From the NCBI GenBank assembly GCA_029560585.1, contig JAKQKQ010000052.1:1-64000 (forward strand): a stretch of 64,000 bases of DNA, in the 5' to 3' direction. This DNA comes from Verrucomicrobiota bacterium. GTDB taxonomy: Bacteria > Verrucomicrobiota > Verrucomicrobiia > JADLBR01. The position numbers were made by a program, and so were the translations under genes. The notes below the pieces were generated by a model. The model did not search any database, had not been told where the DNA came from, and saw only the letters and a list, made by a program, of their open reading frames with translations. Shown here piece by piece: positions 1 to 64,000 of this stretch. Within the stretch, counting starts at the first letter, position 1. Each line of letters begins with the position of its first letter.

Positions 1-13
1 GCTCTTCCGATCT
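1..13. other. Illumina adapter remnant at contig end
   Basis: The first 13 bases, GCTCTTCCGATCT, are exactly the 3' end shared by the Illumina TruSeq read 1 and read 2 adapters. The biological sequence starts at about base 14. This is an untrimmed library artefact, and it marks a true contig edge rather than an arbitrary cut through a longer contig. Confidence 0.95.
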
Positions 14-14
14 C

Positions 15-887
15 AACGTGGTCAAGACGGGCCTGTCGGGCGCGATCGGCAGCCGCCAGTACTTTAAGATCGATGTGCCCACCGGCCAGGCCAAGATCAT
101 GTTCAAGACCTCTGGCGGTACAGGGGATTGCGACATGTACGTGCGCTTTGGCACGCCGCCCTTGTTGGACGCATGGGATTACCGGCCGGCCCGGCTGGGG
201 AACGCGGAGACCGTCACCGTTAACGTTCCGACGCCGGGCACCTGGTACGTGATGCTTCATGGCTACAAAGCCTACAGCGGGGTGTCGCTGTTGGCGGATT
301 ACAGCCTGCCCTCCGGCACTGTTGCCACTCCGGTGATCAAGCCGGCTGGCGGGACCTATTATAGTCCCGTGAATGTCTCGATCACATGCGGGACTTCGGG
401 GGCGTCAATCCGCTGGACATCCGACGGCAGCGCGCCGACCGCCTCCTCACCGCTTTACACGGGTCCCATCAAGATCAGCAGCACTGCCACGGTACAGGCC
501 CGCGCGTTCAAGAGCGGTCTATACGACAGTTCGATCGCAAGCGCGACCTACACCATCGGCACATCGCCCACGACTCCGACCGTGATCACGGACGGCGTGG
601 CAGTGACGGGGCTGACGGGCGCGGCCGGAAGCATGCTCTTCTACAAGATCACGGTGCCGGCCGGTCAGACCAAACTCGACATCAAGACCTACGGTGGTAC
701 CGGCGATTGCGACCTCTACGTCCGGTACGGGTCATCGCCGACGCTCAGGAACTGGAACTACCGCCCGGCGCGGATCGGGAATAACGAGACAGTGAGCATC
801 AATGCGCCCGCGGCCGGGGATTGGTACATCATGATCTACGGCTACAAGAGCTATTCGGGCGTGAGCCTGCTGGGCGATTACTATTGA
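15..887 (+). CDS. Secreted protein C-terminal fragment with two PPC domains
   Basis: This is the 3' part of a larger gene whose 5' part lies beyond the contig edge. Two near-identical repeats of about 95 residues lie at the start and end of the fragment. They share GGTGDCD(M/L)YVR(F/Y)G, YRPAR(L/I)GN and GYK(A/S)YSGVSLL, the pattern of bacterial pre-peptidase C-terminal (PPC) domains, which form beta-sandwiches on secreted peptidases. Between them is a segment of about 75 residues (from about residue 100 to 180) with GGTYYSPVNVSI and a following RWTSDGSAPT, typical of the chitobiase/beta-hexosaminidase C-terminal Fn3-like domain. By family knowledge the missing N-terminus is probably a subtilase or other secreted hydrolase, but the fragment itself cannot show this. 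A GTG at 18 is in frame but falls inside the first PPC domain, so it is not the true start. Confidence 0.85.
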   Translation, partial: NVVKTGLSGAIGSRQYFKIDVPTGQAKIMFKTSGGTGDCDMYVRFGTPPLLDAWDYRPARLGNAETVTVNVPTPGTWYVMLHGYKAYSGVSLLADYSLPSGTVATPVIKPAGGTYYSPVNVSITCGTSGASIRWTSDGSAPTASSPLYTGPIKISSTATVQARAFKSGLYDSSIASATYTIGTSPTTPTVITDGVAVTGLTGAAGSMLFYKITVPAGQTKLDIKTYGGTGDCDLYVRYGSSPTLRNWNYRPARIGNNETVSINAPAAGDWYIMIYGYKSYSGVSLLGDYY

Positions 888-915
888 GTGGGTCTTGCGA
901 CCGAATAGCCAGGCC

Positions 916-1935
916 ATGCTGGGGCGTTTTGGAGGATGGGCGATCCTCACCGCCCTGGCCATCGGCGGATGCCAAAGGCCGAAAGCACCAGCCGATGCCG
1001 GGCGTGAGTCGCATGGCAAGGCGCGACCCGCGCACGCGATGAGGGTGGAGACGCGGACGACCGGCGCGCGCGCGCGGTCAGGGGTGTCGGCTGAAGATGA
1101 CCAGCCCGTTCCCTGGATTCCGACAGACCCTTCTGTTCATTTGGCCCTGGAGCGTTTCCGGAACGGATCGGAGCGGGACCGGTTGGCCATTGCCGGGCTG
1201 CTCATGAGAATGGGTTCCGAGGAGGCGATGACGGGTCTGGTTATTCTCCTTCGCGAACTCCCGCCGGGCGACGTGAAATCGGTAATCTGTCAGAAGCTGG
1301 AAAAGTTCGAGGTGGGGGGCAAGCGGGAGTTTCTGTTGGGCCTATTGCTCGTGGACGCGGATCAGGAGATTGCGCGGGCGCTCACGTCGGCCCTCGGGTC
1401 CCAGGCCGATGAGGGGTTTGTCGGAAGGTTGGTCGAACTGAACAAGGGGGTTTCGGACGAGACGGTGAGGGAGAGGTTGTTCGACGTGCTGTCGCAGGCG
1501 AGTTCGGACGCTGCCGCGGCGGCGGTCGGTGCAATCGTGGCCGATTCGGAACGTCGCCCAGACGACCCGCTAGTTTTGGCGGCAAGCCGTGCTCTGGCCG
1601 AGAACGCGTCCCCGCAGGCACTGGACGTCCTGCTTCGCAAATTGGCTGGCGTGCGCAGGGAATCAGACGCCAGGGGCCTCACGGAGGTGGTGGGGAACAT
1701 CGCCCGACCGCGGGCGCACCAGGCCCTGCTATACGCGGCCGAGGGCAACAGGGTCGCCCCCACGACCATCAGTCGGGTGGCAGCCATTCGCGCGCTCAAG
1801 AACTTTCCGGGCGAAGATACCCTCGAGGTGATGTCCAGGTTGGCGTCCGATCCGGATCCCCAGATCCAGGTTGCCGCGCGCGAGGTGGCCGCGGCTTGCG
1901 CGTCCGTACTGTCCGGTTCTAATGCCCCGCGCTGA
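916..1935 (+). CDS. HEAT-like repeat lipoprotein, function unknown
   Basis: About 339 residues. The ATG at 916 gives a short lipoprotein signal: hydrophobic stretch WAILTALAIGGC with lipobox IGGC and lipidated Cys19. A TTG at 895 would extend it by seven residues without improving the signal. After a low-complexity linker (about residues 20-75) the rest is alpha-helical repeats of 30-35 residues. Ala/Leu/Glu-rich patterns such as AGLLMRMGSEEAMTGLV and LAASRALAENASPQALD resemble HEAT/armadillo scaffolds. It probably sits on a membrane facing the periplasm as a protein-binding scaffold. It follows the PPC protein by 28 bases and is convergent with the M29 peptidase. No catalytic motif is visible and the partner is unknown. 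Confidence 0.7.
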   Translation: MLGRFGGWAILTALAIGGCQRPKAPADAGRESHGKARPAHAMRVETRTTGARARSGVSAEDDQPVPWIPTDPSVHLALERFRNGSERDRLAIAGLLMRMGSEEAMTGLVILLRELPPGDVKSVICQKLEKFEVGGKREFLLGLLLVDADQEIARALTSALGSQADEGFVGRLVELNKGVSDETVRERLFDVLSQASSDAAAAAVGAIVADSERRPDDPLVLAASRALAENASPQALDVLLRKLAGVRRESDARGLTEVVGNIARPRAHQALLYAAEGNRVAPTTISRVAAIRALKNFPGEDTLEVMSRLASDPDPQIQVAAREVAAACASVLSGSNAPR

Positions 1936-1948
1936 GTCGAGGATTCGT

Positions 1949-3067
1949 CTACCTTTTCCCGAGCAGGCGGTCGGGGTTGAGCGACTTGAGCTGAGGGGGC
2001 ACGAACAGGCCGTCTTTGCGGATGACGCGTCCGTCGAACCGGATCTCGCCGCCGCCGTACTCCTTCCTCTGGATGCAGACGAGGTCCCAGTGGACCTGAG
2101 AGCGGTTGCCGTTGTCTGCCTCGCGGTAGGCCTGGCCGGGCGTGAAATGGAAGGAACCGGCGATCTTTTCGTCGAAAAGGATGTCGCGCATGGGGTGGAG
2201 GATGTGGGGGTTGAAGCCGAGGCTAAATTCGCCGATATGGCGGGCGCCGGGGTCGGCATTGAGGATTTGGTTGAGGCGGGGCGTGTTGCTGGAGGTGGCC
2301 TCGGTGATGCGGCCCTTGCGGAAGACTAGGCGCACGTTGTCGAAAGAGGTGCCCTGATAGACCGTGGGTGCATTGAACGTGATATGGCCCTCGACGCTGT
2401 CGCGGACGGGGGCGGTGAACACCTCGCCGTCGGGGATGTTGTGAGACCCGCCGCACGCGACGGAGCCGATGCCCTTGATCGAGAAGCGCAGTTCGGTGCC
2501 GGGACCCTTGATCTCCACGCGATCGGTGCGGCCCATGAGTTTCTTGAGCGCCGCCATACCCGGGGCCATGCGGCGGTAGTCGAGGGTGCACACGCGGAAA
2601 AAGAACTCCTCGAATCCCGCCGTGCTCATCATGGCCTGCTGGGCCATGCCGGGCGTGGGCCAGCGCAGGACGCACCATCGGGTGTGACGGATCCGCCAGT
2701 TCATGACGGGGCGGAGGATACGGGTGGCGAGATCCATCCGCTGCGTCGGCACATCCGAGGACTCGAAGATGTTGTCCGCCCCTCGCAGGGCGATATAGGC
2801 CTGCATGCCCTTCATGCGCTGGAGCTCGATCCGGCGCGCGAACTCGAATTGCCCGGCGGTGCCATGGCGCAGCAACTCCCTTTGCACGGCCGGCGATGTG
2901 ATCTGCACGAAGGGAATGGCACCCAGCCGGGCGGCCTCTCGCACCAGGGCGGCCACCATGTCGTCCGGGACGCAGGAGGCGTCGATGAGGAGGCGTTCGC
3001 CCCTTCTGAGCTTCACCGAGAAGCCTATCAGCACGCGGGCCAACCGTTCATGGCGAGGGTCGTTCAT
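1949..3067 (-). CDS. M29-family aminopeptidase
   Basis: A 372-residue metallo-aminopeptidase of MEROPS family M29 (AmpS/PepS/aminopeptidase T type), a cytoplasmic dimetal enzyme that removes N-terminal residues from peptides. The expected metal ligands are visible in order: Glu215 in PDGEVFTAP, Glu280 in [11 protein letters not shown], His307 in AGSFHF, and His326 and Asp328 in VHWDLV. Length fits the family (370-415). The ATG at 3067 is chosen because upstream in-frame sequence to 3190 is Pro/Arg-rich and unlike the family N-terminus, whereas [20 protein letters not shown] is typical. No strong Shine-Dalgarno is seen. It is a single gene, divergent from the outer-membrane-type protein at 3247. 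Confidence 0.9.
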
Positions 3068-3246
3068 GGTCGGGATGGAAGCAGGGGACGGGGGGCGGCG
3101 CGACCCCTTTTTTTTGTTCCGCGGCCCAAATTGGAGGCTTGCCTTGGCTGGGGGCGGACGGGTAGCCTGTAAGCTATTGGCGGGTCTCATTTGCCGGGGT
3201 TTCCGGCGTGTGAGAACCGCGGCCAGAGAGTGAGGATGATTCAGCG

Positions 3247-4461
3247 ATGAATGGCGACATTGTGAAAGTTACTTGCGGTTGGTCGTATGGTGCTGTCGCG
3301 CTGGCTGCCGCGGCGTTGCTGGCCCCGGGGTCTCTGGATCCGGCTTTGGCGGCCAAGAAAGATCAGATAGTGGATTACTCCGCGCCGGTGCAGGTGCGCG
3401 TGAAGAAGCCGGCCTCGGCGGCGGAGATTGACCCCAATTCTTTCCAGACCACCGAGGGGGAGATGGCGGCCACGTACGATGGCAAGCAGATGGAGCCCGC
3501 GCCGCAGCAGCGGAGGGTCAGCGTCCCCAGCCGCGTCTGGAGCCAGGGTGATCTGGATGAGTTGCCGCCGCCCGCCTGGGAGGATTGCAAGACGACAAAG
3601 CCGCGTTTCCGTCCTTTGGAGGGACCCCACGGACGGGTGTCCGCAGGCGTCATCTATCGTGATTTTGGCAATGTGGAATTCAGCTCGCACTCGATGCTCA
3701 CAGAGGACCTCGAGAACGAGTACTACAACCTGCCCGCGCCGTTTTCCGCTGTCATTTCGCCGGGCGGCTTATTCGAAGTTAACGAGGGGGACTACTGGAA
3801 GGAGGATGTCGATGCGGGTGGTCCGTATATCGCGTTCGATCTGCTGTTTCCGATCTCCGAGAACTTTCGCATCGGCCAGCAGGTGTCCTTCTCGTACTCG
3901 CGCACGAGCGCGGCCAACGAGTTGTCGACCCTCAATGGCAATCTGACGGATGATGTGACGACCCTCTACTCGGAACGGGCCCAGGCCTACATGCACAACA
4001 AGGTGTTTGAGCGGCTGGATGCCGATATCTATACGCTGTCGCTGGGACCTCTCGCGGAGGTCGACCTCGGACCGGTCTTCATTCAGGGGGCGGCGGGCCT
4101 GGCGATCAACATGGTCCAATTCAACGCGGACGTCCGCGAGCAGCTGTACGTCGACACGAACTTTGATGATCCCGTGTTCCTCGACGCCGTGAAGTCTTCC
4201 GGTCCGGCCTATCTGAGGAAGATGGAAGAGGACAAAGAGGTGATGACGGAGAAGTGGGAGGACGGGAACCACGGCACGAAATTCCTCTTCGGTTTCTACC
4301 TTCAGGGCCTGCTGGGGGTCCAGGTCTCGGAACGCTGGAGCGTGGCCGGATTCGCGCGCTACGATTGGAACGAGCCCCTCGAGGGCGATGTGGGGTATTC
4401 GAGCTTCAGGATGGATCTGGACGCGTTTTCTGCGGGCGCGCAGGTCGGCTTTGGATTCTGA
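3247..4461 (+). CDS. Probable outer-membrane protein, hypothetical
   Basis: 404 residues that I cannot assign to a named family. The N-terminus has a signal peptide (positively charged start, then [20 protein letters not shown], cleavage near residue 36). Residues 40-130 are a charged, Pro-rich periplasm-like segment. From about residue 180 onward, alternating polar/hydrophobic strands ([38 protein letters not shown]) end in [10 protein letters not shown]-terminal Phe is the usual BAM recognition signal of outer-membrane beta-barrels, so this is most likely a surface barrel of a Gram-negative cell. GAGG at 3231-3235 lies 11 bases before the ATG. What it transports or binds is unknown. Confidence 0.65.
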
Positions 4462-4627
4462 GCCCGGCATTCACGTGGCGGAATCCGCCTGCGTCTTGGG
4501 ATGGCATCATTGGTTTGGGCGGGGGCCGGGAGAGCGTCGGTCGACTGACGCGGCGGTGGTGGCGGCAACGGGGCGCACGGGCTCTGGAGAGGATGAATCG
4601 GGATTTCGCGCATGAATCGAGGATGCG

Positions 4628-5998
4628 ATGGATGTTGAACTGCTTTCCCGGATTCAATTCGCATTCACGATCTCCTTCCATTATCTCTATCCGCCGCTGA
4701 GCATCGGGCTGGGGGTGCTGCTGGTGATCATCGAGGCGGCGTGGCTCCGCACGCGGGACCCGATGTATCACCAGATGGCCCGGTATTGGACGCGGATCTT
4801 TGCGCTGACTTTTTCGATGGGGGTGGCGACCGGGATCGTCATGGAATTCGAGTTTGGCACGAACTGGGCGACCTACTCCCGCTACGTGGGTGATGTTTTC
4901 GGGAGCGCGCTGGCGGCCGAGGGCATATTCGCGTTCTTCCTGGAGTCGGGCTTTTTGGCGGTGCTGCTTTTCGGCTGGGACAAGGTTAGCCCCCGGTGGC
5001 ACTTCTTCTCGACGTGCATGGTGTGTTTCGGGGCACACTTCAGCGCGATCTGGATCGTGGTCGCGAATTCGTGGCAGCAGACGCCGGCGGGGTTTCACGT
5101 CGTGGAACATCTGGGACAGGCGCGGGCTGAGATCACCGATTTCTGGGCCATGGTATTCAACCCATCCTCGATGGATCGGCTCTCGCACGTTTTGTGCGGG
5201 GCGTGGCAGGCGGGGGCGTTCCTGGCCATCAGCGTGAGCGCGTGGTACCTGCTGCGGGGCCGGCACGAGGCGTTTGCGCGGGCATCGCTCCGGATCGCGC
5301 TGTGGATGGCTCTTGCGGCTTCGGCGCTGCAGGTCGTGACAGGCCATTCGAGTGCCGTGGGCGTGGCGCGGAATCAGCCCGCGAAACTGGCGGCGTTCGA
5401 GGGCCACTATGACACGGGGGCGCATGCGCCGATCTACCTGTTTGGGTGGGTGGACGAGCGTCGCGAGAGGGTGGTCGGGGGCCCGCGGGTACTGGGGGGG
5501 TTGAGTTGGCTCGCCCATGGTCGTGCGGATGCTGAGGTCACGGGACTGCGGGCATTCCCCCGAGAGGACCGGCCGCCGGTGGCGTTGCCGTTCCAGGCCT
5601 TTCATGCGATGGTGGGCCTCGGCTTCGTGCTATTGGCCCTGTCGGCCTCGGCGGTCGCCCTGATGCACCGCGACCTCCTGTTCCAGAGCAGACCGATGTT
5701 GTGGGCGATGGTGTTCGCGGTGCTCGGGCCGCAGATCGCGAACCAGGCGGGGTGGTGGGCGGCCGAAGTGGGGCGGCAGCCTTGGATTGTCCAAGGGTTA
5801 CTGAGGACATCGGAGGGGCTCTCGCGGACCGTCCGCGCCGAGGCGGTCCTGGCATCGCTGGTCTTATTCACCGCGGTGTACGCCCTGCTGTTTGCGGTGT
5901 TCGTATACCTGCTGAACGACAAGATCCAGAAGGGGCCCCACGCGGGGGATCTGGTGCCCACTGGAAAGCTCGCTTTGCCGGAGAGGGGGAACGCATGA
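4628..5998 (+). CDS. cydA: Cytochrome bd ubiquinol oxidase subunit I
   Basis: 456 residues, polytopic. This is the haem-bearing subunit of the cytochrome bd quinol:O2 oxidoreductase in the cytoplasmic membrane, which couples quinol oxidation to O2 reduction at high affinity. The haem ligands are recognisable: His18 in [11 protein letters not shown] (b595), His187 in LSHVLCG and Met328 in FHAMVGLG (both b558). Glu98 and Glu106 (AAEG, FFLES) match the conserved pair near the oxygen site, and GRQPW is at 382-386. The Q-loop region after [14 protein letters not shown] is short, so this is the short-Q-loop type. A GAGG lies six to nine bases before the ATG at 4628. It overlaps cydB by four bases (ATGA), so the two are translationally coupled. 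Confidence 0.96.
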
Positions 5999-7026
5999 GC
6001 GTGGCGTTGCCCGATCTGAATACGATGTGGTTTATCCTCGTGGGCGTGCTTTTCACCGGGTACGCGATGCTGGACGGGTTTGACCTGGGCGTGGGCCAGT
6101 TGCACCTGCTCGCGCGGGGTGATCGGGAGCGACGGATCATGCTCAACGCGATTGGGCCGGTCTGGGACGGCAATGAGGTGTGGCTGGTGACGGGTGGCGG
6201 GGCGCTGTTCGCGGCGTTTCCAGAGGTCTACGCGACGGTGTTTTCGGGTTTCTACATCCCTTTCATCCTGCTCTTGGTGGCGCTGATCTTCCGGGCCGTG
6301 GCGATCGAATTTCGGAGCAAGCAGCCGATGCCCTGGTGGCGCGCGATGTGGGATTGGAGCTTCTTCGGGGGGAGCCTGCTGTCAGCGTTGCTGATCGGAG
6401 TTGCGATGGGGAACATCGCGTGGGGCATGCCGTTGGACGACAGCGGAGAATTCGCTGGCTCCTTTCTTGGGCTGCTGCATCCCTATGCCCTGATTCTGGG
6501 GGTCACGACGGTCGCGCTATTCATGATGCACGGCGCCATCTATGTGCTCATGAAGACCGAGGGCGAGTTGCACGAGCGCGCGCGCGGTTGGGTTAATCCC
6601 TGCATCATATTCTTCATCATCTGCTATGCCACCACAACGATGGCGACCCTCATCTACGTGCCTCACATGACCGAGCGGGTGCGACAGGAGCCCGCGTTCT
6701 TCCTCGTGGCCCTGGGGAACATGCTTGCCATCGCCAACATCCCCAGGGAGATCCACCGCGGCGAGGATTTTCGGGCGTTCCTTTCCTCTTGTGCGGCCAT
6801 GGTGGCGCTGATGGCCCTTTTCGGGCTTGGGATGTTCCCGAATCTGGTGCGGGCAGTTCCGGATTCGGCCAACAGCCTGACTGTTTACACGGCCGCGTCC
6901 TCGCAAAAGACTCTGGGCATCATGCTAAATATCGCGCTCATTGGGGTGCCCATGGTCTTGGCCTACTCCGCGAGCATCTACTGGATATTCCGGGGGAAGG
7001 TGAAGCTCGATGAGATGAGCTACTGA
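5995..7026 (+). CDS. cydB: Cytochrome bd ubiquinol oxidase subunit II
   Basis: 343 residues with about eight or nine membrane segments. This is the partner subunit of CydA, which stabilises the haem-bearing subunit in the membrane. The N-terminal signature is visible as MWFILVGVLFTGYAMLDGFD followed by GVGQL. IGPVWDGNEVWLVTGGGALF is the most diagnostic CydB block, followed by FPEVYATVFSGFYIP and a late MMHGAIYVLMKTEG. The start is the ATG overlapping the cydA stop, preceded by a purine-rich GAGAGGGGG. An upstream in-frame start at 5701 would run through cydA in another frame and is rejected. No cydX-like small ORF and no cydCD are seen nearby. Confidence 0.96.
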   Translation: MSVALPDLNTMWFILVGVLFTGYAMLDGFDLGVGQLHLLARGDRERRIMLNAIGPVWDGNEVWLVTGGGALFAAFPEVYATVFSGFYIPFILLLVALIFRAVAIEFRSKQPMPWWRAMWDWSFFGGSLLSALLIGVAMGNIAWGMPLDDSGEFAGSFLGLLHPYALILGVTTVALFMMHGAIYVLMKTEGELHERARGWVNPCIIFFIICYATTTMATLIYVPHMTERVRQEPAFFLVALGNMLAIANIPREIHRGEDFRAFLSSCAAMVALMALFGLGMFPNLVRAVPDSANSLTVYTAASSQKTLGIMLNIALIGVPMVLAYSASIYWIFRGKVKLDEMSY

Positions 7027-7122
7027 GGAGTTCGTCGGCATGGTTGATGAATGGCGGGTCACGATTAGCCCTGCGCTGATCCGCCTTGCCAAATGGGGGG
7101 GGGCAAGCGCAACGTCCGACCA

Positions 7123-8169
7123 ATGAAACGGTTCCTTGTTCTTCAGATGCTGCTGTCGTGCGGGGCGTTGGCCGCGGCGCCGGCGGACCCTAACGATCCC
7201 ACGTTTGTAGTGGCGACGGTGGATGGGGTGTCAATCACCCGCGCCGAACTCAATGCCCGCATCGAGAGGGAATTGGCGCTCCGCGGGGGCAAACTCGCAG
7301 ACATCCCCGTGGAACGGCGCCCGGCGCTCGAGTGGCAGGTGCTCGATGTCCTGATCACCGAAAAGATCATGCGCGGCGCGGTCGCGGCGGCAAACGTGAA
7401 ACCAGATGAGGCAAAGGTCGAGGAACTGATCGGCCGGATGAAGCAGCGCGCGGGCACCGACGCGGCATTCATGGCGATGATCGCGCGGCAGGGCATGACG
7501 GAGGCGACCCTGAGGGACGAGTTGCGCTTCAACACGAGCCTCGAGCAAATGCTGCAGCAGAAGTACTCGGCACAGCTGAGCCTGGATCCCTCCGCGGCCC
7601 TGGCCTATTACAACGAGCATCCGGATTTCTGGAAACGGGAGGAAACCGTGAAGGCCCGCCACATCCTGGTGCTGGTGAAGAAGGATGCGACCGAGGCCGA
7701 GAAGGCCGAGAAGAAGAAGGTGATCGACGGGGCGCGCGCGCGGGTCCAGGGCGGCGAGGGTTTTGCGGCGGTGGCGCAGGCCGTTTCGGAGGATCCCGGC
7801 TCGAAGGAGCGCGGTGGCGAGCTTCCCCCCTTCACGCGGGGGAAGATGGTGCCGGAATTCGAGAAGTTCGCGTTTTCACTTCAGCCGGGCCAGATAAGCC
7901 CCGTATTCGAAACGCAGTACGGTTACCATTTTCTTGAGGTGCTTGGCTCAGAGCAACCGCGCACGATCGTTTTTGATGAGGTGAAGCAGCGCATCGAGCA
8001 GGTGCTCCAGGGCCGCAAACGCCAGGAACTGGGAGGACAGATGGTGCGCGAGATCCGGGAAATGGCGAAGGTGGAGATCTTTATACCGAAACCACCGGAG
8101 CCCGTGACGCCGGCGGTGCCTGCGCCCGGGACGGTGCCGGGCGTTCCGGCCGCGCCCAAGGCTCGCTAG
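7123..8169 (+). CDS. SurA/PpiC-type periplasmic peptidyl-prolyl isomerase
   Basis: 348 residues. Signal peptide MKRFLVLQMLLSCGALAAAP (cleavage near residue 20), then a SurA-like helical chaperone domain (about 25-160: ITRAELNARIEREL, LEWQVLDVLITEKI). A parvulin rotamase domain follows at about 180-285, with VKARHILVLVKKD, AQAVSEDPGSKERGGELPPF and FETQYGYHFLEVL. The tail is Pro-rich and disordered (EPVTPAVPAPGTVPG). By family knowledge it assists folding or transport of outer-membrane proteins in the periplasm by cis/trans isomerisation at prolines. The ATG at 7123 directly precedes the signal peptide; an upstream ATG at 7093 adds an uninformative extension. It lies 96 bases after cydB, in the same direction. 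Confidence 0.9.
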   Translation: MKRFLVLQMLLSCGALAAAPADPNDPTFVVATVDGVSITRAELNARIERELALRGGKLADIPVERRPALEWQVLDVLITEKIMRGAVAAANVKPDEAKVEELIGRMKQRAGTDAAFMAMIARQGMTEATLRDELRFNTSLEQMLQQKYSAQLSLDPSAALAYYNEHPDFWKREETVKARHILVLVKKDATEAEKAEKKKVIDGARARVQGGEGFAAVAQAVSEDPGSKERGGELPPFTRGKMVPEFEKFAFSLQPGQISPVFETQYGYHFLEVLGSEQPRTIVFDEVKQRIEQVLQGRKRQELGGQMVREIREMAKVEIFIPKPPEPVTPAVPAPGTVPGVPAAPKAR

Positions 8170-8173
8170 GAAT

Positions 8174-8199
8174 CTGTCGGACTGGCCAAAGCCCGACAG
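8174..8199 (+). terminator. Inverted repeat after ppiC-like gene
   Basis: CTGTCGG (8174-8180) and CCGACAG (8193-8199) form a 7-bp stem with a 12-base loop, four bases after the stop codon. No run of T follows, so it is a weak terminator candidate. It may equally be part of a dispersed GACAGGCTGCTAG-type repeat (see findings). Confidence 0.35.
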
Positions 8200-8413
8200 G
8201 CTGCTAGGTCGAAAGAGGGAAATCCTGTAGGCCGCGCGGCCCGGCGCGGCCTTGCGGGGACGGATGGTGGCCAGGGCTGGCCGCCATCCGGGATCGGTTC
8301 TCATCCCCCGGTGGTGACCGCCGCGAGCGACATGATGCCTCACTGGAGAGATCGGACGGGGGCCACGGGCGATGTCTGGCGGGCGGCGCGAGAAACGGGG
8401 TTGAAAAGGCGCG

Positions 8414-9727
8414 GTGGCGAACGAATATGAATTGATGAGACTGACGATGGCATTTGGGCGCGATGGCGTGGGTCTGGACTTACCGGATGATCCCCGCCTG
8501 ACGGTTCTTGAGGGTCGAGATGCGGCGCCGCTGGCGGAGCCCGCGGCGGCGATCGAGCGATCGATCACGGAGCCCATCGGAAGTCGGCCATTGGGGGAGA
8601 TCGCGCGGGGCAGGCGGGATGCGTGCATCGTGATCTCTGACGTGACGCGGCCCGTGCCGAACAAGCTCATCCTGCCGCCGATCCTGAAGGCGCTGGAATC
8701 TGCGGGTGTGCCCCGGGCCAAGATAACGATCCTCATCGCAACGGGGCTGCATCGCCCCAACGAGGGCGAGGAACTCGTGGGATTGGTGGGGGCGGAAATC
8801 GCCACGGCTTATCGGTGCGAGAACCATTTTGCGCAGCGCCCGGAGAGCATCGTCCGGGTGGGCGAGACGCGCTCGGGTATTCCGGTGGAGCTGTGTCGGC
8901 GCTATGTCGAGGCCGACTTGAAGATACTGACGGGCTTCATCGAGCCACACATGTGGGCCGGATATTCGGGCGGGAGGAAGGCGATCCTGCCGGGCATCGC
9001 AAGTGCGCACACGATGAGCTTCATGCACGGCTTCAAGATGGTGGCCGATCCCGGCTGCGGGTACGACGAACTGAAACACAACCCATTCCACAGGGCGGGC
9101 ATAGAGGTCGCGGAGATGGTGGGGGTGGATTTCATCTGCAATGTGACGCTGGATGCGAGGAAGCGCGTGACCGGTGTGTTTTCCGGGCATTTTGAGAAGG
9201 CCCATGAGGCGGGTTGCGAGTTCCTTAGGCCACAGGCGGTCGTGGAGGTCGATAGTCCGTTTGATGCGGTGATCACCAGTGGCGGCGGCGCGCCATTGGA
9301 CGTGAGTCTGTATCAGACCGCGAAGGGAATCACGGGTGCCGCCGACGTGCTCCGCGATGGCGGCGAAGTGTTGATTTGCTCCGAATGTGGCGAGGGGTTG
9401 GGGGGGCGAGAATTCACAGAGCTGACGCTTTCGGCGAAATCGCCCCAGGAATTTCTGGAGCGCCTGCAGCGGCCGGGATTCTATGTCGTGGATCAGTGGG
9501 GCGCCCAGGAGATCTACGCGGTCATGACGCGAGTCAGGGTTGCGCTCCACAGCAAGGGCATTTCAGCGGACGAGACCCGCCGTTGCCACATCGAGCCGAT
9601 CGCGGACTTCCCGAAAGCGGTCCGGGATCTGTTGGGGCGCTTGGGCGCCTCGGCGCGAATCGGCGTGATACCGCGCGGCCCATTCACGATCGGCCGGGTG
9701 AGGCGCGAGATGAGGGACGCGGCGTGA
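8414..9727 (+). CDS. LarA-family nickel-dependent racemase/epimerase (DUF2088)
   Basis: 437 residues, homologous to lactate racemase LarA, which uses the nickel-pincer cofactor (NPN) to racemise or epimerise alpha-hydroxy acids by hydride transfer. Key residues align with a constant offset to Lactiplantibacillus LarA: Asp76-Val-Thr-Arg79, His113 (TGLHRP), His179 (EPHMW), Lys189 (SGGRKAILPG, the cofactor-linking lysine) and His205 (MHGF). Substrate cannot be read from sequence; relatives act on lactate, malate, phenyllactate, gluconate and others. The GTG at 8414 has AAGG just upstream. The ATG at 8435 aligns better with the family start (MRLTMAFG) and is an alternative. No larB, larC or larE maturation genes are in the window. 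It is convergent with mfd. Confidence 0.88.
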   Translation: MANEYELMRLTMAFGRDGVGLDLPDDPRLTVLEGRDAAPLAEPAAAIERSITEPIGSRPLGEIARGRRDACIVISDVTRPVPNKLILPPILKALESAGVPRAKITILIATGLHRPNEGEELVGLVGAEIATAYRCENHFAQRPESIVRVGETRSGIPVELCRRYVEADLKILTGFIEPHMWAGYSGGRKAILPGIASAHTMSFMHGFKMVADPGCGYDELKHNPFHRAGIEVAEMVGVDFICNVTLDARKRVTGVFSGHFEKAHEAGCEFLRPQAVVEVDSPFDAVITSGGGAPLDVSLYQTAKGITGAADVLRDGGEVLICSECGEGLGGREFTELTLSAKSPQEFLERLQRPGFYVVDQWGAQEIYAVMTRVRVALHSKGISADETRRCHIEPIADFPKAVRDLLGRLGASARIGVIPRGPFTIGRVRREMRDAA

Positions 9728-9747
9728 AGTGATTGACCTGGCTTTCC

Positions 9748-12700
9748 TCACGCCAGGGTTTGAACCAGGCGCAAGATCTCGCGCAGGCGGGCGCGCGGGT
9801 CCCGCTCGACGAGTCGGGGGAATCGTGTCCCGATCATGATGAAGTCGGTACCCTTTCGGATGCGCAGCTGGTCTCCGATCACCTCTATGTCCCGGAGTCG
9901 TCTCGCCGCGGCGAGCAACTGAATGCGGCGGTATAGGATCAGGTTTTCGGCCTCTGGGGGCAGGGCGCCGAGGCGGTCGCGCCAGCGTTCGACAAGCGCG
10001 TCCAGTTCGTCTTCTGAGCCGGTCTCGGTCAGTTCGCGGTGGGCGGCGATTCGCAGGGTGGGCTGGTGGAGGAACCGGGAGGGGAGGTAGGCGGCCAGCT
10101 GGCCGTTCTCGGCGCGGGCCTCGCTGAGCGCGAGAAAGTCGATTTGGACGGGCACTTCGCGGCGGTGCGCCAGTTTTCCGGAGCGGATCTGTTGGACGGC
10201 CTGGCGCAGCAATCGGCAGTAGAGGTCGAACCCAATTGCCATGACATGGCCGCTCTGCTCCGTCCCGAGCAGGTTGCCGGCGCCTCGGATCTCGAGGTCG
10301 CGCATGGCGATTTTGAAGCCGGCGCCGAGCTGGGAGTACTGCCGGATCGCGGCGGTACGACGTTTCGCCTCACCGGTTGTGAGAAGGGCGGGCGGCAAGA
10401 GGAGGTAGGCGTAGGCTTTGTGCTGGCTCCGCCCGACCCGACCCCGCAACTGATACAGGTCCGCCAGGCCAAAGCGGTCGGCGCGATCGATGATGATCGT
10501 GTTGGCATTCGGGATGTCCAGGCCGCTCTCAATGATCGTGGTTGAGACCAGGACGTCGGCCCTGCCATCGACGAACGCCATCATGACCTCCTCGAGCTCG
10601 TCGTCGGGCATCTGGCCGTGACCCACGACGACGCGGACGCCGGGGACGAGTTCCTTAAGGCGGGCGGCAACTCGACTGATCGTCTCGACTCGATTATGGA
10701 GGTAGAAGACCTGTCCGTCGCGCGCGAGTTCGCGCTGTATGGAATCGCGGATAACGCGTTCGTCATAACCGGTGATGGCGGTCTCGACGGGGATGCGCCC
10801 CGGCGGGGGGGTCTCGATGGTGCTCATGTCGCGCGCGCCCATCAGGGCGAGGTAGAGGGTGCGGGGGATGGGGGTCGCCGAGAGCGTGAGGATATCGATC
10901 TGCCTGAAACGATCCTTCAACATGTCCTTGTGACGGACCCCGAAGCGCTGTTCCTCGTCGACGATAAGCAGACCGATGTCCTTGAATCGGACGTCTGGCG
11001 ACAGCAGCCGATGGGTGCCCACGATGATGTCAATTTCGCCATCCGCGAGGCATCGGATCAGGCGCGCCTGTTGCGCGGGCGGCACGAATCGGCTCAGCAC
11101 CTCGATGCGGACCGGATAATCGGCCATGCGCTCGCGCAGTGTCTTGAAATGCTGTTGCGCGAGGACGGTCGTGGGGCACAGGAACGCCGCCTGCTTGCCA
11201 GACATGACCGCCTTGAATGCGGCCCGGATGGCCACCTCGGTTTTTCCGAAGCCCACGTCACCGCAAATCAGGCGATCCATGGGCCTTGGGAATTCCATGT
11301 CGGACTTGGTTTCGGCGATGGCGCGGAGTTGGTCGGGGGTCTCCTCGTAGAGGAAGGCGGCCTCGAATTCCCTCTGCCATTCGGAATCGGGCGGGAACTG
11401 GTGTCCCGGGAGGGCCTCGCGCTCGGCCTGGAGGCGCAGCAAACTTGCCGCGTAGTCCAGGATGGAGCGATGCGCCTTGAGCCGGGCGCGCTCCCAGCGG
11501 GAGCCGCCAAGCACGTCCAATTCGGGCTTCTTTCGGCCAAGGCCGACATAGCGGGAAACGATGTGGGCCTGTTCCACGGGGACGTAGAGTTTGGCGGCAT
11601 CGGCGAATTCCAAAACGAGGACCTCCTCGTCGCGTGGGCCGCCGAGGTTGACTGGGTGGAGGCCCAGGTAGCGCGCGATGCCGTGCTGAAGGTGGACGAC
11701 GTAATCGCCCTCGACCCACGACTCGATATCCCCCGCGACGCTCGCGGCCCCGCGTCCGGCGCGCCCACCGCGGGCACGTCGTGGTGGGATGTGCTGATAC
11801 CGGCCGAAGATCTCGGCATCCGAAAGGACCGCGAGGCGGTCTTCGAGGAGAGCGAAACCGGCGGCCAGGTGCCCGATGCGAAAATCGATGGCAGGCGAAC
11901 TGGTGGCAACTTCACCCAGGATCTCGCGGAGGCGCCGGGTTTCACCCTCGTTATTGCAGAAGATGATGATCCGCCAGCCATCGGTTCGCCAATCGGCGAT
12001 GTGTCGCAGCAGAAGGGCGCGGCGCTGTTCGTGGAGCAGGAGATCGTCGCTGGTGGCGCGAAGGAATTCATGTGACAGGCACGTGGGCATGTCGGCCATG
12101 CCCGCGTGCTCATCGGGCTCGCATGAGACGGTCAGATGATCGGGCGGAAGCCAGTCGGCAAGACAGCCATCCGGGGTGTCCTCGGCAGCGCGAAGGAGGA
12201 GAATGGCGTGGTCCAGGATGCGGCGGGTGAGCTGGTCTTCGGCAGAGAACTCGCGGATGGAATGGACGGCATCGCCGTAGAATTCGATCCGGATCGGCCA
12301 ATCGGCGTCCGGGGAAAAGACGTCGACGACGCCACCGCGCGCGGCGAATTGACCCCTGTCGTCGACCTGGTTGACACGCGCATAGCCGGCGTCCGTGAGA
12401 CGCGCGATGAGGCGATCCAGCCCCGCGTCATCGCCGGGGCGGATCGAGAAGAGTCGCCCTTCGATGGCCCCGGGCTTAGGCACGGGTTGGTCCAGTGCCT
12501 CGCGGGTGGTGACGACGCAGGGCAGTGGGGTGTCGCCGGAGTACCGGCGGAGCGCGAGCAGGGTGCCAAGGCGCTGGGCGGACACCTCGGGGTCGGGCGA
12601 GGCCGAGAGGCGGCCGAGCTCGAGCGGTGGGAAGGGGAGGTTGGACTCGGCGCCAAGCCAGACGTCGAGGGCGGCGGCAATCTCATCCATGTCGCGAAAG

Positions 12701-12882
12701 CGCTCGCCGATGACGACCAGTGGGCGGCCCGCATGTCGCGCGAGCGCGGCGGCGAGGAACGCGCGGGCCGCCGGAGGCGCATCGGGCAGCGCGCACCCGC
12801 CGATGCCTGAAGGGCGGTAGCCTTCCGCCCAGCGGGACACCGCCGGGAGGCCTAAGAGATCTGCGTTTTGCGCTTCCGGCAT
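9748..12882 (-). CDS. mfd: Transcription-repair coupling factor
   Basis: 1044 residues. Mfd recognises RNA polymerase stalled at DNA lesions, displaces it by ATP-driven translocation and recruits UvrA. Domains in order: UvrB-like N-terminal modules (about 1-350), the CarD/RID polymerase-binding domain (about 385-470, EGDYVVHLQHGIARYLG), then a superfamily 2 translocase. The translocase shows Walker A GDVGFGKTE (about 540), a Walker B variant VDEEQRFG (about 635), SATPIPRTL, and motif VI QLRGRVGRSQHKAYAYLL. A C-terminal TRCF domain follows. The ATG at 12882 is preferred. A TTG at 12939 would overlap the upstream gene's stop (TTGA) and add 19 residues unlike Mfd. uvrC, which acts in the same repair pathway, lies at 20.3 kb. 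Confidence 0.95.
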   Translation of the reverse strand: MPEAQNADLLGLPAVSRWAEGYRPSGIGGCALPDAPPAARAFLAAALARHAGRPLVVIGERFRDMDEIAAALDVWLGAESNLPFPPLELGRLSASPDPEVSAQRLGTLLALRRYSGDTPLPCVVTTREALDQPVPKPGAIEGRLFSIRPGDDAGLDRLIARLTDAGYARVNQVDDRGQFAARGGVVDVFSPDADWPIRIEFYGDAVHSIREFSAEDQLTRRILDHAILLLRAAEDTPDGCLADWLPPDHLTVSCEPDEHAGMADMPTCLSHEFLRATSDDLLLHEQRRALLLRHIADWRTDGWRIIIFCNNEGETRRLREILGEVATSSPAIDFRIGHLAAGFALLEDRLAVLSDAEIFGRYQHIPPRRARGGRAGRGAASVAGDIESWVEGDYVVHLQHGIARYLGLHPVNLGGPRDEEVLVLEFADAAKLYVPVEQAHIVSRYVGLGRKKPELDVLGGSRWERARLKAHRSILDYAASLLRLQAEREALPGHQFPPDSEWQREFEAAFLYEETPDQLRAIAETKSDMEFPRPMDRLICGDVGFGKTEVAIRAAFKAVMSGKQAAFLCPTTVLAQQHFKTLRERMADYPVRIEVLSRFVPPAQQARLIRCLADGEIDIIVGTHRLLSPDVRFKDIGLLIVDEEQRFGVRHKDMLKDRFRQIDILTLSATPIPRTLYLALMGARDMSTIETPPPGRIPVETAITGYDERVIRDSIQRELARDGQVFYLHNRVETISRVAARLKELVPGVRVVVGHGQMPDDELEEVMMAFVDGRADVLVSTTIIESGLDIPNANTIIIDRADRFGLADLYQLRGRVGRSQHKAYAYLLLPPALLTTGEAKRRTAAIRQYSQLGAGFKIAMRDLEIRGAGNLLGTEQSGHVMAIGFDLYCRLLRQAVQQIRSGKLAHRREVPVQIDFLALSEARAENGQLAAYLPSRFLHQPTLRIAAHRELTETGSEDELDALVERWRDRLGALPPEAENLILYRRIQLLAAARRLRDIEVIGDQLRIRKGTDFIMIGTRFPRLVERDPRARLREILRLVQTLA

Positions 12883-12935
12883 GTCGATGGGCCGCGCCCG
12901 TACCGAGAGAAAATAGACCGCATGCGCGAAAAATC

Positions 12936-13676
12936 TCAATCGCGTCGTGTGCCCGCGGACGCGTATTCGTCCATCTCCCTCCGCTCTCGCTCGCGGAGGA
13001 GCCCGAATGGAATCCTGACACGAAACTCGTATTCGAGGCTAGCCGGCCCCCAATCTCCGTTCGGCAGTCGCTGGGCCACGTAATCGAATTCGATGTGTTC
13101 GACCGTTGCGAGGAACCATGCGACCGACACCGGATGCACCAGGGCGGCCCTGTTTCGCACGACCTGCTCCTGTGTCTTGGAGATCCAGAGCGTGCCGCCG
13201 GTGTTGTTCATGATCTTCTCTTCCCGAGATGCGTACGGCAGATTCGGTTTCGGGTGGTATCTCACGAGCCGACAGGGTTCTGCGTTCAAGGTGTCTTCAC
13301 CGGCGAATGTCCAGACGTAGCGGGGGAGCATCGTGGCAAAATCGCCCACCTCCTTGAACTGGGCCCTCTGGCGGCCACCGCCCTTCCCGCCAGCGCTTTC
13401 GACCGAAAAAGTTTCACGGTTCCGGGCGCTCACCCGGCGCACCTCATGGCTCGAGCGCTCCACGGCCCCGTTCGCATCCAGATGCTCTTTGGTGATGCTC
13501 AGCCGGTAGTCGAAAGATTCCCGCCGTTCGCGCGCGTGCCGGTTATTCTCCTCGACCCGGCGGATCAGGTCTGCGGCGTCGCCAGAGGTCGTCTCATCCG
13601 AAGAAGGGCTGGCTGCGGCGATGGCGATGGGGAGAAAGGTGCACGTTGAAAGGCAGATGACCATGTGGGCACGCAT
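12936..13676 (-). CDS. Secreted protein, possibly LolA-like, function unknown
   Basis: 246 residues from the ATG at 13676. It has a signal peptide (MRAHMVICLSTCTFLPIAIA then AAA). Mature residues show a helix (DLIRRVEENNRHARERRESF) followed by long alternating strands (DYRLSITKEHLDANGAV, PCRLVRYHPKPNLPY, IMNNTGGTLWISKTQEQVVR). This pattern resembles the LolA/LolB-like half-barrel fold of outer-membrane lipoprotein-sorting proteins, including the ExxxNN start often seen in them. That assignment is by general resemblance and is tentative. It sits immediately upstream of mfd, with 53 bases between its stop and the mfd ATG. Confidence 0.6.
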   Translation of the reverse strand: MRAHMVICLSTCTFLPIAIAAASPSSDETTSGDAADLIRRVEENNRHARERRESFDYRLSITKEHLDANGAVERSSHEVRRVSARNRETFSVESAGGKGGGRQRAQFKEVGDFATMLPRYVWTFAGEDTLNAEPCRLVRYHPKPNLPYASREEKIMNNTGGTLWISKTQEQVVRNRAALVHPVSVAWFLATVEHIEFDYVAQRLPNGDWGPASLEYEFRVRIPFGLLRERERREMDEYASAGTRRD

Positions 13677-13706
13677 GTACACCCGGGGATTCGTGGGGGC
13701 GGAAAC

Positions 13707-14492
13707 CTACCTTGCGGCATCTTGTGCCAGGCGCACGGGTATGCCCTCCGCGTGGAGGTAGGCCTTGACGGAGCGGACGGTCTGTTCGCGGAAGTGGAAG
13801 ATGCTGGCGGCAAGCACGGCGTCCGCCTTGCCATCGCGCAGGACGTCACGGAGGTGACGGAGTTCGCCCGCGCCCCCGCTGGCGATAACGGGCACGCCAA
13901 CGGCCTCGGCAATGGCACGGGTGAGGGGAATATCATAGCCCTGTTTGGTGCCGTCGGCATCCATGCTGGTGAGGAGGATTTCGCCGGCGCCAAGGTCCGT
14001 TGCTCGGCGAGCCCACTCGATGGCATCGATGCCCGTAGGTTTTCGGCCGCCGTGCGTGTAGACCTCCCACCCCAGGGCGGGATCGGGGCCGCGCCGCTTG
14101 GCGTCGATGGCGAGGACAATGCACTGGCTGCCGAAGCGCTCGGCCGCCTCGCGGATCAGGTGGGGGTCCTGGATGGCGGCGGTATTGACGCTGACCTTGT
14201 CGGCGCCCGCCTGGAGCATCTCGCGGACATCAGAGACGGTGCGGATGCCGCCGCCGACGGTCAGCGGCATGAAGACGGTCTCTGCGGTGCGATTCACGAC
14301 GTCGATCATGGTGCGACGCCCATCCGAGGAGGCCGTGATATCGAGGAAGACCAGTTCGTCGGCGCCCTGCGCATCGTAGGAGGCAGCGCACTCGACGGGG
14401 TCGCCGGCGTCGCGGATCTCGACAAACTTGACGCCCTTGACGACCCGTCCGCGGTCGACGTCGAGGCACGGTATGATGCGTTTGGCGAGCAT
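13707..14492 (-). CDS. hisF: Imidazole glycerol phosphate synthase, cyclase subunit
   Basis: 261 residues, a TIM barrel. HisF takes ammonia from the glutaminase HisH and converts PRFAR to imidazole glycerol phosphate and AICAR, in histidine biosynthesis with a branch to purines. Diagnostic sequence: [20 protein letters not shown] with catalytic Asp11, [17 protein letters not shown], the second catalytic Asp in [15 protein letters not shown], and phosphate-binding [10 protein letters not shown]. The ATG at 14492 has GGAG nine bases upstream, whereas the ORF start 15 bases earlier lacks support. No other his gene is adjacent, so the pathway is dispersed in this genome. Confidence 0.96.
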
Positions 14493-14793
14493 GGGAGCCA
14501 TCTCCATTAGCCGATTTTTGGGCGAGACGCAATGGCGAGTGATCCTTGAATCGCGCCGCCATCGCCGCCTGCTTTCTGAACGGACCAGTCACCGTTGCCG
14601 GGCGTCTGGCGACGGCAGTTGTTCGGGTCGAATGCAGTCGGGGCTCAGGATGCCCCTGCAGACCCACGCCCATCCGAGTCGCGCGGGGAGGCTGCTGTTG
14701 CCCATTCTTTCTGGGAGGATGCGCGGGGGCGGCAGCCAAGGGAAAACCGTGGATTCTCGACGTCACGCGTGAACTGTGAGAGAGTCACGTTCT
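14493..14793. other. Divergent intergenic region, no gene seen
   Basis: This 301-base stretch separates hisF (leftward) from the nucleoside hydrolase (rightward) and should contain both promoters. Several short ORFs on the plus strand run through it, but they lack family resemblance and coding-like composition. I see no riboswitch, repeat or clear operator. Confidence 0.5.
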
Positions 14794-15759
14794 ATGAACT
14801 GGCGCACTTTGATCGCTAGCCTTGTCGCCCTCCTGCTCCTTGCGGCACCCGGGTTTTCTCAGGTGAAAAAGATCCCCGTGATACTCGATACGGACATCGG
14901 GGATGACATTGACGACACCTGGGCGCTGGTGATGGCGCTCAAGTCACCGGAGATCGACCTGAAGATGGTCGTTACGGACTACGGCAAGTCGACGTATCGG
15001 GCGCGCATCGTTGCCAAGATCTTGGAGATCGCCGGGCGAGCGAACATAGCCGTTGGCCTTGGCATCAACGGCGCCGATGTGCGTGGACGCCAGTCGGCGT
15101 GGACCGAAGGATACGATCTGAAAAAGTTTCCTGGAAAGGTGCACCAGGACGGTATTGGGGCGATGATCGACATGATCATGGCCTCGGCCGAGCCGATGAC
15201 GCTGCTTTGCATCGGGCCGGTGCCGAACATCGCGGAGGCCCTGAAGCGGGAGCCGAAGATCGCGCAGCGCGCGCGGTTCGTGGGCATGCATGGGAGCGTG
15301 CGCGTGGGCTACGGCGAGTCCAAGAATCCTTCGGCCGAGTGGAACGTGAAAGCCGATTCCAGGGCATGCCGGGCGGCGCTGGGTGCGCCCTGGGACGTCA
15401 CCATCACCCCACTGGACACGTGCGGGCTCGTCCGCCTGGAGGGCGACAGGTATGCACGGGTGCGCGACTGCCGCGATCCCCTGGTGGTCGCGCTCATGGA
15501 GAACTATCGGGCGTGGTCTGCGGCCGATAAAGAGCACAAGACCGACCCTGAGAATGCCAGCACGACACTCTTCGACACCGTGGCGGTGTATCTGGTGTTC
15601 TCGACGGACATGTGCCGGATGGAGCGGCTTCCGATCGCGGTGACTGAGGCGGGGATGACGGTGATCGACGGCCAGGCGGGCAAACCCATCAGCGTCGCGA
15701 CTGAGTGGATGGATCTGAAGGCGTTCGAGGGGTTCTTGGCGGATCGCCTGACGAAGTGA
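14794..15759 (+). CDS. Exported nucleoside hydrolase-like protein
   Basis: 321 residues of the inosine-uridine nucleoside N-ribohydrolase (IunH) superfamily, which hydrolyses the N-glycosidic bond of ribonucleosides using a Ca ion. The calcium-binding aspartate cluster DTDIGDDIDD lies at about residues 35-44, right after a signal peptide (RTLIASLVALLLLAAPGFSQ). Later blocks include MTLLCIGPVPNIAEAL and a C-terminal LFDTVAVYLVF in the region of the conserved Asp. The export signal implies a periplasmic or extracellular enzyme, a common arrangement in saccharolytic PVC bacteria where related proteins may act on other glycosides. The ATG at 14794 is chosen for the signal peptide; a GTG at 14776 adds only MRESRS. 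Confidence 0.87.
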   Translation: MNWRTLIASLVALLLLAAPGFSQVKKIPVILDTDIGDDIDDTWALVMALKSPEIDLKMVVTDYGKSTYRARIVAKILEIAGRANIAVGLGINGADVRGRQSAWTEGYDLKKFPGKVHQDGIGAMIDMIMASAEPMTLLCIGPVPNIAEALKREPKIAQRARFVGMHGSVRVGYGESKNPSAEWNVKADSRACRAALGAPWDVTITPLDTCGLVRLEGDRYARVRDCRDPLVVALMENYRAWSAADKEHKTDPENASTTLFDTVAVYLVFSTDMCRMERLPIAVTEAGMTVIDGQAGKPISVATEWMDLKAFEGFLADRLTK

Positions 15760-16016
15760 GGCGGGCGCCAGTGCCTTGATGCGGGACGGCGGACGAACCG
15801 GTCATCATTGTGGACTTCCAGGGCATGATCGACTACGCCAAGGCGCGGTAGCGATAGGGCCTTCGCCCTCCTGCCCCGCTCGACAGATTACGGATGGGGC
15901 CGTAGACTGCCGGCTTCATTCGGGCTCATCCGGCCGGGGATAGTGGCTCACTCCGCGACCGGATCTATCCCGTGATTGGGCAAAACTGGACTTCGGGCCA
16001 CAGGCGAGCGTTCACG

Positions 16017-18797
16017 ATGAGTACACCGATGAAGAGATGGACCTGCGCGATGGTTTCTCTGCATGGGCTGATGACCGGATCGGTCCTTGCAGAACCGCAG
16101 ACGGTCCAGGGATGGGCGTTTGGAGACGCGGCGTCGCGGCGTTGGATATCGCAGGCGCACCAGTGCAAGGACGTGAGGATCGAGGAAGGCGCGCTGAAAG
16201 GTGTGACCGCCGGACCCGACCCATTCCTGACCAGCCCCTCATTTTCGATCGCGGCCAATGCGTCGCAGGTTATCGAGTTTCGCGCGATGAGCGGTGCGGG
16301 TGGCCGGGGCGAACTCTTTTGGATTCCGGAGGGCGCGAAGGGACCCCAGGCCAAATGGTCCGCGTCGTTTGATTGGATCGGTGATGGCGGGTGGCACGAT
16401 TACCGTGTCCGTCCTTTCTGGCAGGCAGAGAAGCGGATCGGGGCATTTCGCCTGGATTTTGTCAATGGCCGCGCGGATGTGCCTTTCGCCATCTCATCAA
16501 TCAGGGTGATCGACGAGGGCGGGGAGGTGCAGCCGGGCGAGCCCGTTTGGTGCGGGCCGGCGCTTGGGGTTTGGAAGGGAGAGGACGGTGGTGAGGTGCA
16601 GATGAAAGGCGACGAACTGTCGTTCCGGCCACCCTCACCGGGCGGAGGAGATCTGGTCAGTCCGAAGATCTCGGTCCCATCGGACACTGCATTTGTGGTT
16701 GCGGTCGAGATGGCGGTGCCGGAGGGCGACACCGGGAACATCGCGTGGGCGTCCGATTCGGTCAGCGGTCTGCATCGCAAGACATTTCGAATCAAAGGGG
16801 ACGGCCGTTTCCATACGTACAATATCGATCTCAGCAGCGAGAAGAATTGGCAGGGGAACATCGTGTTGCTGAAGCTGGTGCCCGTGGTCGGCAAGGCCGG
16901 CGCGGCCCGCGTCCGTTCGATGCGCATCTCCGATGACCTGCAGGGCCCGGCGGACGTGTCGGTGGTCCAGGCGCGCATGGCGGATGCGATGAATCGCGCG
17001 GGTAGGGCCGCGACCCTGCTGGTGCAGCTCAGCAACTTGGGCGGAACCGACGCGACGAATGTGACCCTTTCGGTCAAGAGTTTGCCCAATCACACCCGGG
17101 TCAGTTCGGCGACGGGCTGGGAGCGCGTGCCGGCGATCCCTGCTTCCGGGCTGGTGACGCACGCGTTCGAGTTGACCGCCGACGAGGCGGTGACGGGAGA
17201 TGCAGAATTCGAGGTTTCGGGGGATGGCGCGCAGGGGCAGATGGTCCGGGCCCACGTGGAATTCCTGCCGGAGCTCAAGCTGCCCAAGGCGACATATGTG
17301 CCCGAGCCTCGGCCGGTGGGGGGCGATTATGAGATAGGCGCACTTTATTTTCCCGGTTGGTCCACGATTGAGGCGTGGTCGCGCATCTGGCCCGTGGCCC
17401 CCGAGCGCAAACCTTTGCTGGGGTGGTATGACGAGGCGAATCCCGAGGTGGTGGATTGGCAGATCAAATGGGCGGTCGAGAACGGCCTCTCGTATTTCCT
17501 CGTGGACTGGTACTGGCATCAGGGTCACCAGCACCACGATCATTGGGTCAAGGCGTTCAAGAGGGCGCGCTACAGGTCATATTTGAAGTGGGCCATGATG
17601 TGGGCCAATCACAATCCGCCGGGCAGCCATTCCGAGGCGGACCAGCGCGCGGTCGTGCGATTCTGGATCGATAACTATTTCAATATGCCGGAGTACTACC
17701 GCATCGATGGCGAGCCGGTGGTCATGATCTGGAGCCCCCAAAACATGGATCGAGATTTGGGGGGCAGCGGTGGATGCAAGCGGCTTCTGGATATATCGCG
17801 ACAGACGGCGCGCGAGGCGGGACATAAGGGCATTTACTTCATCGCGATGAAATGGCCCGAGGGTTCCTGGTCCCCGGATGTGGTGCGGGGCCTCAAGGAC
17901 ATGGGGTTCAACATGACATCCATCTATCATTATATGGATGATGGTGGGAAGGCGGAGAACCCGCGACGTTTCCCCTTCGATTTGGTGGCCGACTCCAACT
18001 GCGCGCACTGGAACGGCCTGCACGGGACGGGGATCCTCCCGTTCCTGCCAAACCTCTCGACGGGTTGGGACGATCGGCCGTGGCATGGCGACAAGGGCCG
18101 CGAGATCTTCGGACGTAGCGTACAGCACTTTCGGCGCATTTGTCGCGACGCGAAGAAATTCGCGGACGAGACCGGCATCAAACGTCTGACGCTTGGGCCG
18201 CTCAACGAATGGGGAGAAGGGTCATATGCCGAACCGTGCGCGGAGTTCGCTTTTGGCATGTACGAGGCCGTGCGAGAGACCTTTTGTCGGAAGCCGGCAG
18301 AAGGATGGCCGGTCAACTATGGCCCGCGCGATGTGGGCCTGGGACCGTATGATCTGCCGATGCCGCGGCCTGATGTTGGGACAGACTGGGTATTCAGGAC
18401 GGACGCGGAGGGTTGGATTGCCACCATGGGCATTACCGATTTCAAAGCCGGAGGGGGCATCAGCTTCACGACCAAGACACGCGATCCGGCGCTGGAGCGG
18501 GCGATCCCGACCATCAAGGCGAAAGAGTTCGGGCGATTGGTGGCGCGCATGAAGGTATCATCCACCGCGACCCAGGGCACGTGCCAGTTGTTTTGGTTTT
18601 CGGGCGGCACACCGGCGGAGGGTGCTAGCCTTACACTGCCGCTGATAGCAGATGGTCAGTTTCACGATTACGTGTTTGAGGTCGGGAAGAGCCGCGCGTG
18701 GCGCGGACGCATTGGCCGGTTGCGTTTCGATCCATGCAATGCATCCGGCGTGGATGTTACTGTGGATCGAATACGTCTTGTGCCGTCGGGAACGTGA
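16017..18797 (+). CDS. Secreted WbsX/GH99-like domain protein
   Basis: About 926 residues. Signal peptide MKRWTCAMVSLHGLMTGSVLA (in-frame ATGs at 15972, 16017 and 16029; the last gives the tidiest signal). Residues 20-330 are two or more beta-sandwich, carbohydrate-binding-like segments (AFRLDFVNGRADVPFAISSI, FHTYNIDLSSEKNW). Residues about 440-770 match the WbsX-type (GH99/GH71-like) TIM barrel: IGALYFPGW, GLSYFLVDWYW, GEPVVMIWSP, and the strongly diagnostic LGPLNEWGEGSYAEP with the likely catalytic Glu. The C-terminus returns to a beta-sandwich. WbsX domains occur both in O-antigen clusters and in secreted endo-mannanase-like hydrolases. The signal peptide and accessory domains favour an extracellular glycan hydrolase. 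Substrate is unknown. Confidence 0.75.
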   Translation: MSTPMKRWTCAMVSLHGLMTGSVLAEPQTVQGWAFGDAASRRWISQAHQCKDVRIEEGALKGVTAGPDPFLTSPSFSIAANASQVIEFRAMSGAGGRGELFWIPEGAKGPQAKWSASFDWIGDGGWHDYRVRPFWQAEKRIGAFRLDFVNGRADVPFAISSIRVIDEGGEVQPGEPVWCGPALGVWKGEDGGEVQMKGDELSFRPPSPGGGDLVSPKISVPSDTAFVVAVEMAVPEGDTGNIAWASDSVSGLHRKTFRIKGDGRFHTYNIDLSSEKNWQGNIVLLKLVPVVGKAGAARVRSMRISDDLQGPADVSVVQARMADAMNRAGRAATLLVQLSNLGGTDATNVTLSVKSLPNHTRVSSATGWERVPAIPASGLVTHAFELTADEAVTGDAEFEVSGDGAQGQMVRAHVEFLPELKLPKATYVPEPRPVGGDYEIGALYFPGWSTIEAWSRIWPVAPERKPLLGWYDEANPEVVDWQIKWAVENGLSYFLVDWYWHQGHQHHDHWVKAFKRARYRSYLKWAMMWANHNPPGSHSEADQRAVVRFWIDNYFNMPEYYRIDGEPVVMIWSPQNMDRDLGGSGGCKRLLDISRQTAREAGHKGIYFIAMKWPEGSWSPDVVRGLKDMGFNMTSIYHYMDDGGKAENPRRFPFDLVADSNCAHWNGLHGTGILPFLPNLSTGWDDRPWHGDKGREIFGRSVQHFRRICRDAKKFADETGIKRLTLGPLNEWGEGSYAEPCAEFAFGMYEAVRETFCRKPAEGWPVNYGPRDVGLGPYDLPMPRPDVGTDWVFRTDAEGWIATMGITDFKAGGGISFTTKTRDPALERAIPTIKAKEFGRLVARMKVSSTATQGTCQLFWFSGGTPAEGASLTLPLIADGQFHDYVFEVGKSRAWRGRIGRLRFDPCNASGVDVTVDRIRLVPSGT

Positions 18798-18824
18798 GGG
18801 CGCGTGGCTTTAAAATCTCGGGGG

Positions 18825-18844
18825 GATGGCGTGGCAATGCCATC
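18825..18844 (-). terminator. Possible tRNA-Arg terminator
   Basis: On the minus strand, downstream of the tRNA, GATGGC and GCCATC form a 6-bp stem with an 8-base loop. A short TTTT lies about 10 bases beyond. The distance makes it a weak intrinsic terminator candidate. Confidence 0.3.
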
Positions 18845-18864
18845 GCGACGCGCATCTCTGGGGG

Positions 18865-18941
18865 TGGCACGCCCGGCTGGATTCGAACCAGCGACCCGCT
18901 GCTTAGAAGGCAGCTGCTCTAGTCCCCTGAGCTACGGGCGC
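18865..18941 (-). tRNA. tRNA-Arg (anticodon TCT), CCA encoded
   Basis: The cloverleaf can be read directly on the minus strand. Acceptor GCGCCCG pairs with CGGGCGT (G1-U72 wobble). D-arm GCTC...GAGC, anticodon stem GCTGC/GCAGC around loop CTTCTAA with anticodon TCT, and T-arm GCTGG TTCGAAT CCAGC. Discriminator G73 is followed by a genomically encoded CCA (18865-18867 on the plus strand). It decodes AGA/AGG codons. It lies between the WbsX-like gene and the glycolipid glycosyltransferase. No integrase or att-like duplication of its 3' end is seen in the window. Confidence 0.96.
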
Positions 18942-19028
18942 GTAGCAGCCAGCGTAAACGGCGGGAGGCGCGGTGCAAGCGCCGGGACCGGCTTTTTGTC
19001 GTGACATGTCAGGCGAGGAGACCAACCA

Positions 19029-20153
19029 TTGCGCAACTTGCACGGCGTCAACGTGAAACGGGTCCTGATCTTTACGGCGGGTTTTGGGGAGGGGCACAAC
19101 ACGGCCGCCCGGAACATCCGCGATGCACTTCAGGAGATCGCTTCTGGTGAATGCGAGGCGGAGGTGGTGGATCTGTTTGCCCAGTGCTACCCGCGGATGA
19201 ATGCGACTCTGCGGCGCCTCTATTCCACTGCGATCAATCGCACGCCACATCTTTGGCACTGTTTTTACTGGATCCTGGATAGACTGACGGCGGCGCAGGA
19301 CCGGCTCGACGGTTTCCACGATGTGCGCGGGGCCATGGAGCGGATGATTCGCGATCGCGGGGCGGACGTTCTGGTGACGGTCTATCCGGTGTACAATTTT
19401 GCGATTGCGGGTCTTGAGCCAGGGGTTTCGGCCGGTGTCCGCACTGTGACCGTGATCACGGATTCGATCACGATCAACTCGGTGTGGCTGCGGGCAGAAT
19501 GCGAGCACTACATCGTGCCGAACGACCTGACCGCGACCGTGCTGCGAAATCGCGGGGTACCTTCGGGGCGCATCCATGCGTTGGGTTTTCCGGTGCAGAC
19601 GGTCTTCGCCCGGAGCGAGGCCTTCGGGCCGCTGCCGGATCCAGAGGCGGGGCCCAGGCTATTGTACGTGGTCAACACGGGTGCGGCTCGGGCACACGAG
19701 GTGATCCGGTTGCTGGTCGGCATCCCGTGGTTGCGACTGACGGTCTCGGTGGGCAGGCGGCCGACGCTGGAGGCTGAAATCCGGCGACTCGCCGCGGTGG
19801 CGGCCGATCGGGTCGAGGTCATGGGGTGGACGGACGAGATGCCCAGGTTGCTATCGACCCACCATGCGGTGATCAGCAAGTGTGGGGGGGCCACGACGCA
19901 GGAGGCGATTGCCGCGCGGTGCCCGATGATCGTCAGTCGGGTCGTGCCCGGCCAAGAGGAGGGGAATTGGGAATTGCTAAGGTTGACCGGGGGCGGGGTG
20001 TTGGCCACCCGGCCAAAGGAGATCGAGAGCGCGGTCCGCGAGATGTTTGCCGACGGCGCCGCAAAATGGCGGCAGATGAGGCAGAGTCTAAGTGCGATCG
20101 CCAGGCCCGACGCGGCGCTGCGGATCGCGGGGTACCTGTTGGGCCTAAGTTGA
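19029..20153 (+). CDS. MGDG synthase/UgtP-like glycolipid glycosyltransferase
   Basis: 374 residues, GT-B fold of family GT28. By family knowledge such enzymes transfer a hexose from a UDP-sugar to diacylglycerol at the inner membrane face, making glycolipids. The N-terminal MGDG-synthase domain shows VLIFTAGFGEGHNTAARNI and YSTAINRTPHLWHCFY. The C-terminal donor-binding domain shows VSVGRRPTLE, RVEVMGWTDEMPRLLS, ISKCGGATTQEAIAARCPMI and VPGQEEGNW. The TTG at 19029 is chosen because GAGGAG (19015-19020) lies eight bases upstream. A GTG at 19053 would start at the family-typical MKRVLIFTAG but has no such site. Substrate specificity (glucose or galactose, acceptor) cannot be told. Confidence 0.85.
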   Translation: MRNLHGVNVKRVLIFTAGFGEGHNTAARNIRDALQEIASGECEAEVVDLFAQCYPRMNATLRRLYSTAINRTPHLWHCFYWILDRLTAAQDRLDGFHDVRGAMERMIRDRGADVLVTVYPVYNFAIAGLEPGVSAGVRTVTVITDSITINSVWLRAECEHYIVPNDLTATVLRNRGVPSGRIHALGFPVQTVFARSEAFGPLPDPEAGPRLLYVVNTGAARAHEVIRLLVGIPWLRLTVSVGRRPTLEAEIRRLAAVAADRVEVMGWTDEMPRLLSTHHAVISKCGGATTQEAIAARCPMIVSRVVPGQEEGNWELLRLTGGGVLATRPKEIESAVREMFADGAAKWRQMRQSLSAIARPDAALRIAGYLLGLS

Positions 20154-20185
20154 GCCGTTGGACCGCAGACGGCGGAAGGGCGTTG

Positions 20186-20305
20186 CCTGTCAGGGATTCA
20201 AAAGGCAAATCTCGAACGTCAAGATGACAGGTGGTATGCCAGAGGTTGCCCGGCAACAGTGGGGCGCAACATTAGTTTTGACGTTTGGCATTTGAACTTT
20301 GGCAT
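20186..20305. repeat. Structured intergenic repeat upstream of uvrC
   Basis: This gap contains several symmetric pieces: CCTGTCA (20186-20192) against TGACAGG (20225-20231); the hairpin GTTGCC-C-GGCAAC (20245-20257); and an imperfect inverted pair sharing TTGACGTT and ATTTG between 20196-20223 and 20274-20300. TTTGGCAT is also directly repeated 14 bases apart (20284, 20298). The arrangement looks like a small non-coding interspersed repeat; no second copy is in this window. Confidence 0.4.
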
Positions 20306-20332
20306 CCCCGCGTCCAAAAGAGTTGGTAGGAT

Positions 20333-21865
20333 ATGCCAACTGGCAAGAAACCGGATATTGGCGCCAAAGTGCGCGATTTGCCGCATCGGCCGGGGGTCTA
20401 CCTATTTCGGGACCGCCTGAACCGGGTGATTTACGTGGGCAAGGCACGCGACCTGTATCGCCGCGTGAATCAGTATTTCCACCCCTCGCGCCGGGCGACT
20501 GCGGACCTGAAGACGCGGGCGCTGATCGAGGGGATATGGGACATCGAGACGCACGTGGTGCGATCGGAGCCGGAGTCCATTCTCTTGGAGGGGAGGCTGA
20601 TCAAGGAGTATCGGCCCAAATACAATGTTAGCTTTCGGGACGACAAGCGTTTCCTCCTGGTGCGAGTGAACCTGTCCGACCCGTTTCCCCGGCTGGTGCT
20701 GACGAGGGTGAAGAAAGACGATGGGGCGCGGTACTTCGGGCCGTTCGCGCATTCGGGCGCGCTGCGCAGCACGCTGGACTTGGTGAAGAAGAAGTTTGGG
20801 CTGCGGTCGTGTCGCCCGCTGGAGCCCGGCGAACGCGACTACAAGCATTGTCTCGACCACATCATCAGGCAATGTTCGGCGCCATGCGTTGGGAAAGTGA
20901 CGCAGGAGCAGTATCGGGAGCGGGTGCTGGCGGCCTGCGAATTTCTCGATGGCCAGTCACGGCAGATGGCAGAGGAACTTCGGCGCGAGATGAGGACGGC
21001 GGCAGACCGGTTGGATTTCGAGCGGGCGGCCGCACTCAGAAATCTGCTGGCCGACCTGGAGACGACGACCAAGCCGATGCGCCGGTTCGTCCGGGAGGAA
21101 CCGACGACGGTGGTGCCCGAGCGAGACATCGTGGAGTTACGGGAGGCGCTGGGGCTGCCCGATCTTCCCATGCACATGGAGTGCTTCGACATTTCGAACA
21201 TCTCGACGACGCACAAGGTGGCATCGATGGTCGCCTTTCAGGATGGGCGGGCGGACCGTTCGCAGTATCGGCGGTATCGGATCCAGACGGTCGAAGGGCA
21301 GGACGATTTCGCCTCCATGCGGGAGGTGGTGTATCGGCGTTACCGTCGCGTATTGGGGGTGGAGGAGGGCGGGCCCGAGCTGGCCTGGTTGACCGGCCCA
21401 GACGAGCGACCGCAGCTGCCCCCGCGTTTCCCAGATCTGATCGTGATCGATGGCGGCAAGGGGCACCTCAGCGCGGCGCTGGACTCCCTTCGGCGGCTGG
21501 GGGTCCGCGGGGTACCCATCATCGGTCTGGCGAAGGAGCGCGAGGAGATCTTTTTGCCGGGTAGATCCGATCCCTTGCTGTTGCCCCATGAATCGGGGGC
21601 ACTTCGATTGCTCCAGCGGATCCGAGACGAGGCGCACCGGTTCGCAAATGCCTATCACCAATTGTTGCTGAAGCGCCGCATGTCCGAGAGCGTCCTGGAT
21701 GAATGTCCTGGGGTCAGCGAGGCAAAGAAGGTCGCCCTGCTGCGGGCGTTCGGGTCGGTGGCACGCCTGCGGAAAGCGACGGTCAAAGAGATTGCTGCTG
21801 TTCCGGGTGTGGGTCTAAAGGGCGCGGGGGTGATCGCAGAGTTCTTCCGTAGGATCGGCGGGTGA
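20333..21865 (+). CDS. uvrC: Excinuclease ABC subunit C
   Basis: 510 residues. UvrC makes both incisions around DNA damage in nucleotide excision repair, in complex with UvrB. Domains in order: GIY-YIG nuclease (about 14-95; PGVYLFRD, VIYVGKARDL), a Cys cluster in SCRPLEP...HCLDHIIRQCSAPC (four Cys, where an Fe-S cluster has been proposed for the family), a UvrB-binding UVR motif (about 205-240), and an RNase H-like endonuclease domain (ECFDISNISTTHKVASMV, LIVIDGGKGHL). Two helix-hairpin-helix motifs are at the C-terminus (CPGVSEAKKVALLRAFGS, VPGVGLKGAGVI). It is shorter than the usual 590-620 residues because spacer regions are reduced, but every functional block is present. AGG lies shortly before the ATG. 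Confidence 0.96.
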   Translation: MPTGKKPDIGAKVRDLPHRPGVYLFRDRLNRVIYVGKARDLYRRVNQYFHPSRRATADLKTRALIEGIWDIETHVVRSEPESILLEGRLIKEYRPKYNVSFRDDKRFLLVRVNLSDPFPRLVLTRVKKDDGARYFGPFAHSGALRSTLDLVKKKFGLRSCRPLEPGERDYKHCLDHIIRQCSAPCVGKVTQEQYRERVLAACEFLDGQSRQMAEELRREMRTAADRLDFERAAALRNLLADLETTTKPMRRFVREEPTTVVPERDIVELREALGLPDLPMHMECFDISNISTTHKVASMVAFQDGRADRSQYRRYRIQTVEGQDDFASMREVVYRRYRRVLGVEEGGPELAWLTGPDERPQLPPRFPDLIVIDGGKGHLSAALDSLRRLGVRGVPIIGLAKEREEIFLPGRSDPLLLPHESGALRLLQRIRDEAHRFANAYHQLLLKRRMSESVLDECPGVSEAKKVALLRAFGSVARLRKATVKEIAAVPGVGLKGAGVIAEFFRRIGG

Positions 21866-22025
21866 GGTTTCAGGCCGGGTAGTCTTCGGCACGGGTCGCT
21901 TGGGCTGTGGGTCGTCTTTGCCGAATGGCATTGGCGGCGTCTGGCAAAGAGGCGCCGCACAGGGTCTGAAGGGCGGACAGCCAGACGTGTTGTGTTCATA
22001 GCCGGGATGGTATAGAAGTCTGGGC

Positions 22026-22916
22026 GTGAAGGCATGGATGATTGGTTGGGCAGTCTGTCTTTGGTGCGGGTTGTCGGGTGCTGAGACGTTGAAGCTGTGG
22101 GAGGGACAGCCGCCGCTGGCGGTGCCTTCGGACGAGGTCGAGGGGCAACTGCCGACGAAGCCGGGCGAGGATCCGAACATCGTGCGAGTGGGAAACGTCT
22201 CCGACCCTTCGATGACCGTCTATCACCCGCCCGAGGGTCACCGGACGGGGACATGTGTCCTGATCTGTCCGGGCGGTGCGTATCGCATTCTCGCGATCAA
22301 GCACGAGGGGACCGAGGTGGCCGAGTGGCTGAATCTAATCGGAGTGACGGCCGTCGTGCTGAAGTATCGTGTGCCCGCTCCCAGTGGCGAACCCGCCCAC
22401 GTCCGGCCCCTGCTGGATGGGCAACGCGCCATGAGCCTGATCCGGGCGCACGCCCAAGAGTGGGACGTTGACCCGCGGCGGGTTGGCGTGCTGGGTTTTT
22501 CAGCGGGGGGTAATCTCGCGGCCTGGCTGATGTGCGAAGGTAATCGGCGCAACGCCGCATACCCATCGGCGGAAACCGAGAAGCCCTGCAGGCCAGACTT
22601 CGGCATCCTGATTTATCCCGCCTATCTGGCGGATCCGAAACGCGAGGAGGATAGACCTTCGGTGCGCGAGGAGGACAAACCCGGGCCGACATTTTTTGCG
22701 CACGCGGGCGATGATCGGATATCGCCTGATAACAGCATCGAATTGTTTCAGGCGCTGCGACGCGTCGGCGTCCCCGCGGAACTTCATGTTTTCCAACAGG
22801 GTGGGCACGGCTTTGGGATGCTCCGCAAAGGCAAGCCGATCAACGAGTGGCCCACGCGATGCGCCGAGTGGATGGGATCGCAAGGGCTCTTGCGGGGAGC
22901 ACCGGTCACGCAGTGA
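22026..22916 (+). CDS. Secreted alpha/beta-hydrolase, acetylxylan-esterase-like (BD-FAE)
   Basis: 296 residues. Signal peptide MKAWMIGWAVCLWCGLSGA. Alpha/beta-hydrolase fold of the dienelactone hydrolase/BD-FAE-like esterases common in polysaccharide degraders: oxyanion block CVLICPGGAYRIL, nucleophile elbow GFSAGG, catalytic acid in AHAGDDRI, and catalytic His in QGGHGFGM. The segment KLWEGQPP at the mature start is typical of this secreted esterase subgroup. It probably removes acetyl or feruloyl groups from plant or algal polysaccharides; the exact ester is unknown. The GTG start at 22026 is the only one in frame before the signal peptide. It is convergent with the thioredoxin-like gene. 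Confidence 0.85.
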   Translation: MKAWMIGWAVCLWCGLSGAETLKLWEGQPPLAVPSDEVEGQLPTKPGEDPNIVRVGNVSDPSMTVYHPPEGHRTGTCVLICPGGAYRILAIKHEGTEVAEWLNLIGVTAVVLKYRVPAPSGEPAHVRPLLDGQRAMSLIRAHAQEWDVDPRRVGVLGFSAGGNLAAWLMCEGNRRNAAYPSAETEKPCRPDFGILIYPAYLADPKREEDRPSVREEDKPGPTFFAHAGDDRISPDNSIELFQALRRVGVPAELHVFQQGGHGFGMLRKGKPINEWPTRCAEWMGSQGLLRGAPVTQ

Positions 22917-22966
22917 AATAGGGCAGCCTGTCGGGCGAGGGACGCCAAGCCCCAGAGGCCAAAATC

Positions 22967-22986
22967 TCACAGTCTGACGGCTGTGA
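22967..22986 (-). terminator. Terminator-like hairpin after thioredoxin-like gene
   Basis: On the minus strand, TCACAG and CTGTGA form a 6-bp stem with an 8-base loop, 11 bases after the stop of the leftward thioredoxin-like gene, followed by GATTTT. This is a plausible but short intrinsic terminator. Confidence 0.4.
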
Positions 22987-22996
22987 AGTGTCTGGC

Positions 22997-23470
22997 CTAG
23001 AGGAGCTTCTCGATGTCTTTATCTTCGAGTTCCATGGGATGGCCTTCCCAGACGATCTTGCCGGTCTTGTCCACCAGCAGGGCATGGGGGATGCCCTTGA
23101 TGCCGAACTGTTTGCCCCAGTCGTCGCCTTTGTCTTGGGCGACGGAATACTCCATGGGGACCTGTTTCATGAATTTCTCGACGAGGTTGTCATCTTCGCT
23201 GGTGATTCCCACGACCACCAGGCCCTTGTCCTTATATTTCTTATAGACTTCGTTGAGGTGGGGGATGCTGGCCCGACACGGAGGGCACCATGTGGCCCAG
23301 AATTCGACGATCATGGGCTTGCCGATGGTCTGTTCCGGCTTGTTCTTGATGTACTTGACGCCGATTTTCGTGAGGACGGTGCCAACATTACCCTTGCCGC
23401 TAACGGCAAAGGCTGGTGTGGCCAGGGTCAGGCAGAAGGCGGCGGCAAGGAAGGAGATCATAGTTCTCAT
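22997..23470 (-). CDS. TlpA-like periplasmic thioredoxin family protein
   Basis: 157 residues with a signal peptide (MRTMISFLAAAFCLTLATPAFA) and a thioredoxin fold of the TlpA/ResA/AhpC-TSA type. The redox motif is Cys62-Pro-Pro-Cys65 in EFWATWCPPC. Other family blocks are KGLVVVGITSED, the cis-Pro loop GIPHALLVD and DKTGKIVWEG. By family knowledge it reduces or exchanges disulfides in the periplasm, for example apocytochrome c thiols before haem attachment. That fits a genome with multi-haem proteins, as at 36.3 and 43.3 kb, but is not proven. The ATG at 23470 is chosen for the signal peptide; the longer ORF start at 23587 gives a non-signal extension. Confidence 0.9.
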   Translation of the reverse strand: MRTMISFLAAAFCLTLATPAFAVSGKGNVGTVLTKIGVKYIKNKPEQTIGKPMIVEFWATWCPPCRASIPHLNEVYKKYKDKGLVVVGITSEDDNLVEKFMKQVPMEYSVAQDKGDDWGKQFGIKGIPHALLVDKTGKIVWEGHPMELEDKDIEKLL

Positions 23471-23547
23471 ATTAAATAGGGTACGCGCACCCGGGATGCG
23501 TGCAAGCGAGGCGAGAGGTTTTTCGGATCCCGATTGAGGGGCGTGGC

Positions 23548-25122
23548 TCAGGTTCGAAGCAATCGTTTCTTCTGGCGGGTGACCCACTCGCGCGCCCGAA
23601 CCTCCCAGGATTTGAGGCCACTGTACTGGTTGAAAGGGATGGCGAGGAGTTCAGGCCAGGCCAGTTTCAGGACTTCGCGGGTGAGGCCGCCGGCGGCCTT
23701 GAACTCGGTGGGGAGGCGCAGCAGGACATCGATGACATCGCGATGGGAAACGGGAAGGAGGTTGATGCGGAAAGGGGCGGCGCCGTAGAGATGGGCACAG
23801 GCCCATCCCCCGACCCGCAATTCGAGATGGGCCATGTTGAGATAGAACACCGGCGGCCCCTCCGGGAGGCCGTCGAGCCAGATTTGTATGGCCTCGGCAA
23901 AGCCGGGCTGCTGGGGCATCCGCATCACTCGGAACAGGTTTTCGACGGTGGGTCGTGTCTTCAGGGGGAGGCGTTGCCAGTAGACGGCCTTCCCCACCTC
24001 GCCACAATGGCCGATCATCCAGGCCTGGGACAGATCGAGGTGCTTTCTGGGTGGATCCCAGAACTTGCCTGCCTTGCCCACACCTCCGGCGTAACCGATC
24101 CGGAGCAGATAGTCGGCGGATGAGCTTTCATCGGCGATGCCCATCTGGATGAACCGATGGCGGAGGCTGGCGTGCCGCGCGAGGCGCCTCGTGATATGGG
24201 AGTCGATATCCTTGCCCGTGCCAGGGACGGAGGTTTTGGGCTTGACGGTGACGCATTCGAGCCTGTCGATGAAGTCCCTGGCGCACGCGAGCAGGCGCCG
24301 GCTGTCTTGGCCGCCGGTGAGCCCGAGATAGGCCCCGCCGCATTCGTCGATCAAAGCACCAATCTGGCGCCGGACGATCTGGTGGAACGTGTCGATCAAG
24401 GGCGGGATCTCGCTCTCTGCGACGTCCATGCATGCGGTTTTGGGGTAGTGTCGGGTGGCCTTCCATGTGCGCAGGTCGAGGAAATGGTTGGTGATGAGTC
24501 GCCTCACGCCAGCGGCAGCCGTGAGTCCGGCGGGGTAGAAGAGATCGTGGCGGTTGCGGGGGAATTCTGACGGACCGATCCGAAACATGGGGTGGTCCGG
24601 CTCATCGAGCAGGAGGAGGCTGGTGGTGGAGGCGATCCGCTGGCGGCGGGGGCACCATACCGTCGCCAGGGAGCCGGCCGGGTCCAGATAGAGCCGCTGC
24701 ATCGTCGGGAGGAGGATGACGAAGACGAAACGTCCGCCAAAGCCATAGATCCAACGCTCGAGGTTGTCCGGGGTGGGAGACGCCCCGCCGACGCTGGGCA
24801 GGTGGAGATCGCGGCGCACGAATCGTCCCTTGTCATCGATGGGGTGTCCGATCGCGAAACCGGCCTGGTTGCCGTCGGGTGAGAGGAGGAGGATGACGGG
24901 CAAGGAGGGATGCGAGGCGAGATGCCATCCGGAACAACGGCGGGTCTGCCAACCTTCAGGAGGCACGGGAATCGGTTGGGGGGAGACAAGGAATTGGTCA
25001 TGGAAGTCCTTTGCTTTGGTCCAGATATCCTGACCGCCCAAGTTCGCCTCCATGCGGCCCGCATGATATGGCGTCGAGTTGCGGAAGCACGCATTTCCTG
25101 AAGTCGGGTAGCCGATCAGCAT
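23548..25122 (-). CDS. Asparagine-synthetase-like ATP-pyrophosphatase domain protein
   Basis: 524 residues from the ATG at 25122. The only clear motif is a PP-loop at about residues 264-275, LGLTGGQDSRRLLA, matching the SGGxDS ATP-binding loop of asparagine synthetase B C-terminal domains. Residues about 1-250 may correspond to the position of the usual glutaminase domain, but there is no N-terminal Cys2 and no class II glutaminase signature, so glutamine-dependent amidation is unlikely. By family knowledge such enzymes adenylate a carboxylate and pass it to an amine. Downstream of three surface-glycan genes (GT4, GT4, pyruvyl transferase), it might modify a sugar acid or peptide. The true start is uncertain (ATG at 25056 is an alternative). 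Confidence 0.65.
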   Translation of the reverse strand: MLIGYPTSGNACFRNSTPYHAGRMEANLGGQDIWTKAKDFHDQFLVSPQPIPVPPEGWQTRRCSGWHLASHPSLPVILLLSPDGNQAGFAIGHPIDDKGRFVRRDLHLPSVGGASPTPDNLERWIYGFGGRFVFVILLPTMQRLYLDPAGSLATVWCPRRQRIASTTSLLLLDEPDHPMFRIGPSEFPRNRHDLFYPAGLTAAAGVRRLITNHFLDLRTWKATRHYPKTACMDVAESEIPPLIDTFHQIVRRQIGALIDECGGAYLGLTGGQDSRRLLACARDFIDRLECVTVKPKTSVPGTGKDIDSHITRRLARHASLRHRFIQMGIADESSSADYLLRIGYAGGVGKAGKFWDPPRKHLDLSQAWMIGHCGEVGKAVYWQRLPLKTRPTVENLFRVMRMPQQPGFAEAIQIWLDGLPEGPPVFYLNMAHLELRVGGWACAHLYGAAPFRINLLPVSHRDVIDVLLRLPTEFKAAGGLTREVLKLAWPELLAIPFNQYSGLKSWEVRAREWVTRQKKRLLRT

Positions 25123-25216
25123 GACGGGGCCAATTGGGTGCTCTTGACAAGGCGCCCGCCAGGGTGCCGGGTCGTGATCGCGGGCGCGGCAGCCCGCGGA
25201 GCATGGTGCCTTCGGA

Positions 25217-27850
25217 CTAATCGTCAAGCCAGAGGACCTGGGTCTGGCCTTTCTTGAGCGTCATCTGGAACTCGCGCCGTTTGGTGAATCGTTCGTGCGT
25301 CGTGACATTTCGGCCCGCGCGTTCGCGGCCAAGGTCGATTTCGATCGGGCCATCGGCGGGGGCGTGGACAGCGAACAGTGGGCCATTTGCGAAGATGTTG
25401 GCGTCGCCATGGCAATACAAGTGGACGCCGGCGAGGCGCGCGAGGTGACGGACGAGGGGTGTGGGCAACTCGGTGCCCGCCGATAAGAGGGAGATACCTT
25501 CGGGCCCTTTGCGGAGAACGATGGCGGGCGAGCCGTCTTCAAAAAGCGCGAGCACGGAATCGCCGGGTCGTGGTCGTGGCGAGAGGAGTGGCGCAACGGG
25601 CTTGGGTTGCCCGAAAGTCGCGGGTAGACCGATGGCGAGGCCATCGGCGGTGGCCTTCATGTGTGCCTTGAAGCCCTCGCCCATGACCTTGACATCGAAG
25701 CCGGTGAGGTCCGCAACACTTTCGGGCGAGGGTCGCCCGCTGTCGAAGTATCCGGGCGCCCAGCACCAGATGTTGGCGGACCCGCGCGTTGCCTTTTTCA
25801 GTTCGGCGCGCTCATCGGCGGACAGCCACCACGCGGCCAGGAATATGTTCAGTTTGGCGTTGGTGCGCTTGCCCAAAATATCGTCGAGGAGGTATTGCCC
25901 GAAGGGCGCACCGACGCGGTGGAGGTTTTCTCGGACGGTGTAAATCAAGGGGCGCGTGGTCCATGGCACGGGCCCTGAACCGACGGGGAGAAGCATCGAC
26001 CGCTCGTCGAGTACCGCGGCGATCTCGGGCCGGAACGGCGTCGGGTGATTCAGGAAGTATCCTTCGATTTCGCGGAATCGGTCCATCTCTTCCCAGAGGA
26101 CGGGATCGTCGAACCAGCCGGACGAACCGAGGTCCATCCACCAAGTGGCGAAATTGCGGGCGGTCTCATGGGCGAGGTTTCGGCGCAATAGTTCGGCCGA
26201 TGTTGCCTGGGTATCCGCGCCTGCCTGCCAGCCGGGTGCGCGGGAGCCCTTGGCGAGGTGGGTGCGGGTATCGTCCTCATTGAGCCAGAGCTTTCCGGAG
26301 AGCATGACGCTCTCGGCGGCGGTCATGCAGGGGGCGCCGCCGCCGGCCTGGCGATCATAGTAAGAGATCGGCGCGCAGAGAACGTCGATGTCCGGCGAAC
26401 CGAGGACGCGGCGGAGCGCGTAGTGGCCAGAAACGGCTGGGCTATTGGGCAGGGTGCCGAATTCGAAAACGTAGCCATAGAAGAAGACGGAAAGGCGGTC
26501 GGGACCGGCCTCCTCCCGGAGCGCGCGTGCGAGGCAGAGCACGGTGTCCGCCATTTCTTCCTGCTGGAACATCGCGAAATCGATGCACCGCATCTCGCGA
26601 GATGGGTCGCGGAGTTGACCGTGTGGCGCGGCGCGACGTTCGTCGGGTGTGGGTACGGTGGCGGAGGCAGGGACGGCATCGGGGGTGGACCACGCCCTGC
26701 TCAAGGTGGCGTGGGTGGGGTACTTCCTGGCGAGCCAGGTGCGCCAGGCGAGGAGGGTGGCGGGCTCGAGGCCGTTGAGGGGATGTTCCCACGAATCGTA
26801 GTAAAACCACTCGCCGGTGTTTTGGCCGCACGGGTGATAGCCGGCCATGTGGGGGCCATAATGGTCTTCGCACCAACGGATGGTTCGGCGCAATGCGGCG
26901 GCGGAGTCGCGACGGTACTCGGGCGAAGAGACGGAGGCGGTTTCGCCGCGTTTGCCGCCCTCGTAGGCCATGACGGCGTCCGGGTGTGAGTCGAGCCACC
27001 ACCTGGGCGGGTACATGCCGATGCGCGGCAAGAGGAGTGCCGCCGGATTAGCCTCGAGTGTGGTGCGACAGGCGGACTCGATGCCGGAGGTGTCGGGCTC
27101 TCCCCCCGGCTTCGCCCAAAGGGTGGGTATCGGGAAAGAGACGATGTTGACGTTTCGCGCGGCGGCGCATTTCACCTCCGAGGCATAGGGCGGCGGAAGA
27201 CCGCCGTACTTCTGGAAGGAGCCCCCCTGGTGATGAATCGTCGGTGTGAGTTGCCGGGGCGCGGAGGCGCGGGCCCATAATGTGACCCGGTAACGGGTAT
27301 CCTTGGCGAGTTTGAGGTGGGGGCGATAGAGGTGAAGGCCATCGAGCTTGGGGTCATTTCCGATCTTCAGCCGAAGAGCGGCGTGTCCGTCGTGACCCTC
27401 ACCGGGGGCGACGAGCCCCTGAAAGGCGGGCTTTTTGTCACGGCCCTTGCACCACAATTGCCAATCTTTCCACAGGGCCTCTTGGCCGTCCTCGAAATCG
27501 GACGCGAGGATAATCGCACCGGCGCCGAGTTCGGTGATCCGGATATCGTCAAACCAGACCTCCCCGGGGTCTTGGCCGAATCGCAGATGCAGCGCCGCCT
27601 CGCCGTCGGTCTCGGGTGCGGTGAACTCGAAAGCGATTTCGCTCCAGTCCGGCCCGATAGACGCGTGTCCACCGCCGGCGGGGCCACCCCAAAAAATACG
27701 ACCGCGGGTGGGTTTTCCATCCATGATCAATTGGGGCACGCCGTTGGTGACGGCGACGCGGAAGCGGTGACCTGCGTTGTCGGACGACGGTGCGGCGCCG
27801 AAGGTTGTCGTGAGCAGGCTGAGCGTGAGGATGGCGACGATAAAAGTCAT
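25217..27850 (-). CDS. Secreted GH-A clan glycoside hydrolase, beta-galactosidase-like
   Basis: 877 residues. Signal peptide MTFIVAILTLSLLTTTFGA. Residues 20-205 are carbohydrate-binding-like beta-sandwiches (EVWFDDIRITELG, LRLKIGNDPKLDGLHLY). The central TIM barrel has PRIGMYPPRWWLDSHPDAV, the candidate acid/base Glu near 347 in GYHPCGQNTGEW, and a candidate nucleophile Glu near 525 in LWLNEDDT. This is the arrangement of GH42-like and related GH-A clan enzymes. A C-terminal glutamine-amidotransferase-like or trimerisation-type region follows (NIFLAAWWLSADERAEL), as in GH42. Exact GH family and substrate are not determinable. It lies 112 bases downstream of galM in the same direction, consistent with release of galactose-like sugars and their mutarotation. 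Confidence 0.72.
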   Translation of the reverse strand: MTFIVAILTLSLLTTTFGAAPSSDNAGHRFRVAVTNGVPQLIMDGKPTRGRIFWGGPAGGGHASIGPDWSEIAFEFTAPETDGEAALHLRFGQDPGEVWFDDIRITELGAGAIILASDFEDGQEALWKDWQLWCKGRDKKPAFQGLVAPGEGHDGHAALRLKIGNDPKLDGLHLYRPHLKLAKDTRYRVTLWARASAPRQLTPTIHHQGGSFQKYGGLPPPYASEVKCAAARNVNIVSFPIPTLWAKPGGEPDTSGIESACRTTLEANPAALLLPRIGMYPPRWWLDSHPDAVMAYEGGKRGETASVSSPEYRRDSAAALRRTIRWCEDHYGPHMAGYHPCGQNTGEWFYYDSWEHPLNGLEPATLLAWRTWLARKYPTHATLSRAWSTPDAVPASATVPTPDERRAAPHGQLRDPSREMRCIDFAMFQQEEMADTVLCLARALREEAGPDRLSVFFYGYVFEFGTLPNSPAVSGHYALRRVLGSPDIDVLCAPISYYDRQAGGGAPCMTAAESVMLSGKLWLNEDDTRTHLAKGSRAPGWQAGADTQATSAELLRRNLAHETARNFATWWMDLGSSGWFDDPVLWEEMDRFREIEGYFLNHPTPFRPEIAAVLDERSMLLPVGSGPVPWTTRPLIYTVRENLHRVGAPFGQYLLDDILGKRTNAKLNIFLAAWWLSADERAELKKATRGSANIWCWAPGYFDSGRPSPESVADLTGFDVKVMGEGFKAHMKATADGLAIGLPATFGQPKPVAPLLSPRPRPGDSVLALFEDGSPAIVLRKGPEGISLLSAGTELPTPLVRHLARLAGVHLYCHGDANIFANGPLFAVHAPADGPIEIDLGRERAGRNVTTHERFTKRREFQMTLKKGQTQVLWLDD

Positions 27851-27962
27851 ATGGGCATACTGGACCGGGAGCCGCCGGGGGCAATGCGAAGGTTCGCCCT
27901 TGGGGGCACTTGGCCGCGGCGACGCCAGGTACTATCGGGAGACGCTGCGCGAGGCGGACAGA

Positions 27963-29153
27963 TTATTTCGCGCCGAATTTGATCCGCATCTTGTGTCGAT
28001 AGATCTGGCCAGGGCGCAGGACTGGTGTGGGCCAATCGGGCCGGTGGATCGAGTCGGGATAGACCTGGGTCTCGAGGCAAAAGCCGCCGTGCTGCTGGTA
28101 CACGTAACCGCCCTTGCCCTTGTTCGTACCATTGAGAAAATTGCCTGTGTAGAACTGGACGCCGGGCTGGTTGCTCCATAGCTCGAGGGTCCGGCCGGAT
28201 TTTGGTTCGCAGGCCCGGGCGACCTGCTTCATGGCAAAGGATTCACCGTCGACGACGAAGTTATGGTCGAACCCGACGGGGTCGCCACCGGCGGCCTTGA
28301 GGTCGCGGCCGATGGGCTTTGACGACGTGAAATCGAAAGGCGTGCCCTTGACTGGCGCGAGTTCGCCGGTGGGGATGAGGGTGCCGTCGACGGGCGTGTA
28401 TCGAGAGGCGAAGAGCCTGAGCTCGTGATTCGCGATGCTGCCGGAGTCGTGGCCGGCGAGATTCCAGTATGTGTGCTGCGCCAGATTGCAGAGCGTGGCG
28501 CGGTCCGTCATCGCTGTCATCTCGACGAGCAATTCGCCATCGTTCGAGAGCACATAGGTGGCATTTGCGACGAGGTTGCCGGGGTAGTTTTCTTGGCCGT
28601 CGGGCGAATACAGGCCGAAGTTTATTGCGGGGCCGTCTGGGGTCATCTCGGTGCGGGCCGTCCAGACCTGCTTGTCGAAGCCCCTGATGCCACCGTGGAG
28701 ATGATTGACGCCGTTGTTGGTGGCCAGCTGGTAGGACTTTCCATCCAGTTCAAAATGGCCTTTGGCAATGCGGTTGGCGCAGCGGCCCGCGATCGTGCCA
28801 AAAAACGGGTGGCCGGCGAGATAGCCATCGAGAGAATCGTGGCCAAGGACGATATCGGCCATCTTGCCGTTGCGATCCGGGACGTGGAGTTCGGTGATGA
28901 TGGCCCCGTAATCGGTGACCTTCATCAAGAGGCCTTTGGCATTCTTAAGGGTGTAGAGTTTGACGGGCTGGCCGTTGGCGTTGCCCCATTCTTTCGATTC
29001 GATCGAGGGTTCGGCTCGTGTGCTCATGGTGAAGGTAATTGCGGATGTGGCCAAGAGAAGGGACAGGAAGTTGCTTCTGGCCGACCTGGGGGCGGAATCC
29101 CGCTGTATCGGCGATGTGGGGACCGTAACCCCAGGGTGCGTTTCTGCGACCAT
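27963..29153 (-). CDS. galM: Aldose 1-epimerase (mutarotase), exported
   Basis: 396 residues. Interconverts alpha and beta anomers of aldohexoses. The catalytic base and acid regions are visible: RCANRIAKGHFELDG, NNGVNHLHGG (conserved His), QHTYWNLAGH (catalytic His), DHNFVV and the late FCLETQVYPDSIHRPDWP with the catalytic Glu. A signal-like hydrophobic segment NFLSLLLATSAITFTM follows a long, charged N-region, so periplasmic location is likely. The protein is otherwise of standard length once the signal is removed. It sits between the pyruvyl transferase and the GH-A enzyme, all leftward. Confidence 0.93.
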   Translation of the reverse strand: MVAETHPGVTVPTSPIQRDSAPRSARSNFLSLLLATSAITFTMSTRAEPSIESKEWGNANGQPVKLYTLKNAKGLLMKVTDYGAIITELHVPDRNGKMADIVLGHDSLDGYLAGHPFFGTIAGRCANRIAKGHFELDGKSYQLATNNGVNHLHGGIRGFDKQVWTARTEMTPDGPAINFGLYSPDGQENYPGNLVANATYVLSNDGELLVEMTAMTDRATLCNLAQHTYWNLAGHDSGSIANHELRLFASRYTPVDGTLIPTGELAPVKGTPFDFTSSKPIGRDLKAAGGDPVGFDHNFVVDGESFAMKQVARACEPKSGRTLELWSNQPGVQFYTGNFLNGTNKGKGGYVYQQHGGFCLETQVYPDSIHRPDWPTPVLRPGQIYRHKMRIKFGAK

Positions 29154-29205
29154 GGCATTAACCTAGCGACCGGACTGTGGGAGGTCGAGCGGGAACGTGT
29201 GCGCG

Positions 29206-30510
29206 CTATCGTCGTTTGGCAAGCAACAGAATCTCATCCAGATAGTCGGCCGCCCTCTTTTTGATCGCCGGTATTGCTCTTGCCAAATGCTCTCTCGTCT
29301 CGTCCCGTTGTCCCCAAGCTTCCTCCAGCTTCAGCGTGACGGCTTCGCCGGCATCTCTTGCGACCAAATCCTCGGCGGGTATCACGTTTCTTTCGACCGA
29401 CATTCCAATGCTCCTGAAAAGTGTCTCGAACTTGTGGGACCAACTGAAGGTCACGGTCGGTATGCCTTCCGCCAGCCCTCGAAGCGCCGCATGAAAGCGC
29501 CCCGCAACCAAGAAATCCAGGCTGCCAATCGCCGCCTCAATGGATCTGATGTAGCTCTCCTCTGCCTGCCGAGACAACCGTCCTCGCTTGTGCAAGCTGA
29601 TCACCTCAGACCGACGCGCCAAGTGGCCACACAAGAACTGGTCGTCTTTCTCGCGCCGGCCGAACCTGCCGTGTTCGTGGGGGATCAGGACGACGTGGGC
29701 GCCCTTCGCCTTGAAGAACTCAATTACTCTCCGCATCAGGTCTAGATACAGGGGGATCCGATCATGCAATTGCCGGTTTAAACTTAAACCAACCCAAGGC
29801 CGTCCCTGTGGCCCCGGCGCGAGGCCCTGCCGCAACAAGAGGCGGTGTCCATCCTCGTGCGAATCCATCTTGTACAGGAAGGCAAAATCGGGCGCGATTC
29901 GGACCTTGGATCGGTCGGCCTCGGGGACGAGCGGGCCCAGGTACTCGGCCGAAACCTCATCGCGCGCGCAGATCAAGTGCATCAGCCCGATCATGCGTCT
30001 CATTTCTCGATTCAGTTCGCCATCTGGACGCCCCTGGAAAGGACCGAAGGTCTGCGGTGCGGATACGATGACGGCGCCGACGTTTCTGCACGACGTCGCA
30101 TTCCGTGTGGTGATGCTGGCATTACGGGCGCTGCGCATGTCGCTATGATGCGCGTCTGAATAGATGAAGCCGGCGCAGTCTATGAACAGGGCGGGCGCCT
30201 GAGCCTCCAGTCGCTGGCGATGGACCCGCTCGCGAGGCAGGCACATCACGCTCCAGCCCCGTTTCTGGAGGTGTTCCCTGCAGGCCCACCACATGACCGC
30301 GTCACCATAGTTGACAAAGACTCCGTTCGGCTGGAGTGAGGGACTGACCTGTACGATCGCGCGCGGCTGGCTGTCGCAGGAATCGAACCATTTGATGAGG
30401 GGGGCGTTGCGTCGCTTTTCTGCCCACCTCGCGAGGTGTTTTACGAGTCTCGACAGTCTTCGGATGCTTGGGGCGAGCGAAGACATCGGTATCGAAAGTC
30501 GTTGCCACAT
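29206..30510 (-). CDS. Polysaccharide pyruvyl transferase family protein
   Basis: 434 residues. Polysaccharide pyruvyl transferases add a ketal-linked pyruvate from phosphoenolpyruvate to sugars of exopolysaccharides or cell-wall polymers. Recognisable blocks: an N-terminal NYGDAVMWWACREHL (normally GDE-type start), PQTFGPFQG, ICARDEVSAEYLG, PDFAFL, WVGLSLN, and the C-terminal signature VAGRFHAALRGLAEGIPTV with FSWSHKFETLF. It is the third gene of a leftward GT4-GT4-pyruvyl transferase run, so it probably decorates the same surface glycan. Some family members have acquired other roles, so the donor is inferred. Confidence 0.85.
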   Translation of the reverse strand: MWQRLSIPMSSLAPSIRRLSRLVKHLARWAEKRRNAPLIKWFDSCDSQPRAIVQVSPSLQPNGVFVNYGDAVMWWACREHLQKRGWSVMCLPRERVHRQRLEAQAPALFIDCAGFIYSDAHHSDMRSARNASITTRNATSCRNVGAVIVSAPQTFGPFQGRPDGELNREMRRMIGLMHLICARDEVSAEYLGPLVPEADRSKVRIAPDFAFLYKMDSHEDGHRLLLRQGLAPGPQGRPWVGLSLNRQLHDRIPLYLDLMRRVIEFFKAKGAHVVLIPHEHGRFGRREKDDQFLCGHLARRSEVISLHKRGRLSRQAEESYIRSIEAAIGSLDFLVAGRFHAALRGLAEGIPTVTFSWSHKFETLFRSIGMSVERNVIPAEDLVARDAGEAVTLKLEEAWGQRDETREHLARAIPAIKKRAADYLDEILLLAKRR

Positions 30511-30572
30511 AGATTTCTCGTATCACAAAATAATGGGTTGCGCCCGAATCCGTCTTGAGGGCGTCGCCATCT

Positions 30573-31748
30573 TCATTTGTGGGGGGCCCTTATTCTGGCG
30601 CGCGCGACAAGGTCAGAAAATGCGTCGAGGAAACGTTCTCTGGTGTGGGTCTCCCTCACCCACGCAGAGCCCTCTTTTCCCAGTCGAGAACGCAATTCCG
30701 AGTTCGTCAACAGGTGGCTCAGGGCCTCGATGAAATGGGGGATCCCGTCCATGCCGTCCCCGTCATAGCGCCCGACGTAAATGCCAAAACGGGACACGAT
30801 ATTCTGCGGATTGACACAACTCAGGAGGGGCGTTTCACACCTCAAGGCTTCTTGAAAACTCACGGCCAATCCTTCGTGGACAGATGTGTTGACCAGGACC
30901 CACGCCTCGGACAGAAGGGAGGCCTTCGCCTGTTCTCCCACATGTCCAGTGAGTTCGACATTTGGCGGCAGCGTTTGCGGCTCCCAGGCTCCTTTTCCAT
31001 GGAAGTGGGCTTGGCCGAGGAGCAGGAATCTCACGTCAGGAAAACGTCGGGCAAGCTCGACGAAAATCCAGGGGCGCTTGAGGGGGTCGAGCCTGCCGAG
31101 AAAGACCACCATTGGCGTTTCACTTTTCTTGATTGATGCCGGTTCGATATCAACGATGTTGGGCAGCATCGTGACGGCGGAGGGCTGAACGCCATAGGCA
31201 TCCATAAACTTGTCGGCGAGGAAAGGGGCGGGCGTGGCAAAAAGCACGGGCCGGCGCCACCACGCCGAGGTTCGGACAACGGAGGCGAGGGACGTGCAGT
31301 CGGGAGTCTTGATTCCTTGCGGCGGGACGGTTTCCTCGCCGGGAATGCGGACGGCGCTGATTCGGGCCGCGTCCTCGGCAGTCCTGGGATCCCGTGCCCA
31401 TACGATGATGGGGGTGCGCGGCAAGACGTGAAAAATGGCGCGGTATTTGGGCCTGTAGTCAATTGATAGGAGCAGATCGAAATGTTCCCGCCAGAGCCTC
31501 ATGAAATAGCGTAGCGTGTTGCGTTCGCGGAGGATGAGGCGCGTGCCGTGTGCGATTGGGGCGACGCGCTTCTTTCGAGCGTATTTGTCACCAGAGAGGA
31601 AGACCAGGTCAACGCCTAAATGCGGGTTGTCGTTGAAACAATGTGCCAACTGACGTGTCGCCCAACCAAAGCCCCCCATCCTGCCCAAAGAGGGGTCAAA
31701 GAACTCGTTGGAAATCACTCCGAGTCTGATCTTTTTCCCGGTGGGCAT
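30573..31748 (-). CDS. GT4-like glycosyltransferase
   Basis: 391 residues, GT-B fold. The N-terminal acceptor domain begins IRLGVISNEFFDPSLGRMGG, with a Gly-rich loop (GGFGWATRQLA). The C-terminal donor domain shows MVVFLGRLDPLKRPWIFVEL, FLLLGQAHFHGKG, NVELTGHVGEQAKASLL and the EX7E-like NTSVHEGLAVSFQEALRCETPLL. The ATG at 31748 lies two bases after the preceding gene's stop, so the two are co-translated; an ORF start at 31793 would overlap the neighbour and adds nothing family-like. It probably elongates the repeat unit of a surface polysaccharide. Donor sugar is unknown. Confidence 0.85.
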   Translation of the reverse strand: MPTGKKIRLGVISNEFFDPSLGRMGGFGWATRQLAHCFNDNPHLGVDLVFLSGDKYARKKRVAPIAHGTRLILRERNTLRYFMRLWREHFDLLLSIDYRPKYRAIFHVLPRTPIIVWARDPRTAEDAARISAVRIPGEETVPPQGIKTPDCTSLASVVRTSAWWRRPVLFATPAPFLADKFMDAYGVQPSAVTMLPNIVDIEPASIKKSETPMVVFLGRLDPLKRPWIFVELARRFPDVRFLLLGQAHFHGKGAWEPQTLPPNVELTGHVGEQAKASLLSEAWVLVNTSVHEGLAVSFQEALRCETPLLSCVNPQNIVSRFGIYVGRYDGDGMDGIPHFIEALSHLLTNSELRSRLGKEGSAWVRETHTRERFLDAFSDLVARARIRAPHK

Positions 31749-31750
31749 AG

Positions 31751-33007
31751 TCACGTTCTTGCTGGGGGATTGGGGGCTGGGGAGACGGCGCAAAGGCGTT
31801 CGAGGAGGCCGACGAGCCGATCGTTCAAGGTCTCGATATCGTATTCTGCCTGGATTTTTCGCGATCCTGCCTCACCCATCGCGGGCCACAGTTCTGGGTG
31901 TTCGATCAGGTGCGTGAGATGGCGAGCGAGGGCTGCGGCGTCGGCCTCCGGGGCCAGGAAACCGGAAATCCCATGTTCGACAAGTTCGGGTATCCCGCTG
32001 TGCTGGGTGCTGATCACTGGCAGGCCGGAACTCATGGCCTCCATGAGGGCCACCGGGATTCCCTCCTGGTCCCCATCGGCGCCGGTGACGCTCGGGGCCA
32101 GGAATATCGAGGCGGTCCGGAGAACATCCGCCACCTCATCAAGGGATCGCATGCCGAGGAAACGGACGCGGTCCAGAGTCCCGAGCCGGGAGGCAAGGCG
32201 CTCGAGCTCTGGCCTCAGAGGGCCATCGCCAACGACGGTGTATCGGACACGCGGATGTCTGCGGCTTGTTTCGGCCACGGCGCGGAGGCCATATTCGATA
32301 CCTTTCTTTTCCACCAATCGGGCGACCGAGACGATGTTCACCGGTTGGTTTGGATTGTCCTCTCGCGGCGCGAACGGAAACATCCCGCGATCAATTCCCA
32401 TCCTATGGACGACCGTCCGGTCTGCGGGGCACCCCAGATGGGCGAGACTGCGGCTCCATCTCTGGCTGATGGGAAGAAAGAGTTCTCCCTCTTGGAACAG
32501 ATCGTCATAGGCACGGCGTCCTGCCTTGGTCAGTTTCTTGGTCATGTCGAAGCCATGAAAAACCGTGGCGATCCTGCCCGATAGCGCACCGACGCGGCGC
32601 AGGCGTATCGCGCGAGCACCACTGGTTCCGAAGTGGGCAAGGACCGCATCGCAGGGCCGTTCGGGCAGAAGGGAAAGTCCCGTGCAGAGAATCTTGCAGG
32701 GTCGGCCGCCGCGAAGACATGCGGGGAAGGCGCGCGCAACCTTGGCCGGATTCAAGGGTAATTGTTGAATCAGGTGGGCCAGTGCCGCAATCCGCCTCGC
32801 GAGTGCGCTTGAGGGTGGCCTGAGTAGGTAGCGGGTTCGCCGGAGCAGCTCGTACCTCGTGATGCATGGATGGATCGGGGCATCCGCTCCCCGATGTTTT
32901 GCATAGATGACGACATCATGCCCACGGTCCAGCAGACCCGTGATCTGGTTGAGAACAAACGTCTCGGAGATTTCGGGAAAGCTGTTGAGAAAGAACGCAA
33001 TTCTCAT
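31751..33007 (-). CDS. GT4 glycosyltransferase, WcaL/colanic-acid type
   Basis: 418 residues from the ATG at 33007 (the longer frame begins at an unsupported TTG). GT-B, family GT4. MRIAFFLNSFPEISETFVLNQ is the characteristic start of WcaL-like exopolysaccharide galactosyltransferases. Further blocks are RIATVFHGFDMTK, NIVSVARLVEKKGIEYGLRA, YTVVGDGPLRPELE, VRFLGMRSLDEVADVL and the EX7E motif in GDQEGIPVALMEAMSSGLPVI. It is the first gene of the three-gene glycan-assembly run. No polymerase (Wzy), flippase (Wzx) or priming transferase is in the window. Confidence 0.9.
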   Translation of the reverse strand: MRIAFFLNSFPEISETFVLNQITGLLDRGHDVVIYAKHRGADAPIHPCITRYELLRRTRYLLRPPSSALARRIAALAHLIQQLPLNPAKVARAFPACLRGGRPCKILCTGLSLLPERPCDAVLAHFGTSGARAIRLRRVGALSGRIATVFHGFDMTKKLTKAGRRAYDDLFQEGELFLPISQRWSRSLAHLGCPADRTVVHRMGIDRGMFPFAPREDNPNQPVNIVSVARLVEKKGIEYGLRAVAETSRRHPRVRYTVVGDGPLRPELERLASRLGTLDRVRFLGMRSLDEVADVLRTASIFLAPSVTGADGDQEGIPVALMEAMSSGLPVISTQHSGIPELVEHGISGFLAPEADAAALARHLTHLIEHPELWPAMGEAGSRKIQAEYDIETLNDRLVGLLERLCAVSPAPNPPART

Positions 33008-33064
33008 CTTACGGGCGGCGGAATTGCTTTCGGTTTCCAGGATCGTTCTAACGGACAACAGGTC

Positions 33065-34864
33065 TCATTCCGCGACCTCGAGCCACCCGAGGGATGTCGG
33101 GACGTGAAAATCGGGTTCGGTTGTCCGGGGATCCACCCAGCTCATCCACCTCTCGATGGGCGGGGGGTCTTTCATTCGGCGGCCGAGGTTGTGGATGCTC
33201 GGCTTGGCCGGCGCCGATTTGCCGCTGCGGTCGTGCGAGAACTCGGCGCGGAAGATGCCCCAGCGGATTCTCGCGCCGGGCTTAAGGGGAGGGAAACCGA
33301 GCGCCTCGAGGCTCTTCAGGGGGATGCTGCCCTCGACGTTGTAGCCGCCCTGCCGGACATGGGCGGCGGTGGCGAGGCCATCGAATTTCCACTTGCGAAC
33401 GAACTGACGGTAGTATGAGGCGCTGTAGTCAAAAGGGCGGCCGCGCGAATCGATCTCCACGCAGAAGTAGCGGGTCATCTGATCGTCGAGGGCGATGTAG
33501 AGTTCGGCGCGGTCCTCAAGGACAGCATCGGCCTCGTCGGTGAAATCATCGAGCGCGACGATGTCGGCGTCATCGACATCGAAGGCGAAGTAGAGATGGT
33601 CGGCGTCGCAGATGGCGCGGAATTCGGTGCTGGGCACGGGATCGGGATTCCACGGGAAGCGGAAGGCGCGCAGGGCCTCGGCCTGGCCCCAGTCGGGCTC
33701 GTCCGGGTTGCCGTCGATCTTGATCTGAGCCTTGGGGAGGAATCGCGCGCGGTATGTGGTCTCGCTCAATCTGGGGGCGGAGAAGTCGCGCTCGTGGAGG
33801 GCGACCCGCAAGGGGCCCTGCATCGTGGTGATCCAGAATTCGCCGGGCACGTGTTCGTACAGATAGGGGTAGGAGAGGCGATGCTGGGGCTCTTTGTCCC
33901 CAGGCTTCATCGGGTCGTATGCGATCACCGCGGGCTCGCCCCACGTGGCCCCGTCGTCCTCCGAGAGTGCCATGGACAGTTGTTCGCGTCGACCGGTCCT
34001 CTTCTCGGGGTCGATGTAACGGTTCCAGAGCAGGAGGAGGCGGCCGTCGTGGAGGCGCTGGAGGAGGCCCGGTGAGCCGCTGGCCAGGATCTTCGAGGGG
34101 CGGATGTTCTCCCAGGTCAGACCACCGTCCTTGGAGAAGGCCTCCGTAAATGAGCCGCGGTACGTGCGCAGGAGAAGCCAGAGTCGGCCGTCGGCCAATT
34201 CAGTGATGGTGCCCTCGATGCCGCCGCCGTGGTCCCCATAGCCGCCGTACTCGCCGAGGTCGACGACATCCCCCTTTTCCCAGTTCTGTCCCTCGTCGTC
34301 GGACACGTAAGCAAACGAGACATGGCGGCCGGGGTCTCGCACGGCCTGCTGGCTGATTAGAACGATGCGGCCGGAGCGCAATTGGATCATCTGGCGAATC
34401 GCCCCGCTCCATCCCGTCTGAAGTCGTTGCGGTTCCTGCCACGTCTCGCCCTCGTCAAGGCTTCGGATCACATAGACCGGGAGCTGGCAATCCGGTTGTG
34501 GTCCGCCCTTCTTCTGGTCCCAGCTGAGCTTCTGCTCTTTTGCGTTGAGAAAGGCGAACAGTATGGTGCCATCGCGCGTGCGAAGGATCGCGGCCTCGCC
34601 CCGCGACTCGAAGCGGTCCGGTTCTCGGAAAAGCGGGCGAGGCCGCCAGGTGCGGCCATTGTCATGGCTGATGCTCGCGTCCTTGGGGCCGGCGGCGAGG
34701 ATTGCGCCGTCCCCTCGTTTCACAAAGGGGCCGAGCAGGTCCGTGGGCAGGCGCTCGCACCGGGGATCGACGAGGATTTTCTTGGTTCCAAAATCGATTT
34801 CCTTCCACGGTGTGGCAGCCAACAGCAGGAGGAGCGGTAATGCATGTGCGGGGGTCATGGGCAT
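33065..34864 (-). CDS. Secreted BNR-repeat (sialidase-like) protein with C-terminal CBM9-like domain
   Basis: 599 residues. Short signal peptide (TPAHALPLLLLLAATP). Residues about 20-355 form a six-bladed propeller with at least five Asp-box motifs: SISHDNGRTW, VIRSLDEGETW, AYVSDDEGQNW, FSKDGGLTW and LSEDDGATW. This is the sialidase/GH33-like fold. The usual Arg-Ile-Pro motif near the N-terminus is not evident, so true sialidase activity is uncertain. Residues about 365-599 resemble a CBM9/DOMON-like sugar-binding domain (AQIKIDGNPDEPDWGQAEAL, LEDRAELYIALDD, GYNVEGSIPLKSLEALG). It lies downstream of the CE15 gene in the same direction (35-base gap), consistent with an extracellular glycan-degrading pair. 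Confidence 0.8.
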   Translation of the reverse strand: MPMTPAHALPLLLLLAATPWKEIDFGTKKILVDPRCERLPTDLLGPFVKRGDGAILAAGPKDASISHDNGRTWRPRPLFREPDRFESRGEAAILRTRDGTILFAFLNAKEQKLSWDQKKGGPQPDCQLPVYVIRSLDEGETWQEPQRLQTGWSGAIRQMIQLRSGRIVLISQQAVRDPGRHVSFAYVSDDEGQNWEKGDVVDLGEYGGYGDHGGGIEGTITELADGRLWLLLRTYRGSFTEAFSKDGGLTWENIRPSKILASGSPGLLQRLHDGRLLLLWNRYIDPEKRTGRREQLSMALSEDDGATWGEPAVIAYDPMKPGDKEPQHRLSYPYLYEHVPGEFWITTMQGPLRVALHERDFSAPRLSETTYRARFLPKAQIKIDGNPDEPDWGQAEALRAFRFPWNPDPVPSTEFRAICDADHLYFAFDVDDADIVALDDFTDEADAVLEDRAELYIALDDQMTRYFCVEIDSRGRPFDYSASYYRQFVRKWKFDGLATAAHVRQGGYNVEGSIPLKSLEALGFPPLKPGARIRWGIFRAEFSHDRSGKSAPAKPSIHNLGRRMKDPPPIERWMSWVDPRTTEPDFHVPTSLGWLEVAE

Positions 34865-34899
34865 ATCGCTTCGGGTTGACCCGACTTGCGGGGGGTGGG

Positions 34900-36204
34900 C
34901 TATCGGTTTTGATGCCAGTGCCTATCGGCGAAATCCATGTAGCGGTCCCAGTCGTAATCGGTGACATCATGTTTCCCATCGCGGATGTGGTAGCCGATGG
35001 TGCCTGCGACCGGGGCATTGATGGCGGGCATCTCGGTGGCCGGGAGGCCGTCGGTACCGAGCATTCGGTAGACAGGATCGGCAGCCTTGGCGGCGAGGAA
35101 CTCGCCCTTGGGATCGGCCCACCGATCCTGTTCGGCGCTGGCGACATAGACGGGCCGGGGCGCCATCAGCGCGATGAGCATGTGCTGGTCGAGGGGGAGT
35201 TCGGACTCGCGGTCAACGTACGTGGAGAACGCCGGACAGAACCAGTGGGGGAAGGCCCTCGTGATGTGGCGGATCTGTTCGCCGAAATCGCGGCGGTGAA
35301 GGTCGGCGCCGCCGCATCCGGAATCGTTGGAGATAACGATCGCGAAGCGCTCGTCGTTGGCACCCGCCCAGAGGGCAGTCTTGCCGAGGCGCGAGTGGCC
35401 CATGACCGCGATGTGTTTCGCGTCGATGTCGGGGTCGGTCTGGAGATAGTCCATCGCGCGGGACAGTCCCCATGCCCAGGCGGTGATGGCCCCGGGGGCA
35501 TCGGATGCGCGGGTGCCATCGCCGGATTTCTGCCAGACGGGGAAGACGCCTGACTTGAAGTCGTCGAAGAAATCTGGGGCGATATCGCCGTAGTAGGCGG
35601 TGGCGACGGCATAGCCGCGCGCGAGGATGCGCTCGACCGGCCAGCGACTGGAGCGGACCCCACGGGATGTTTCGGTGGCCCGGTTGTTGACGACGCCGAA
35701 TTCCTTGTTGTCCCGCATCCAGTTCGTGTTGAGGTCGATGCCGGGGTCGGAGTGAATCGAGTGATTGCCGTAGAAGTTCAGGCCGATGAAGGCGGGCGTG
35801 GGGCCAACGTGGTTCTTGGGAATGTATACGAGCAGATCCATGGAGGGTTCGCCCGATTGACCGAAGAAGTGGATGCGGATCTGTTTGCGGATGGCCTTGC
35901 CGCCGAGGGCGGCTGGGTCGATGCGGGGCGGGTCGAAGCGCACGCCGACCGGCGGTGCGGGCATGCGCCCATATTCGTATTTTGAGAACAGCTCGAGGAT
36001 TTCTGGTCGGCGCTTGCCGCGCCACGTGGCGGGATCGGCGACGCGTGTGCCGTCCATGCACATGAGGGGGTCGGGGAGCGTGTACGACGAGACCTTGGAT
36101 TCGTCGTAGTTGGTGGGTGGTGGGGCAACGGCCGCGGGGGCACTCGCCCCAATGAGGAATGCTGTCGCCAGAGGGCATGCGGCGGGGAATCGGCGCGGTG
36201 TCAT
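34900..36204 (-). CDS. CE15-type glucuronoyl esterase
   Basis: 434 residues with signal peptide (PLATAFLIGASAPAAVA). Carbohydrate esterase family 15 cleaves ester links between 4-O-methyl-glucuronic acid on xylan and lignin alcohols. The family signature is explicit: nucleophile Ser271 in GHSRLGKTALWAGA, then ISNDSGCGGADLHRR, and catalytic His412 in IRDGKHDVTDYDW, with the acidic residue likely in the SAEQDRWADPKGE loop. The N-terminal MPAPPVGVRF segment and LLVYIPKN are also typical. Length matches bacterial CE15 enzymes. This is the clearest indicator in the window of plant-biomass (xylan or lignin-carbohydrate) use. Confidence 0.92.
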   Translation of the reverse strand: MTPRRFPAACPLATAFLIGASAPAAVAPPPTNYDESKVSSYTLPDPLMCMDGTRVADPATWRGKRRPEILELFSKYEYGRMPAPPVGVRFDPPRIDPAALGGKAIRKQIRIHFFGQSGEPSMDLLVYIPKNHVGPTPAFIGLNFYGNHSIHSDPGIDLNTNWMRDNKEFGVVNNRATETSRGVRSSRWPVERILARGYAVATAYYGDIAPDFFDDFKSGVFPVWQKSGDGTRASDAPGAITAWAWGLSRAMDYLQTDPDIDAKHIAVMGHSRLGKTALWAGANDERFAIVISNDSGCGGADLHRRDFGEQIRHITRAFPHWFCPAFSTYVDRESELPLDQHMLIALMAPRPVYVASAEQDRWADPKGEFLAAKAADPVYRMLGTDGLPATEMPAINAPVAGTIGYHIRDGKHDVTDYDWDRYMDFADRHWHQNR

Positions 36205-36293
36205 GGCAGCAGGGTGTCCGCTGGACGACGGTGGGTCAAGAGGGTCGAGAGGCCCCGTGCCCCGGTCCAGCGCCCAACTGCCAACGGGATCGG

Positions 36294-37673
36294 TTATTGG
36301 AGTTTCTTCCCCTCGAATTCGCCGGTGAGGCTTTCGAGGAAGGCCACGAGATTGGAGGTCTCTTGGTCGGTGAAGTTTCGTCCGAGCTGGTACGTGCCCA
36401 TTTTTCGGACGGCCTCCGCCAGTGTCTTGGCCGACGCGTCGTGGAAATAGGGCGGGGTGAGAGCGACATTGCGGAGGAGGGGCGTCTTGAACCGGTGCTT
36501 GTCGCGCGGCTGTTTCGTGACAGAGGCGCGTCCGTTGTCGGCGTCGGTGGGGTTTCTTCGATTGGCGAAGTAGTCGGCATGCAGACCCATTTTTTCGTAG
36601 GAGCGACCGCCCATGGCCATACCGGCGTGGCAGGTAGCGCAGCCGGCATCCATGAACAGGGCATGGCCTTTCTTGGCGGCTTCGGTCAGCGCGCTCTTGT
36701 CCCCGAGGAGGAATCTGTCGAAGGGGGAGTTGGGCGTCAGGAGGGTCTTCTCAAACGTGGCGATGGCATCGCAGACATTCTCTTGGGTGATGCCGCCGGG
36801 ATAGGATGCTTCGAACTCGGCCTTGAAGGCGGCATCCTGGGAGAGCTTTTGGACGATCTCGGGCCAGCTGGAGGCCATCTCAATGGGGTTGGCGGGAGGG
36901 CCGGCGGCCTGTGCGGCGAGGTCGGCGGCACGCCCATCCCAGAACTGTGCGATCTGGAGTGCGGCGTTGTAGACGGTGGGGGCATTGATGCCTCCCTTGG
37001 CACCGCCCACGCCAGTGGAGACGGGCTCGCGGTCCGTGCCGCCCTTAGCAAGGTCATGGCAGGAGGCGCAGGAGAGGGTGTTGTCCTTAGACAAGCGGGT
37101 GTCGTGGTAGAGCCGCTTTCCGAGCGCGACTTTCTTTTCATCGAGTTTTTGGGGTTGGGGGATGGGCTGGATGACGGCCGTTTTCAGGTTATCGGGGGCG
37201 GCGGGGCTGGAATAGCGGGCCGCGCGGACCTCATGGATCCAGGAGACCACGGCCTTTTTCTCGTCGGCGGTGAGGGCGCCGTCCCAGTGCATGGCGAGGT
37301 ATCGCGCGGGCGGCATGGACTCCTTGAGGATGACGTGCTCCAGTTTGGCGAGGGTCGCCTCACAGATGGGTTCGGCTGGTGCCTTGGCAAACGTGGCGAC
37401 CATATCCAGGTGTTCGGTTCCCTTCTGGATGTCGCCCTTGACTAGCGAGGATGCCACGGGCAACGCCGCATAAAAGGGAAGGTTGCCCTGGTCGGTGTGG
37501 CAGTTGCCGCATTTTTCGCCGAGGGCGTGCACAGCGGTGAGGTAGGCCTGGGGAGCGCCCGCCTCGGAGCCCAGCTTGACGCCTTTGGGCAATCCGACGA
37601 TGAGGTTAATGATGGGGAGTATCACGGCCAGGGCGATGACTGCGGCGACAGCCGCGAGGATGAGTTTTTTCAT
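36294..37673 (-). CDS. Trihaem cytochrome c peroxidase-family protein (Haem_bd + MauG-type)
   Basis: 459 residues. An N-terminal membrane/signal segment (LILAAVAAVIALAVILPIINLIVG) is followed by three CxxCH haem-binding sites: Cys55-His59, Cys202-His206 and Cys345-His349. The first lies in a haem-binding domain (CGNCHTDQGNLPFYAALP, about 45-150). The other two form a dihaem cytochrome c peroxidase/MauG core (DTRLSKDNTLSCASCHD, ATCHAGMAMGG, FKTPLLRNVALTPPYFHD). Members reduce H2O2 or oxidise protein or small-molecule partners in the periplasm. The ATG is preceded by AGGAG with a seven-base spacer. Fusion of the extra haem domain is known in the superfamily but less common than plain dihaem forms. 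Confidence 0.92.
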   Translation of the reverse strand: MKKLILAAVAAVIALAVILPIINLIVGLPKGVKLGSEAGAPQAYLTAVHALGEKCGNCHTDQGNLPFYAALPVASSLVKGDIQKGTEHLDMVATFAKAPAEPICEATLAKLEHVILKESMPPARYLAMHWDGALTADEKKAVVSWIHEVRAARYSSPAAPDNLKTAVIQPIPQPQKLDEKKVALGKRLYHDTRLSKDNTLSCASCHDLAKGGTDREPVSTGVGGAKGGINAPTVYNAALQIAQFWDGRAADLAAQAAGPPANPIEMASSWPEIVQKLSQDAAFKAEFEASYPGGITQENVCDAIATFEKTLLTPNSPFDRFLLGDKSALTEAAKKGHALFMDAGCATCHAGMAMGGRSYEKMGLHADYFANRRNPTDADNGRASVTKQPRDKHRFKTPLLRNVALTPPYFHDASAKTLAEAVRKMGTYQLGRNFTDQETSNLVAFLESLTGEFEGKKLQ

Positions 37674-37807
37674 GGGGGGTCTCCTGACTTAAGCGTTTCT
37701 GCCTGACGCTATTTTGGTCGTTTGGCGGCAGGGTTTCAAGAGCAAGTTTTGATTGGCATGTTCGGGGGTCTGAGGGGGGGAATGATCGGGGCCTTGCGGT
37801 TCGCGCG

Positions 37808-38974
37808 TTGGGGTGGATAGATTCCCTAGTGGGTTTCGCGGAATGCTTCCGGTCTGGAGATTGGCGCGGATCGTCGCGGGTGCGGCGGCTAGCGGGATTG
37901 TTGCGGCCGGTGGACGGGGCCGGTCTGGAGGAGATGGCGCGGGAGGCGCGGTCCCTGACGCAGAGGCACTTTGGTCGGACGATGCGGCTCTACGCCCCGC
38001 TGTACCTGTCAAATGAGTGCATCAATGCGTGCAAGTACTGCGGTTTCTCGCGGGACAATGCGATATTGCGGGTGACGCTCGCGGTGGACGATGTAGAGAA
38101 GGAGGCCCGGTATCTGGCCGAGAAGGGTTTTCGCTCCATCCTTCTGGTGGCGGGCGAGCACCCGAGGTTTGTTTCGGAGGGATATATGGAGGCGTGCGTG
38201 CGCCGGGTGGCTGCGCTGGCGCCGTCGGTGTCCCTGGAAGTTGGGCCACTGGAGGAGGCGGCCTATCGGCCTCTTGTTCAGGCGGGGGCGGATGGTCTGG
38301 TCGTTTATCAGGAGACCTATGATCGGGAGTGCTACGCGGACTTGCATACGGCGGGACCGAAGAAGGATTTCGATTGGCGGCTGGGATGCCCGGAGCGTGC
38401 GGCGGCGGCGGGATTCAAGAGGGTGGGGATCGGTGCGTTACTGGGGCTGGCCGACTGGCGAGAGGAGGCGCTGCGGCTGGGCGCGCACGCAGATTATCTC
38501 TTGCGGGCGTGCTGGCGGTCGTTTCTGACGGTCTCGTTTCCGCGGCTGCGGCCTGCCGCGGGGGAATTTGCGCCACGATTTCCCCTGGGCGACCGCGAAT
38601 TCGTGCAGTTGGTGTGCGCATTCCGGATCGCGTTTCCGAGGATTGGATTGGTGCTTTCGACGAGGGAGCCGGAACGATTGCGGGATCATTTGGCGTGCCT
38701 TGGCGTGACGCACATGAGCGCCGGTTCGCACACGGAACCCGGCGGCTATACGGGGGCGGGGCAGGAATTGGCGCACCTCACCGTCCGCGGTCGCCCCGTG
38801 CCGTTCATCGCGTCGGAGGGCGAACATCAGAGCGCGACCCAGCAGTTCGCGATAGCCGACGAGCGCCCCGCATCTGAGGTCGCGCATCGGCTGCTGGAGA
38901 TGGGTTTCGATCCGGTTTGGAAGGACTGGGATCAGGCATTGGCAGGAACGGTCGGCGGGGATGGGAGCGCGTGA
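37808..38974 (+). CDS. thiH: 2-iminoacetate synthase (radical SAM tyrosine lyase)
   Basis: 388 residues. ThiH cleaves tyrosine with a 5'-deoxyadenosyl radical to give dehydroglycine and p-cresol for thiazole synthesis in thiamine biosynthesis. The radical SAM motif is CINACKYCGF (Cys-x3-Cys-x2-Cys) at about residues 70-79. Downstream VYQETYDRECYADLHTAGPKK...RLGCPERAAAAG, GIGALLGLADWR and SAGSHTEPGGY are typical ThiH blocks. The start is uncertain: TTG 37808 or GTG 37829, neither with a strong Shine-Dalgarno. It overlaps thiS by four bases (GTGA). thiG and thiF are not in the window. I looked for a TPP riboswitch in the 134-base upstream gap and did not find a convincing one. Confidence 0.93.
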   Translation: MGWIDSLVGFAECFRSGDWRGSSRVRRLAGLLRPVDGAGLEEMAREARSLTQRHFGRTMRLYAPLYLSNECINACKYCGFSRDNAILRVTLAVDDVEKEARYLAEKGFRSILLVAGEHPRFVSEGYMEACVRRVAALAPSVSLEVGPLEEAAYRPLVQAGADGLVVYQETYDRECYADLHTAGPKKDFDWRLGCPERAAAAGFKRVGIGALLGLADWREEALRLGAHADYLLRACWRSFLTVSFPRLRPAAGEFAPRFPLGDREFVQLVCAFRIAFPRIGLVLSTREPERLRDHLACLGVTHMSAGSHTEPGGYTGAGQELAHLTVRGRPVPFIASEGEHQSATQQFAIADERPASEVAHRLLEMGFDPVWKDWDQALAGTVGGDGSA

Positions 38975-39183
38975 GCGAAACGATCCAAGTCTATGTCAAT
39001 GGCGAGCCCCGGCAAGTGGCAGGGGGCACGACGGTCGCGGCGTTGGTCGGGCAGCTGGGGTTCGATGCGAGGACGCTGCTCGTGGAATTCAACGGTGAGC
39101 CCTTGGCGCGGGATCGGTGGGGTTCCACGGCACTGGCCGGGGGGGACAAGCTGGAATTGTTCCGGGTATCGGCCGGGGGATAG
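38971..39183 (+). CDS. thiS: Sulfur carrier protein ThiS
   Basis: 70 residues, ubiquitin-like fold. It carries sulfur as a C-terminal thiocarboxylate for thiazole formation. The sequence ends in the required Gly-Gly (RVSAGG), with family blocks IQVYVNGEP, TTVAALVGQLGFD, VEFNGEPLARDRW and GGDKLEL. The GTG at 38971 overlaps the thiH stop, giving a typical-length ThiS; a longer in-frame start at 38917 would read through the thiH coding region and is rejected. Co-translation with thiH supports both calls. Confidence 0.93.
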   Translation: MSETIQVYVNGEPRQVAGGTTVAALVGQLGFDARTLLVEFNGEPLARDRWGSTALAGGDKLELFRVSAGG

Positions 39184-39326
39184 GCGAAGATCGACCTGTC
39201 GCGCCGCCTTCGAATCTGATTGCAGAAACGCAGTTGTGGAGGGTCACTCGGATCTGGCACGATAATCGATCTGGGCGCAAGCGGGCGGTCGGCCCGATGT
39301 TGGTGATCCGATGCCGAGGAAATGAC

Positions 39327-42300
39327 ATGCGGCTTCAACTGATAGTCACATTGGTGTTTGCATCGGGTCTGGCCGCGGCCGCCGACGCCCAGATGGTTCG
39401 CCACATCGAGACGCAACGACCTCTCCGCATCAACACGCAATTGGTGGAGGGTGGGAAAGCGGCGGCGATCATCGCCGCATCGGCCAAGGACGCCTCGCTG
39501 GCGAGCCAGATCGTGAGTCGCGTGCGGCAACTGACCGGCGTTCAGCTGGCCGTCGTTGATGACGCCAACGTCACCGACGCGGATCTCAGGCGGGCCGACG
39601 TCATCGTGATCGGCAACCATGCCTCGAACAAGGTCGCGGAGCGCCTGTACGTGAGGGATCTGACCTTTGAGGATTACGTCTATCCGGGAATCGCCGGAAC
39701 CGAACCCGATGGCAGTGGCGCACCGGTGACAGGCTATGTCATCCGGACGGTCCATGACCCCTTTGGGTTTGGCCGCAACTGCATCGTGCTGGCGGGGAGC
39801 GAGCCGGCCGGCACGGCGGAGGCGGTCAAACAGTTCGCGGCCTCGCTGGATACGAAGGGATCGGTCGTCGTGCCACAGACAGTGAAGGTTCGCTTTGGCA
39901 CCAGGCAGCTGATGAAGCCCGCCTACACCAAGAACGAGCTCCCGCAGGCGCAGGTGGATCGGATCATTGAGGGACTGCGGCGGCAGATTTCGCGCATGAC
40001 GCGGCTTCAGGACAACATCTGGTACAGCACCGAATCGTATGCGATGGGCTACCACCTGACAGGCAATTCGTGCTGGGGCCAGATATACAAGGCCCAGATG
40101 GAAATCCTCGCGGAGAACCTCGAGCGGTTCAACTCGATGCCGAACAATTACATCGAGGGCGTGCACAAGCTCCTGCCGGCCTGGGAATTGATGGAGGAGA
40201 CGCCGTTTTTTTCAGACGCCGAACGGCTCAAGATGGTGAATGTCGTGCTGGAGGTGGCTTACCGCAACGCGACCGCATGGGAGCACTACCTGAAAGATCC
40301 GCGGCGCGAAGCCATCGACAGCCATGGCGGCGAGCGGGTCCAGTCGCTGCGTCTGGCGGGACTCTATTTCGGTGATCGCTATGGGATCAACCGCCAATGG
40401 GTTACCATGAGCGACGAGGCGATCAACTTCATGAACACGACGCCCCGGTCGTGCGACGGTTATCGCCTGGGCTGCGGCCATTGCACCCGGCTGAACGAAT
40501 ACGCCCGCCGGAGCGGTGACATGCGCTATCTCGAAAATCGGACCTGCCGCCAGCAGGCCGACCTCGTGATGGCCTGCACCGACAACCAGGGCTACACCCT
40601 GTCGATCGGCGACGCCGGCGACATGAACACCCGGATCGATCGAAACTGGAACATGGCGAGGTTCATGGGAGAGGTCGCCTGGTACTATAAGGACCCATCT
40701 TATGTGTGGTTCACCCGAAACCTCGCCTATCACGAGCTGCCGTTCATGGGATTCGTGACCGGCGAAAAGCCGCCGCCGCCGGAACGCTTCATAGGCCTCG
40801 TGGTGTTGCCCATGCATCCCGTCATTTACGGGCGGGTCAAGGATGACGAGCGCAACACGGTGCGCACATTTGAACCGGCGCCCCCGCTCACCGTGAAATG
40901 CGAAGAGGCGTTCGATAAGCTGATGTTTCGCGAGGGCCTCGATCCGAACCAGCAATACCTTCTGCTCGACGGCGTGTCTGGGATGGATCACGGGCACATC
41001 GATGGCAACGGCATCGCCCGGTTCAGCGATCTCGCCCGCATATGGTTGTTTGACGTGGGTTGGACGCGCGTCTATCCGCGCGACCACAACATGCTCCTGG
41101 TCGTGAAAGACGGGGCATCCGAGGCGCCCCAGAAGTTCACGCGGCTCGATTTTTCGGCAGATACGGGAACGGCCGCTTTCACGAAGACGACGATCCCCGA
41201 TTACAGCGGCGTGGACTGGTCGCGCCATCTTTTCTGGCTGAAGGGTGGCTGGGTGCTGGCGCTGGATCGCGCGGTGGCGAAGGGAGCGGGCAATTACACG
41301 CTGCGATGCCGTTGGCGCAGCACGGGCGAGGCCGCGCCGCAACCCGACGGCCTTCTCGTCACGCAATCGGGGCCGCGCTTCCGGATCCTGAACGTCGATG
41401 GCTCGCGGCGGCGGCTCAGAGAGGCCTGGCTCGATGACACTGGCGATGCGCTCGCCTCGTATCCGCATGTGGGCAAAGGGGGCGAGACGATCATGTACGA
41501 CAATGTTGTTGAGAAGCGCCTTGCCCCCGGCGAGAGCCACACGTTCCAGAATCTGTTCTATGCCACATCCGATCAGGTGCGTCGTGAGTGCCGCATCGAG
41601 CGCGTGGACGATTCGACGGTCCGGATCGTGTCGCAGGGCAAGCCCATGGTCGCCGGGATCGGGAAGGACGGTTCCACCTACATGCTGTCGGGGAGCAAAT
41701 TCTGGGTGGCGCACGGGACGTCGCTCGGGCAACCGCCGCTGTTTCAGGCGACACAGCCGGTGGATATAGAATATGATCTGGCCACCGGGCGTGGCACGGT
41801 GGTGACGACATCGCCTGCGAGGGTGACGATTCTCGGGGGTCCGGCGTCGGGGACATCGGTCGCCGCGGGCAGACATCCGCTGATGTGGCAGGCTTCGCGT
41901 GATGGCGCGGCGCGCCTTGGCGCCATGCTGATGGGATTCCGGCCGACGCAGGCCCCTGTGACGCCCGCGCGACCGACGCAGCCCGCGGGTCTCACGGCAA
42001 TGTGGGAGACTCGCGCGGTGCAGCCTTGCGAGATTCTGGACATGGCGGTCGGCGACCTCGACGGGGACGGCAAGTCGGAGATCATCACCGCGGGCGATGA
42101 CGGCTCGGTCAGCGTGCTTGGCTTTGACGGAAAGATGCGCTGGCGGCGCGACGGGATGGGCCGGGCCGACTCGGTGACGGTGGCGCGCTTCGACGGAAAA
42201 CCGCATGTCGTCGTCGGCTGTCGGCAATCACCGTACATCTTTGTTTTTGATGGCGCCGGCACGCGCATCGAGGGCCAGTGGGCGAAGCTGGATGCCGCGG

Positions 42301-43121
42301 CTGATTCGTACAAAGGGGTAGCCTCGCCCGTGCGGTTTGTCGCGGCGGCCGACATGAACGGCGACGGGGCCGACGAGTTGCTGGCGGCCAATCGCTGCGT
42401 GAGCGAGGAGGGTATGCGGGGGCATGTGTACTGTTATGACGCGATGGGCCGGATGATCTGGCAGCAGCGGCCCGTGGAGCATGAGCTTTGCGCGGGCGCC
42501 ATCGGCGAACTCAAACCCGGCGGACCGAAACTGTTGTTCGTGGGCGGCTCCTTCGGAAATTGCGCCGCCTTGAATGGCAGTGGGCGCGAGGTGTTTCGCG
42601 CGCCGACCAGCCATCGCTCCACCGTGATCTGCGCCGGCGACGTGGATGGCGATGGCGACAACGAGGTCCTCATTGGCGGCAATGACAATTACGTTCACCT
42701 GCACGGGGCCGACGGAAAACGCCGTTGGATGCACAACGTCGGTGGACCGGCCAGCGGCATTGAAGTGATCGATGTGAATGGCGACCACGAGCCCGAGATC
42801 GTGGTCGCCACCGCCGAGTTGAACGCCAATGTCTTCGCCCTGAAGGCCGACGGGACGCGCGTCTGGCAATTTGCCGCCGGCGAAGAGGTCCACGGCCTGG
42901 CCGTCGGCAGCGTCGACAGCCGGTCCGGCGACGAGATCGTGCTCGGCACGGATGGCGAGGGCGTGCTCGTCCTCGGCGGCCAAGGCAAGCCTATCGGAGG
43001 GGCAACAACTTCTGGCTGCGTCGCCAGGCTCGCCCTTTGCCCGGGCGCATCACGCAATCGGAGCGATATTCTCGCGGCGATGAAGAACGGCTCGGTAGTC
43101 AGGCTGTCCTTGGCGCGGTGA
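39327..43121 (+). CDS. Giant secreted heparinase II/III-like protein with C-terminal FG-GAP propeller
   Basis: 1264 residues. Signal peptide (LQLIVTLVFASGLAAAADA); ATG 39327 with GAGGA six bases before it. Residues about 30-165 form an alpha/beta domain (ADVIVIGNHASNK, VIRTVHDPFGFGRN). An all-alpha toroid follows (about 200-500: RLQDNIWYSTESYAMGYHLT). Residues about 520-850 are a beta-sandwich with YLLLDGVSGMDHGHIDGNG, resembling the His-containing block of heparinase II/III-type uronate lyases. Residues about 905-1264 carry FG-GAP/calcium repeats (DLDGDGKSEII, DMNGDGADELL, DVDGDGDNEVL, DVNGDHEPEIV). It is probably an extracellular polysaccharide lyase or binding protein. A paralogue with the same domain order is at 54499-58638. 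Lyase activity is inferred from fold resemblance only. Confidence 0.72.
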   Translation: MRLQLIVTLVFASGLAAAADAQMVRHIETQRPLRINTQLVEGGKAAAIIAASAKDASLASQIVSRVRQLTGVQLAVVDDANVTDADLRRADVIVIGNHASNKVAERLYVRDLTFEDYVYPGIAGTEPDGSGAPVTGYVIRTVHDPFGFGRNCIVLAGSEPAGTAEAVKQFAASLDTKGSVVVPQTVKVRFGTRQLMKPAYTKNELPQAQVDRIIEGLRRQISRMTRLQDNIWYSTESYAMGYHLTGNSCWGQIYKAQMEILAENLERFNSMPNNYIEGVHKLLPAWELMEETPFFSDAERLKMVNVVLEVAYRNATAWEHYLKDPRREAIDSHGGERVQSLRLAGLYFGDRYGINRQWVTMSDEAINFMNTTPRSCDGYRLGCGHCTRLNEYARRSGDMRYLENRTCRQQADLVMACTDNQGYTLSIGDAGDMNTRIDRNWNMARFMGEVAWYYKDPSYVWFTRNLAYHELPFMGFVTGEKPPPPERFIGLVVLPMHPVIYGRVKDDERNTVRTFEPAPPLTVKCEEAFDKLMFREGLDPNQQYLLLDGVSGMDHGHIDGNGIARFSDLARIWLFDVGWTRVYPRDHNMLLVVKDGASEAPQKFTRLDFSADTGTAAFTKTTIPDYSGVDWSRHLFWLKGGWVLALDRAVAKGAGNYTLRCRWRSTGEAAPQPDGLLVTQSGPRFRILNVDGSRRRLREAWLDDTGDALASYPHVGKGGETIMYDNVVEKRLAPGESHTFQNLFYATSDQVRRECRIERVDDSTVRIVSQGKPMVAGIGKDGSTYMLSGSKFWVAHGTSLGQPPLFQATQPVDIEYDLATGRGTVVTTSPARVTILGGPASGTSVAAGRHPLMWQASRDGAARLGAMLMGFRPTQAPVTPARPTQPAGLTAMWETRAVQPCEILDMAVGDLDGDGKSEIITAGDDGSVSVLGFDGKMRWRRDGMGRADSVTVARFDGKPHVVVGCRQSPYIFVFDGAGTRIEGQWAKLDAAADSYKGVASPVRFVAAADMNGDGADELLAANRCVSEEGMRGHVYCYDAMGRMIWQQRPVEHELCAGAIGELKPGGPKLLFVGGSFGNCAALNGSGREVFRAPTSHRSTVICAGDVDGDGDNEVLIGGNDNYVHLHGADGKRRWMHNVGGPASGIEVIDVNGDHEPEIVVATAELNANVFALKADGTRVWQFAAGEEVHGLAVGSVDSRSGDEIVLGTDGEGVLVLGGQGKPIGGATTSGCVARLALCPGASRNRSDILAAMKNGSVVRLSLAR

Positions 43122-43288
43122 GTCGTGCGCCTTCCTTTCGCGGCGCGAGCAATCCTCCCTGGTGTGTTCTCCATGCATCCTGAGGGCTGAATTCCAGCGA
43201 TCCGCCTAGGCAACACAATGAATCTCATCCGGGGCGGCGGGATCGTCGTGTCATATTTGGCTTCGCGTCACTCGGGACTCGGATTATT

Positions 43289-46200
43289 GTGCGAGCCCTG
43301 ATGACCCGCGGGCGACGGAGTGCCTTGGGCGGATTAGTCGTGGCGCTGACGGCTGAGGCCTGCATGGCGTCGGGGGGTGCCGTGATCGGGGGGGGGATCG
43401 GTTTTCTGATGGCGGGCGACATGTCGGATGCGGTCGGGGTGGAATCCCACCCGGCGCGTGATTTGGCAGAGAGGCTGGTTTCGGCAACGGTCATCTTGCC
43501 GAATGGGGACGGCAGGTTCGTGGATCGAGATGGGAAGGTGGTGACGCTCGATCGATTCCGCGTCGTCTGGTGTCATGGGGGGGACTCGGTCCAGCGGTTG
43601 GACTTGGCTTCCCAACCGACGGCGGTTGAGAGCCTGAGGCAGTATGTCGGGGGAGGCCGGGGACTCTTGCTCAGCGGAGGTGCGGCGGCCCTCGTGGCGC
43701 CGTTGCAGGTCGATACCGTCCGGATGCGGCCCATGAAATCAGACAATGACCGCGGCCAGGCAGGACTCGTGCCCCTGAACCTCTGGCATCCGGCCTTCAG
43801 GGGCCTCGATATAGATCGCGGGGTGCTCTGGATGTCCAACGCCATGTTTCCGTCGTTTGCCGAGTTTCGCCCGACGAGCAGTCCCGCGAAAGGGATGCGC
43901 CTCGCGCGGACGCCCGGCGGGCCAGAGATTCCTCTTTTGGAGTATGGCCTCGGCGACGGGCGCATCGTCGTGATGGGATGGCAATTGGGCCGGCTCTACG
44001 GCGATGCCGCGGCGGCATACCGGGGGAATTTTGAGGGCCTGATCTCGAATCTCGTGCGGTACCTCGGCGATGCTAAGGCATGGCAACCGCTCGCGATGGA
44101 TGGCGAGGGCATGCCGCCGAGAGCCGGTCCGATTCGGGCCGTGTCCGAGGCCGAGTTGCGATCAGTGGAACTGGCCATCCGCGACCTGATGGAGACATTC
44201 GGGGAGCGATATCGCGGGGGGTCGGACTTCTTGAAGCGGTTGGCCGCGCTGAGGGATGCCCAAGGCGAGGTTTTGGGGCAGGCACAGGCGGCCCCATCGC
44301 GGGTGCCGGCGCCGCCGGGATTGATGGCGGACATCGCCCGCCAATTTGACGCGCTTCGACGCGAGGCGCTTCTGGCGAATCCCCTTTTGGATTTTCATCG
44401 GCTGCTTCTGGTCAAGCGCGGGGCCAACAATCTTGGCCTGCCTCGCAATTACGAGAGCAATTCCAGCCTTAAGCCGACCGGTTATGACAACGAGATCGCG
44501 GTCCTCGGCCCGGCCGGGCCCGAGGGGCAGCTCACCACGTTCTATCGCCCCGAGGGTGGGAGGTTTGTCGGGGACGTGGATCTCCATTTCGATGCCGATC
44601 GGATGCTCTTCTCCATGCCGGGATCGGATGGGCGCTGGCGGGTATCGGAGATCAGCGCCGACGGCTCGAATCTCCACGAGCTTCCGCTGATCAACGAACC
44701 GGACGTCGATAACTATGATGCCTGCTATCTTCCCGATGGCCGGATCGTTTTTGGATCGACGGCGTGTTTTACGGGCGTGCCGTGCATCAATGGCTCGGGC
44801 CATGTCGCCAACCTGTACCTGCTGGAGACCGGGGGAAGGATCCGCCAACTCACCGTCGAACAAGACCACGACTGGTGTCCTGCCGTGCTGAACAACGGCC
44901 GCGTCCTGTATCTTCGCTGGGAGTACACGGACCTGCCGCACGCGTTCTCGCGCATCCTTTTCCACATGAATCCCGATGGCACGGAGCAGATGGAATACTA
45001 TGGCAGCAATTCCTACTGGCCCGCCTCCATGTTCTACGCGCGGCCGATCCCCGGGCATCCGACGAAGGTGGTGGCGGTCGTGGGCGGACATCACGAGCTA
45101 CCAAGGATGGGCGAACTGGTGATTTTCGATCCCGCGCGGGGGCGCTTTGAGGCCGACGGCGCCGTCCAGAGGACTCCGGGGCACGGGCGCAAGGTCGCGC
45201 CGACGATGCTCGACCTGCCCATCGCGCAGAGCTGGCCGAAGTTCCTCCACCCATATCCCCTCGGCGAGAAATATTTCTTGGTGTCCTGCAAGCCCTCGGC
45301 CGATGCGCTCTGGGGAATCTATCTTGTGGATGTTTTCGACAACATGCTGCTGCTGCGCGAGGAACCGGGCTATGCGTTGCTGGAACCAATCCCATTTCGG
45401 AAAACCGCGCGACCGCCGGCGATCCCGGACAAGGTGGATCTGGTCCGCCGCGATGCGGAGGTCTCGATCGCGGACGTTTACGCTGGCGAGGCGCTCAGGG
45501 GAGTGCCGCGGGGCACGATCAGGCGCCTGCGGTTGGTCAGTTACCAGTTCGGTTATCAGGGCATGGGAGCAGAACCCTACAGCGTGGGGCTCGACGGCCC
45601 ATGGGACCCGAAGATAGTCCTGGGCACGGTGCCGGTGCAGGAGGACGGTTCCGCCCGATTCCGGGTGCCGGCGTACACTCCGATTGCGCTGCAGCCGCTT
45701 GATGCTGAAGGGAAGGCTGTCCAGCTGATGCGGAGTTGGTTCACGGCGATGCCCGGGGAAGTGGTCTCATGCGTCGGTTGTCACGAGATGCAGAACACGG
45801 CTCCGCCTGTCCGAAAGACGATGGCCGGAGGACGGGAGCCCGACGCGATTGAGCCGTGGCGCGGGCCACCGAGAGGATTTGCGTTCCGGCGGGAGGTCCA
45901 ACCGGTGCTGGACGCCCACTGCATCGGCTGCCACGACGGAAAGCCACGGCCCGACGGGCGCAGTATTCCCAGTCTTATTGACGGGGAACCGGTGCCGACG
46001 CTCAACAACAACTCGCGGATGAATCAGGCCTCGCGATTCAGCCCATCCTACTATCAGTTGCGCCGATTCGTGCGGACGCCGACCAAGGAGAGTGATCTGC
46101 ACCTATTGACACCGTGGGAATTCCACGCCGACACGACGCGGCTCGTGCAAATGCTCCAGAAGGGACATCACGGGCTCACTCTCGGCGCCGAGGCCCGGGA

Positions 46201-47350
46201 CCGCCTGGTGACCTGGATCGACCTGAATGCGCCCTACCATGGGAACTGGACGGATATCCGGGGAACCGAGATCGGCCCCGAGGTGAAGCACCAGTGGGAA
46301 CGCCGCCGCGCCATGCGGAAGATGTTTGCAAATATGGAGGACGATCCTGAGGCGATCTACCCCGGCGCGACGCCGATTGCGATCGCGCCCAAGTTGCGTC
46401 CCGTGGCCAGCGGCGAGGGAGTTCGCCCCCGGGGGCAGTCGCCCGGCGCCGTTGGGGGCGACGCCTTGCAGCGGCCGATCCCCGCACGACTCCCGTGCGT
46501 GTCGGTCCCGCTGGCGGATGGGATTTCGGTGGAACTGGTCCAGATCCCGGCCGGGGATTTTGTTATGGGGCAGGAGGACGGCTATGCCGACGAGCGCCCG
46601 ACCTGTCGCGTGACGATCCGGTCGCCATTTTGGATGGGGCGATATGAGGTGACCAACGAGCAGTTCGCCCTGTTCGATCCGGCGCACGACAGCCGACTGG
46701 AACACGGTGATTTCCTGCAGTTCGGCCCGGGCGAACGCGGCTGGAGCCTTTCTGGGGCGAACCAGCCGGTGGTCCGTGCATCCTGGAACGAGGCGATGGC
46801 GTTCTGCCGTTGGCTCTCTCGCAAGACAGGCCGACGATTCACGCTGCCGAGCGAGGCCCAGTGGGAGTACGCGTGCCGGGCGACGACATCGACGCCGCTC
46901 TGGTACGGCGCGACGGACGTTGATTTCTCGGCGTTTGCCAATGTCTCCGATGCCCGCCATCAGGCGATCGACGACTTTGGGGAACCCGGACGCCAGTTGG
47001 TGATCCCGCCGTGGCGTCCGGCCGACGCGCGGTATGACGATGGGAGTCGCGTTTCGGCGCCCGTGGGAAGTTATCGGCCGAATCCGTGGGGCCTTTTCGA
47101 CATGCATGGGAACGTGGCGGAATGGACATGCTCGGACTACCATCCCTACCCGCACGAGGATGGCATGGGGAGCAAGCCACGGGGTTCCGACTGCAAGAAG
47201 GTTGTTCGTGGCGGCTCCTGGTATGATCGCCCGGACCGCTGCCGCTCTGCCTTTCGTCAGGCTTACCCCGCCAGCCAGCCGGTGTACGACGTGGGTTTTC
47301 GCGTCATCTGTGAGGGGGGCGGGGATCTCTCCCATGCCATAGGCGATTGA
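43289..47350 (+). CDS. Secreted multidomain dihaem protein: amidotransferase-like + HzsA-like propeller + SUMF1
   Basis: 1353 residues. Signal-like N-terminus (SALGGLVVALTAEACMASGG). About 50-260 resembles a ThuA/class I glutamine-amidotransferase-like fold without a clear catalytic Cys (RVVWCHGGDSVQRLD, GGGRGLLLSGG). About 370-760 is a beta-propeller resembling the hydrazine synthase alpha middle domain (GDVDLHFDADRMLFSMPG, DNYDACYLPDGRIVFGSTAC). Two c-type haem sites follow: Cys828-His832 (CVGCH) and Cys878-His882 (CIGCH). About 1070-1350 is a SUMF1/formylglycine-generating-enzyme fold (VQIPAGDFVMGQ, YEVTNEQF, LPSEAQWEYACR, GNVAEWT, VVRGGSWYD). Of the usual FGE cysteine pair only one equivalent Cys (DRCRSAFR) is apparent, so formylglycine activity is doubtful. 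Role unknown; probably periplasmic or extracellular redox or binding. The start could also be ATG 43301. Confidence 0.7.
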   Translation: MRALMTRGRRSALGGLVVALTAEACMASGGAVIGGGIGFLMAGDMSDAVGVESHPARDLAERLVSATVILPNGDGRFVDRDGKVVTLDRFRVVWCHGGDSVQRLDLASQPTAVESLRQYVGGGRGLLLSGGAAALVAPLQVDTVRMRPMKSDNDRGQAGLVPLNLWHPAFRGLDIDRGVLWMSNAMFPSFAEFRPTSSPAKGMRLARTPGGPEIPLLEYGLGDGRIVVMGWQLGRLYGDAAAAYRGNFEGLISNLVRYLGDAKAWQPLAMDGEGMPPRAGPIRAVSEAELRSVELAIRDLMETFGERYRGGSDFLKRLAALRDAQGEVLGQAQAAPSRVPAPPGLMADIARQFDALRREALLANPLLDFHRLLLVKRGANNLGLPRNYESNSSLKPTGYDNEIAVLGPAGPEGQLTTFYRPEGGRFVGDVDLHFDADRMLFSMPGSDGRWRVSEISADGSNLHELPLINEPDVDNYDACYLPDGRIVFGSTACFTGVPCINGSGHVANLYLLETGGRIRQLTVEQDHDWCPAVLNNGRVLYLRWEYTDLPHAFSRILFHMNPDGTEQMEYYGSNSYWPASMFYARPIPGHPTKVVAVVGGHHELPRMGELVIFDPARGRFEADGAVQRTPGHGRKVAPTMLDLPIAQSWPKFLHPYPLGEKYFLVSCKPSADALWGIYLVDVFDNMLLLREEPGYALLEPIPFRKTARPPAIPDKVDLVRRDAEVSIADVYAGEALRGVPRGTIRRLRLVSYQFGYQGMGAEPYSVGLDGPWDPKIVLGTVPVQEDGSARFRVPAYTPIALQPLDAEGKAVQLMRSWFTAMPGEVVSCVGCHEMQNTAPPVRKTMAGGREPDAIEPWRGPPRGFAFRREVQPVLDAHCIGCHDGKPRPDGRSIPSLIDGEPVPTLNNNSRMNQASRFSPSYYQLRRFVRTPTKESDLHLLTPWEFHADTTRLVQMLQKGHHGLTLGAEARDRLVTWIDLNAPYHGNWTDIRGTEIGPEVKHQWERRRAMRKMFANMEDDPEAIYPGATPIAIAPKLRPVASGEGVRPRGQSPGAVGGDALQRPIPARLPCVSVPLADGISVELVQIPAGDFVMGQEDGYADERPTCRVTIRSPFWMGRYEVTNEQFALFDPAHDSRLEHGDFLQFGPGERGWSLSGANQPVVRASWNEAMAFCRWLSRKTGRRFTLPSEAQWEYACRATTSTPLWYGATDVDFSAFANVSDARHQAIDDFGEPGRQLVIPPWRPADARYDDGSRVSAPVGSYRPNPWGLFDMHGNVAEWTCSDYHPYPHEDGMGSKPRGSDCKKVVRGGSWYDRPDRCRSAFRQAYPASQPVYDVGFRVICEGGGDLSHAIGD

Positions 47351-47420
47351 GGGGCGGGTTTTTCGACGGGCCGCGAACCCTTGAAGTGGACAACCGGGCG
47401 CGCTCCGATAAAGTTCAAAC

Positions 47421-50228
47421 ATGATTGAAGTTCTAAAGATTGCGATGGTGGGGCTCGGGGTGTTTTCGGCGCGCGCGGAACCAGGGCCCCAAATCGGCAT
47501 CAAGAACGATTTTGTGGATTTCGCTCTCGGAGCCGACGGGCGGAACCGGTGCTTCGTTGATCGGTCGACGGGCCAGGACTATTGCGCGGGGAAGGGGAAC
47601 TCGCCGTTCGCGCGCGTGAAGAAAGGGGGCAAGGAGTATCCCGTCACCGCCGCCACCTGCACGGACGGCGTCGTGACGGTCCGGTTTGGTGATGCCGGGG
47701 TGACGGCCGACATCGGAGTCGAGGTGAAGGGACGCTATCTCGTGTTTGAGGTGAAGAGGCTGGAGGGGGAGGGCGTCGAGGAGTTCACGTTCATCGACGT
47801 CCCGCTGACGACGAAAGGACAGCCCGAGGAGGCTTTCGCGGCGTGTGCGCTGGCGCTGAATCTGCAGACCAACGTGCGGGACTTGCCGGGCCCATCCAGC
47901 CGCCTGCGCGCCGCGTGTTACCCGCGGTTCGGCTTTGTGGGGGCCAGGGCGGCGGTGATCGGCTGCCCGCGGGACAAATTGCGGGAGATCATGAAGGAGG
48001 TGGTTGGCGACGCCCCGGGGCTGCCGCATTCGCAGCTGGGTGGGCCGTGGGCGATGGACGCGCCCGAAAACTATGGCTCCTACCTGATGACCACCGGGAT
48101 TTCGGAGAAAGACGTGGATGATTGGATTGGTGTCGCGCGAAGCCTCGGGGTTCGCCAGATCGATATGCATGGCGGCAGGTCGTTTCGATTCGGGGACTGC
48201 GAGCCCGATCCCAAGATGTACCCGAACGGGCGCGCGAGCCTGAAGGCCGTGATCGATAAGCTGCATGCCGCGGGGATCCTGGCGGGCCTGCACACCTACG
48301 CGTTTTTCATGGCGAAGAATTGCCCGTGGGTCACGCCGGTGCCCGACCCGCGACTGGGCAAGGACGCGACGTTCACCTTGGCGGAGGCCCTGACGGCGGA
48401 GGCAACCACGGTGCCGGTGGAAGAGCCCACGGCGAATATGTCCACCGTAACGGGCTTTTTCGTTCGGAATAGCGTGACGCTGCAGGTCGACGACGAACTG
48501 ATCACGTACGGCGACGTCTCGAAAGAGGCGCCATTTGGATTCAAGGGCTGCAAGCGCGGGGCATGGGGCACGCGCGTGGCCCCGCACGCCAAGGGCACCA
48601 GGGTGCAGCATCTGCGGGAATGTTTCGGGCTTTTCGTGCCCGATGGCGAATCGACCCTGCTCACCGAAGTGGCGGCCAAGACCGCGGAAATGTTCAACGA
48701 GTGCGGATTCGACATGATCTATCTCGATGCGCTGGATGGCGAGGACGCGATAGCCGGGCGGGAGAACGGGTGGCATTACGGCTCAAAATTCACGTTCGAG
48801 ATCTGCCAGCGTCTGAAAAAATCGGCGATCATGGAGATGAGCACATTCCACCATCATCTGTGGTTCGTGCGGTCGCGGATGGGCGCGTGGGATCACCCCA
48901 GCCGGAGCCACAAGAAGTTCGTCGATATCCATTGCGCGGCCAACGCGATGTGCCAGCGGATGTTCATGCCGTCCAACCTGGGCTGGTGGTCGTTCAAGAC
49001 GTGGACGGGCGCGCTGGGGGAGCCGACCTTTTCCGATGATATCGAGTACTGGTGCGGCAAGGCCCTCGCGAACGATTCGAGCATCGAGATCGGCGTTTCC
49101 CCGGCGGATCTTGCGAAGACACCGGCGCTGCCGAGATTGGCGGCGATCGTCAAGCGGTACGAGGACCTGCGGCTGGCGAAGTATTTCGGCGAGGAGGTGA
49201 AACGGGAACTTCGGGTGCCGGGCGACGAGTTTTCCCTGGGTCAAGATGCCGGAGGGAAGTGGGGCTTCCGGCGCATCCAGTACTCGAAGCACAGGGTTGA
49301 GGGACTCGATGGCTGGAGCGACAGCTGGGGCGTCACGAACCGCTTTGGCCAGCAACCGCTTCGGCTCAGGATCGAGGCGCTCCTGTCCGCGGGCGCGTAC
49401 GATGCCCCCGGGAATATCACCCTGGCGGATTTCCGCGACGCCAACGAATTCACGAACCGCGTGGCGGAGGCCGGGATTCGTTTCGGGTTGGAACCCTGCG
49501 CCGATGTCGTGAAGGTCGGACAGACGAGCGGGCGATTCAGTGCGACGAGCGAGCGACAGGGCCGCGAGCGCGCCTGGGCCAAGGCGGGAAAGGTTTTTGC
49601 GCCGGCGTTGAACCTCGAAAAACATCAGGCGATGGGTGTGTGGGTTCATGGCGACGGCAAAGGGGAGGTCCTGAACCTGCAATTGAAAAGCCCTCCCGGA
49701 TTCACACCCGGGGATGGCGATCACTACATCATCGTGGACTTCACCGGCTGGCGCTATTTTGAGCTGATCGAGCCCGAGGGCGAACGATACGCCAGTTACT
49801 CATGGCCCTATGGCGGCATCTACTCCATCTACCGCGAGAATGTCACCTATTCACGCGTGCACGCCCTAAACATGTTTTTGAACAACATCCCCGCGAAGGG
49901 TGCGGTGGCGTGCGAGATGTCGCCGATCGTCGCCCTTCCGACGGTGACGGCCAAGCTGCGCAATCCGGCGATCGCGATCGCGGGCGGGACCATCCGGTTC
50001 CCGGTGGAAATGGAGAGCGGGAGTTATCTTGAATTTCAGTCAATGGCCGACTGCAAACTATATGGCCCGAAGGGCGAGCTACTCCGCGAGATCAGGCCGG
50101 AGGGCGACGTGCCGGCTTTGGGGGGCGGGCCGAACCGCATCTCATTCTCATGCGATGGATCCCCCGGGCTGCGTCTCAGGGCGCGCGTGACAGTGATCGC
50201 GCTCGGGCCCGCCGTGGGCGGCCGGTGA
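47421..50228 (+). CDS. Secreted protein with probable TIM-barrel glycosidase domain, hypothetical
   Basis: 935 residues; I do not recognise a named family with certainty. Signal peptide MIEVLKIAMVGLGVFSARA. Residues 25-170 form a beta-sandwich (VVTVRFGDAGVTADIGVEVK). About 200-560 looks like a (beta/alpha)8 barrel: DDWIGVARSLGVRQIDMHGG, LHAAGILAGLHTYAFF and an acidic strand end FDMIYLDALDGED near residue 430, a possible catalytic site. An inserted beta domain (ATTVPVEEP...LITYGDVS) interrupts the barrel. The C-terminal 350 residues are beta-rich (WRYFELIEPEGERY). Fold and secretion suggest a glycoside hydrolase related to GH31/GH36-like barrels, but that is inference. It is 70 bases downstream of the HzsA-like gene in the same direction. 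Confidence 0.6.
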   Translation: MIEVLKIAMVGLGVFSARAEPGPQIGIKNDFVDFALGADGRNRCFVDRSTGQDYCAGKGNSPFARVKKGGKEYPVTAATCTDGVVTVRFGDAGVTADIGVEVKGRYLVFEVKRLEGEGVEEFTFIDVPLTTKGQPEEAFAACALALNLQTNVRDLPGPSSRLRAACYPRFGFVGARAAVIGCPRDKLREIMKEVVGDAPGLPHSQLGGPWAMDAPENYGSYLMTTGISEKDVDDWIGVARSLGVRQIDMHGGRSFRFGDCEPDPKMYPNGRASLKAVIDKLHAAGILAGLHTYAFFMAKNCPWVTPVPDPRLGKDATFTLAEALTAEATTVPVEEPTANMSTVTGFFVRNSVTLQVDDELITYGDVSKEAPFGFKGCKRGAWGTRVAPHAKGTRVQHLRECFGLFVPDGESTLLTEVAAKTAEMFNECGFDMIYLDALDGEDAIAGRENGWHYGSKFTFEICQRLKKSAIMEMSTFHHHLWFVRSRMGAWDHPSRSHKKFVDIHCAANAMCQRMFMPSNLGWWSFKTWTGALGEPTFSDDIEYWCGKALANDSSIEIGVSPADLAKTPALPRLAAIVKRYEDLRLAKYFGEEVKRELRVPGDEFSLGQDAGGKWGFRRIQYSKHRVEGLDGWSDSWGVTNRFGQQPLRLRIEALLSAGAYDAPGNITLADFRDANEFTNRVAEAGIRFGLEPCADVVKVGQTSGRFSATSERQGRERAWAKAGKVFAPALNLEKHQAMGVWVHGDGKGEVLNLQLKSPPGFTPGDGDHYIIVDFTGWRYFELIEPEGERYASYSWPYGGIYSIYRENVTYSRVHALNMFLNNIPAKGAVACEMSPIVALPTVTAKLRNPAIAIAGGTIRFPVEMESGSYLEFQSMADCKLYGPKGELLREIRPEGDVPALGGGPNRISFSCDGSPGLRLRARVTVIALGPAVGGR

Positions 50229-50264
50229 TGGTGGGAGGCTTGGGCCACGGGCTCGCGCGAAGCG

Positions 50265-50322
50265 TTTTGAAGTGCGACGGCAGAGTCCGGCGGTTGCCGG
50301 ACTCTGCCACCGCAGTCCAAAA
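50265..50322. repeat. 58-bp hairpin repeat (short form)
   Basis: A near-perfect hairpin: GGCAGAGTCCGGC (50279-50291) and GCCGGACTCTGCC (50296-50308) around a GGTT loop, extended outward by TTTTGAAGTGCGAC against ACCGCAGTCCAAAA. Its right 38 bases (50285-50322) are identical to 52905-52942, the end of a longer element. It lies 36 bases past the stop of the preceding gene. It is non-coding and probably a MITE/REP-like mobile repeat. Confidence 0.85.
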
Positions 50323-50385
50323 ACTGGATGGCATTCGGTCAACCCGCACAAGAAGCACACTTGCTCGAAAGGCCTAAGTGCCAAC

Positions 50386-51534
50386 CTATCCTCTCCGGCA
50401 GTGCTTGAGCATGCGGTCGATATCGACGTATTTCTCGACGATCTCCTGGATGACGTGGATCTTGTCCTGATCGTCGGGCTCGGTCTTGATGGTCATCTTT
50501 CGGATGGCCTCTGCGGTGTCGTAGGGAGAGGCGGGCGCGCCGATGCAGGGGATGCCCATCCCCGCAAGCCCTGAGAGCAGGTCGGGTCGGGGCGTTTCAC
50601 CGTCGCAGAAAACCACGCAGGCGGCGTGATCGGGGGACTTGGCGATGTCCGCGCGGAGCGAGGAGGCGGAGGATGCGGCGGCGGCGCACACGATGAGGGT
50701 TCCGGGGATTCTTGCGGGCGAGGTCCCGTGTGGGGCGGTCCAGAATTGGATGTCTGCAATGCGGCGTCGGCCGTGCTCCTGGCCCGCGAGGAAGGTGGCA
50801 CCGATGTCGCGAACGATCTGCGCCGCGTTGGGCTGGGCGAGGAGGGGTTCGGCCGGGATGATGCCGAGCAGGTCTATGCCCATGCGCACGAGCGCGCGGC
50901 CCGCAAACTCCCGCACGGTGCCTATCTTGTCGGGCAGGACCTTGTTGAACACGACGCCGATGACGCGAGCCTTGTGCTTCTCGAAGAGGGCGAGGCTGAG
51001 CGAGACGTCGTCGATGGGATCGCCGATGCCGCCGCGGGTGACGATGATCGCGGGGCTGTCGAGGATCTTTGCGACGCGCGCGTTACTGAGTCCAAAGACG
51101 CTGCCGACCCCGGCGTGGCCGCTGCCCTCGATGATGACGAAATCCTTTTCCCAGGCCGCGCGGTCGAACGCGCGCCGCAGGCGCTCGACCAGCGGTCCCT
51201 CCGTGGCATCGGAGGCGAGGAACTTCCGGGTGAACTGCTTGCCGATGGCCAGTGGGCTCATGTCCTCGATGGGGACGCGGACGCCATAGGTGCGCTCCAT
51301 GAGGACGGAATCTTCGTCGATGCGCATCCCGTTCACGTCGATGCATCGCTGGCCGACGGGTTTGATGTAGCCGATCTCCCGGAAGCGGGCCTTGAGCGCG
51401 TGGAAGAGGCCAAGCGCGACGGTGGTCTTACCCTCGTCCTGGCGCGTGGCCGCGATAAAGACGCGGGGCGTCTGCTTATTGAGCAAGGCGTGGCCCCGTT
51501 CAGGCGGAGGAGGGTGCGATTTCGGTCGGGGCAT
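50386..51534 (-). CDS. Detached Pta N-terminal half: BioD-like P-loop plus DRTGG domain
   Basis: 382 residues. The N-terminal half is a dethiobiotin-synthetase-like P-loop domain (RVFIAATRQDEGKTTVALGL with the Walker A, EGSGHAGVGSVFGLSNARVA, ITRGGIGDPIDD-like switch). The C-terminal half is a DRTGG-type regulatory domain (LIVCAAAASSASSLRADIAKSPD, CVVFCDGETP). In E. coli-type phosphotransacetylase these two domains are fused N-terminally to the catalytic domain. Here they form a separate protein whose gene follows the catalytic pta and overlaps it by 35 bases if ATG 51534 is used (TTG 51486 would avoid overlap). It probably modulates Pta activity or assembly; P-loop nucleotide specificity is not visible. 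Confidence 0.82.
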   Translation of the reverse strand: MPRPKSHPPPPERGHALLNKQTPRVFIAATRQDEGKTTVALGLFHALKARFREIGYIKPVGQRCIDVNGMRIDEDSVLMERTYGVRVPIEDMSPLAIGKQFTRKFLASDATEGPLVERLRRAFDRAAWEKDFVIIEGSGHAGVGSVFGLSNARVAKILDSPAIIVTRGGIGDPIDDVSLSLALFEKHKARVIGVVFNKVLPDKIGTVREFAGRALVRMGIDLLGIIPAEPLLAQPNAAQIVRDIGATFLAGQEHGRRRIADIQFWTAPHGTSPARIPGTLIVCAAAASSASSLRADIAKSPDHAACVVFCDGETPRPDLLSGLAGMGIPCIGAPASPYDTAEAIRKMTIKTEPDDQDKIHVIQEIVEKYVDIDRMLKHCRRG

Positions 51535-52576
51535 GCGGTCCGGCGCCTTGTTCCGGATAGAGTTCGCGATAGGCGATACAGCGCAGACCGACGATGGCGG
51601 CGACGCCGAGGATGTCCTCGGCGGTGGCCCCGCGAGAGACGTCGACGGCAGGCTTCGAAATGCCGATCAGGATGTTGCCGTAGGCTTGGGCGCCAGAGAG
51701 CCACTGGACCATCTTGGTGGCGATGTTGCCGGAATTGAGGTCTGGGAAGATGAGGACGTTGGCTTGGCCTGCGACGGCGCTGTTCTGGACCTTGCGCGCC
51801 GCGATGTCGGGGACGAGTGCGGCATCGACCTGGAGTTCGCCGTCGATGTCCATTTCGAGGTTCTTGTCGGTCGCGATTTTTCGGGCGAGGGCGGTGGCGG
51901 CGGCGACGCGCTCGGTATGGCGCGTCTGGGCGCTGCCCCGGGTCGAGTACGAGAGCATGGCGACCTTGGGCCGATGGCCGGTCAGCTGTCGGCAAATCGT
52001 GGCGGTTTCGACGGCGATGGTGGCGAGTTGTTCGACGGTGGGCTCTGGGATGACGCCGCAGTCCGCGAAGAAGTACAGGCCGCCGTCTCCGATCTGGGTG
52101 TTACTGGCCTGGAGGACCATGCAACTGGAGATCGCCGTGAAGCCAGGGAGGGGTTTGACGAGGCTGAACAGCGGCCGGAGGAGCGATCCGGAGGCGGTGC
52201 ACGCGCCGCTGACGAGCGCGTCGGCCTGGCCGCCCTGGAGCATCATCGAGCCGAAGTAGTTCGGGTTCTGGAGCATCTTGCGGGCCTCTTCGGGAGCCAT
52301 GTCCTTGTAGCGGGGCAGGCGCAGGAGGCGGGCGCAGAAGAGGTCGAGATCCTCGGCTTCGGCCGGATCGATGGTGTGGATGCGGACGAGTCCGACGCCG
52401 ACGGAGCGCGCGACCTCGGCGATCTCGTCGCGCTTGCCGATCAGGATCGCCGGCCCAAGCTTGCGCTTCACGTACTCGCCGGCCGCGCGGACGATTCGTT
52501 CCTCGGTGCCCTCCGGGAAGACGATGCGCTTCGGGTGGCGCGCGAGCTTTGTAAAGACGTTGTCTATGAAGGCCAT
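51500..52576 (-). CDS. pta: Phosphate acetyltransferase, catalytic domain only
   Basis: 358 residues, PTA_PTB family: acetyl-CoA + phosphate to acetyl phosphate + CoA, linking to acetate formation with acetate kinase. Blocks visible: RIVFPEGTEERIVRAA, VSGACTASGSLLRPLFSLVK, MVLQASNTQIGDGGLYFFAD, MLSYSTRGSAQTRHTERV (catalytic SYSTRGSA region), DGELQVDAALVPDIA and PDLNSGNIATKMVQWLSGA. Length matches short, single-domain Pta enzymes. The ATG at 52576 has GAGGG about 11 bases upstream; longer in-frame starts to 53155 run through the repeat region and are rejected. It is co-directional and overlapping with the detached regulatory half. No ackA is in the window. Confidence 0.95.
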   Translation of the reverse strand: MAFIDNVFTKLARHPKRIVFPEGTEERIVRAAGEYVKRKLGPAILIGKRDEIAEVARSVGVGLVRIHTIDPAEAEDLDLFCARLLRLPRYKDMAPEEARKMLQNPNYFGSMMLQGGQADALVSGACTASGSLLRPLFSLVKPLPGFTAISSCMVLQASNTQIGDGGLYFFADCGVIPEPTVEQLATIAVETATICRQLTGHRPKVAMLSYSTRGSAQTRHTERVAAATALARKIATDKNLEMDIDGELQVDAALVPDIAARKVQNSAVAGQANVLIFPDLNSGNIATKMVQWLSGAQAYGNILIGISKPAVDVSRGATAEDILGVAAIVGLRCIAYRELYPEQGAGPHAPTEIAPSSA

Positions 52577-53151
52577 TGGAGCAATTCCCTCTATGTTGCT
52601 AGGGCCTTTGCTGCGGCTGTCAATAGATTGCCAGAGATCCGTTTTCGACGGGTTTTCGCCAGCGGTCTTGGACACCACGGGATATGGCGGTGTCTGGCGG
52701 AGTCGCGGCCGTTCGCCGACGATTTTTGTCGCGCGCGAGCAGTTGCCACGGTTTGCCCCTTGGAGCGGTCCTGTTCGGTGCCATGGGGAGCGGGCGTTTT
52801 GGATTGCGGTGGCAGGGCGAAGCGACGACACCGCTTTAGCCTCTGCCGGAGGCGAAGCCGATGGCCCTGGCTTGCGATTCGCGCGCTGCCAAAGCGGTGG
52901 CGCCGTCCGGCGGTTGCCGGACTCTGCCACCGCAGTCCAAAATTTTCCAGTCCTGAATCCCAGGTTAGGGCAGGATGCGCGCCCGCGAACAGCGCCTGAA
53001 GTTTCTGGATGGCCGATGAAGAACGTCATCGATTGGCCATGACGGCATGCATGGCCCAATGCCGCCGGGAGTGCCCGAGGCCTCGCGGGCCGCGCGTGCC
53101 ATGTGCGGCCCGCAACGCGGTGGGAAGCGGACGCTGCCAATCGCGAGTTTT
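52577..53151. other. Intergenic region between pta and udk
   Basis: 575 bases without a believable gene. It holds the 146-bp inverted-repeat element at 52797-52942. The remaining sequence presumably contains the pta promoter and the end of the udk transcript. ORFs spanning it in several frames show no family resemblance. Confidence 0.6.
52797..52942. repeat. 146-bp MITE-like element with 19-bp terminal inverted repeats
   Basis: Ends TTTTGGATTGCGGTGGCAG (52797-52815) and CTGCCACCGCAGTCCAAAA (52924-52942) are inverted with a single mismatch. Inside are a second inverted pair CACCGCTTT/AAAGCGGTG, a local hairpin GCCTC-TGCCG-GAGGC and the hairpin GTCCGGC-GGTT-GCCGGAC. The right 38 bases are identical to those of the 50265-50322 hairpin. 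It contains no ORF of its own. The structure is that of a non-autonomous miniature transposable element or large REP-type repeat. The transposase source is not in the window. Confidence 0.85.
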
Positions 53152-53766
53152 TCAACGGGCCGCCAGGCGTTGGCGGACCTGGGTGGCGAGGCGGCGTGGG
53201 AAAGCCGGGTCTTGTTCGGGGCGCCAGACGTGGTGGGCGTGGCGTGCGGACGGTGCGATGAAGTGCTCGTGCATGGGGCGCACGAAATTCTCCCAGAGGC
53301 GCAGGGTTTCCTCCACCGGGATGCGGCGGATTTCGGTGTCGCGACGGATCCTGCGGATGAGCCTGATATCGGCCGGCACATCGACGAATACGCGGATGCC
53401 GATGCGGCGGCGCAGCGCCGGGCGGTGCAGGACGAAGAGACCCTCCAGCAGGATAACGGGGGCCGACTCAACGGCGACGGTGGCTTGCGTGCGCGAATGG
53501 GTTGCGTAGTCGTACTGGGGGGCGAGGATCGTCCGGCCGGCGCGCAGCGAGTCAACATCCTTGATCAATCCGGGCGCATCGATGGCCGAGGGGTGATCGA
53601 AATTGACCCGCAGGATTTCTTCCTCGGATAATCCCGAGCGATCGCGGTAGTACCAGTCTTCCTGGAGGCGCGTCGTGCTGCCGCGGAGGTATCGGGCCAG
53701 ATAATCGGCGAGCCAGGATTTCCCGGCGCCGGTGCCGCCCGCGATGCCGATGATGATGGGTGCCAT
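53152..53766 (-). CDS. udk: Uridine kinase family protein
   Basis: 204 residues. P-loop kinase of the uridine kinase/phosphoribulokinase family, phosphorylating uridine or cytidine in pyrimidine salvage. Walker A is GIAGGTGAGKSWLA near the N-terminus, followed by the substrate-binding DWYYRD and NFDHPSAID, LAPQYDYATHSR, ILLEGLFVL (Walker B-like) and a lid segment IRRIRRDTEIRR. Length matches the family. The ATG at 53766 begins MAPIIIGIAGG; the upstream extension to 53829 is not family-like. The stop codon TGA lies within a GGCCCGTTGAAAAACTCG motif that recurs in variants near other gene ends in this window. Confidence 0.9.
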   Translation of the reverse strand: MAPIIIGIAGGTGAGKSWLADYLARYLRGSTTRLQEDWYYRDRSGLSEEEILRVNFDHPSAIDAPGLIKDVDSLRAGRTILAPQYDYATHSRTQATVAVESAPVILLEGLFVLHRPALRRRIGIRVFVDVPADIRLIRRIRRDTEIRRIPVEETLRLWENFVRPMHEHFIAPSARHAHHVWRPEQDPAFPRRLATQVRQRLAAR

Positions 53767-54016
53767 GCCGCTGATGACTGCTGCCGCATGAGGATCTAAT
53801 GCGAACCTTGCCACGCCGCCAAGGCGCAAAGGCGATTATCCCCGTGGGACGGGGATGGCGCGCGCGCGCAGCGGGTTTCTTTATTGGGCTGGAGGCTAGG
53901 CATGATGTCTGACGTGAAAACCCCGTAGCCGTGAGGCGGGCAATCCCGCCTGCCGCCGCGCGGGTGGGCATGGGGTGTGACTTGAAATATGGGCACGCCA
54001 TCGGATAGATGGGGCC

Positions 54017-54376
54017 ATGAACGGTCTAATGGCACGAAGGGTCTCGGCGTTTTTCGGGTTTTCGGCGGTGGCGCTGGGCGCATTTGGCGCGCACGGGCTC
54101 AAGTCGCTGTTGGCGGATCTTGGCACCGCGGCGAATTGGCAGACGGCCGTTCTCTATCATCTGGTGCACGCCATCGCACTATGGGCGATCGCCGCGCGCG
54201 AACCTTTCCTGCGTTCGGCGTGGTGGGCCTTCGTGATCGGGGTGACGGTGTTCAGCGGCTCGTTATATATCCTGTCGGTGACGGGCGCCCGCTGGCTGGG
54301 GGCGATCACACCCATCGGTGGCGTTTCCCTGCTTGTGGGGTGGGTGCTGCTGGCGATGGAACGCAGGAGATCCTAG
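54017..54376 (+). CDS. DUF423 family membrane protein
   Basis: 119 residues with about four membrane segments: FFGFSAVALGAFGAHGL at the N-terminus (the family signature AxxGAFGAHGL), YHLVHAIALWAIA, WAFVIGVTVFSGSLYILS and ITPIGGVSLLVGWVLLAM. Members are small inner-membrane proteins of unknown function (E. coli YgdD type). The conserved LYHLVHA and TPIGG blocks are present, so it is a complete family member. Confidence 0.9.
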   Translation: MNGLMARRVSAFFGFSAVALGAFGAHGLKSLLADLGTAANWQTAVLYHLVHAIALWAIAAREPFLRSAWWAFVIGVTVFSGSLYILSVTGARWLGAITPIGGVSLLVGWVLLAMERRRS

Positions 54377-54398
54377 CTCGAAAATTCAGACCTGAAAT

Positions 54399-54462
54399 CG
54401 TAGGAGCCTGCTGGCAGGCGATTCCATGCGATGAGCGAATCGCGCGCAAGCGCGCTCCTACG
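54399..54462. repeat. REP-like repeat with CGTAGGAGC ends
   Basis: A 64-base element bounded by CGTAGGAGC (54399-54407) and its inverse GCTCCTACG (54454-54462). Internally GCGATTC and GAATCGC pair over 10 bases, flanked by smaller palindromes (CCTGC-TGGCAGG, GCGC-GCAA-GCGC). The GTAGGAGC...GCTCCTAC architecture resembles well-known REP/MITE repeats of other bacteria. It lies 23 bases after the DUF423 stop and only 36 bases from the stop of the convergent giant gene, so it could also act as a bidirectional terminator or mRNA stabiliser. Confidence 0.75.
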
Positions 54463-54498
54463 TCTCCATTTTCACCGCTGGTGGTATCCGGCAGAACG

Positions 54499-57400
54499 TC
54501 AAGGCGCAGGCTTGAGGCACGTGACGCGTCCGTCGGCGGTGGCGGCGGTGATCAGGGGGCCGAGGGGAGAGAGATCGACGATGCGCGAGGCGAGGCCGCG
54601 TGAGGCGAGGGCTTTCCCCTTGGCGTCAAGGGTGGTGAGGCCGCCCCCGGCGGTGGCGGCGATGGCGACGGCGCGCTTGTCTTTCCCGAGGGTGATGAGT
54701 GCTGTGATGGGGGCCCCGAGATCCTGGCGCCAGCGGAGGGCTCCGTTGCCATTGAAACAATAGAGGCTGTGGCTCATTGAGCCCGCGAGTGCCTCGTCGT
54801 GGCCATCGCCATCGAGATCGGCGCAAGCGACCTTGCGGACCTCGTCGCCGGTGTCGAACTGCGCGCGCGGTTTGCCGTCGTGGGAAAGGATGTGGGCGAT
54901 GCCGTCGCCACCGCCGAGGATGACGCCGCGGGTGCGCGCCCCGTCGAAGTTGCCCGTGGCGACGTCGTAGCAGATCGGGCCCATGTGGTAGGACCAGCGG
55001 CGGGTCCCGTCGGAGTTGAGCGCGCTGACCCAATAGTAATGCGTGCCGCAGACGACCTCGGCTTTCCCATCGCCATCGAGGTCGGCGACCGCGCCTGAGC
55101 GGGAGGGGTGAACGCTCTCGTAATTCCAGAGTTCGGTGCCGTCTCCGCGGAACGCGTAGAAGCGCCAGTTCTCTCCGCCCGCAATGACCTCCGGCTTGCC
55201 ATCGCCATCGATGTCGCCAGAGCGGACGATGTTCACATAGGGCGGGCGGCGGTAGTATTTGAGCTCGCGCCTCCAGATCTCGCGGCCATCGGCGGCGAGC
55301 GCGGCGACAAAATGGTCCTGGCGGGCGACGAGGATCTCGTCGCGGCCGTCGGCGTCGAGGTCTGCCGCGGCGATGTCGTTGATGCGGCAACCGACGGGGA
55401 TCTGCCAGCGTGGGGAACCATCGCCTTTCAGGGCGAACAGCGTTCCTTCTGCGGTGGCGACGAGCAGATCGGGGGCGGTGCGGGAGAGCCGGGCCGGGGC
55501 GATGCGGGTTATGTGAAATGGCGGCCTATTTGTGGCGGGTGCGCTGGGAGCGATCGTGGCGAGGTCGCGTTCCCAAACAATGGGCTGAGGGGGGGCGGTG
55601 GCGGTGGGTTTAAGGTTGGGAATCGGGGCGCGGCAGGGCGAGTGGATCAGGGCGTTTGCGGCCTCGGGGAGTTCGAGATCGATGGACGCGGGCGCATCGG
55701 AGCGATGGAGGACTCCTGCGGCTGTTCGCGCGGAGGTGGCGGCGAGAAGCGAGATGCGCTGCCCGTCGGCGGCGATGAGTTGCGCGTCGGATTCGGGCAT
55801 CGCGGCAGGGGCTTGCCCTCGGCTTGGGCCGAGCGCGACGGCGAGGGGGCCCTGGGGCGTCTGGGCGATGGCGCCGCTGGCGGCGTCGATGGAGGCGAGT
55901 TTCCATGGCGATTCGGAGCCATCGGCGCTGCCGTGGATCGCAGTCGCAAAGAGGTAGGATTCCCCGGCCTTGAGGCGGACGGTGGCGATGGCCGCCAGAG
56001 AGCGGACCACCGGGTCCGCGTAGGGGTACCCCTTCCAATTTTCCCCGAGTTCGGGATCGTCAACCAGCCTCAGCTCTGGGCCCGGCGCGATCTGGATCCA
56101 GAGGGCGGGACCCTTCTGCTCAAGACGGAGGCCATCGGGCGTCAGTTCGGCTTTCCCGACGCCGTGCCAGAGCAAACGGAACTGATATTCGCCGGCCTCG
56201 CGCGCGGTCATTTGGTCCAGGACAAGGAATGCGTTGCTCGCCTTGTTCCATGAGATAGCCCGGTCCCAGTCGGCGCCCGCGTAACCATTGAGCCGGGTGC
56301 GGCTGAAACCGAAGCGTGGCGTTTCTCCCGCGCCGAGGAGCTCGGTGTAGGTTGGCAGCGGGGCGGACTGCCCATCGCGGAAGACCATCAGCGAGTTGTG
56401 GTATTTCACCTGGGCCTTGAAATAGTCATTGTCGGCGAGCCAGATCCGGCCGAATCGCGTGATCTGGAGCACGGCGTTGGCATCCAGGTGCTTGTGGCCG
56501 CCGTTGCCGAGGCCGTCGAGGAGGAGGTAGGCGGCGTCTGGATTCATGGCCTCGCGGAAGGAGATCTTGTCGAAGAGGCGCTCCGAGGGGGGGCGTTTTT
56601 CCGCGGGCCACGAGGCGACGTACTGTGGTTCAAGCGGCCAGGTTTTGACGCCGTTGAATTGCTCGGGCCGTTTTCCGGGGTCGTTGCGACAGAAGGCGTG
56701 GGTCTCGAAGGTATTCTTTATTTGGCGTTTGAGGTTCGCGGCCCATGCGGCGGCTGGGTCGTGCGTGGCGGAGGCAAAGATGTCGAGGCAGATCATCTCG
56801 CTGTTCCAGCATTGCCACGAGCCGGTGTCGCCGTACGGGACCTGGTAGCCGAGGTTATTCATGGTGCCGATGGCGTAGTCGATGAGCCGGCGGCCATTGC
56901 CATTCTCGAAGATCGCGGGATCGGGACGCGCTGCGGCATATCGCATGAGGTGGCCGGTGGTGAGCCACTGGTAGCCATTGCAATCCTCGAGGGGTTTGAA
57001 GTAGCGGGCCTGGCGCCGGAAGATGGCATCGGCCATCGAGAGCCATTGTTGGCCCTCGAGGGTATCGATGCCCTTCGAATAATAGAGTCCGGCGAACAGA
57101 GTGCCGAGGGCGGGGAACGTCTGGTGGTTGTGCGGGACGTGGTCGCCTGTGACGGCGGAGGCGCATTTCGGGATGACGGCCTCCGCGAGCCACCGGCCCA
57201 TGGCCTTCATGACCCGGAGCCGATCCTCGTCGGTGACCGCGGGGTCGTCCTCGATGATGTCCCAGCCTGCGAGCACTTCGCTTGAGGGGAAGTCGCTGTC
57301 GAAACCCCATGGGCCGCCGTATTTTCTGGGGTCGGACTTGGCGCTGTCGAGGTACATGTCCCAGAGGGCGCAGAAGAGTTTGGCCTCGATGCTGGCGCCC

Positions 57401-58638
57401 GTGAGGCGGTAGCGCGTGGCGACGTTGGCGAGTTGCCCCGCGATGGAGGTGTGCTGTCCCTCGTCGAGGGCTTTTCGCGCGCGGGCGAGGCCGTTGGACA
57501 GCTGTCTGTCCGATGGGGTGGCCGCGGCCCAGGCGATCCGTTTCAAGAAGTCCTGGGCATAGGCGCGCTCGAAGAGGTGGGGCAATGCGAGATCTGGCCC
57601 CTTGGGTTGGCGCATTATGGCCTGGCAGAGCATCTCGGCGGCCTTGGCGAGGCCGGCGTCATCGGATGCGGCGGCGACGACCACATTCGCGCCGAGGCCG
57701 AATGGGTCGTGGATCGTGTGGACGAGCGAGCCGCCGCTGCCCGGGCAGATCGCATCGGCCGGGGTCATGTAGCGGGCGTAGAGCAGGAGCATCGCGGGGT
57801 TGGAAACGACATTGCCGAGGAGAATCGAGTTCTGTTTTGGTTGCCGATCTGCTGCGGTGCCCGGTCGGACCACGAGGGATGCGCCGGTGTGGTCGCGGAG
57901 GGCGGCGGCGATGCGCGCGGCGGCCGCGCGGCCGGCATCGGAGTCAGGGTGGAGTATGATTGCCGAGGGTTTTCCGCCGACCACGATTGGGGTCTGCGGC
58001 ATGCGCGGCGCGGGGCGTTTCAGGTCCTCGATCTTGGCGAGCGCCGGCGCGATGCGGAGGTTGTCCGCAAGCATGTCGATCGACGCGCCCGGCTCTCCGG
58101 TGCCGATGACGAACTCGATGCGATCGACGCGCCCGGCGCTGCGCTCCCCGACGACCTTGGGCTCCCACAATAGGCCCCTGGCAGAGATGCCGGCCTGAAG
58201 CTCGAGCGTCTGCCACTCCGGTCGCAGCTGGCCGCGGGACTGAAAACTCCATGCGGGTTTGTCTTCGCCGGAATTGTAGGCGCGGATGTAGAATATCGAA
58301 GTGGCCCCGGGGCGGCTCGTTTTGACGTCGAGGATCAGGCGGGAGGCGCGCAGATCGACCGGCTTTGGCAGCGGGACCATGACGCCGAAGTACTGATTCC
58401 CGGACTTGATCGTGGTGGAGGCCTGGGCGGTCAGGTGCAGCGCGCCGCCGCCCTCGGTAGAAAGGCCCGGCCCTTTGGCGATCTCCAGCTTCTGCGTCGC
58501 GTTTCCGTTGCCCCAGGTCATGCGCACGCCCTGGGCAGTGTCCAAGGGGTGGAGCAACTGACTTGAGGCCATCGCGGGCTGGGAGACCAGCGCGAGCACC
58601 GCGATGAGGGGTGTGATCGGGGGCGTCGCTCTTCTCAT
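54499..58638 (-). CDS. Giant secreted heparinase II/III-like protein with FG-GAP propeller (paralogue)
   Basis: 1379 residues. Signal peptide (PPITPLIAVLALVSQPAMA). About 25-200 is a galactose-binding-like beta-sandwich absent from the paralogue at 39327 (RASRLILDVKTSRPGATSIFY). About 210-330 has VHTIHDPFGLGANVVVAAASD, matching the paralogue's VIRTVHDPFGFGRN. An alpha-toroid follows (HNHQTFPALGTLFAGLYYSK, DTGSWQCWNSEMICLDI), then the beta-sandwich with YLLLDGLGNGGHKHLDANAV near residue 712. About 1040-1379 has FG-GAP-like repeats (DLDADGRDEIL, DIDGDGKPEVI, DLDGDGKAEVV, DLDGDGHDEAL). It is probably an extracellular uronic-acid polysaccharide lyase with a calcium-stabilised propeller. Activity is inferred from fold only. 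Confidence 0.72.
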   Translation of the reverse strand: MRRATPPITPLIAVLALVSQPAMASSQLLHPLDTAQGVRMTWGNGNATQKLEIAKGPGLSTEGGGALHLTAQASTTIKSGNQYFGVMVPLPKPVDLRASRLILDVKTSRPGATSIFYIRAYNSGEDKPAWSFQSRGQLRPEWQTLELQAGISARGLLWEPKVVGERSAGRVDRIEFVIGTGEPGASIDMLADNLRIAPALAKIEDLKRPAPRMPQTPIVVGGKPSAIILHPDSDAGRAAAARIAAALRDHTGASLVVRPGTAADRQPKQNSILLGNVVSNPAMLLLYARYMTPADAICPGSGGSLVHTIHDPFGLGANVVVAAASDDAGLAKAAEMLCQAIMRQPKGPDLALPHLFERAYAQDFLKRIAWAAATPSDRQLSNGLARARKALDEGQHTSIAGQLANVATRYRLTGASIEAKLFCALWDMYLDSAKSDPRKYGGPWGFDSDFPSSEVLAGWDIIEDDPAVTDEDRLRVMKAMGRWLAEAVIPKCASAVTGDHVPHNHQTFPALGTLFAGLYYSKGIDTLEGQQWLSMADAIFRRQARYFKPLEDCNGYQWLTTGHLMRYAAARPDPAIFENGNGRRLIDYAIGTMNNLGYQVPYGDTGSWQCWNSEMICLDIFASATHDPAAAWAANLKRQIKNTFETHAFCRNDPGKRPEQFNGVKTWPLEPQYVASWPAEKRPPSERLFDKISFREAMNPDAAYLLLDGLGNGGHKHLDANAVLQITRFGRIWLADNDYFKAQVKYHNSLMVFRDGQSAPLPTYTELLGAGETPRFGFSRTRLNGYAGADWDRAISWNKASNAFLVLDQMTAREAGEYQFRLLWHGVGKAELTPDGLRLEQKGPALWIQIAPGPELRLVDDPELGENWKGYPYADPVVRSLAAIATVRLKAGESYLFATAIHGSADGSESPWKLASIDAASGAIAQTPQGPLAVALGPSRGQAPAAMPESDAQLIAADGQRISLLAATSARTAAGVLHRSDAPASIDLELPEAANALIHSPCRAPIPNLKPTATAPPQPIVWERDLATIAPSAPATNRPPFHITRIAPARLSRTAPDLLVATAEGTLFALKGDGSPRWQIPVGCRINDIAAADLDADGRDEILVARQDHFVAALAADGREIWRRELKYYRRPPYVNIVRSGDIDGDGKPEVIAGGENWRFYAFRGDGTELWNYESVHPSRSGAVADLDGDGKAEVVCGTHYYWVSALNSDGTRRWSYHMGPICYDVATGNFDGARTRGVILGGGDGIAHILSHDGKPRAQFDTGDEVRKVACADLDGDGHDEALAGSMSHSLYCFNGNGALRWRQDLGAPITALITLGKDKRAVAIAATAGGGLTTLDAKGKALASRGLASRIVDLSPLGPLITAATADGRVTCLKPAP

Positions 58639-58794
58639 GGGCGCAGAGCGTAAGTGAAAGATTGGGCAAGTCAGAGTGTAAAATTGGACTGGCTCGAGAC
58701 CCGCTGGCTGATCGATTTTGGCCGAGGGCGGGGACGAGATTCAGTCCGAAAGCTCCCTCCTGTGATCCGCCATCCGCAAGCGTGGTTCGGCGAA

Positions 58795-59634
58795 TCACTG
58801 GCAGTTGGGCCGCCGCCACCATGGCGGTCCGCCACCCCATCCCGGGCGGCGATACTGCCATCCGCCGGGGGGTGGTGGCGGTGCCTGGGGTTGGGGTGCG
58901 GGTGCTGGGCCCTGCCACTGGGGGGGGCCGTAGCCGGGTCCCGATGGTGGCGGGGATGGCGGCGGCTGCGGAACGGGGCTCGGGGGAGGGTTGGGGCCAC
59001 CAGGGCCGGGCTGGCCTTGTCCCCATGGCGGGTTGGCGCCGGGTGGTGGCTGGGCCCAGTTGCGCCGGGGCTGGAACCACGGGCGACCTTGATAGCCTGG
59101 GCCCCATTGTGGCGGTGTTTGACCCCACCCGCGTCGGAATTGGAAACCTCGTCCACCGCGCCAGGCGGGATTGCAGCCGTAGGGACGCGGGCAGTTCATG
59201 GGACCGATTCCGAGCATCTGCCTGGGTCCACGGCCGCGGAACGCGCCCCGCGCGAATCTGTGCCGCATCATGGGCTCAACCTTCTTGAGGGTTGCCTCCA
59301 TCGACGGGTCGGCTTTGACGATCGCCTCCCTGATGGCCTTGTGGAGTTCCATGATCGCGGCCCTCCGGTCGGCGCCTCGCACCTTGTCGCGGGCGGCCTT
59401 GACCGCGGGATCGTCCTTGGCCTTCGAGAAGGCGTTCTTGAGTTTCTCCCGTTCTTCGGGCGAGAGCATCTGGCCGATCCGGCCGTGACCCTTGAACCTT
59501 TGGCCGCAGCCCGGGCCGGGGCTGCAGGTGCCACCGCCGCCGGCACCGCCCGGGGCCGGGGTCTGGGCGAACGATGCGGGAATCGTTAACGCGGTGGCGA
59601 GTAGACCTAGCGCGAGTAGCTTAAGTGTTTTCAT
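58795..59634 (-). CDS. Secreted Pro/Gly-rich protein with helical N-domain, function unknown
   Basis: 279 residues. Signal peptide MKTLKLLALGLLATALTIPASFAQ; CGAGG lies eight bases upstream of the ATG. Residues 45-125 are a charged helical region (LSPEEREKLKNAFSKAKDD, AIMELHKAIREAIVKADPS) somewhat like Spy/CpxP-type or LTxxQ metal-sensing periplasmic proteins, but without a diagnostic motif. Residues 125-279 are low-complexity Pro/Gly/Trp/Gln/Arg-rich (WGQGQPGPGGPNPPPSPVPQ), predicted disordered and possibly cell-surface or matrix-binding. Cysteines are present (SPGPGCG, PMNCPRPYGCNP, RRPNCQ). The tandem composition makes its reading frame unmistakable, but the function is not known. Confidence 0.65.
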   Translation of the reverse strand: MKTLKLLALGLLATALTIPASFAQTPAPGGAGGGGTCSPGPGCGQRFKGHGRIGQMLSPEEREKLKNAFSKAKDDPAVKAARDKVRGADRRAAIMELHKAIREAIVKADPSMEATLKKVEPMMRHRFARGAFRGRGPRQMLGIGPMNCPRPYGCNPAWRGGRGFQFRRGWGQTPPQWGPGYQGRPWFQPRRNWAQPPPGANPPWGQGQPGPGGPNPPPSPVPQPPPSPPPSGPGYGPPQWQGPAPAPQPQAPPPPPGGWQYRRPGWGGGPPWWRRPNCQ

Positions 59635-59796
59635 GTTTGGGCCTCGTTGTTCTAAGACTGCTTTCTATGGGGATAAACCGCGGGGCGGGAGAGAGGTTGC
59701 GGACGTTTTTGGTAGGGTCTTGCCCCGGGGTCAGGGGGATGGCAGGCCTCAACCTCCGGGTTTTAAAAATGGGGCGGGCATGCTAGGGAGACACCC

Positions 59797-60444
59797 ATGA
59801 AGATGATGGGTTGCGTGGGAATCGGCATTCTGGTGCTCATGGGAATCGCGGCGCTCTTGGCGCTGGTGGTGGGCGGCCAATACAACAATCTGGTGGGATT
59901 GTCTCAGGGAGTGGACAAGCAGTGGGCGCAGGTGCAGAACGTGTACCAGCGCCGGGCGGATCTGATACCAAACCTCGTGCAGACGGTATCCGGGGCGGCG
60001 CACTTCGAGAAATCGACGCTGGCGGAAGTGGTTGAGGCGCGGGCGAAGGTGGGGCAAGTGCGCCTCGGTGGGGAGGGCGCGCCGGCGGATGCGGCCAAGT
60101 TGGCGGAATTCCAGCGCGCGCAGGACGGGCTGAGTTCGGCGCTGTCGCGGCTGCTGGTCGTGGTGGAGCGGTACCCCGATCTGAAGGCGAATGCGAATTT
60201 CCGCGATCTCCAAGTGCAACTCGAGGGGACCGAGAATCGGATCTCGGTGGAGCGCGGTCGTTTCAACGAGGTGGTGCAGGGGTACAACACCGCCGTGAAG
60301 CGATTCCCCGCGGTGTTCGTTGCGGGGATGCTGGGTTTTCATCCAAGGGCCTATTTCGAGGCCAAGGCGGGGGCGGAGGAGGCGCCGAAGGTCAAATTTG
60401 ATTTTGGGGGGCAGGGGGCGGCGCCCGCGCCCGCAAGGCCGTGA
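59797..60444 (+). CDS. LemA family protein
   Basis: 215 residues. An N-terminal membrane anchor (GIGILVLMGIAALLALVVGG) is followed by the conserved LemA helical bundle: YNNLVGLSQGVDKQWAQVQN, YQRRADLIPNLVQTVSGAA, EVVEARAKVGQ, LSRLLVVVERYPDLKAN, FRDLQVQLEGTENRISV and RFNEVVQGYNTAVKRFP. LemA proteins are widespread, with an extracytoplasmic helical domain; a molecular role is not settled. AGGGAG lies six bases before the ATG. It overlaps the next gene by four bases (GTGA), and lemA-TPM gene pairs are a recurrent arrangement in bacteria. Confidence 0.94.
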   Translation: MKMMGCVGIGILVLMGIAALLALVVGGQYNNLVGLSQGVDKQWAQVQNVYQRRADLIPNLVQTVSGAAHFEKSTLAEVVEARAKVGQVRLGGEGAPADAAKLAEFQRAQDGLSSALSRLLVVVERYPDLKANANFRDLQVQLEGTENRISVERGRFNEVVQGYNTAVKRFPAVFVAGMLGFHPRAYFEAKAGAEEAPKVKFDFGGQGAAPAPARP

Positions 60445-61250
60445 CGTTGGCCTCCAAGCGCCCGCGCGTCCTGCTGGGCGGCGCCGTTATCGTGGTCCTC
60501 GCTGTGGCGGGGTGGCCAGGGGCCAGCCATGGCGCGGAGCGCGTGCCGCCCGCACCGGCGCGGCATTTCAATGACTATGCGGGCGTAGTGAAGGCGGCGA
60601 TCGCCGAGACGCTGGACGCGCGGTTGGCGCAGTTCGAGAGAGAGACGTCGAGCCAGATCGTGGTGGCGATCTTCCGAAAGATGGAGTCGGATTCCTCGAT
60701 CGAGGACTACACGGTGCGCGTCGCGCAAGCGTGGAGGGTCGGGCGATCAAAGGAAGACAACGGGGCGGTGCTTTTCGTATTCGTCCAAGACCACACCCTC
60801 TATCTCCAGGTGGGGTATGGTCTGGAGGGTGCGATCCCCGACGCGCTGGCCAAGCGAATCATCGAGACGGAAATTGTGCCGCGCTTCCGTTCGGGGGATA
60901 TCGACGGTGGGCTTTCGGCGGGAGTGGACGCGATCTTGGCGGCGGCGAGGGGGGAGTATCGTGGCACGGGCCGGACCTTCGCCGAAGGAGAGAGGCGCGC
61001 GCCAGACATGCGGGGAATCCTCTTTCTGGTCATCGTGCTGGTCCTGATGTTCTGGGTGCTGAGAAACACGAAGGGAGCGACGGTGTATCGAAAGGGCGGC
61101 CGGGGGCGATCCATTTACTGGGAGGGCGGGGGTGGATCGTGGGGCGGGAATTCCTCGGGTGGCGGTTTTGGCGGCGGATTCTCGGGCGGCGGCGGATTTT
61201 CGGGTGGCGGTGGGAGCTTTGGCGGCGGCGGCGCCGGCGGGAGTTGGTGA
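60441..61250 (+). CDS. TPM-domain (YgcG-type) membrane protein
   Basis: 269 residues. Signal segment (VLLGGAVIVVLAVAGWPG), then a TPM/Psb32-like domain (about 35-175): HFNDYAGVVKAAIAETLDARL, TSSQIVVAIFRKM, VRVAQAWRVGRSKEDNGAVL, YLQVGYGLEGAIPD. A membrane segment follows (GILFLVIVLVLMFWVL), then a Gly/Ser/Phe-rich tail typical of YgcG proteins (GGGFGGGFSGGGGFSGGGG). The domain is extracytoplasmic and anchored; function in bacteria is poorly defined (the plant homologue aids photosystem II repair). The GTG start overlaps the lemA stop. It overlaps the next gene by one base. Confidence 0.92.
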   Translation: MTLASKRPRVLLGGAVIVVLAVAGWPGASHGAERVPPAPARHFNDYAGVVKAAIAETLDARLAQFERETSSQIVVAIFRKMESDSSIEDYTVRVAQAWRVGRSKEDNGAVLFVFVQDHTLYLQVGYGLEGAIPDALAKRIIETEIVPRFRSGDIDGGLSAGVDAILAAARGEYRGTGRTFAEGERRAPDMRGILFLVIVLVLMFWVLRNTKGATVYRKGGRGRSIYWEGGGGSWGGNSSGGGFGGGFSGGGGFSGGGGSFGGGGAGGSW

Positions 61251-61681
61251 TGAGGGCAGGCGAATTCCTATCGGGGCTCGACGAGGGCAAGGTCATTGCG
61301 GCGATCCGGGAGGCCGAGCACGGCAGTTCGGGCGAGGTCAGGGTATTCGTTGCCCACGGGGAATGTCGCGATGCCATCGCCGAGGCCCGCCGGCAATTTG
61401 ACCGCATGGGCATGCGCCGGACTCGCCGGCGCAACGCGGTCCTGGTCTTCGTGGCGCCGCGGTCGCGATCCTTTGCGATCTTTGGCGACGAGGGCATCCA
61501 CGCTCGGGTCGGGCAGGAAGTTTGGGATCGGATCGCGTCGGCCATGGCGGACAGGTTGCGCGGGGGTGATGCGACCGCCGCCGTCTTGGGCGCCATCGGC
61601 GCCGTGGGCGAGGAACTCGCGCGTCATTTTCCTCCGGAGCCTGGCGACACCAACGAATTGCCAGACGCTATCGCGCGCTGA
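61250..61681 (+). CDS. Second TPM-domain protein
   Basis: 143 residues without signal peptide or membrane segment. The TPM fold is recognisable: LDEGKVIAAIREAEHGSSGEVRVFVA, then ARRQFDRMGMRRTRRRNAVL with VLVFVAPRSRSFAIFGDEGI and VWDRIASAMADRLRGGD. It is shorter than its neighbour and would be cytoplasmic as read. ATG 61250 overlaps the TGA of the upstream gene (TGATG), indicating translational coupling. Adjacent long and short TPM genes behind lemA are seen in several phyla, but the division of labour is unknown. Confidence 0.85.
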   Translation: MRAGEFLSGLDEGKVIAAIREAEHGSSGEVRVFVAHGECRDAIAEARRQFDRMGMRRTRRRNAVLVFVAPRSRSFAIFGDEGIHARVGQEVWDRIASAMADRLRGGDATAAVLGAIGAVGEELARHFPPEPGDTNELPDAIAR

Positions 61682-61706
61682 CTCGAGAATTGCGAATTTT
61701 GTAGGT

Positions 61707-62069
61707 CGTCTCTGTGAGACGGCAGCGGCGGATAGGGTGGCGTCTGACACAGACGCCCCACAACCCGATTTTCCGCCCCGGTGGTGCCCCGCCGCGCGGC
61801 GGGGCTGAGCGGATCGAGAACGCACCGCATCATTCATGTGGTAACTTCTGAAGGCGCGGAGATCGCGTAAACGCGGCACTACGAACCCGATGGCTTTTCA
61901 GCATCGAACGGCCGCTCGTAGTACCGCCTTCAGGGCGGTCCCCGAGCGCGCGGGGGGGGAATTTCAAGTTTAGCAGGCCCGCCGAAAAACCAGCACACGG
62001 TCGCGTTGGATACGGGAGGGACGCCGCCGGCCTCGGCGTCCGACGGTGTTCTTCGACGGGCTGCTGGCA
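61707..62069. repeat. Cluster of hairpin repeats
   Basis: Perfect or near-perfect hairpins in order: CGTCTC-TGT-GAGACG (61707-61721); GGCGTC-7-GACGCC (61739-61757); the 18-bp palindrome CCCCGCCGCGCGGCGGGG (61787-61804); ACCGCC-TTCAG-GGCGGT (61923-61939); GGACGCC-9-GGCGTCC (62019-62041). An imperfect inverted pair AGCAGGCCCGCCGAAAAAC (about 61972) and GTTCTTCGACGGGCTGCT (about 62050) encloses the last. This looks like several decayed REP-type repeats accumulated in one gap. Confidence 0.65.
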
Positions 62070-62313
62070 GACAATAGGAAGTCTGACATGCCTCGCGACC
62101 CGGCCTTCGGATCGGTGATCGGCCGTGCCGACGCTTGAATTTCCCGGGCCCCGCCATGGAAATGCGTTTTTTTCAAAGCGTTGCGCGCCCCACTGGAGAA
62201 TGTGGCGCGCAATGTAAAGAGAATTTTTATCCGCGGTCGATGGAAAGAAGTTGACCGGGGCAGGGTGTGTATCACATGGTGCGACAGTGATAGGAGAGCT
62301 TATGCGGCCCCTG

Positions 62314-62339
62314 TTATCCGGGCAGATAAACTTATCCGG
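62314..62339 (+). promoter_or_regulatory. Tandem TTATCCGG direct repeat, candidate operator of hdr operon
   Basis: TTATCCGG occurs twice (62314-62321 and 62332-62339), 18 bases apart start to start, about 55 bases before the hdrC ATG. Two same-face copies nearly two helical turns apart are a plausible binding site for a dimeric regulator. The regulator is unknown, and chance is not excluded. Confidence 0.3.
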
Positions 62340-62393
62340 CATCAGCGCGGATGGGAAACGTGCGCGGCGGGGCCTCGGGCCGTGGAGGTGAAC

Positions 62394-62999
62394 ATGGCGG
62401 TCAGGGTGCATCAGACGATCAAGTACGAGGCGGAGGCCGACCCGACCTTTGCGCCCCGGATCAAGGAGAAGCGGGGGTGCGAGAAACTGGAGGCGTGCAT
62501 CCAGTGTGGGACGTGTTCGGGGGTGTGCCCGCTGAGCATCTACATGGACCACACGCCGCGGCAGGTGATCCTCCTGACGCGGTCGGGTTTCCGCGACGAG
62601 ATCCTCAAGAGCAACACGATCTGGCTGTGCGCCTCGTGTTACGAGTGCACGGTGTCCTGCCCCAAGGACATCAGGATCACCGACATCATCTACTCGCTCA
62701 AGCAGGAGGCGATCCAGGCGCGCGCCTACCCGCGCCGATTCCCGATCCCGGTCCTGGCGAGGGAATTCTACAAGATGGTGCGCGACTTTGGCCGGACCAC
62801 GGAGAGCTTCCTGGTCGTGAAGCTGCTGATGAAGACGAACATCCTGGCGGGGCTCAAGATGTGGAAACTGGGCCTGCAACTCGTGACCTCGGGCCGGTTC
62901 GGTTTCACCCCCGAGTCCATCAAGAACCGCAGGCAGCTGCAGCAGATCTTGGATCGGGTGGGCGATGACAACGGCAAGAACGGGGGTCCGAAGAAATGA
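62394..62999 (+). CDS. hdrC: Heterodisulfide reductase-like subunit C
   Basis: 201 residues, a two-[4Fe-4S] ferredoxin-like protein. The clusters are Cys35-x2-Cys38-x2-Cys41-x3-Cys45-Pro and Cys79-x2-Cys82-x2-Cys85-x3-Cys89-Pro. Following blocks IRITDIIYSLKQEAIQ and FYKMVRDFGRTTESFLV are typical of HdrC, which passes electrons between HdrA and the catalytic HdrB. An excellent GGAGGTG lies three bases before the ATG at 62394; longer in-frame starts lack one. It overlaps hdrB by four bases (ATGA). In bacteria without methanogenic heterodisulfide, such complexes are thought to reduce other disulfides or take part in electron bifurcation. Confidence 0.92.
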   Translation: MAVRVHQTIKYEAEADPTFAPRIKEKRGCEKLEACIQCGTCSGVCPLSIYMDHTPRQVILLTRSGFRDEILKSNTIWLCASCYECTVSCPKDIRITDIIYSLKQEAIQARAYPRRFPIPVLAREFYKMVRDFGRTTESFLVVKLLMKTNILAGLKMWKLGLQLVTSGRFGFTPESIKNRRQLQQILDRVGDDNGKNGGPKK

Positions 63000-63871
63000 A
63001 CTACGCATACTATCCGGGCTGTTCGCTGAAGGGGATGGGCCGATCCTATGAGGAGTCGCTGCTGGCGTGCTTCCGCGCGCTGGGGCTGGGCCTCGATGAG
63101 ATCGAGGACTGGAATTGCTGCGGCGCGACGGCGTACATGTCCGTGGACGAGGACAAGGCGATCGCGCTGGCGGCGCGCAATCTGGCGATCGCCGAGCCGG
63201 TGGGCAAGGACCTGGTGGTGCCCTGCAGCGCGTGCTACCTAGTGCTGGAGAAGGCGCGGAAGCACATGCACGAGTACCCGGAGACCCGGAAGCGGGTGTG
63301 CGCCGCCCTCGAGGGCGCAGGTCTGCGCTATGGGGAGAGCACGCGGGTCCGGCATCCGCTGGAGGTGCTGTACACCGACGTGGGCGTCGAAGGGTTGAAG
63401 AAGGCCGTGAAGCGTCCGCTGAAGGGCGTGAAGGTGGCGCCGTACTATGGCTGCCAGATCGTGCGGCCGTTTTCAAAGTTCGACCACCAGGTGTACCCAG
63501 TGGTGATGGACCGGCTGCTGGAGGCCTGCGGGGCGGAGGTGGTGTACTACCCCCTCAAGACGCGGTGCTGCGGCGGCAGCCTGACGGGCACGATCGAGGA
63601 GGCGGGTCAGCGCCTGGCGTACATCCTGCTCCACGAGGCCGAGAAGCGCGGGGCGAACGTCGTGGCGACGCTGTGCCCGCTCTGTCACTTCAACCTCGAC
63701 AGCTATCTGGGCAGCATCACGAATCGCTTCGGGCCGGTGAGCGTGCCGACGGTGTATTTCACGCAACTGGTGGGCTATGCCCTGGGGTGCTCTTACGAGG
63801 AACTGGGGCTGGGGCGGCACCGGGTGCCGGCGCGCGCGGCGCTGGAGGGCGCGGAGACGGTTGCGGCCTGA
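62996..63871 (+). CDS. hdrB: Heterodisulfide reductase-like subunit B
   Basis: 291 residues with two CCG domains, each able to help bind the non-cubane iron-sulfur clusters of HdrB. Domain 1: Cys9 (YYPGCSL), Cys41-Cys42 (NCCGAT), Cys77 and Cys80 (CSACY). Domain 2: Cys153 (YYGCQIVRP), Cys191-Cys192 (RCCGGS), Cys227 and Cys230 (CPLCHFNL). All ten cysteines of the two motifs are present, so a catalytically competent HdrB is likely. Its physiological disulfide substrate is unknown here. It is translationally coupled to hdrC and followed after 32 bases by the hdrA-like gene. Confidence 0.93.
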   Translation: MNYAYYPGCSLKGMGRSYEESLLACFRALGLGLDEIEDWNCCGATAYMSVDEDKAIALAARNLAIAEPVGKDLVVPCSACYLVLEKARKHMHEYPETRKRVCAALEGAGLRYGESTRVRHPLEVLYTDVGVEGLKKAVKRPLKGVKVAPYYGCQIVRPFSKFDHQVYPVVMDRLLEACGAEVVYYPLKTRCCGGSLTGTIEEAGQRLAYILLHEAEKRGANVVATLCPLCHFNLDSYLGSITNRFGPVSVPTVYFTQLVGYALGCSYEELGLGRHRVPARAALEGAETVAA

Positions 63872-63903
63872 GGGCCACCGGGAGATCGAGGAGGTAAAGC
63901 GTC

Positions 63904-64000
63904 ATGGAGAATGGGGACAGCAAAGTGCGGATCGGGTTCTACGTTTGCCACTGCGGGACGAACATCGCGCACACCGTGGATGTCGCGAGCGTGGCCAAGT
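63904..64000 (+). CDS. hdrA: Heterodisulfide reductase-like subunit A, N-terminal fragment
   Basis: 32 codons before the window ends. FYVCHCGTNIAHTVDV at residues 12-27 matches the conserved N-terminus of HdrA, the FAD-containing bifurcating subunit (VxxCxCGxNI...VDV). GAGGAGGT at 63888-63895 lies eight bases before the ATG, a very strong ribosome-binding site. Truncation is due to the window edge. The rest, which should include the FAD domain and ferredoxin clusters, and any fusion to MvhD- or Flox-type partners, cannot be seen. Confidence 0.85.
   Translation, partial: MENGDSKVRIGFYVCHCGTNIAHTVDVASVAK

Follow-up and report, generated by a model that had tools for sequence, protein, structure and literature searches.

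RESULTS

Domain organization of the fused gene

Analysis of the window, the whole 64,000-nucleotide stretch of Verrucomicrobiota DNA under study, revealed a complete fused gene at 43289..47350. It lies on the forward strand, as do its features and the two flanking genes described below, and forms a single open frame with a GTG start that encodes 1353 amino acids. The chain consists of a head, a helical linker, a propeller, an HZS-alpha haem domain, a cytochrome-c-like domain and a SUMF1 tail. The coordinates agree with those that an earlier note had given for this secreted chain, and the domain identities assigned there were upheld by Pfam, AlphaFold2 and Foldseek. Residues 1 to 25 (43289..43363), with a basic n-region followed by a hydrophobic stretch, read as a putative export signal. 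The helical linker comprises residues 284 to 362 (44138..44374), as judged from AlphaFold2 helices at model residues 4 to 79 and from alignment coverage, which also shows that the part common to other fused homologues begins at residue 284. An AlphaFold2 model of residues 284 to 1353 (pLDDT 78.8, pTM 0.81) was generated and compared with solved structures by Foldseek. In this comparison with 5C2V and FGE structures, which the earlier note had proposed, chains A and D of 5c2v ranked first (E 6.6e-26, TM 0.60 by target length), and PvdO and FGE followed. All conservation counts given below refer to 70 aligned full-length fused homologues unless another alignment is named.

The propeller (about residues 372 to 735; 44402..45493) was delimited by AlphaFold2 strands, profile alignment to the HzsA blades and to TolB, and Foldseek matches to 5c2v and TolB. 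Its residues C499, Y546, H551, and H602 are invariant (70/70). Profile alignment and fold both relate it to HzsA, as had been suggested. The earlier description of this part as the middle domain was imprecise: what Pfam matches is the haem-alpha-I domain, preceded by the propeller as a separate stretch. The HZS_alpha domain (PF18582; residues 742 to 833; 45512..45787) was detected by Pfam with 102.7 bits against a curated cut-off of 26.6 (E 1.6e-29) and by genome-wide search. Profile and fold alignment to 5c2v_A showed that it is flanked as in the rest of the superfamily, with the propeller before it and the cytochrome-c-like haem domain after it, and the profile match to 5c2v_A extends across all three domains (E 3.5e-35).

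Haem motif I within this domain, CVGCH (C828 to H832; 45770..45784), aligns with C583..H587 of HzsA. The cytochrome-c-like C-terminal HZS-alpha domain (residues 862 to 987; 45872..46249) aligns with residues 642 to 767 of 5c2v_A and carries haem II, whose motif CIGCH (C878 to H882; 45920..45934) aligns with the haem-alpha-II motif of HzsA (H882 corresponding to H689). The positions previously reported for the two motifs were exact. Both are kept in 70 of 70 homologues and thus are not chance occurrences; together with H960 they are also invariant in a 34-sequence alignment that includes non-SUMF1 paralogues. From alignment with HzsA and from conservation, haem II probably takes its distal ligand from H960-H961 (46166..46171): H772 of HzsA has H961 as its counterpart in the alignment, and the neighbor H960 is the invariant residue (70/70). 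Judged by its sequence, the protein is exported, carries two c-type haems and belongs to a SUMF1-tailed branch of the HZS-alpha superfamily.

Comparison of the catalytic residues with those of HzsA revealed differences. In an ungapped profile alignment to 5c2v_A, N836 (45794..45796) occupies the site of the haem ligand Tyr591 and Q835 that of Ser590. Asn is found at the N836 position in 49/70 homologues, and Tyr is absent there from the counts listed for the 70 homologues and from the paralogues in the same genome. The region of the HzsA zinc ligand Cys303 aligned unreliably with the chain, whose propeller has an invariant Cys499; Cys303 varies even among anammox bacteria (PMC12758564). Hydrazine synthesis was rejected as the function because Tyr591 is replaced by Asn836.

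The head and the SUMF1 tail

The head (residues 25 to 281; 43361..44131) folds as a class-I amidotransferase/ThuA-like domain (AlphaFold2 pLDDT 80.5), and its earlier designation as amidotransferase-like was confirmed by this fold and by the Foldseek matches. The best match was 8aa2_G, a levan utilisome chain (E 4.3e-10), followed by the ThuA-like 1t0b; Pfam returned a weak DUF4960 match (E 0.02). The nucleophile Cys of class-I glutamine amidotransferases is absent from the elbow motif of the head (LLLSGGAAAL in the window chain), and no Cys is conserved across the head alignment. A head that lacks this nucleophile is probably non-catalytic. The resemblance seen in the model is to a component of a machine for glycan uptake and does not prove binding. 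The head is common to about 18 of the 80 named loci and to four other large proteins.

The tail (residues 1082 to 1340; 46532..47308) matches the Pfam FGE-sulfatase family with 163.5 bits against a cut-off of 23.3 (E 9.9e-48) and matches PvdO 5hha with E values of 3e-24 by sequence and 8.7e-15 by fold. Alignments of the FGE copper cysteine site (47225..47242) placed D1313 at human Cys336 and C1318 at Cys341. The C1318 position is Ala in 38/70 homologues, and the copper-binding Cys pair occurs in 0/70. The earlier observation that one active-site Cys seemed to be missing is therefore correct (Asp1313), and the loss of the whole pair is family-wide. By its sequence, the tail is catalytically incomplete as an FGE. 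An active formylglycine-generating enzyme for sulfatase maturation, attached to a cytochrome, would fit the strong Pfam match and the 116 sulfatase matches in the same genome, but it is very improbable given the absent pair, Asp1313 at the Cys336 site, and a best solved relative that is PvdO rather than FGE. A role in sulfatase maturation, the sense in which the protein had been called sulfatase-related, was thus dropped. Tyr591 replaced by Asn836 and an FGE Cys pair in 0/70 homologues together indicate that the protein is neither a hydrazine synthase nor an FGE.

Distribution of the fused alpha family

The genome from which the window derives, a 336-contig draft with an estimated contamination of 4.2%, contains 16 HZS-alpha genes, 3 of them with a SUMF1 tail, and LamG and F5/8C heads occur on paralogues. 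The alpha-SUMF1 fusion was found in seven phyla, being common across Planctomycetes, Verrucomicrobia, and related groups. A survey of the domain order, as suggested in the earlier note, covered 57 relatives from the class, 17 of which have homologues of the core plus SUMF1 tail, and 289 phylum genomes, of which 52 do. A uniquely assembled chain was ruled out: most of the 80 named loci contain the fusion, and about 18 have the head. HzsA-like propellers outside anammox bacteria are indeed poorly characterized, as had been noted, but the literature already describes homologues (PMC12758564, PMC10732223), and the architecture is widespread and no one-off.

A fused beta-gamma protein accompanies the fused alpha

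The family that most often flanks fused alpha genes combines a propeller with a di-haem domain; it was found at 12 of the 80 named loci, where the ends of the two genes often overlap. Its profile matches both HZS beta (E 7e-56) and HZS gamma (E 2e-37). This beta-gamma homologue is a fusion of a propeller with a MauG-like di-haem domain (Pfam propeller and CCP_MauG). Within the 289 phylum genomes, beta-gamma is present in 51 of the 52 with fused alpha versus 10 of the 237 others (Fisher p 2e-45, which overstates independence since the genomes are related; 22/22 at genus level); a common lifestyle could account for part of this co-occurrence. At least 22 genomes, from 8 genera, have the two genes on the same strand and less than 2.5 kb apart; in 12 genomes of one genus the gap is 35 to 57 bp. 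Genomes in the genus with the tight pairs measure 2.3 to 3.5 Mb. The pairing of fused alpha and beta-gamma, as read from these sequences, points to an unstudied HZS-like complex with another job. With both subunits homologous to HZS, one might suspect a genuine hydrazine synthase and an anammox metabolism so far overlooked, but this is extremely improbable because Tyr591 and Ser590 are not conserved, the NCBIfam HzsA equivalog NF052339 reaches 32.8 bits against a cut-off of 800, and a published survey rules out anammox outside Brocadiia (PMC12758564).

The protein could also be a surface glycan-binding or scaffold protein whose haems are merely structural and undergo no redox turnover. The varied heads of the paralogues (LamG, F5/8C, and amidotransferase-fold) and the catalytically incomplete tail would suit such a role. 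The invariance of both CXXCH motifs and H960 (in the 70 homologues and in the 34-sequence alignment) and the strict pairing, at the level of genomes, with a MauG-like protein that carries two haems make it unlikely.

Genomic setting of the window gene

The same genome encodes one beta-gamma protein, on another contig (C94:632-2524), where the stretch 638-2452 matches the beta-gamma of locus L093 with 52% identity. No beta-gamma gene adjoins an alpha gene in the window or in the flanks of the other alpha loci of this genome, and no member of the clade of the window gene (24 tree rows) has an adjacent beta-gamma. The paralogue C296 from the same genome falls nearer to beta-gamma-linked members in the tree than the window gene does.

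Upstream of the fused gene lies a gene for a large secreted protein with a C-terminal carrageenase-type FG-GAP propeller (39117..43121; Pfam), a context gene not shown to belong to the system. The downstream gene (47421..50228), likewise context, encodes a probable TIM-barrel glycosidase-like protein with weak CBM_11 and AP_endonuc_2 matches. Comparison of the other neighbors with the flanks of the 80 loci did not support a conserved operon around the window copy: it yielded just one relative of the downstream gene near a fused alpha gene, in L075, and one weak relative of the BNR gene of the window, at L082. A tri-haem cytochrome c peroxidase (36294-37673), located 5.6 kb from the fused gene, was the sole PF03150 match when the genome was searched. 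It is not favored as the gamma partner: it has an extra haem-binding domain and no propeller, and the true beta-gamma gene lies at a different place in this genome. Genes for cytochrome c assembly are present too. A literature search linking Akkermansia to HZS or such cytochromes gave nothing useful.

It is possible, if doubtful, that the window copy needs no partner: descended from an alpha subunit but no longer tied to beta-gamma, it would carry electrons or act as a peroxidase outside the cell, by means of its two haems. The missing adjacent beta-gamma, here and in the 24-row clade, would agree with this, as would the ratio of 16 alpha genes to one beta-gamma gene and the nearby peroxidase. 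Against it, fused alpha occurs almost only in genomes with beta-gamma, and the core residues of the window copy are no less conserved than those of linked copies.

DISCUSSION

The reading that we favor, with a probability of about one in two, is that the window protein serves as an alpha-like subunit in an HZS-like redox complex unrelated to anammox, in bacteria that degrade glycans, and that its head and tail are non-catalytic. The other part would be the separately encoded fused beta-gamma protein, with a seven-bladed propeller and a MauG-like di-haem domain; for the window paralogue, we infer that this is the C94 protein. The core would place haem I to work with the beta-gamma haem, as in HZS, and haem II, probably bis-His, would pass electrons. 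The catalytically incomplete head and tail probably serve to bind glycans or to anchor the complex on the cell surface, which would bring the redox chemistry close to a polysaccharide. The sulfatase matches, the LamG and F5/8C heads of the paralogues, the levan-utilisome-like head, and the non-catalytic tail count in favor of a glycan role. The reaction would be other than hydrazine synthesis, a peroxidase- or oxidase-type reaction being the best guess. Of the earlier idea of an extracellular redox or sulfatase-related system, the redox half remains the best general idea, made more specific by the HZS beta-gamma partner gene. A bolder and rather improbable extension is that one near-invariant HZS-type beta-gamma serves many interchangeable alphas (16 in this genome), which would differ in their glycan-binding heads and, in the branch of the window protein, also bear a SUMF1 tail, as a polysaccharide-targeted haem oxidoreductase of PVC bacteria from whose stock HZS may derive.

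To our knowledge, hydrazine synthase is regarded as exclusive to anammox bacteria, and how it originated is under debate. An alpha/beta-gamma system that is widespread and strictly paired in PVC bacteria degrading glycans, present in about one-fifth of the 289 sampled phylum genomes and as tight gene pairs throughout one genus, offers a natural comparison for that origin. A family annotated merely as "HZS_alpha domain-containing" thereby becomes a testable two-protein complex. For marker-gene surveys, PF18582 or loose hzs matches do not signal anammox.

Comparison with known systems

HzsA from Kuenenia stuttgartiensis (PDB 5C2V) has the same domain order, with a propeller first, then the haem-alpha-I domain of PF18582, and last the cytochrome-c-like domain of haem-alpha-II. 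The window chain differs in lacking Tyr591 and Ser590 and in having the extra head and SUMF1 tail. HzsB and HzsC are homologous to the beta-gamma partner, which differs in being fused and is not linked to alpha in the genome studied here, where there is no anammox setting.

HZS-like alpha/beta-gamma pairs outside anammox have been published before, as clades I to IV (PMC12758564) and as hzs-like genes (PMC10732223), and a broader HZS-like family with other substrates has been suggested (PMC10732223). These homologues likewise consist of alpha and a fused beta-gamma, are often adjacent, and lack key HZS residues. Clade I is stated to lack the distal His772 (PMC12758564), whereas the window family has an invariant His at or beside that position. 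A SUMF1-tailed alpha is not reported in PMC12758564, whose text does not contain "SUMF1," "sulfatase," or "Verrucomicrobi" and whose clades were compared by their published description. The SUMF1 variant and its strict beta-gamma pairing appear to be undescribed.

The head shares its fold with the levan utilisome chain 8AA2_G and ThuA-like proteins at about 19% identity. The tail resembles PvdO and other SUMF1-fold proteins (PDB 5HHA; FGE 2AFT and others) in fold and sequence; unlike them, it sits within a haem protein, and the FGE Cys pair is missing. The Planctomycete-specific cytochromes PSCyt1-3 of PVC bacteria form large haem families with carbohydrate-binding modules, often near sulfatase genes (PMC5615132). 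They are comparable to the window family in this respect, but their haem domains differ, and no PSCyt or PSD domain was matched by Pfam in the window chain.

Domain structure of the fused alpha protein

Translation of 43289-47350 (+) revealed an uninterrupted frame of 1353 residues, as the earlier note had claimed, starting with GTG and with an ATG four codons later. The two CXXCH haem motifs lie exactly where they had been placed, at residues 828-832 and 878-882. Pfam analysis predicted an HZS_alpha domain (residues 742-833, E 1.6e-29) and an FGE-sulfatase domain of the formylglycine-generating enzyme (FGE) type (residues 1082-1340, E 9.9e-48); against the NCBIfam model for genuine hydrazine synthase (HZS) alpha, the protein scored only 32.8 bits, below the cut-off of 800. 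The core (residues 284-1353) was modelled with AlphaFold2 from 27 sequences (pLDDT 78.8, pTM 0.81). In the comparison with PDB entry 5c2v that the earlier note had asked for, HZS alpha of Kuenenia stuttgartiensis was the best PDB match of this model (E 6.6e-26, TM 0.60 by target), followed by PvdO, other SUMF1-fold proteins, FGE, and TolB. A sequence profile of 34 homologues likewise matched 5c2v_A (E 3.5e-35), and the protein is thus a homolog of HZS alpha. The propeller (residues about 372-735) had been likened to the "middle domain" of HzsA; the likeness is borne out by the 5c2v match, but the label is not, since the Pfam "middle" domain carries haem alpha-I. The head (residues 25-281) was modelled with an amidotransferase/ThuA-like fold (AlphaFold2 pLDDT 80.5) and first matched a levan utilisome chain (8aa2_G, E 4.3e-10); the nucleophile Cys is absent from it.

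Haem ligands and active-site residues

In HZS, Tyr591 ligates haem alpha-I four residues past the CXXCH His (PMC12607021, PMC12758564). In the profile alignment, ungapped at this place, HzsA Ser590/Tyr591 correspond to Q835/N836 of the window protein; for the homologs in PMC12758564, a two-residue gap was set there instead. Judged from either alignment, the Tyr ligand is missing. Of 70 full-length fused homologs, 49 have Asn at position 836, and the listed residue counts include no Tyr. Both haem motifs and H960 are invariant in this set, and H961 aligns with His772, the distal ligand of haem alpha-II in HZS. Also invariant are the propeller residues C499, Y546, H551, and H602, which may contribute to the haem-I pocket. 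The SUMF1 tail has Asp1313 at the position of Cys336 of human FGE, in agreement with the predicted loss of one active-site Cys, and the FGE Cys pair occurs in 0/70 fused homologs.

Distribution and paralogs

The genome of origin (7.06 Mb, 336 contigs) contains 16 PF18582 genes, three of them SUMF1 tailed (C142, C296, and C254b), with heads that vary between paralogs (LamG, F5/8C, others). Four HZS-alpha genes lie end to end on a single strand of contig C254 (42044-56055), one with a SUMF1 tail and the others with LamG or F5/8C heads. A sulfatase match is located about 1 kb upstream of this cluster.

In the named genome collection, 80 loci were listed of 580 confirmed. Most of the 80 encode the full fusion, a sample biased to fused forms because the query alignment included the SUMF1 tail, and about 18 carry the amidotransferase head. 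They belong to Planctomycetota, Verrucomicrobiota, Hydrogenedentota, Lentisphaerota, Kiritimatiellota, Armatimonadota, and Acidobacteriota. In four class relatives (L153-L156), further large proteins also have an amidotransferase-fold head near the N terminus, with only a weak DUF4450 match. A relative with 77% identity, a higher value than for any observed within the class of the window, is encoded on a Phycisphaerae MAG contig (L150, JAFGLZ010000166.1), perhaps as a result of transfer or mis-binning.

Genomic pairing with a fused beta-gamma protein

The commonest flanking family, at 12/80 listed loci, was a propeller plus di-haem CCP/MauG protein, whose gene often overlaps the alpha gene. 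Its profile matched both HZS beta and HZS gamma (E 7.2e-56 and 2.1e-37, respectively), which identifies it as a fused beta-gamma homolog. In beta-gamma proteins of the g6 genus (L172:10276-12156 and L169:9664-11631), an additional CXXCH (CAQCH), the third, lies between the usual two haem motifs; it has no counterpart in the other aligned beta-gamma sequences.

The two proteins are paired at the genome level and at the gene level. Fused alpha was found in 17 of 57 class relatives, beta-gamma in 16, and both in 15; the corresponding counts for 289 phylum genomes were 52, 61, and 51 (Fisher p 2e-45, which takes genomes as independent and ignores relatedness). Beta-gamma occurred in 22/22 genera with fused alpha, and three g6 genomes (G006, G091, and G107) lack both genes, which speaks for a genuine link. 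Same-strand pairs less than 2.5 kb apart were present in at least 22 genomes of 8 genera, a lower bound from comparison among the best-listed matches.

The sole beta-gamma gene found in the genome of origin (C94:632-2524, L167) lies near a contig end, remote from every alpha gene; its product (propeller plus CCP_MauG) is 52% identical to the L093 beta-gamma protein. In a FastTree analysis of 102 alpha sequences, C296 grouped near beta-gamma-linked members, and the window protein fell in a 24-sequence clade with no beta-gamma-adjacent member. Because of this distance and this tree position, we only infer that the window paralog pairs with the C94 protein. Action of the window protein on its own appears rather unlikely. 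An HZS-type complex with beta-gamma is given about an even chance (roughly 0.5). In such a complex, the alpha-like subunit would contribute haem I as well as haem II for electron transfer, the first step would take place at the MauG-like site of beta-gamma, and head and tail may serve as binding modules. Because of the MauG/CCP relation, our guess is that the chemistry would be of peroxidase or oxidase type.

Genomic setting

According to Pfam, the same-strand neighbors of the window gene encode a protein with a carrageenase propeller and one that is glycosidase like; together with the 116 sulfatase matches in the genome, this indicates a setting of polysaccharide degradation. Cytochrome c assembly genes were also found. 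The carrageenase-propeller neighbor (39117-43121 [+]) and another protein (54499-58638 [-]), both of about 1350 aa, each have a C-terminal lambda-carrageenase-type FG-GAP propeller, and a BATS domain-containing radical SAM protein (37808-38974 [+]) is encoded immediately upstream of the same-strand run 39117-50228. A tri-haem cytochrome c peroxidase (Haem_bd, CCP_MauG, and cytochrome c; 36294-37673 [-]), 5.6 kb from the window gene, was the sole PF03150 match of the genome search, which missed the C94 beta-gamma protein; the latter matches weakly when tested alone.

Comparison with known systems

Published work (PMC12758564, 2025; PMC10732223, 2023) already covers alpha and fused beta-gamma genes of HZS-like type outside anammox bacteria, including their adjacent positions and lack of key residues, and other substrates were suggested for HZS-like proteins (PMC10732223). 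The text of PMC12758564 makes no mention of SUMF1, and in a literature search thin on subscription journals the SUMF1-tailed variant is likely, not certainly, new. Similarly decorated cytochromes encoded near sulfatases, the PSCyt proteins, are on record from Verrucomicrobia, where no function was given for them (PMC5615132).
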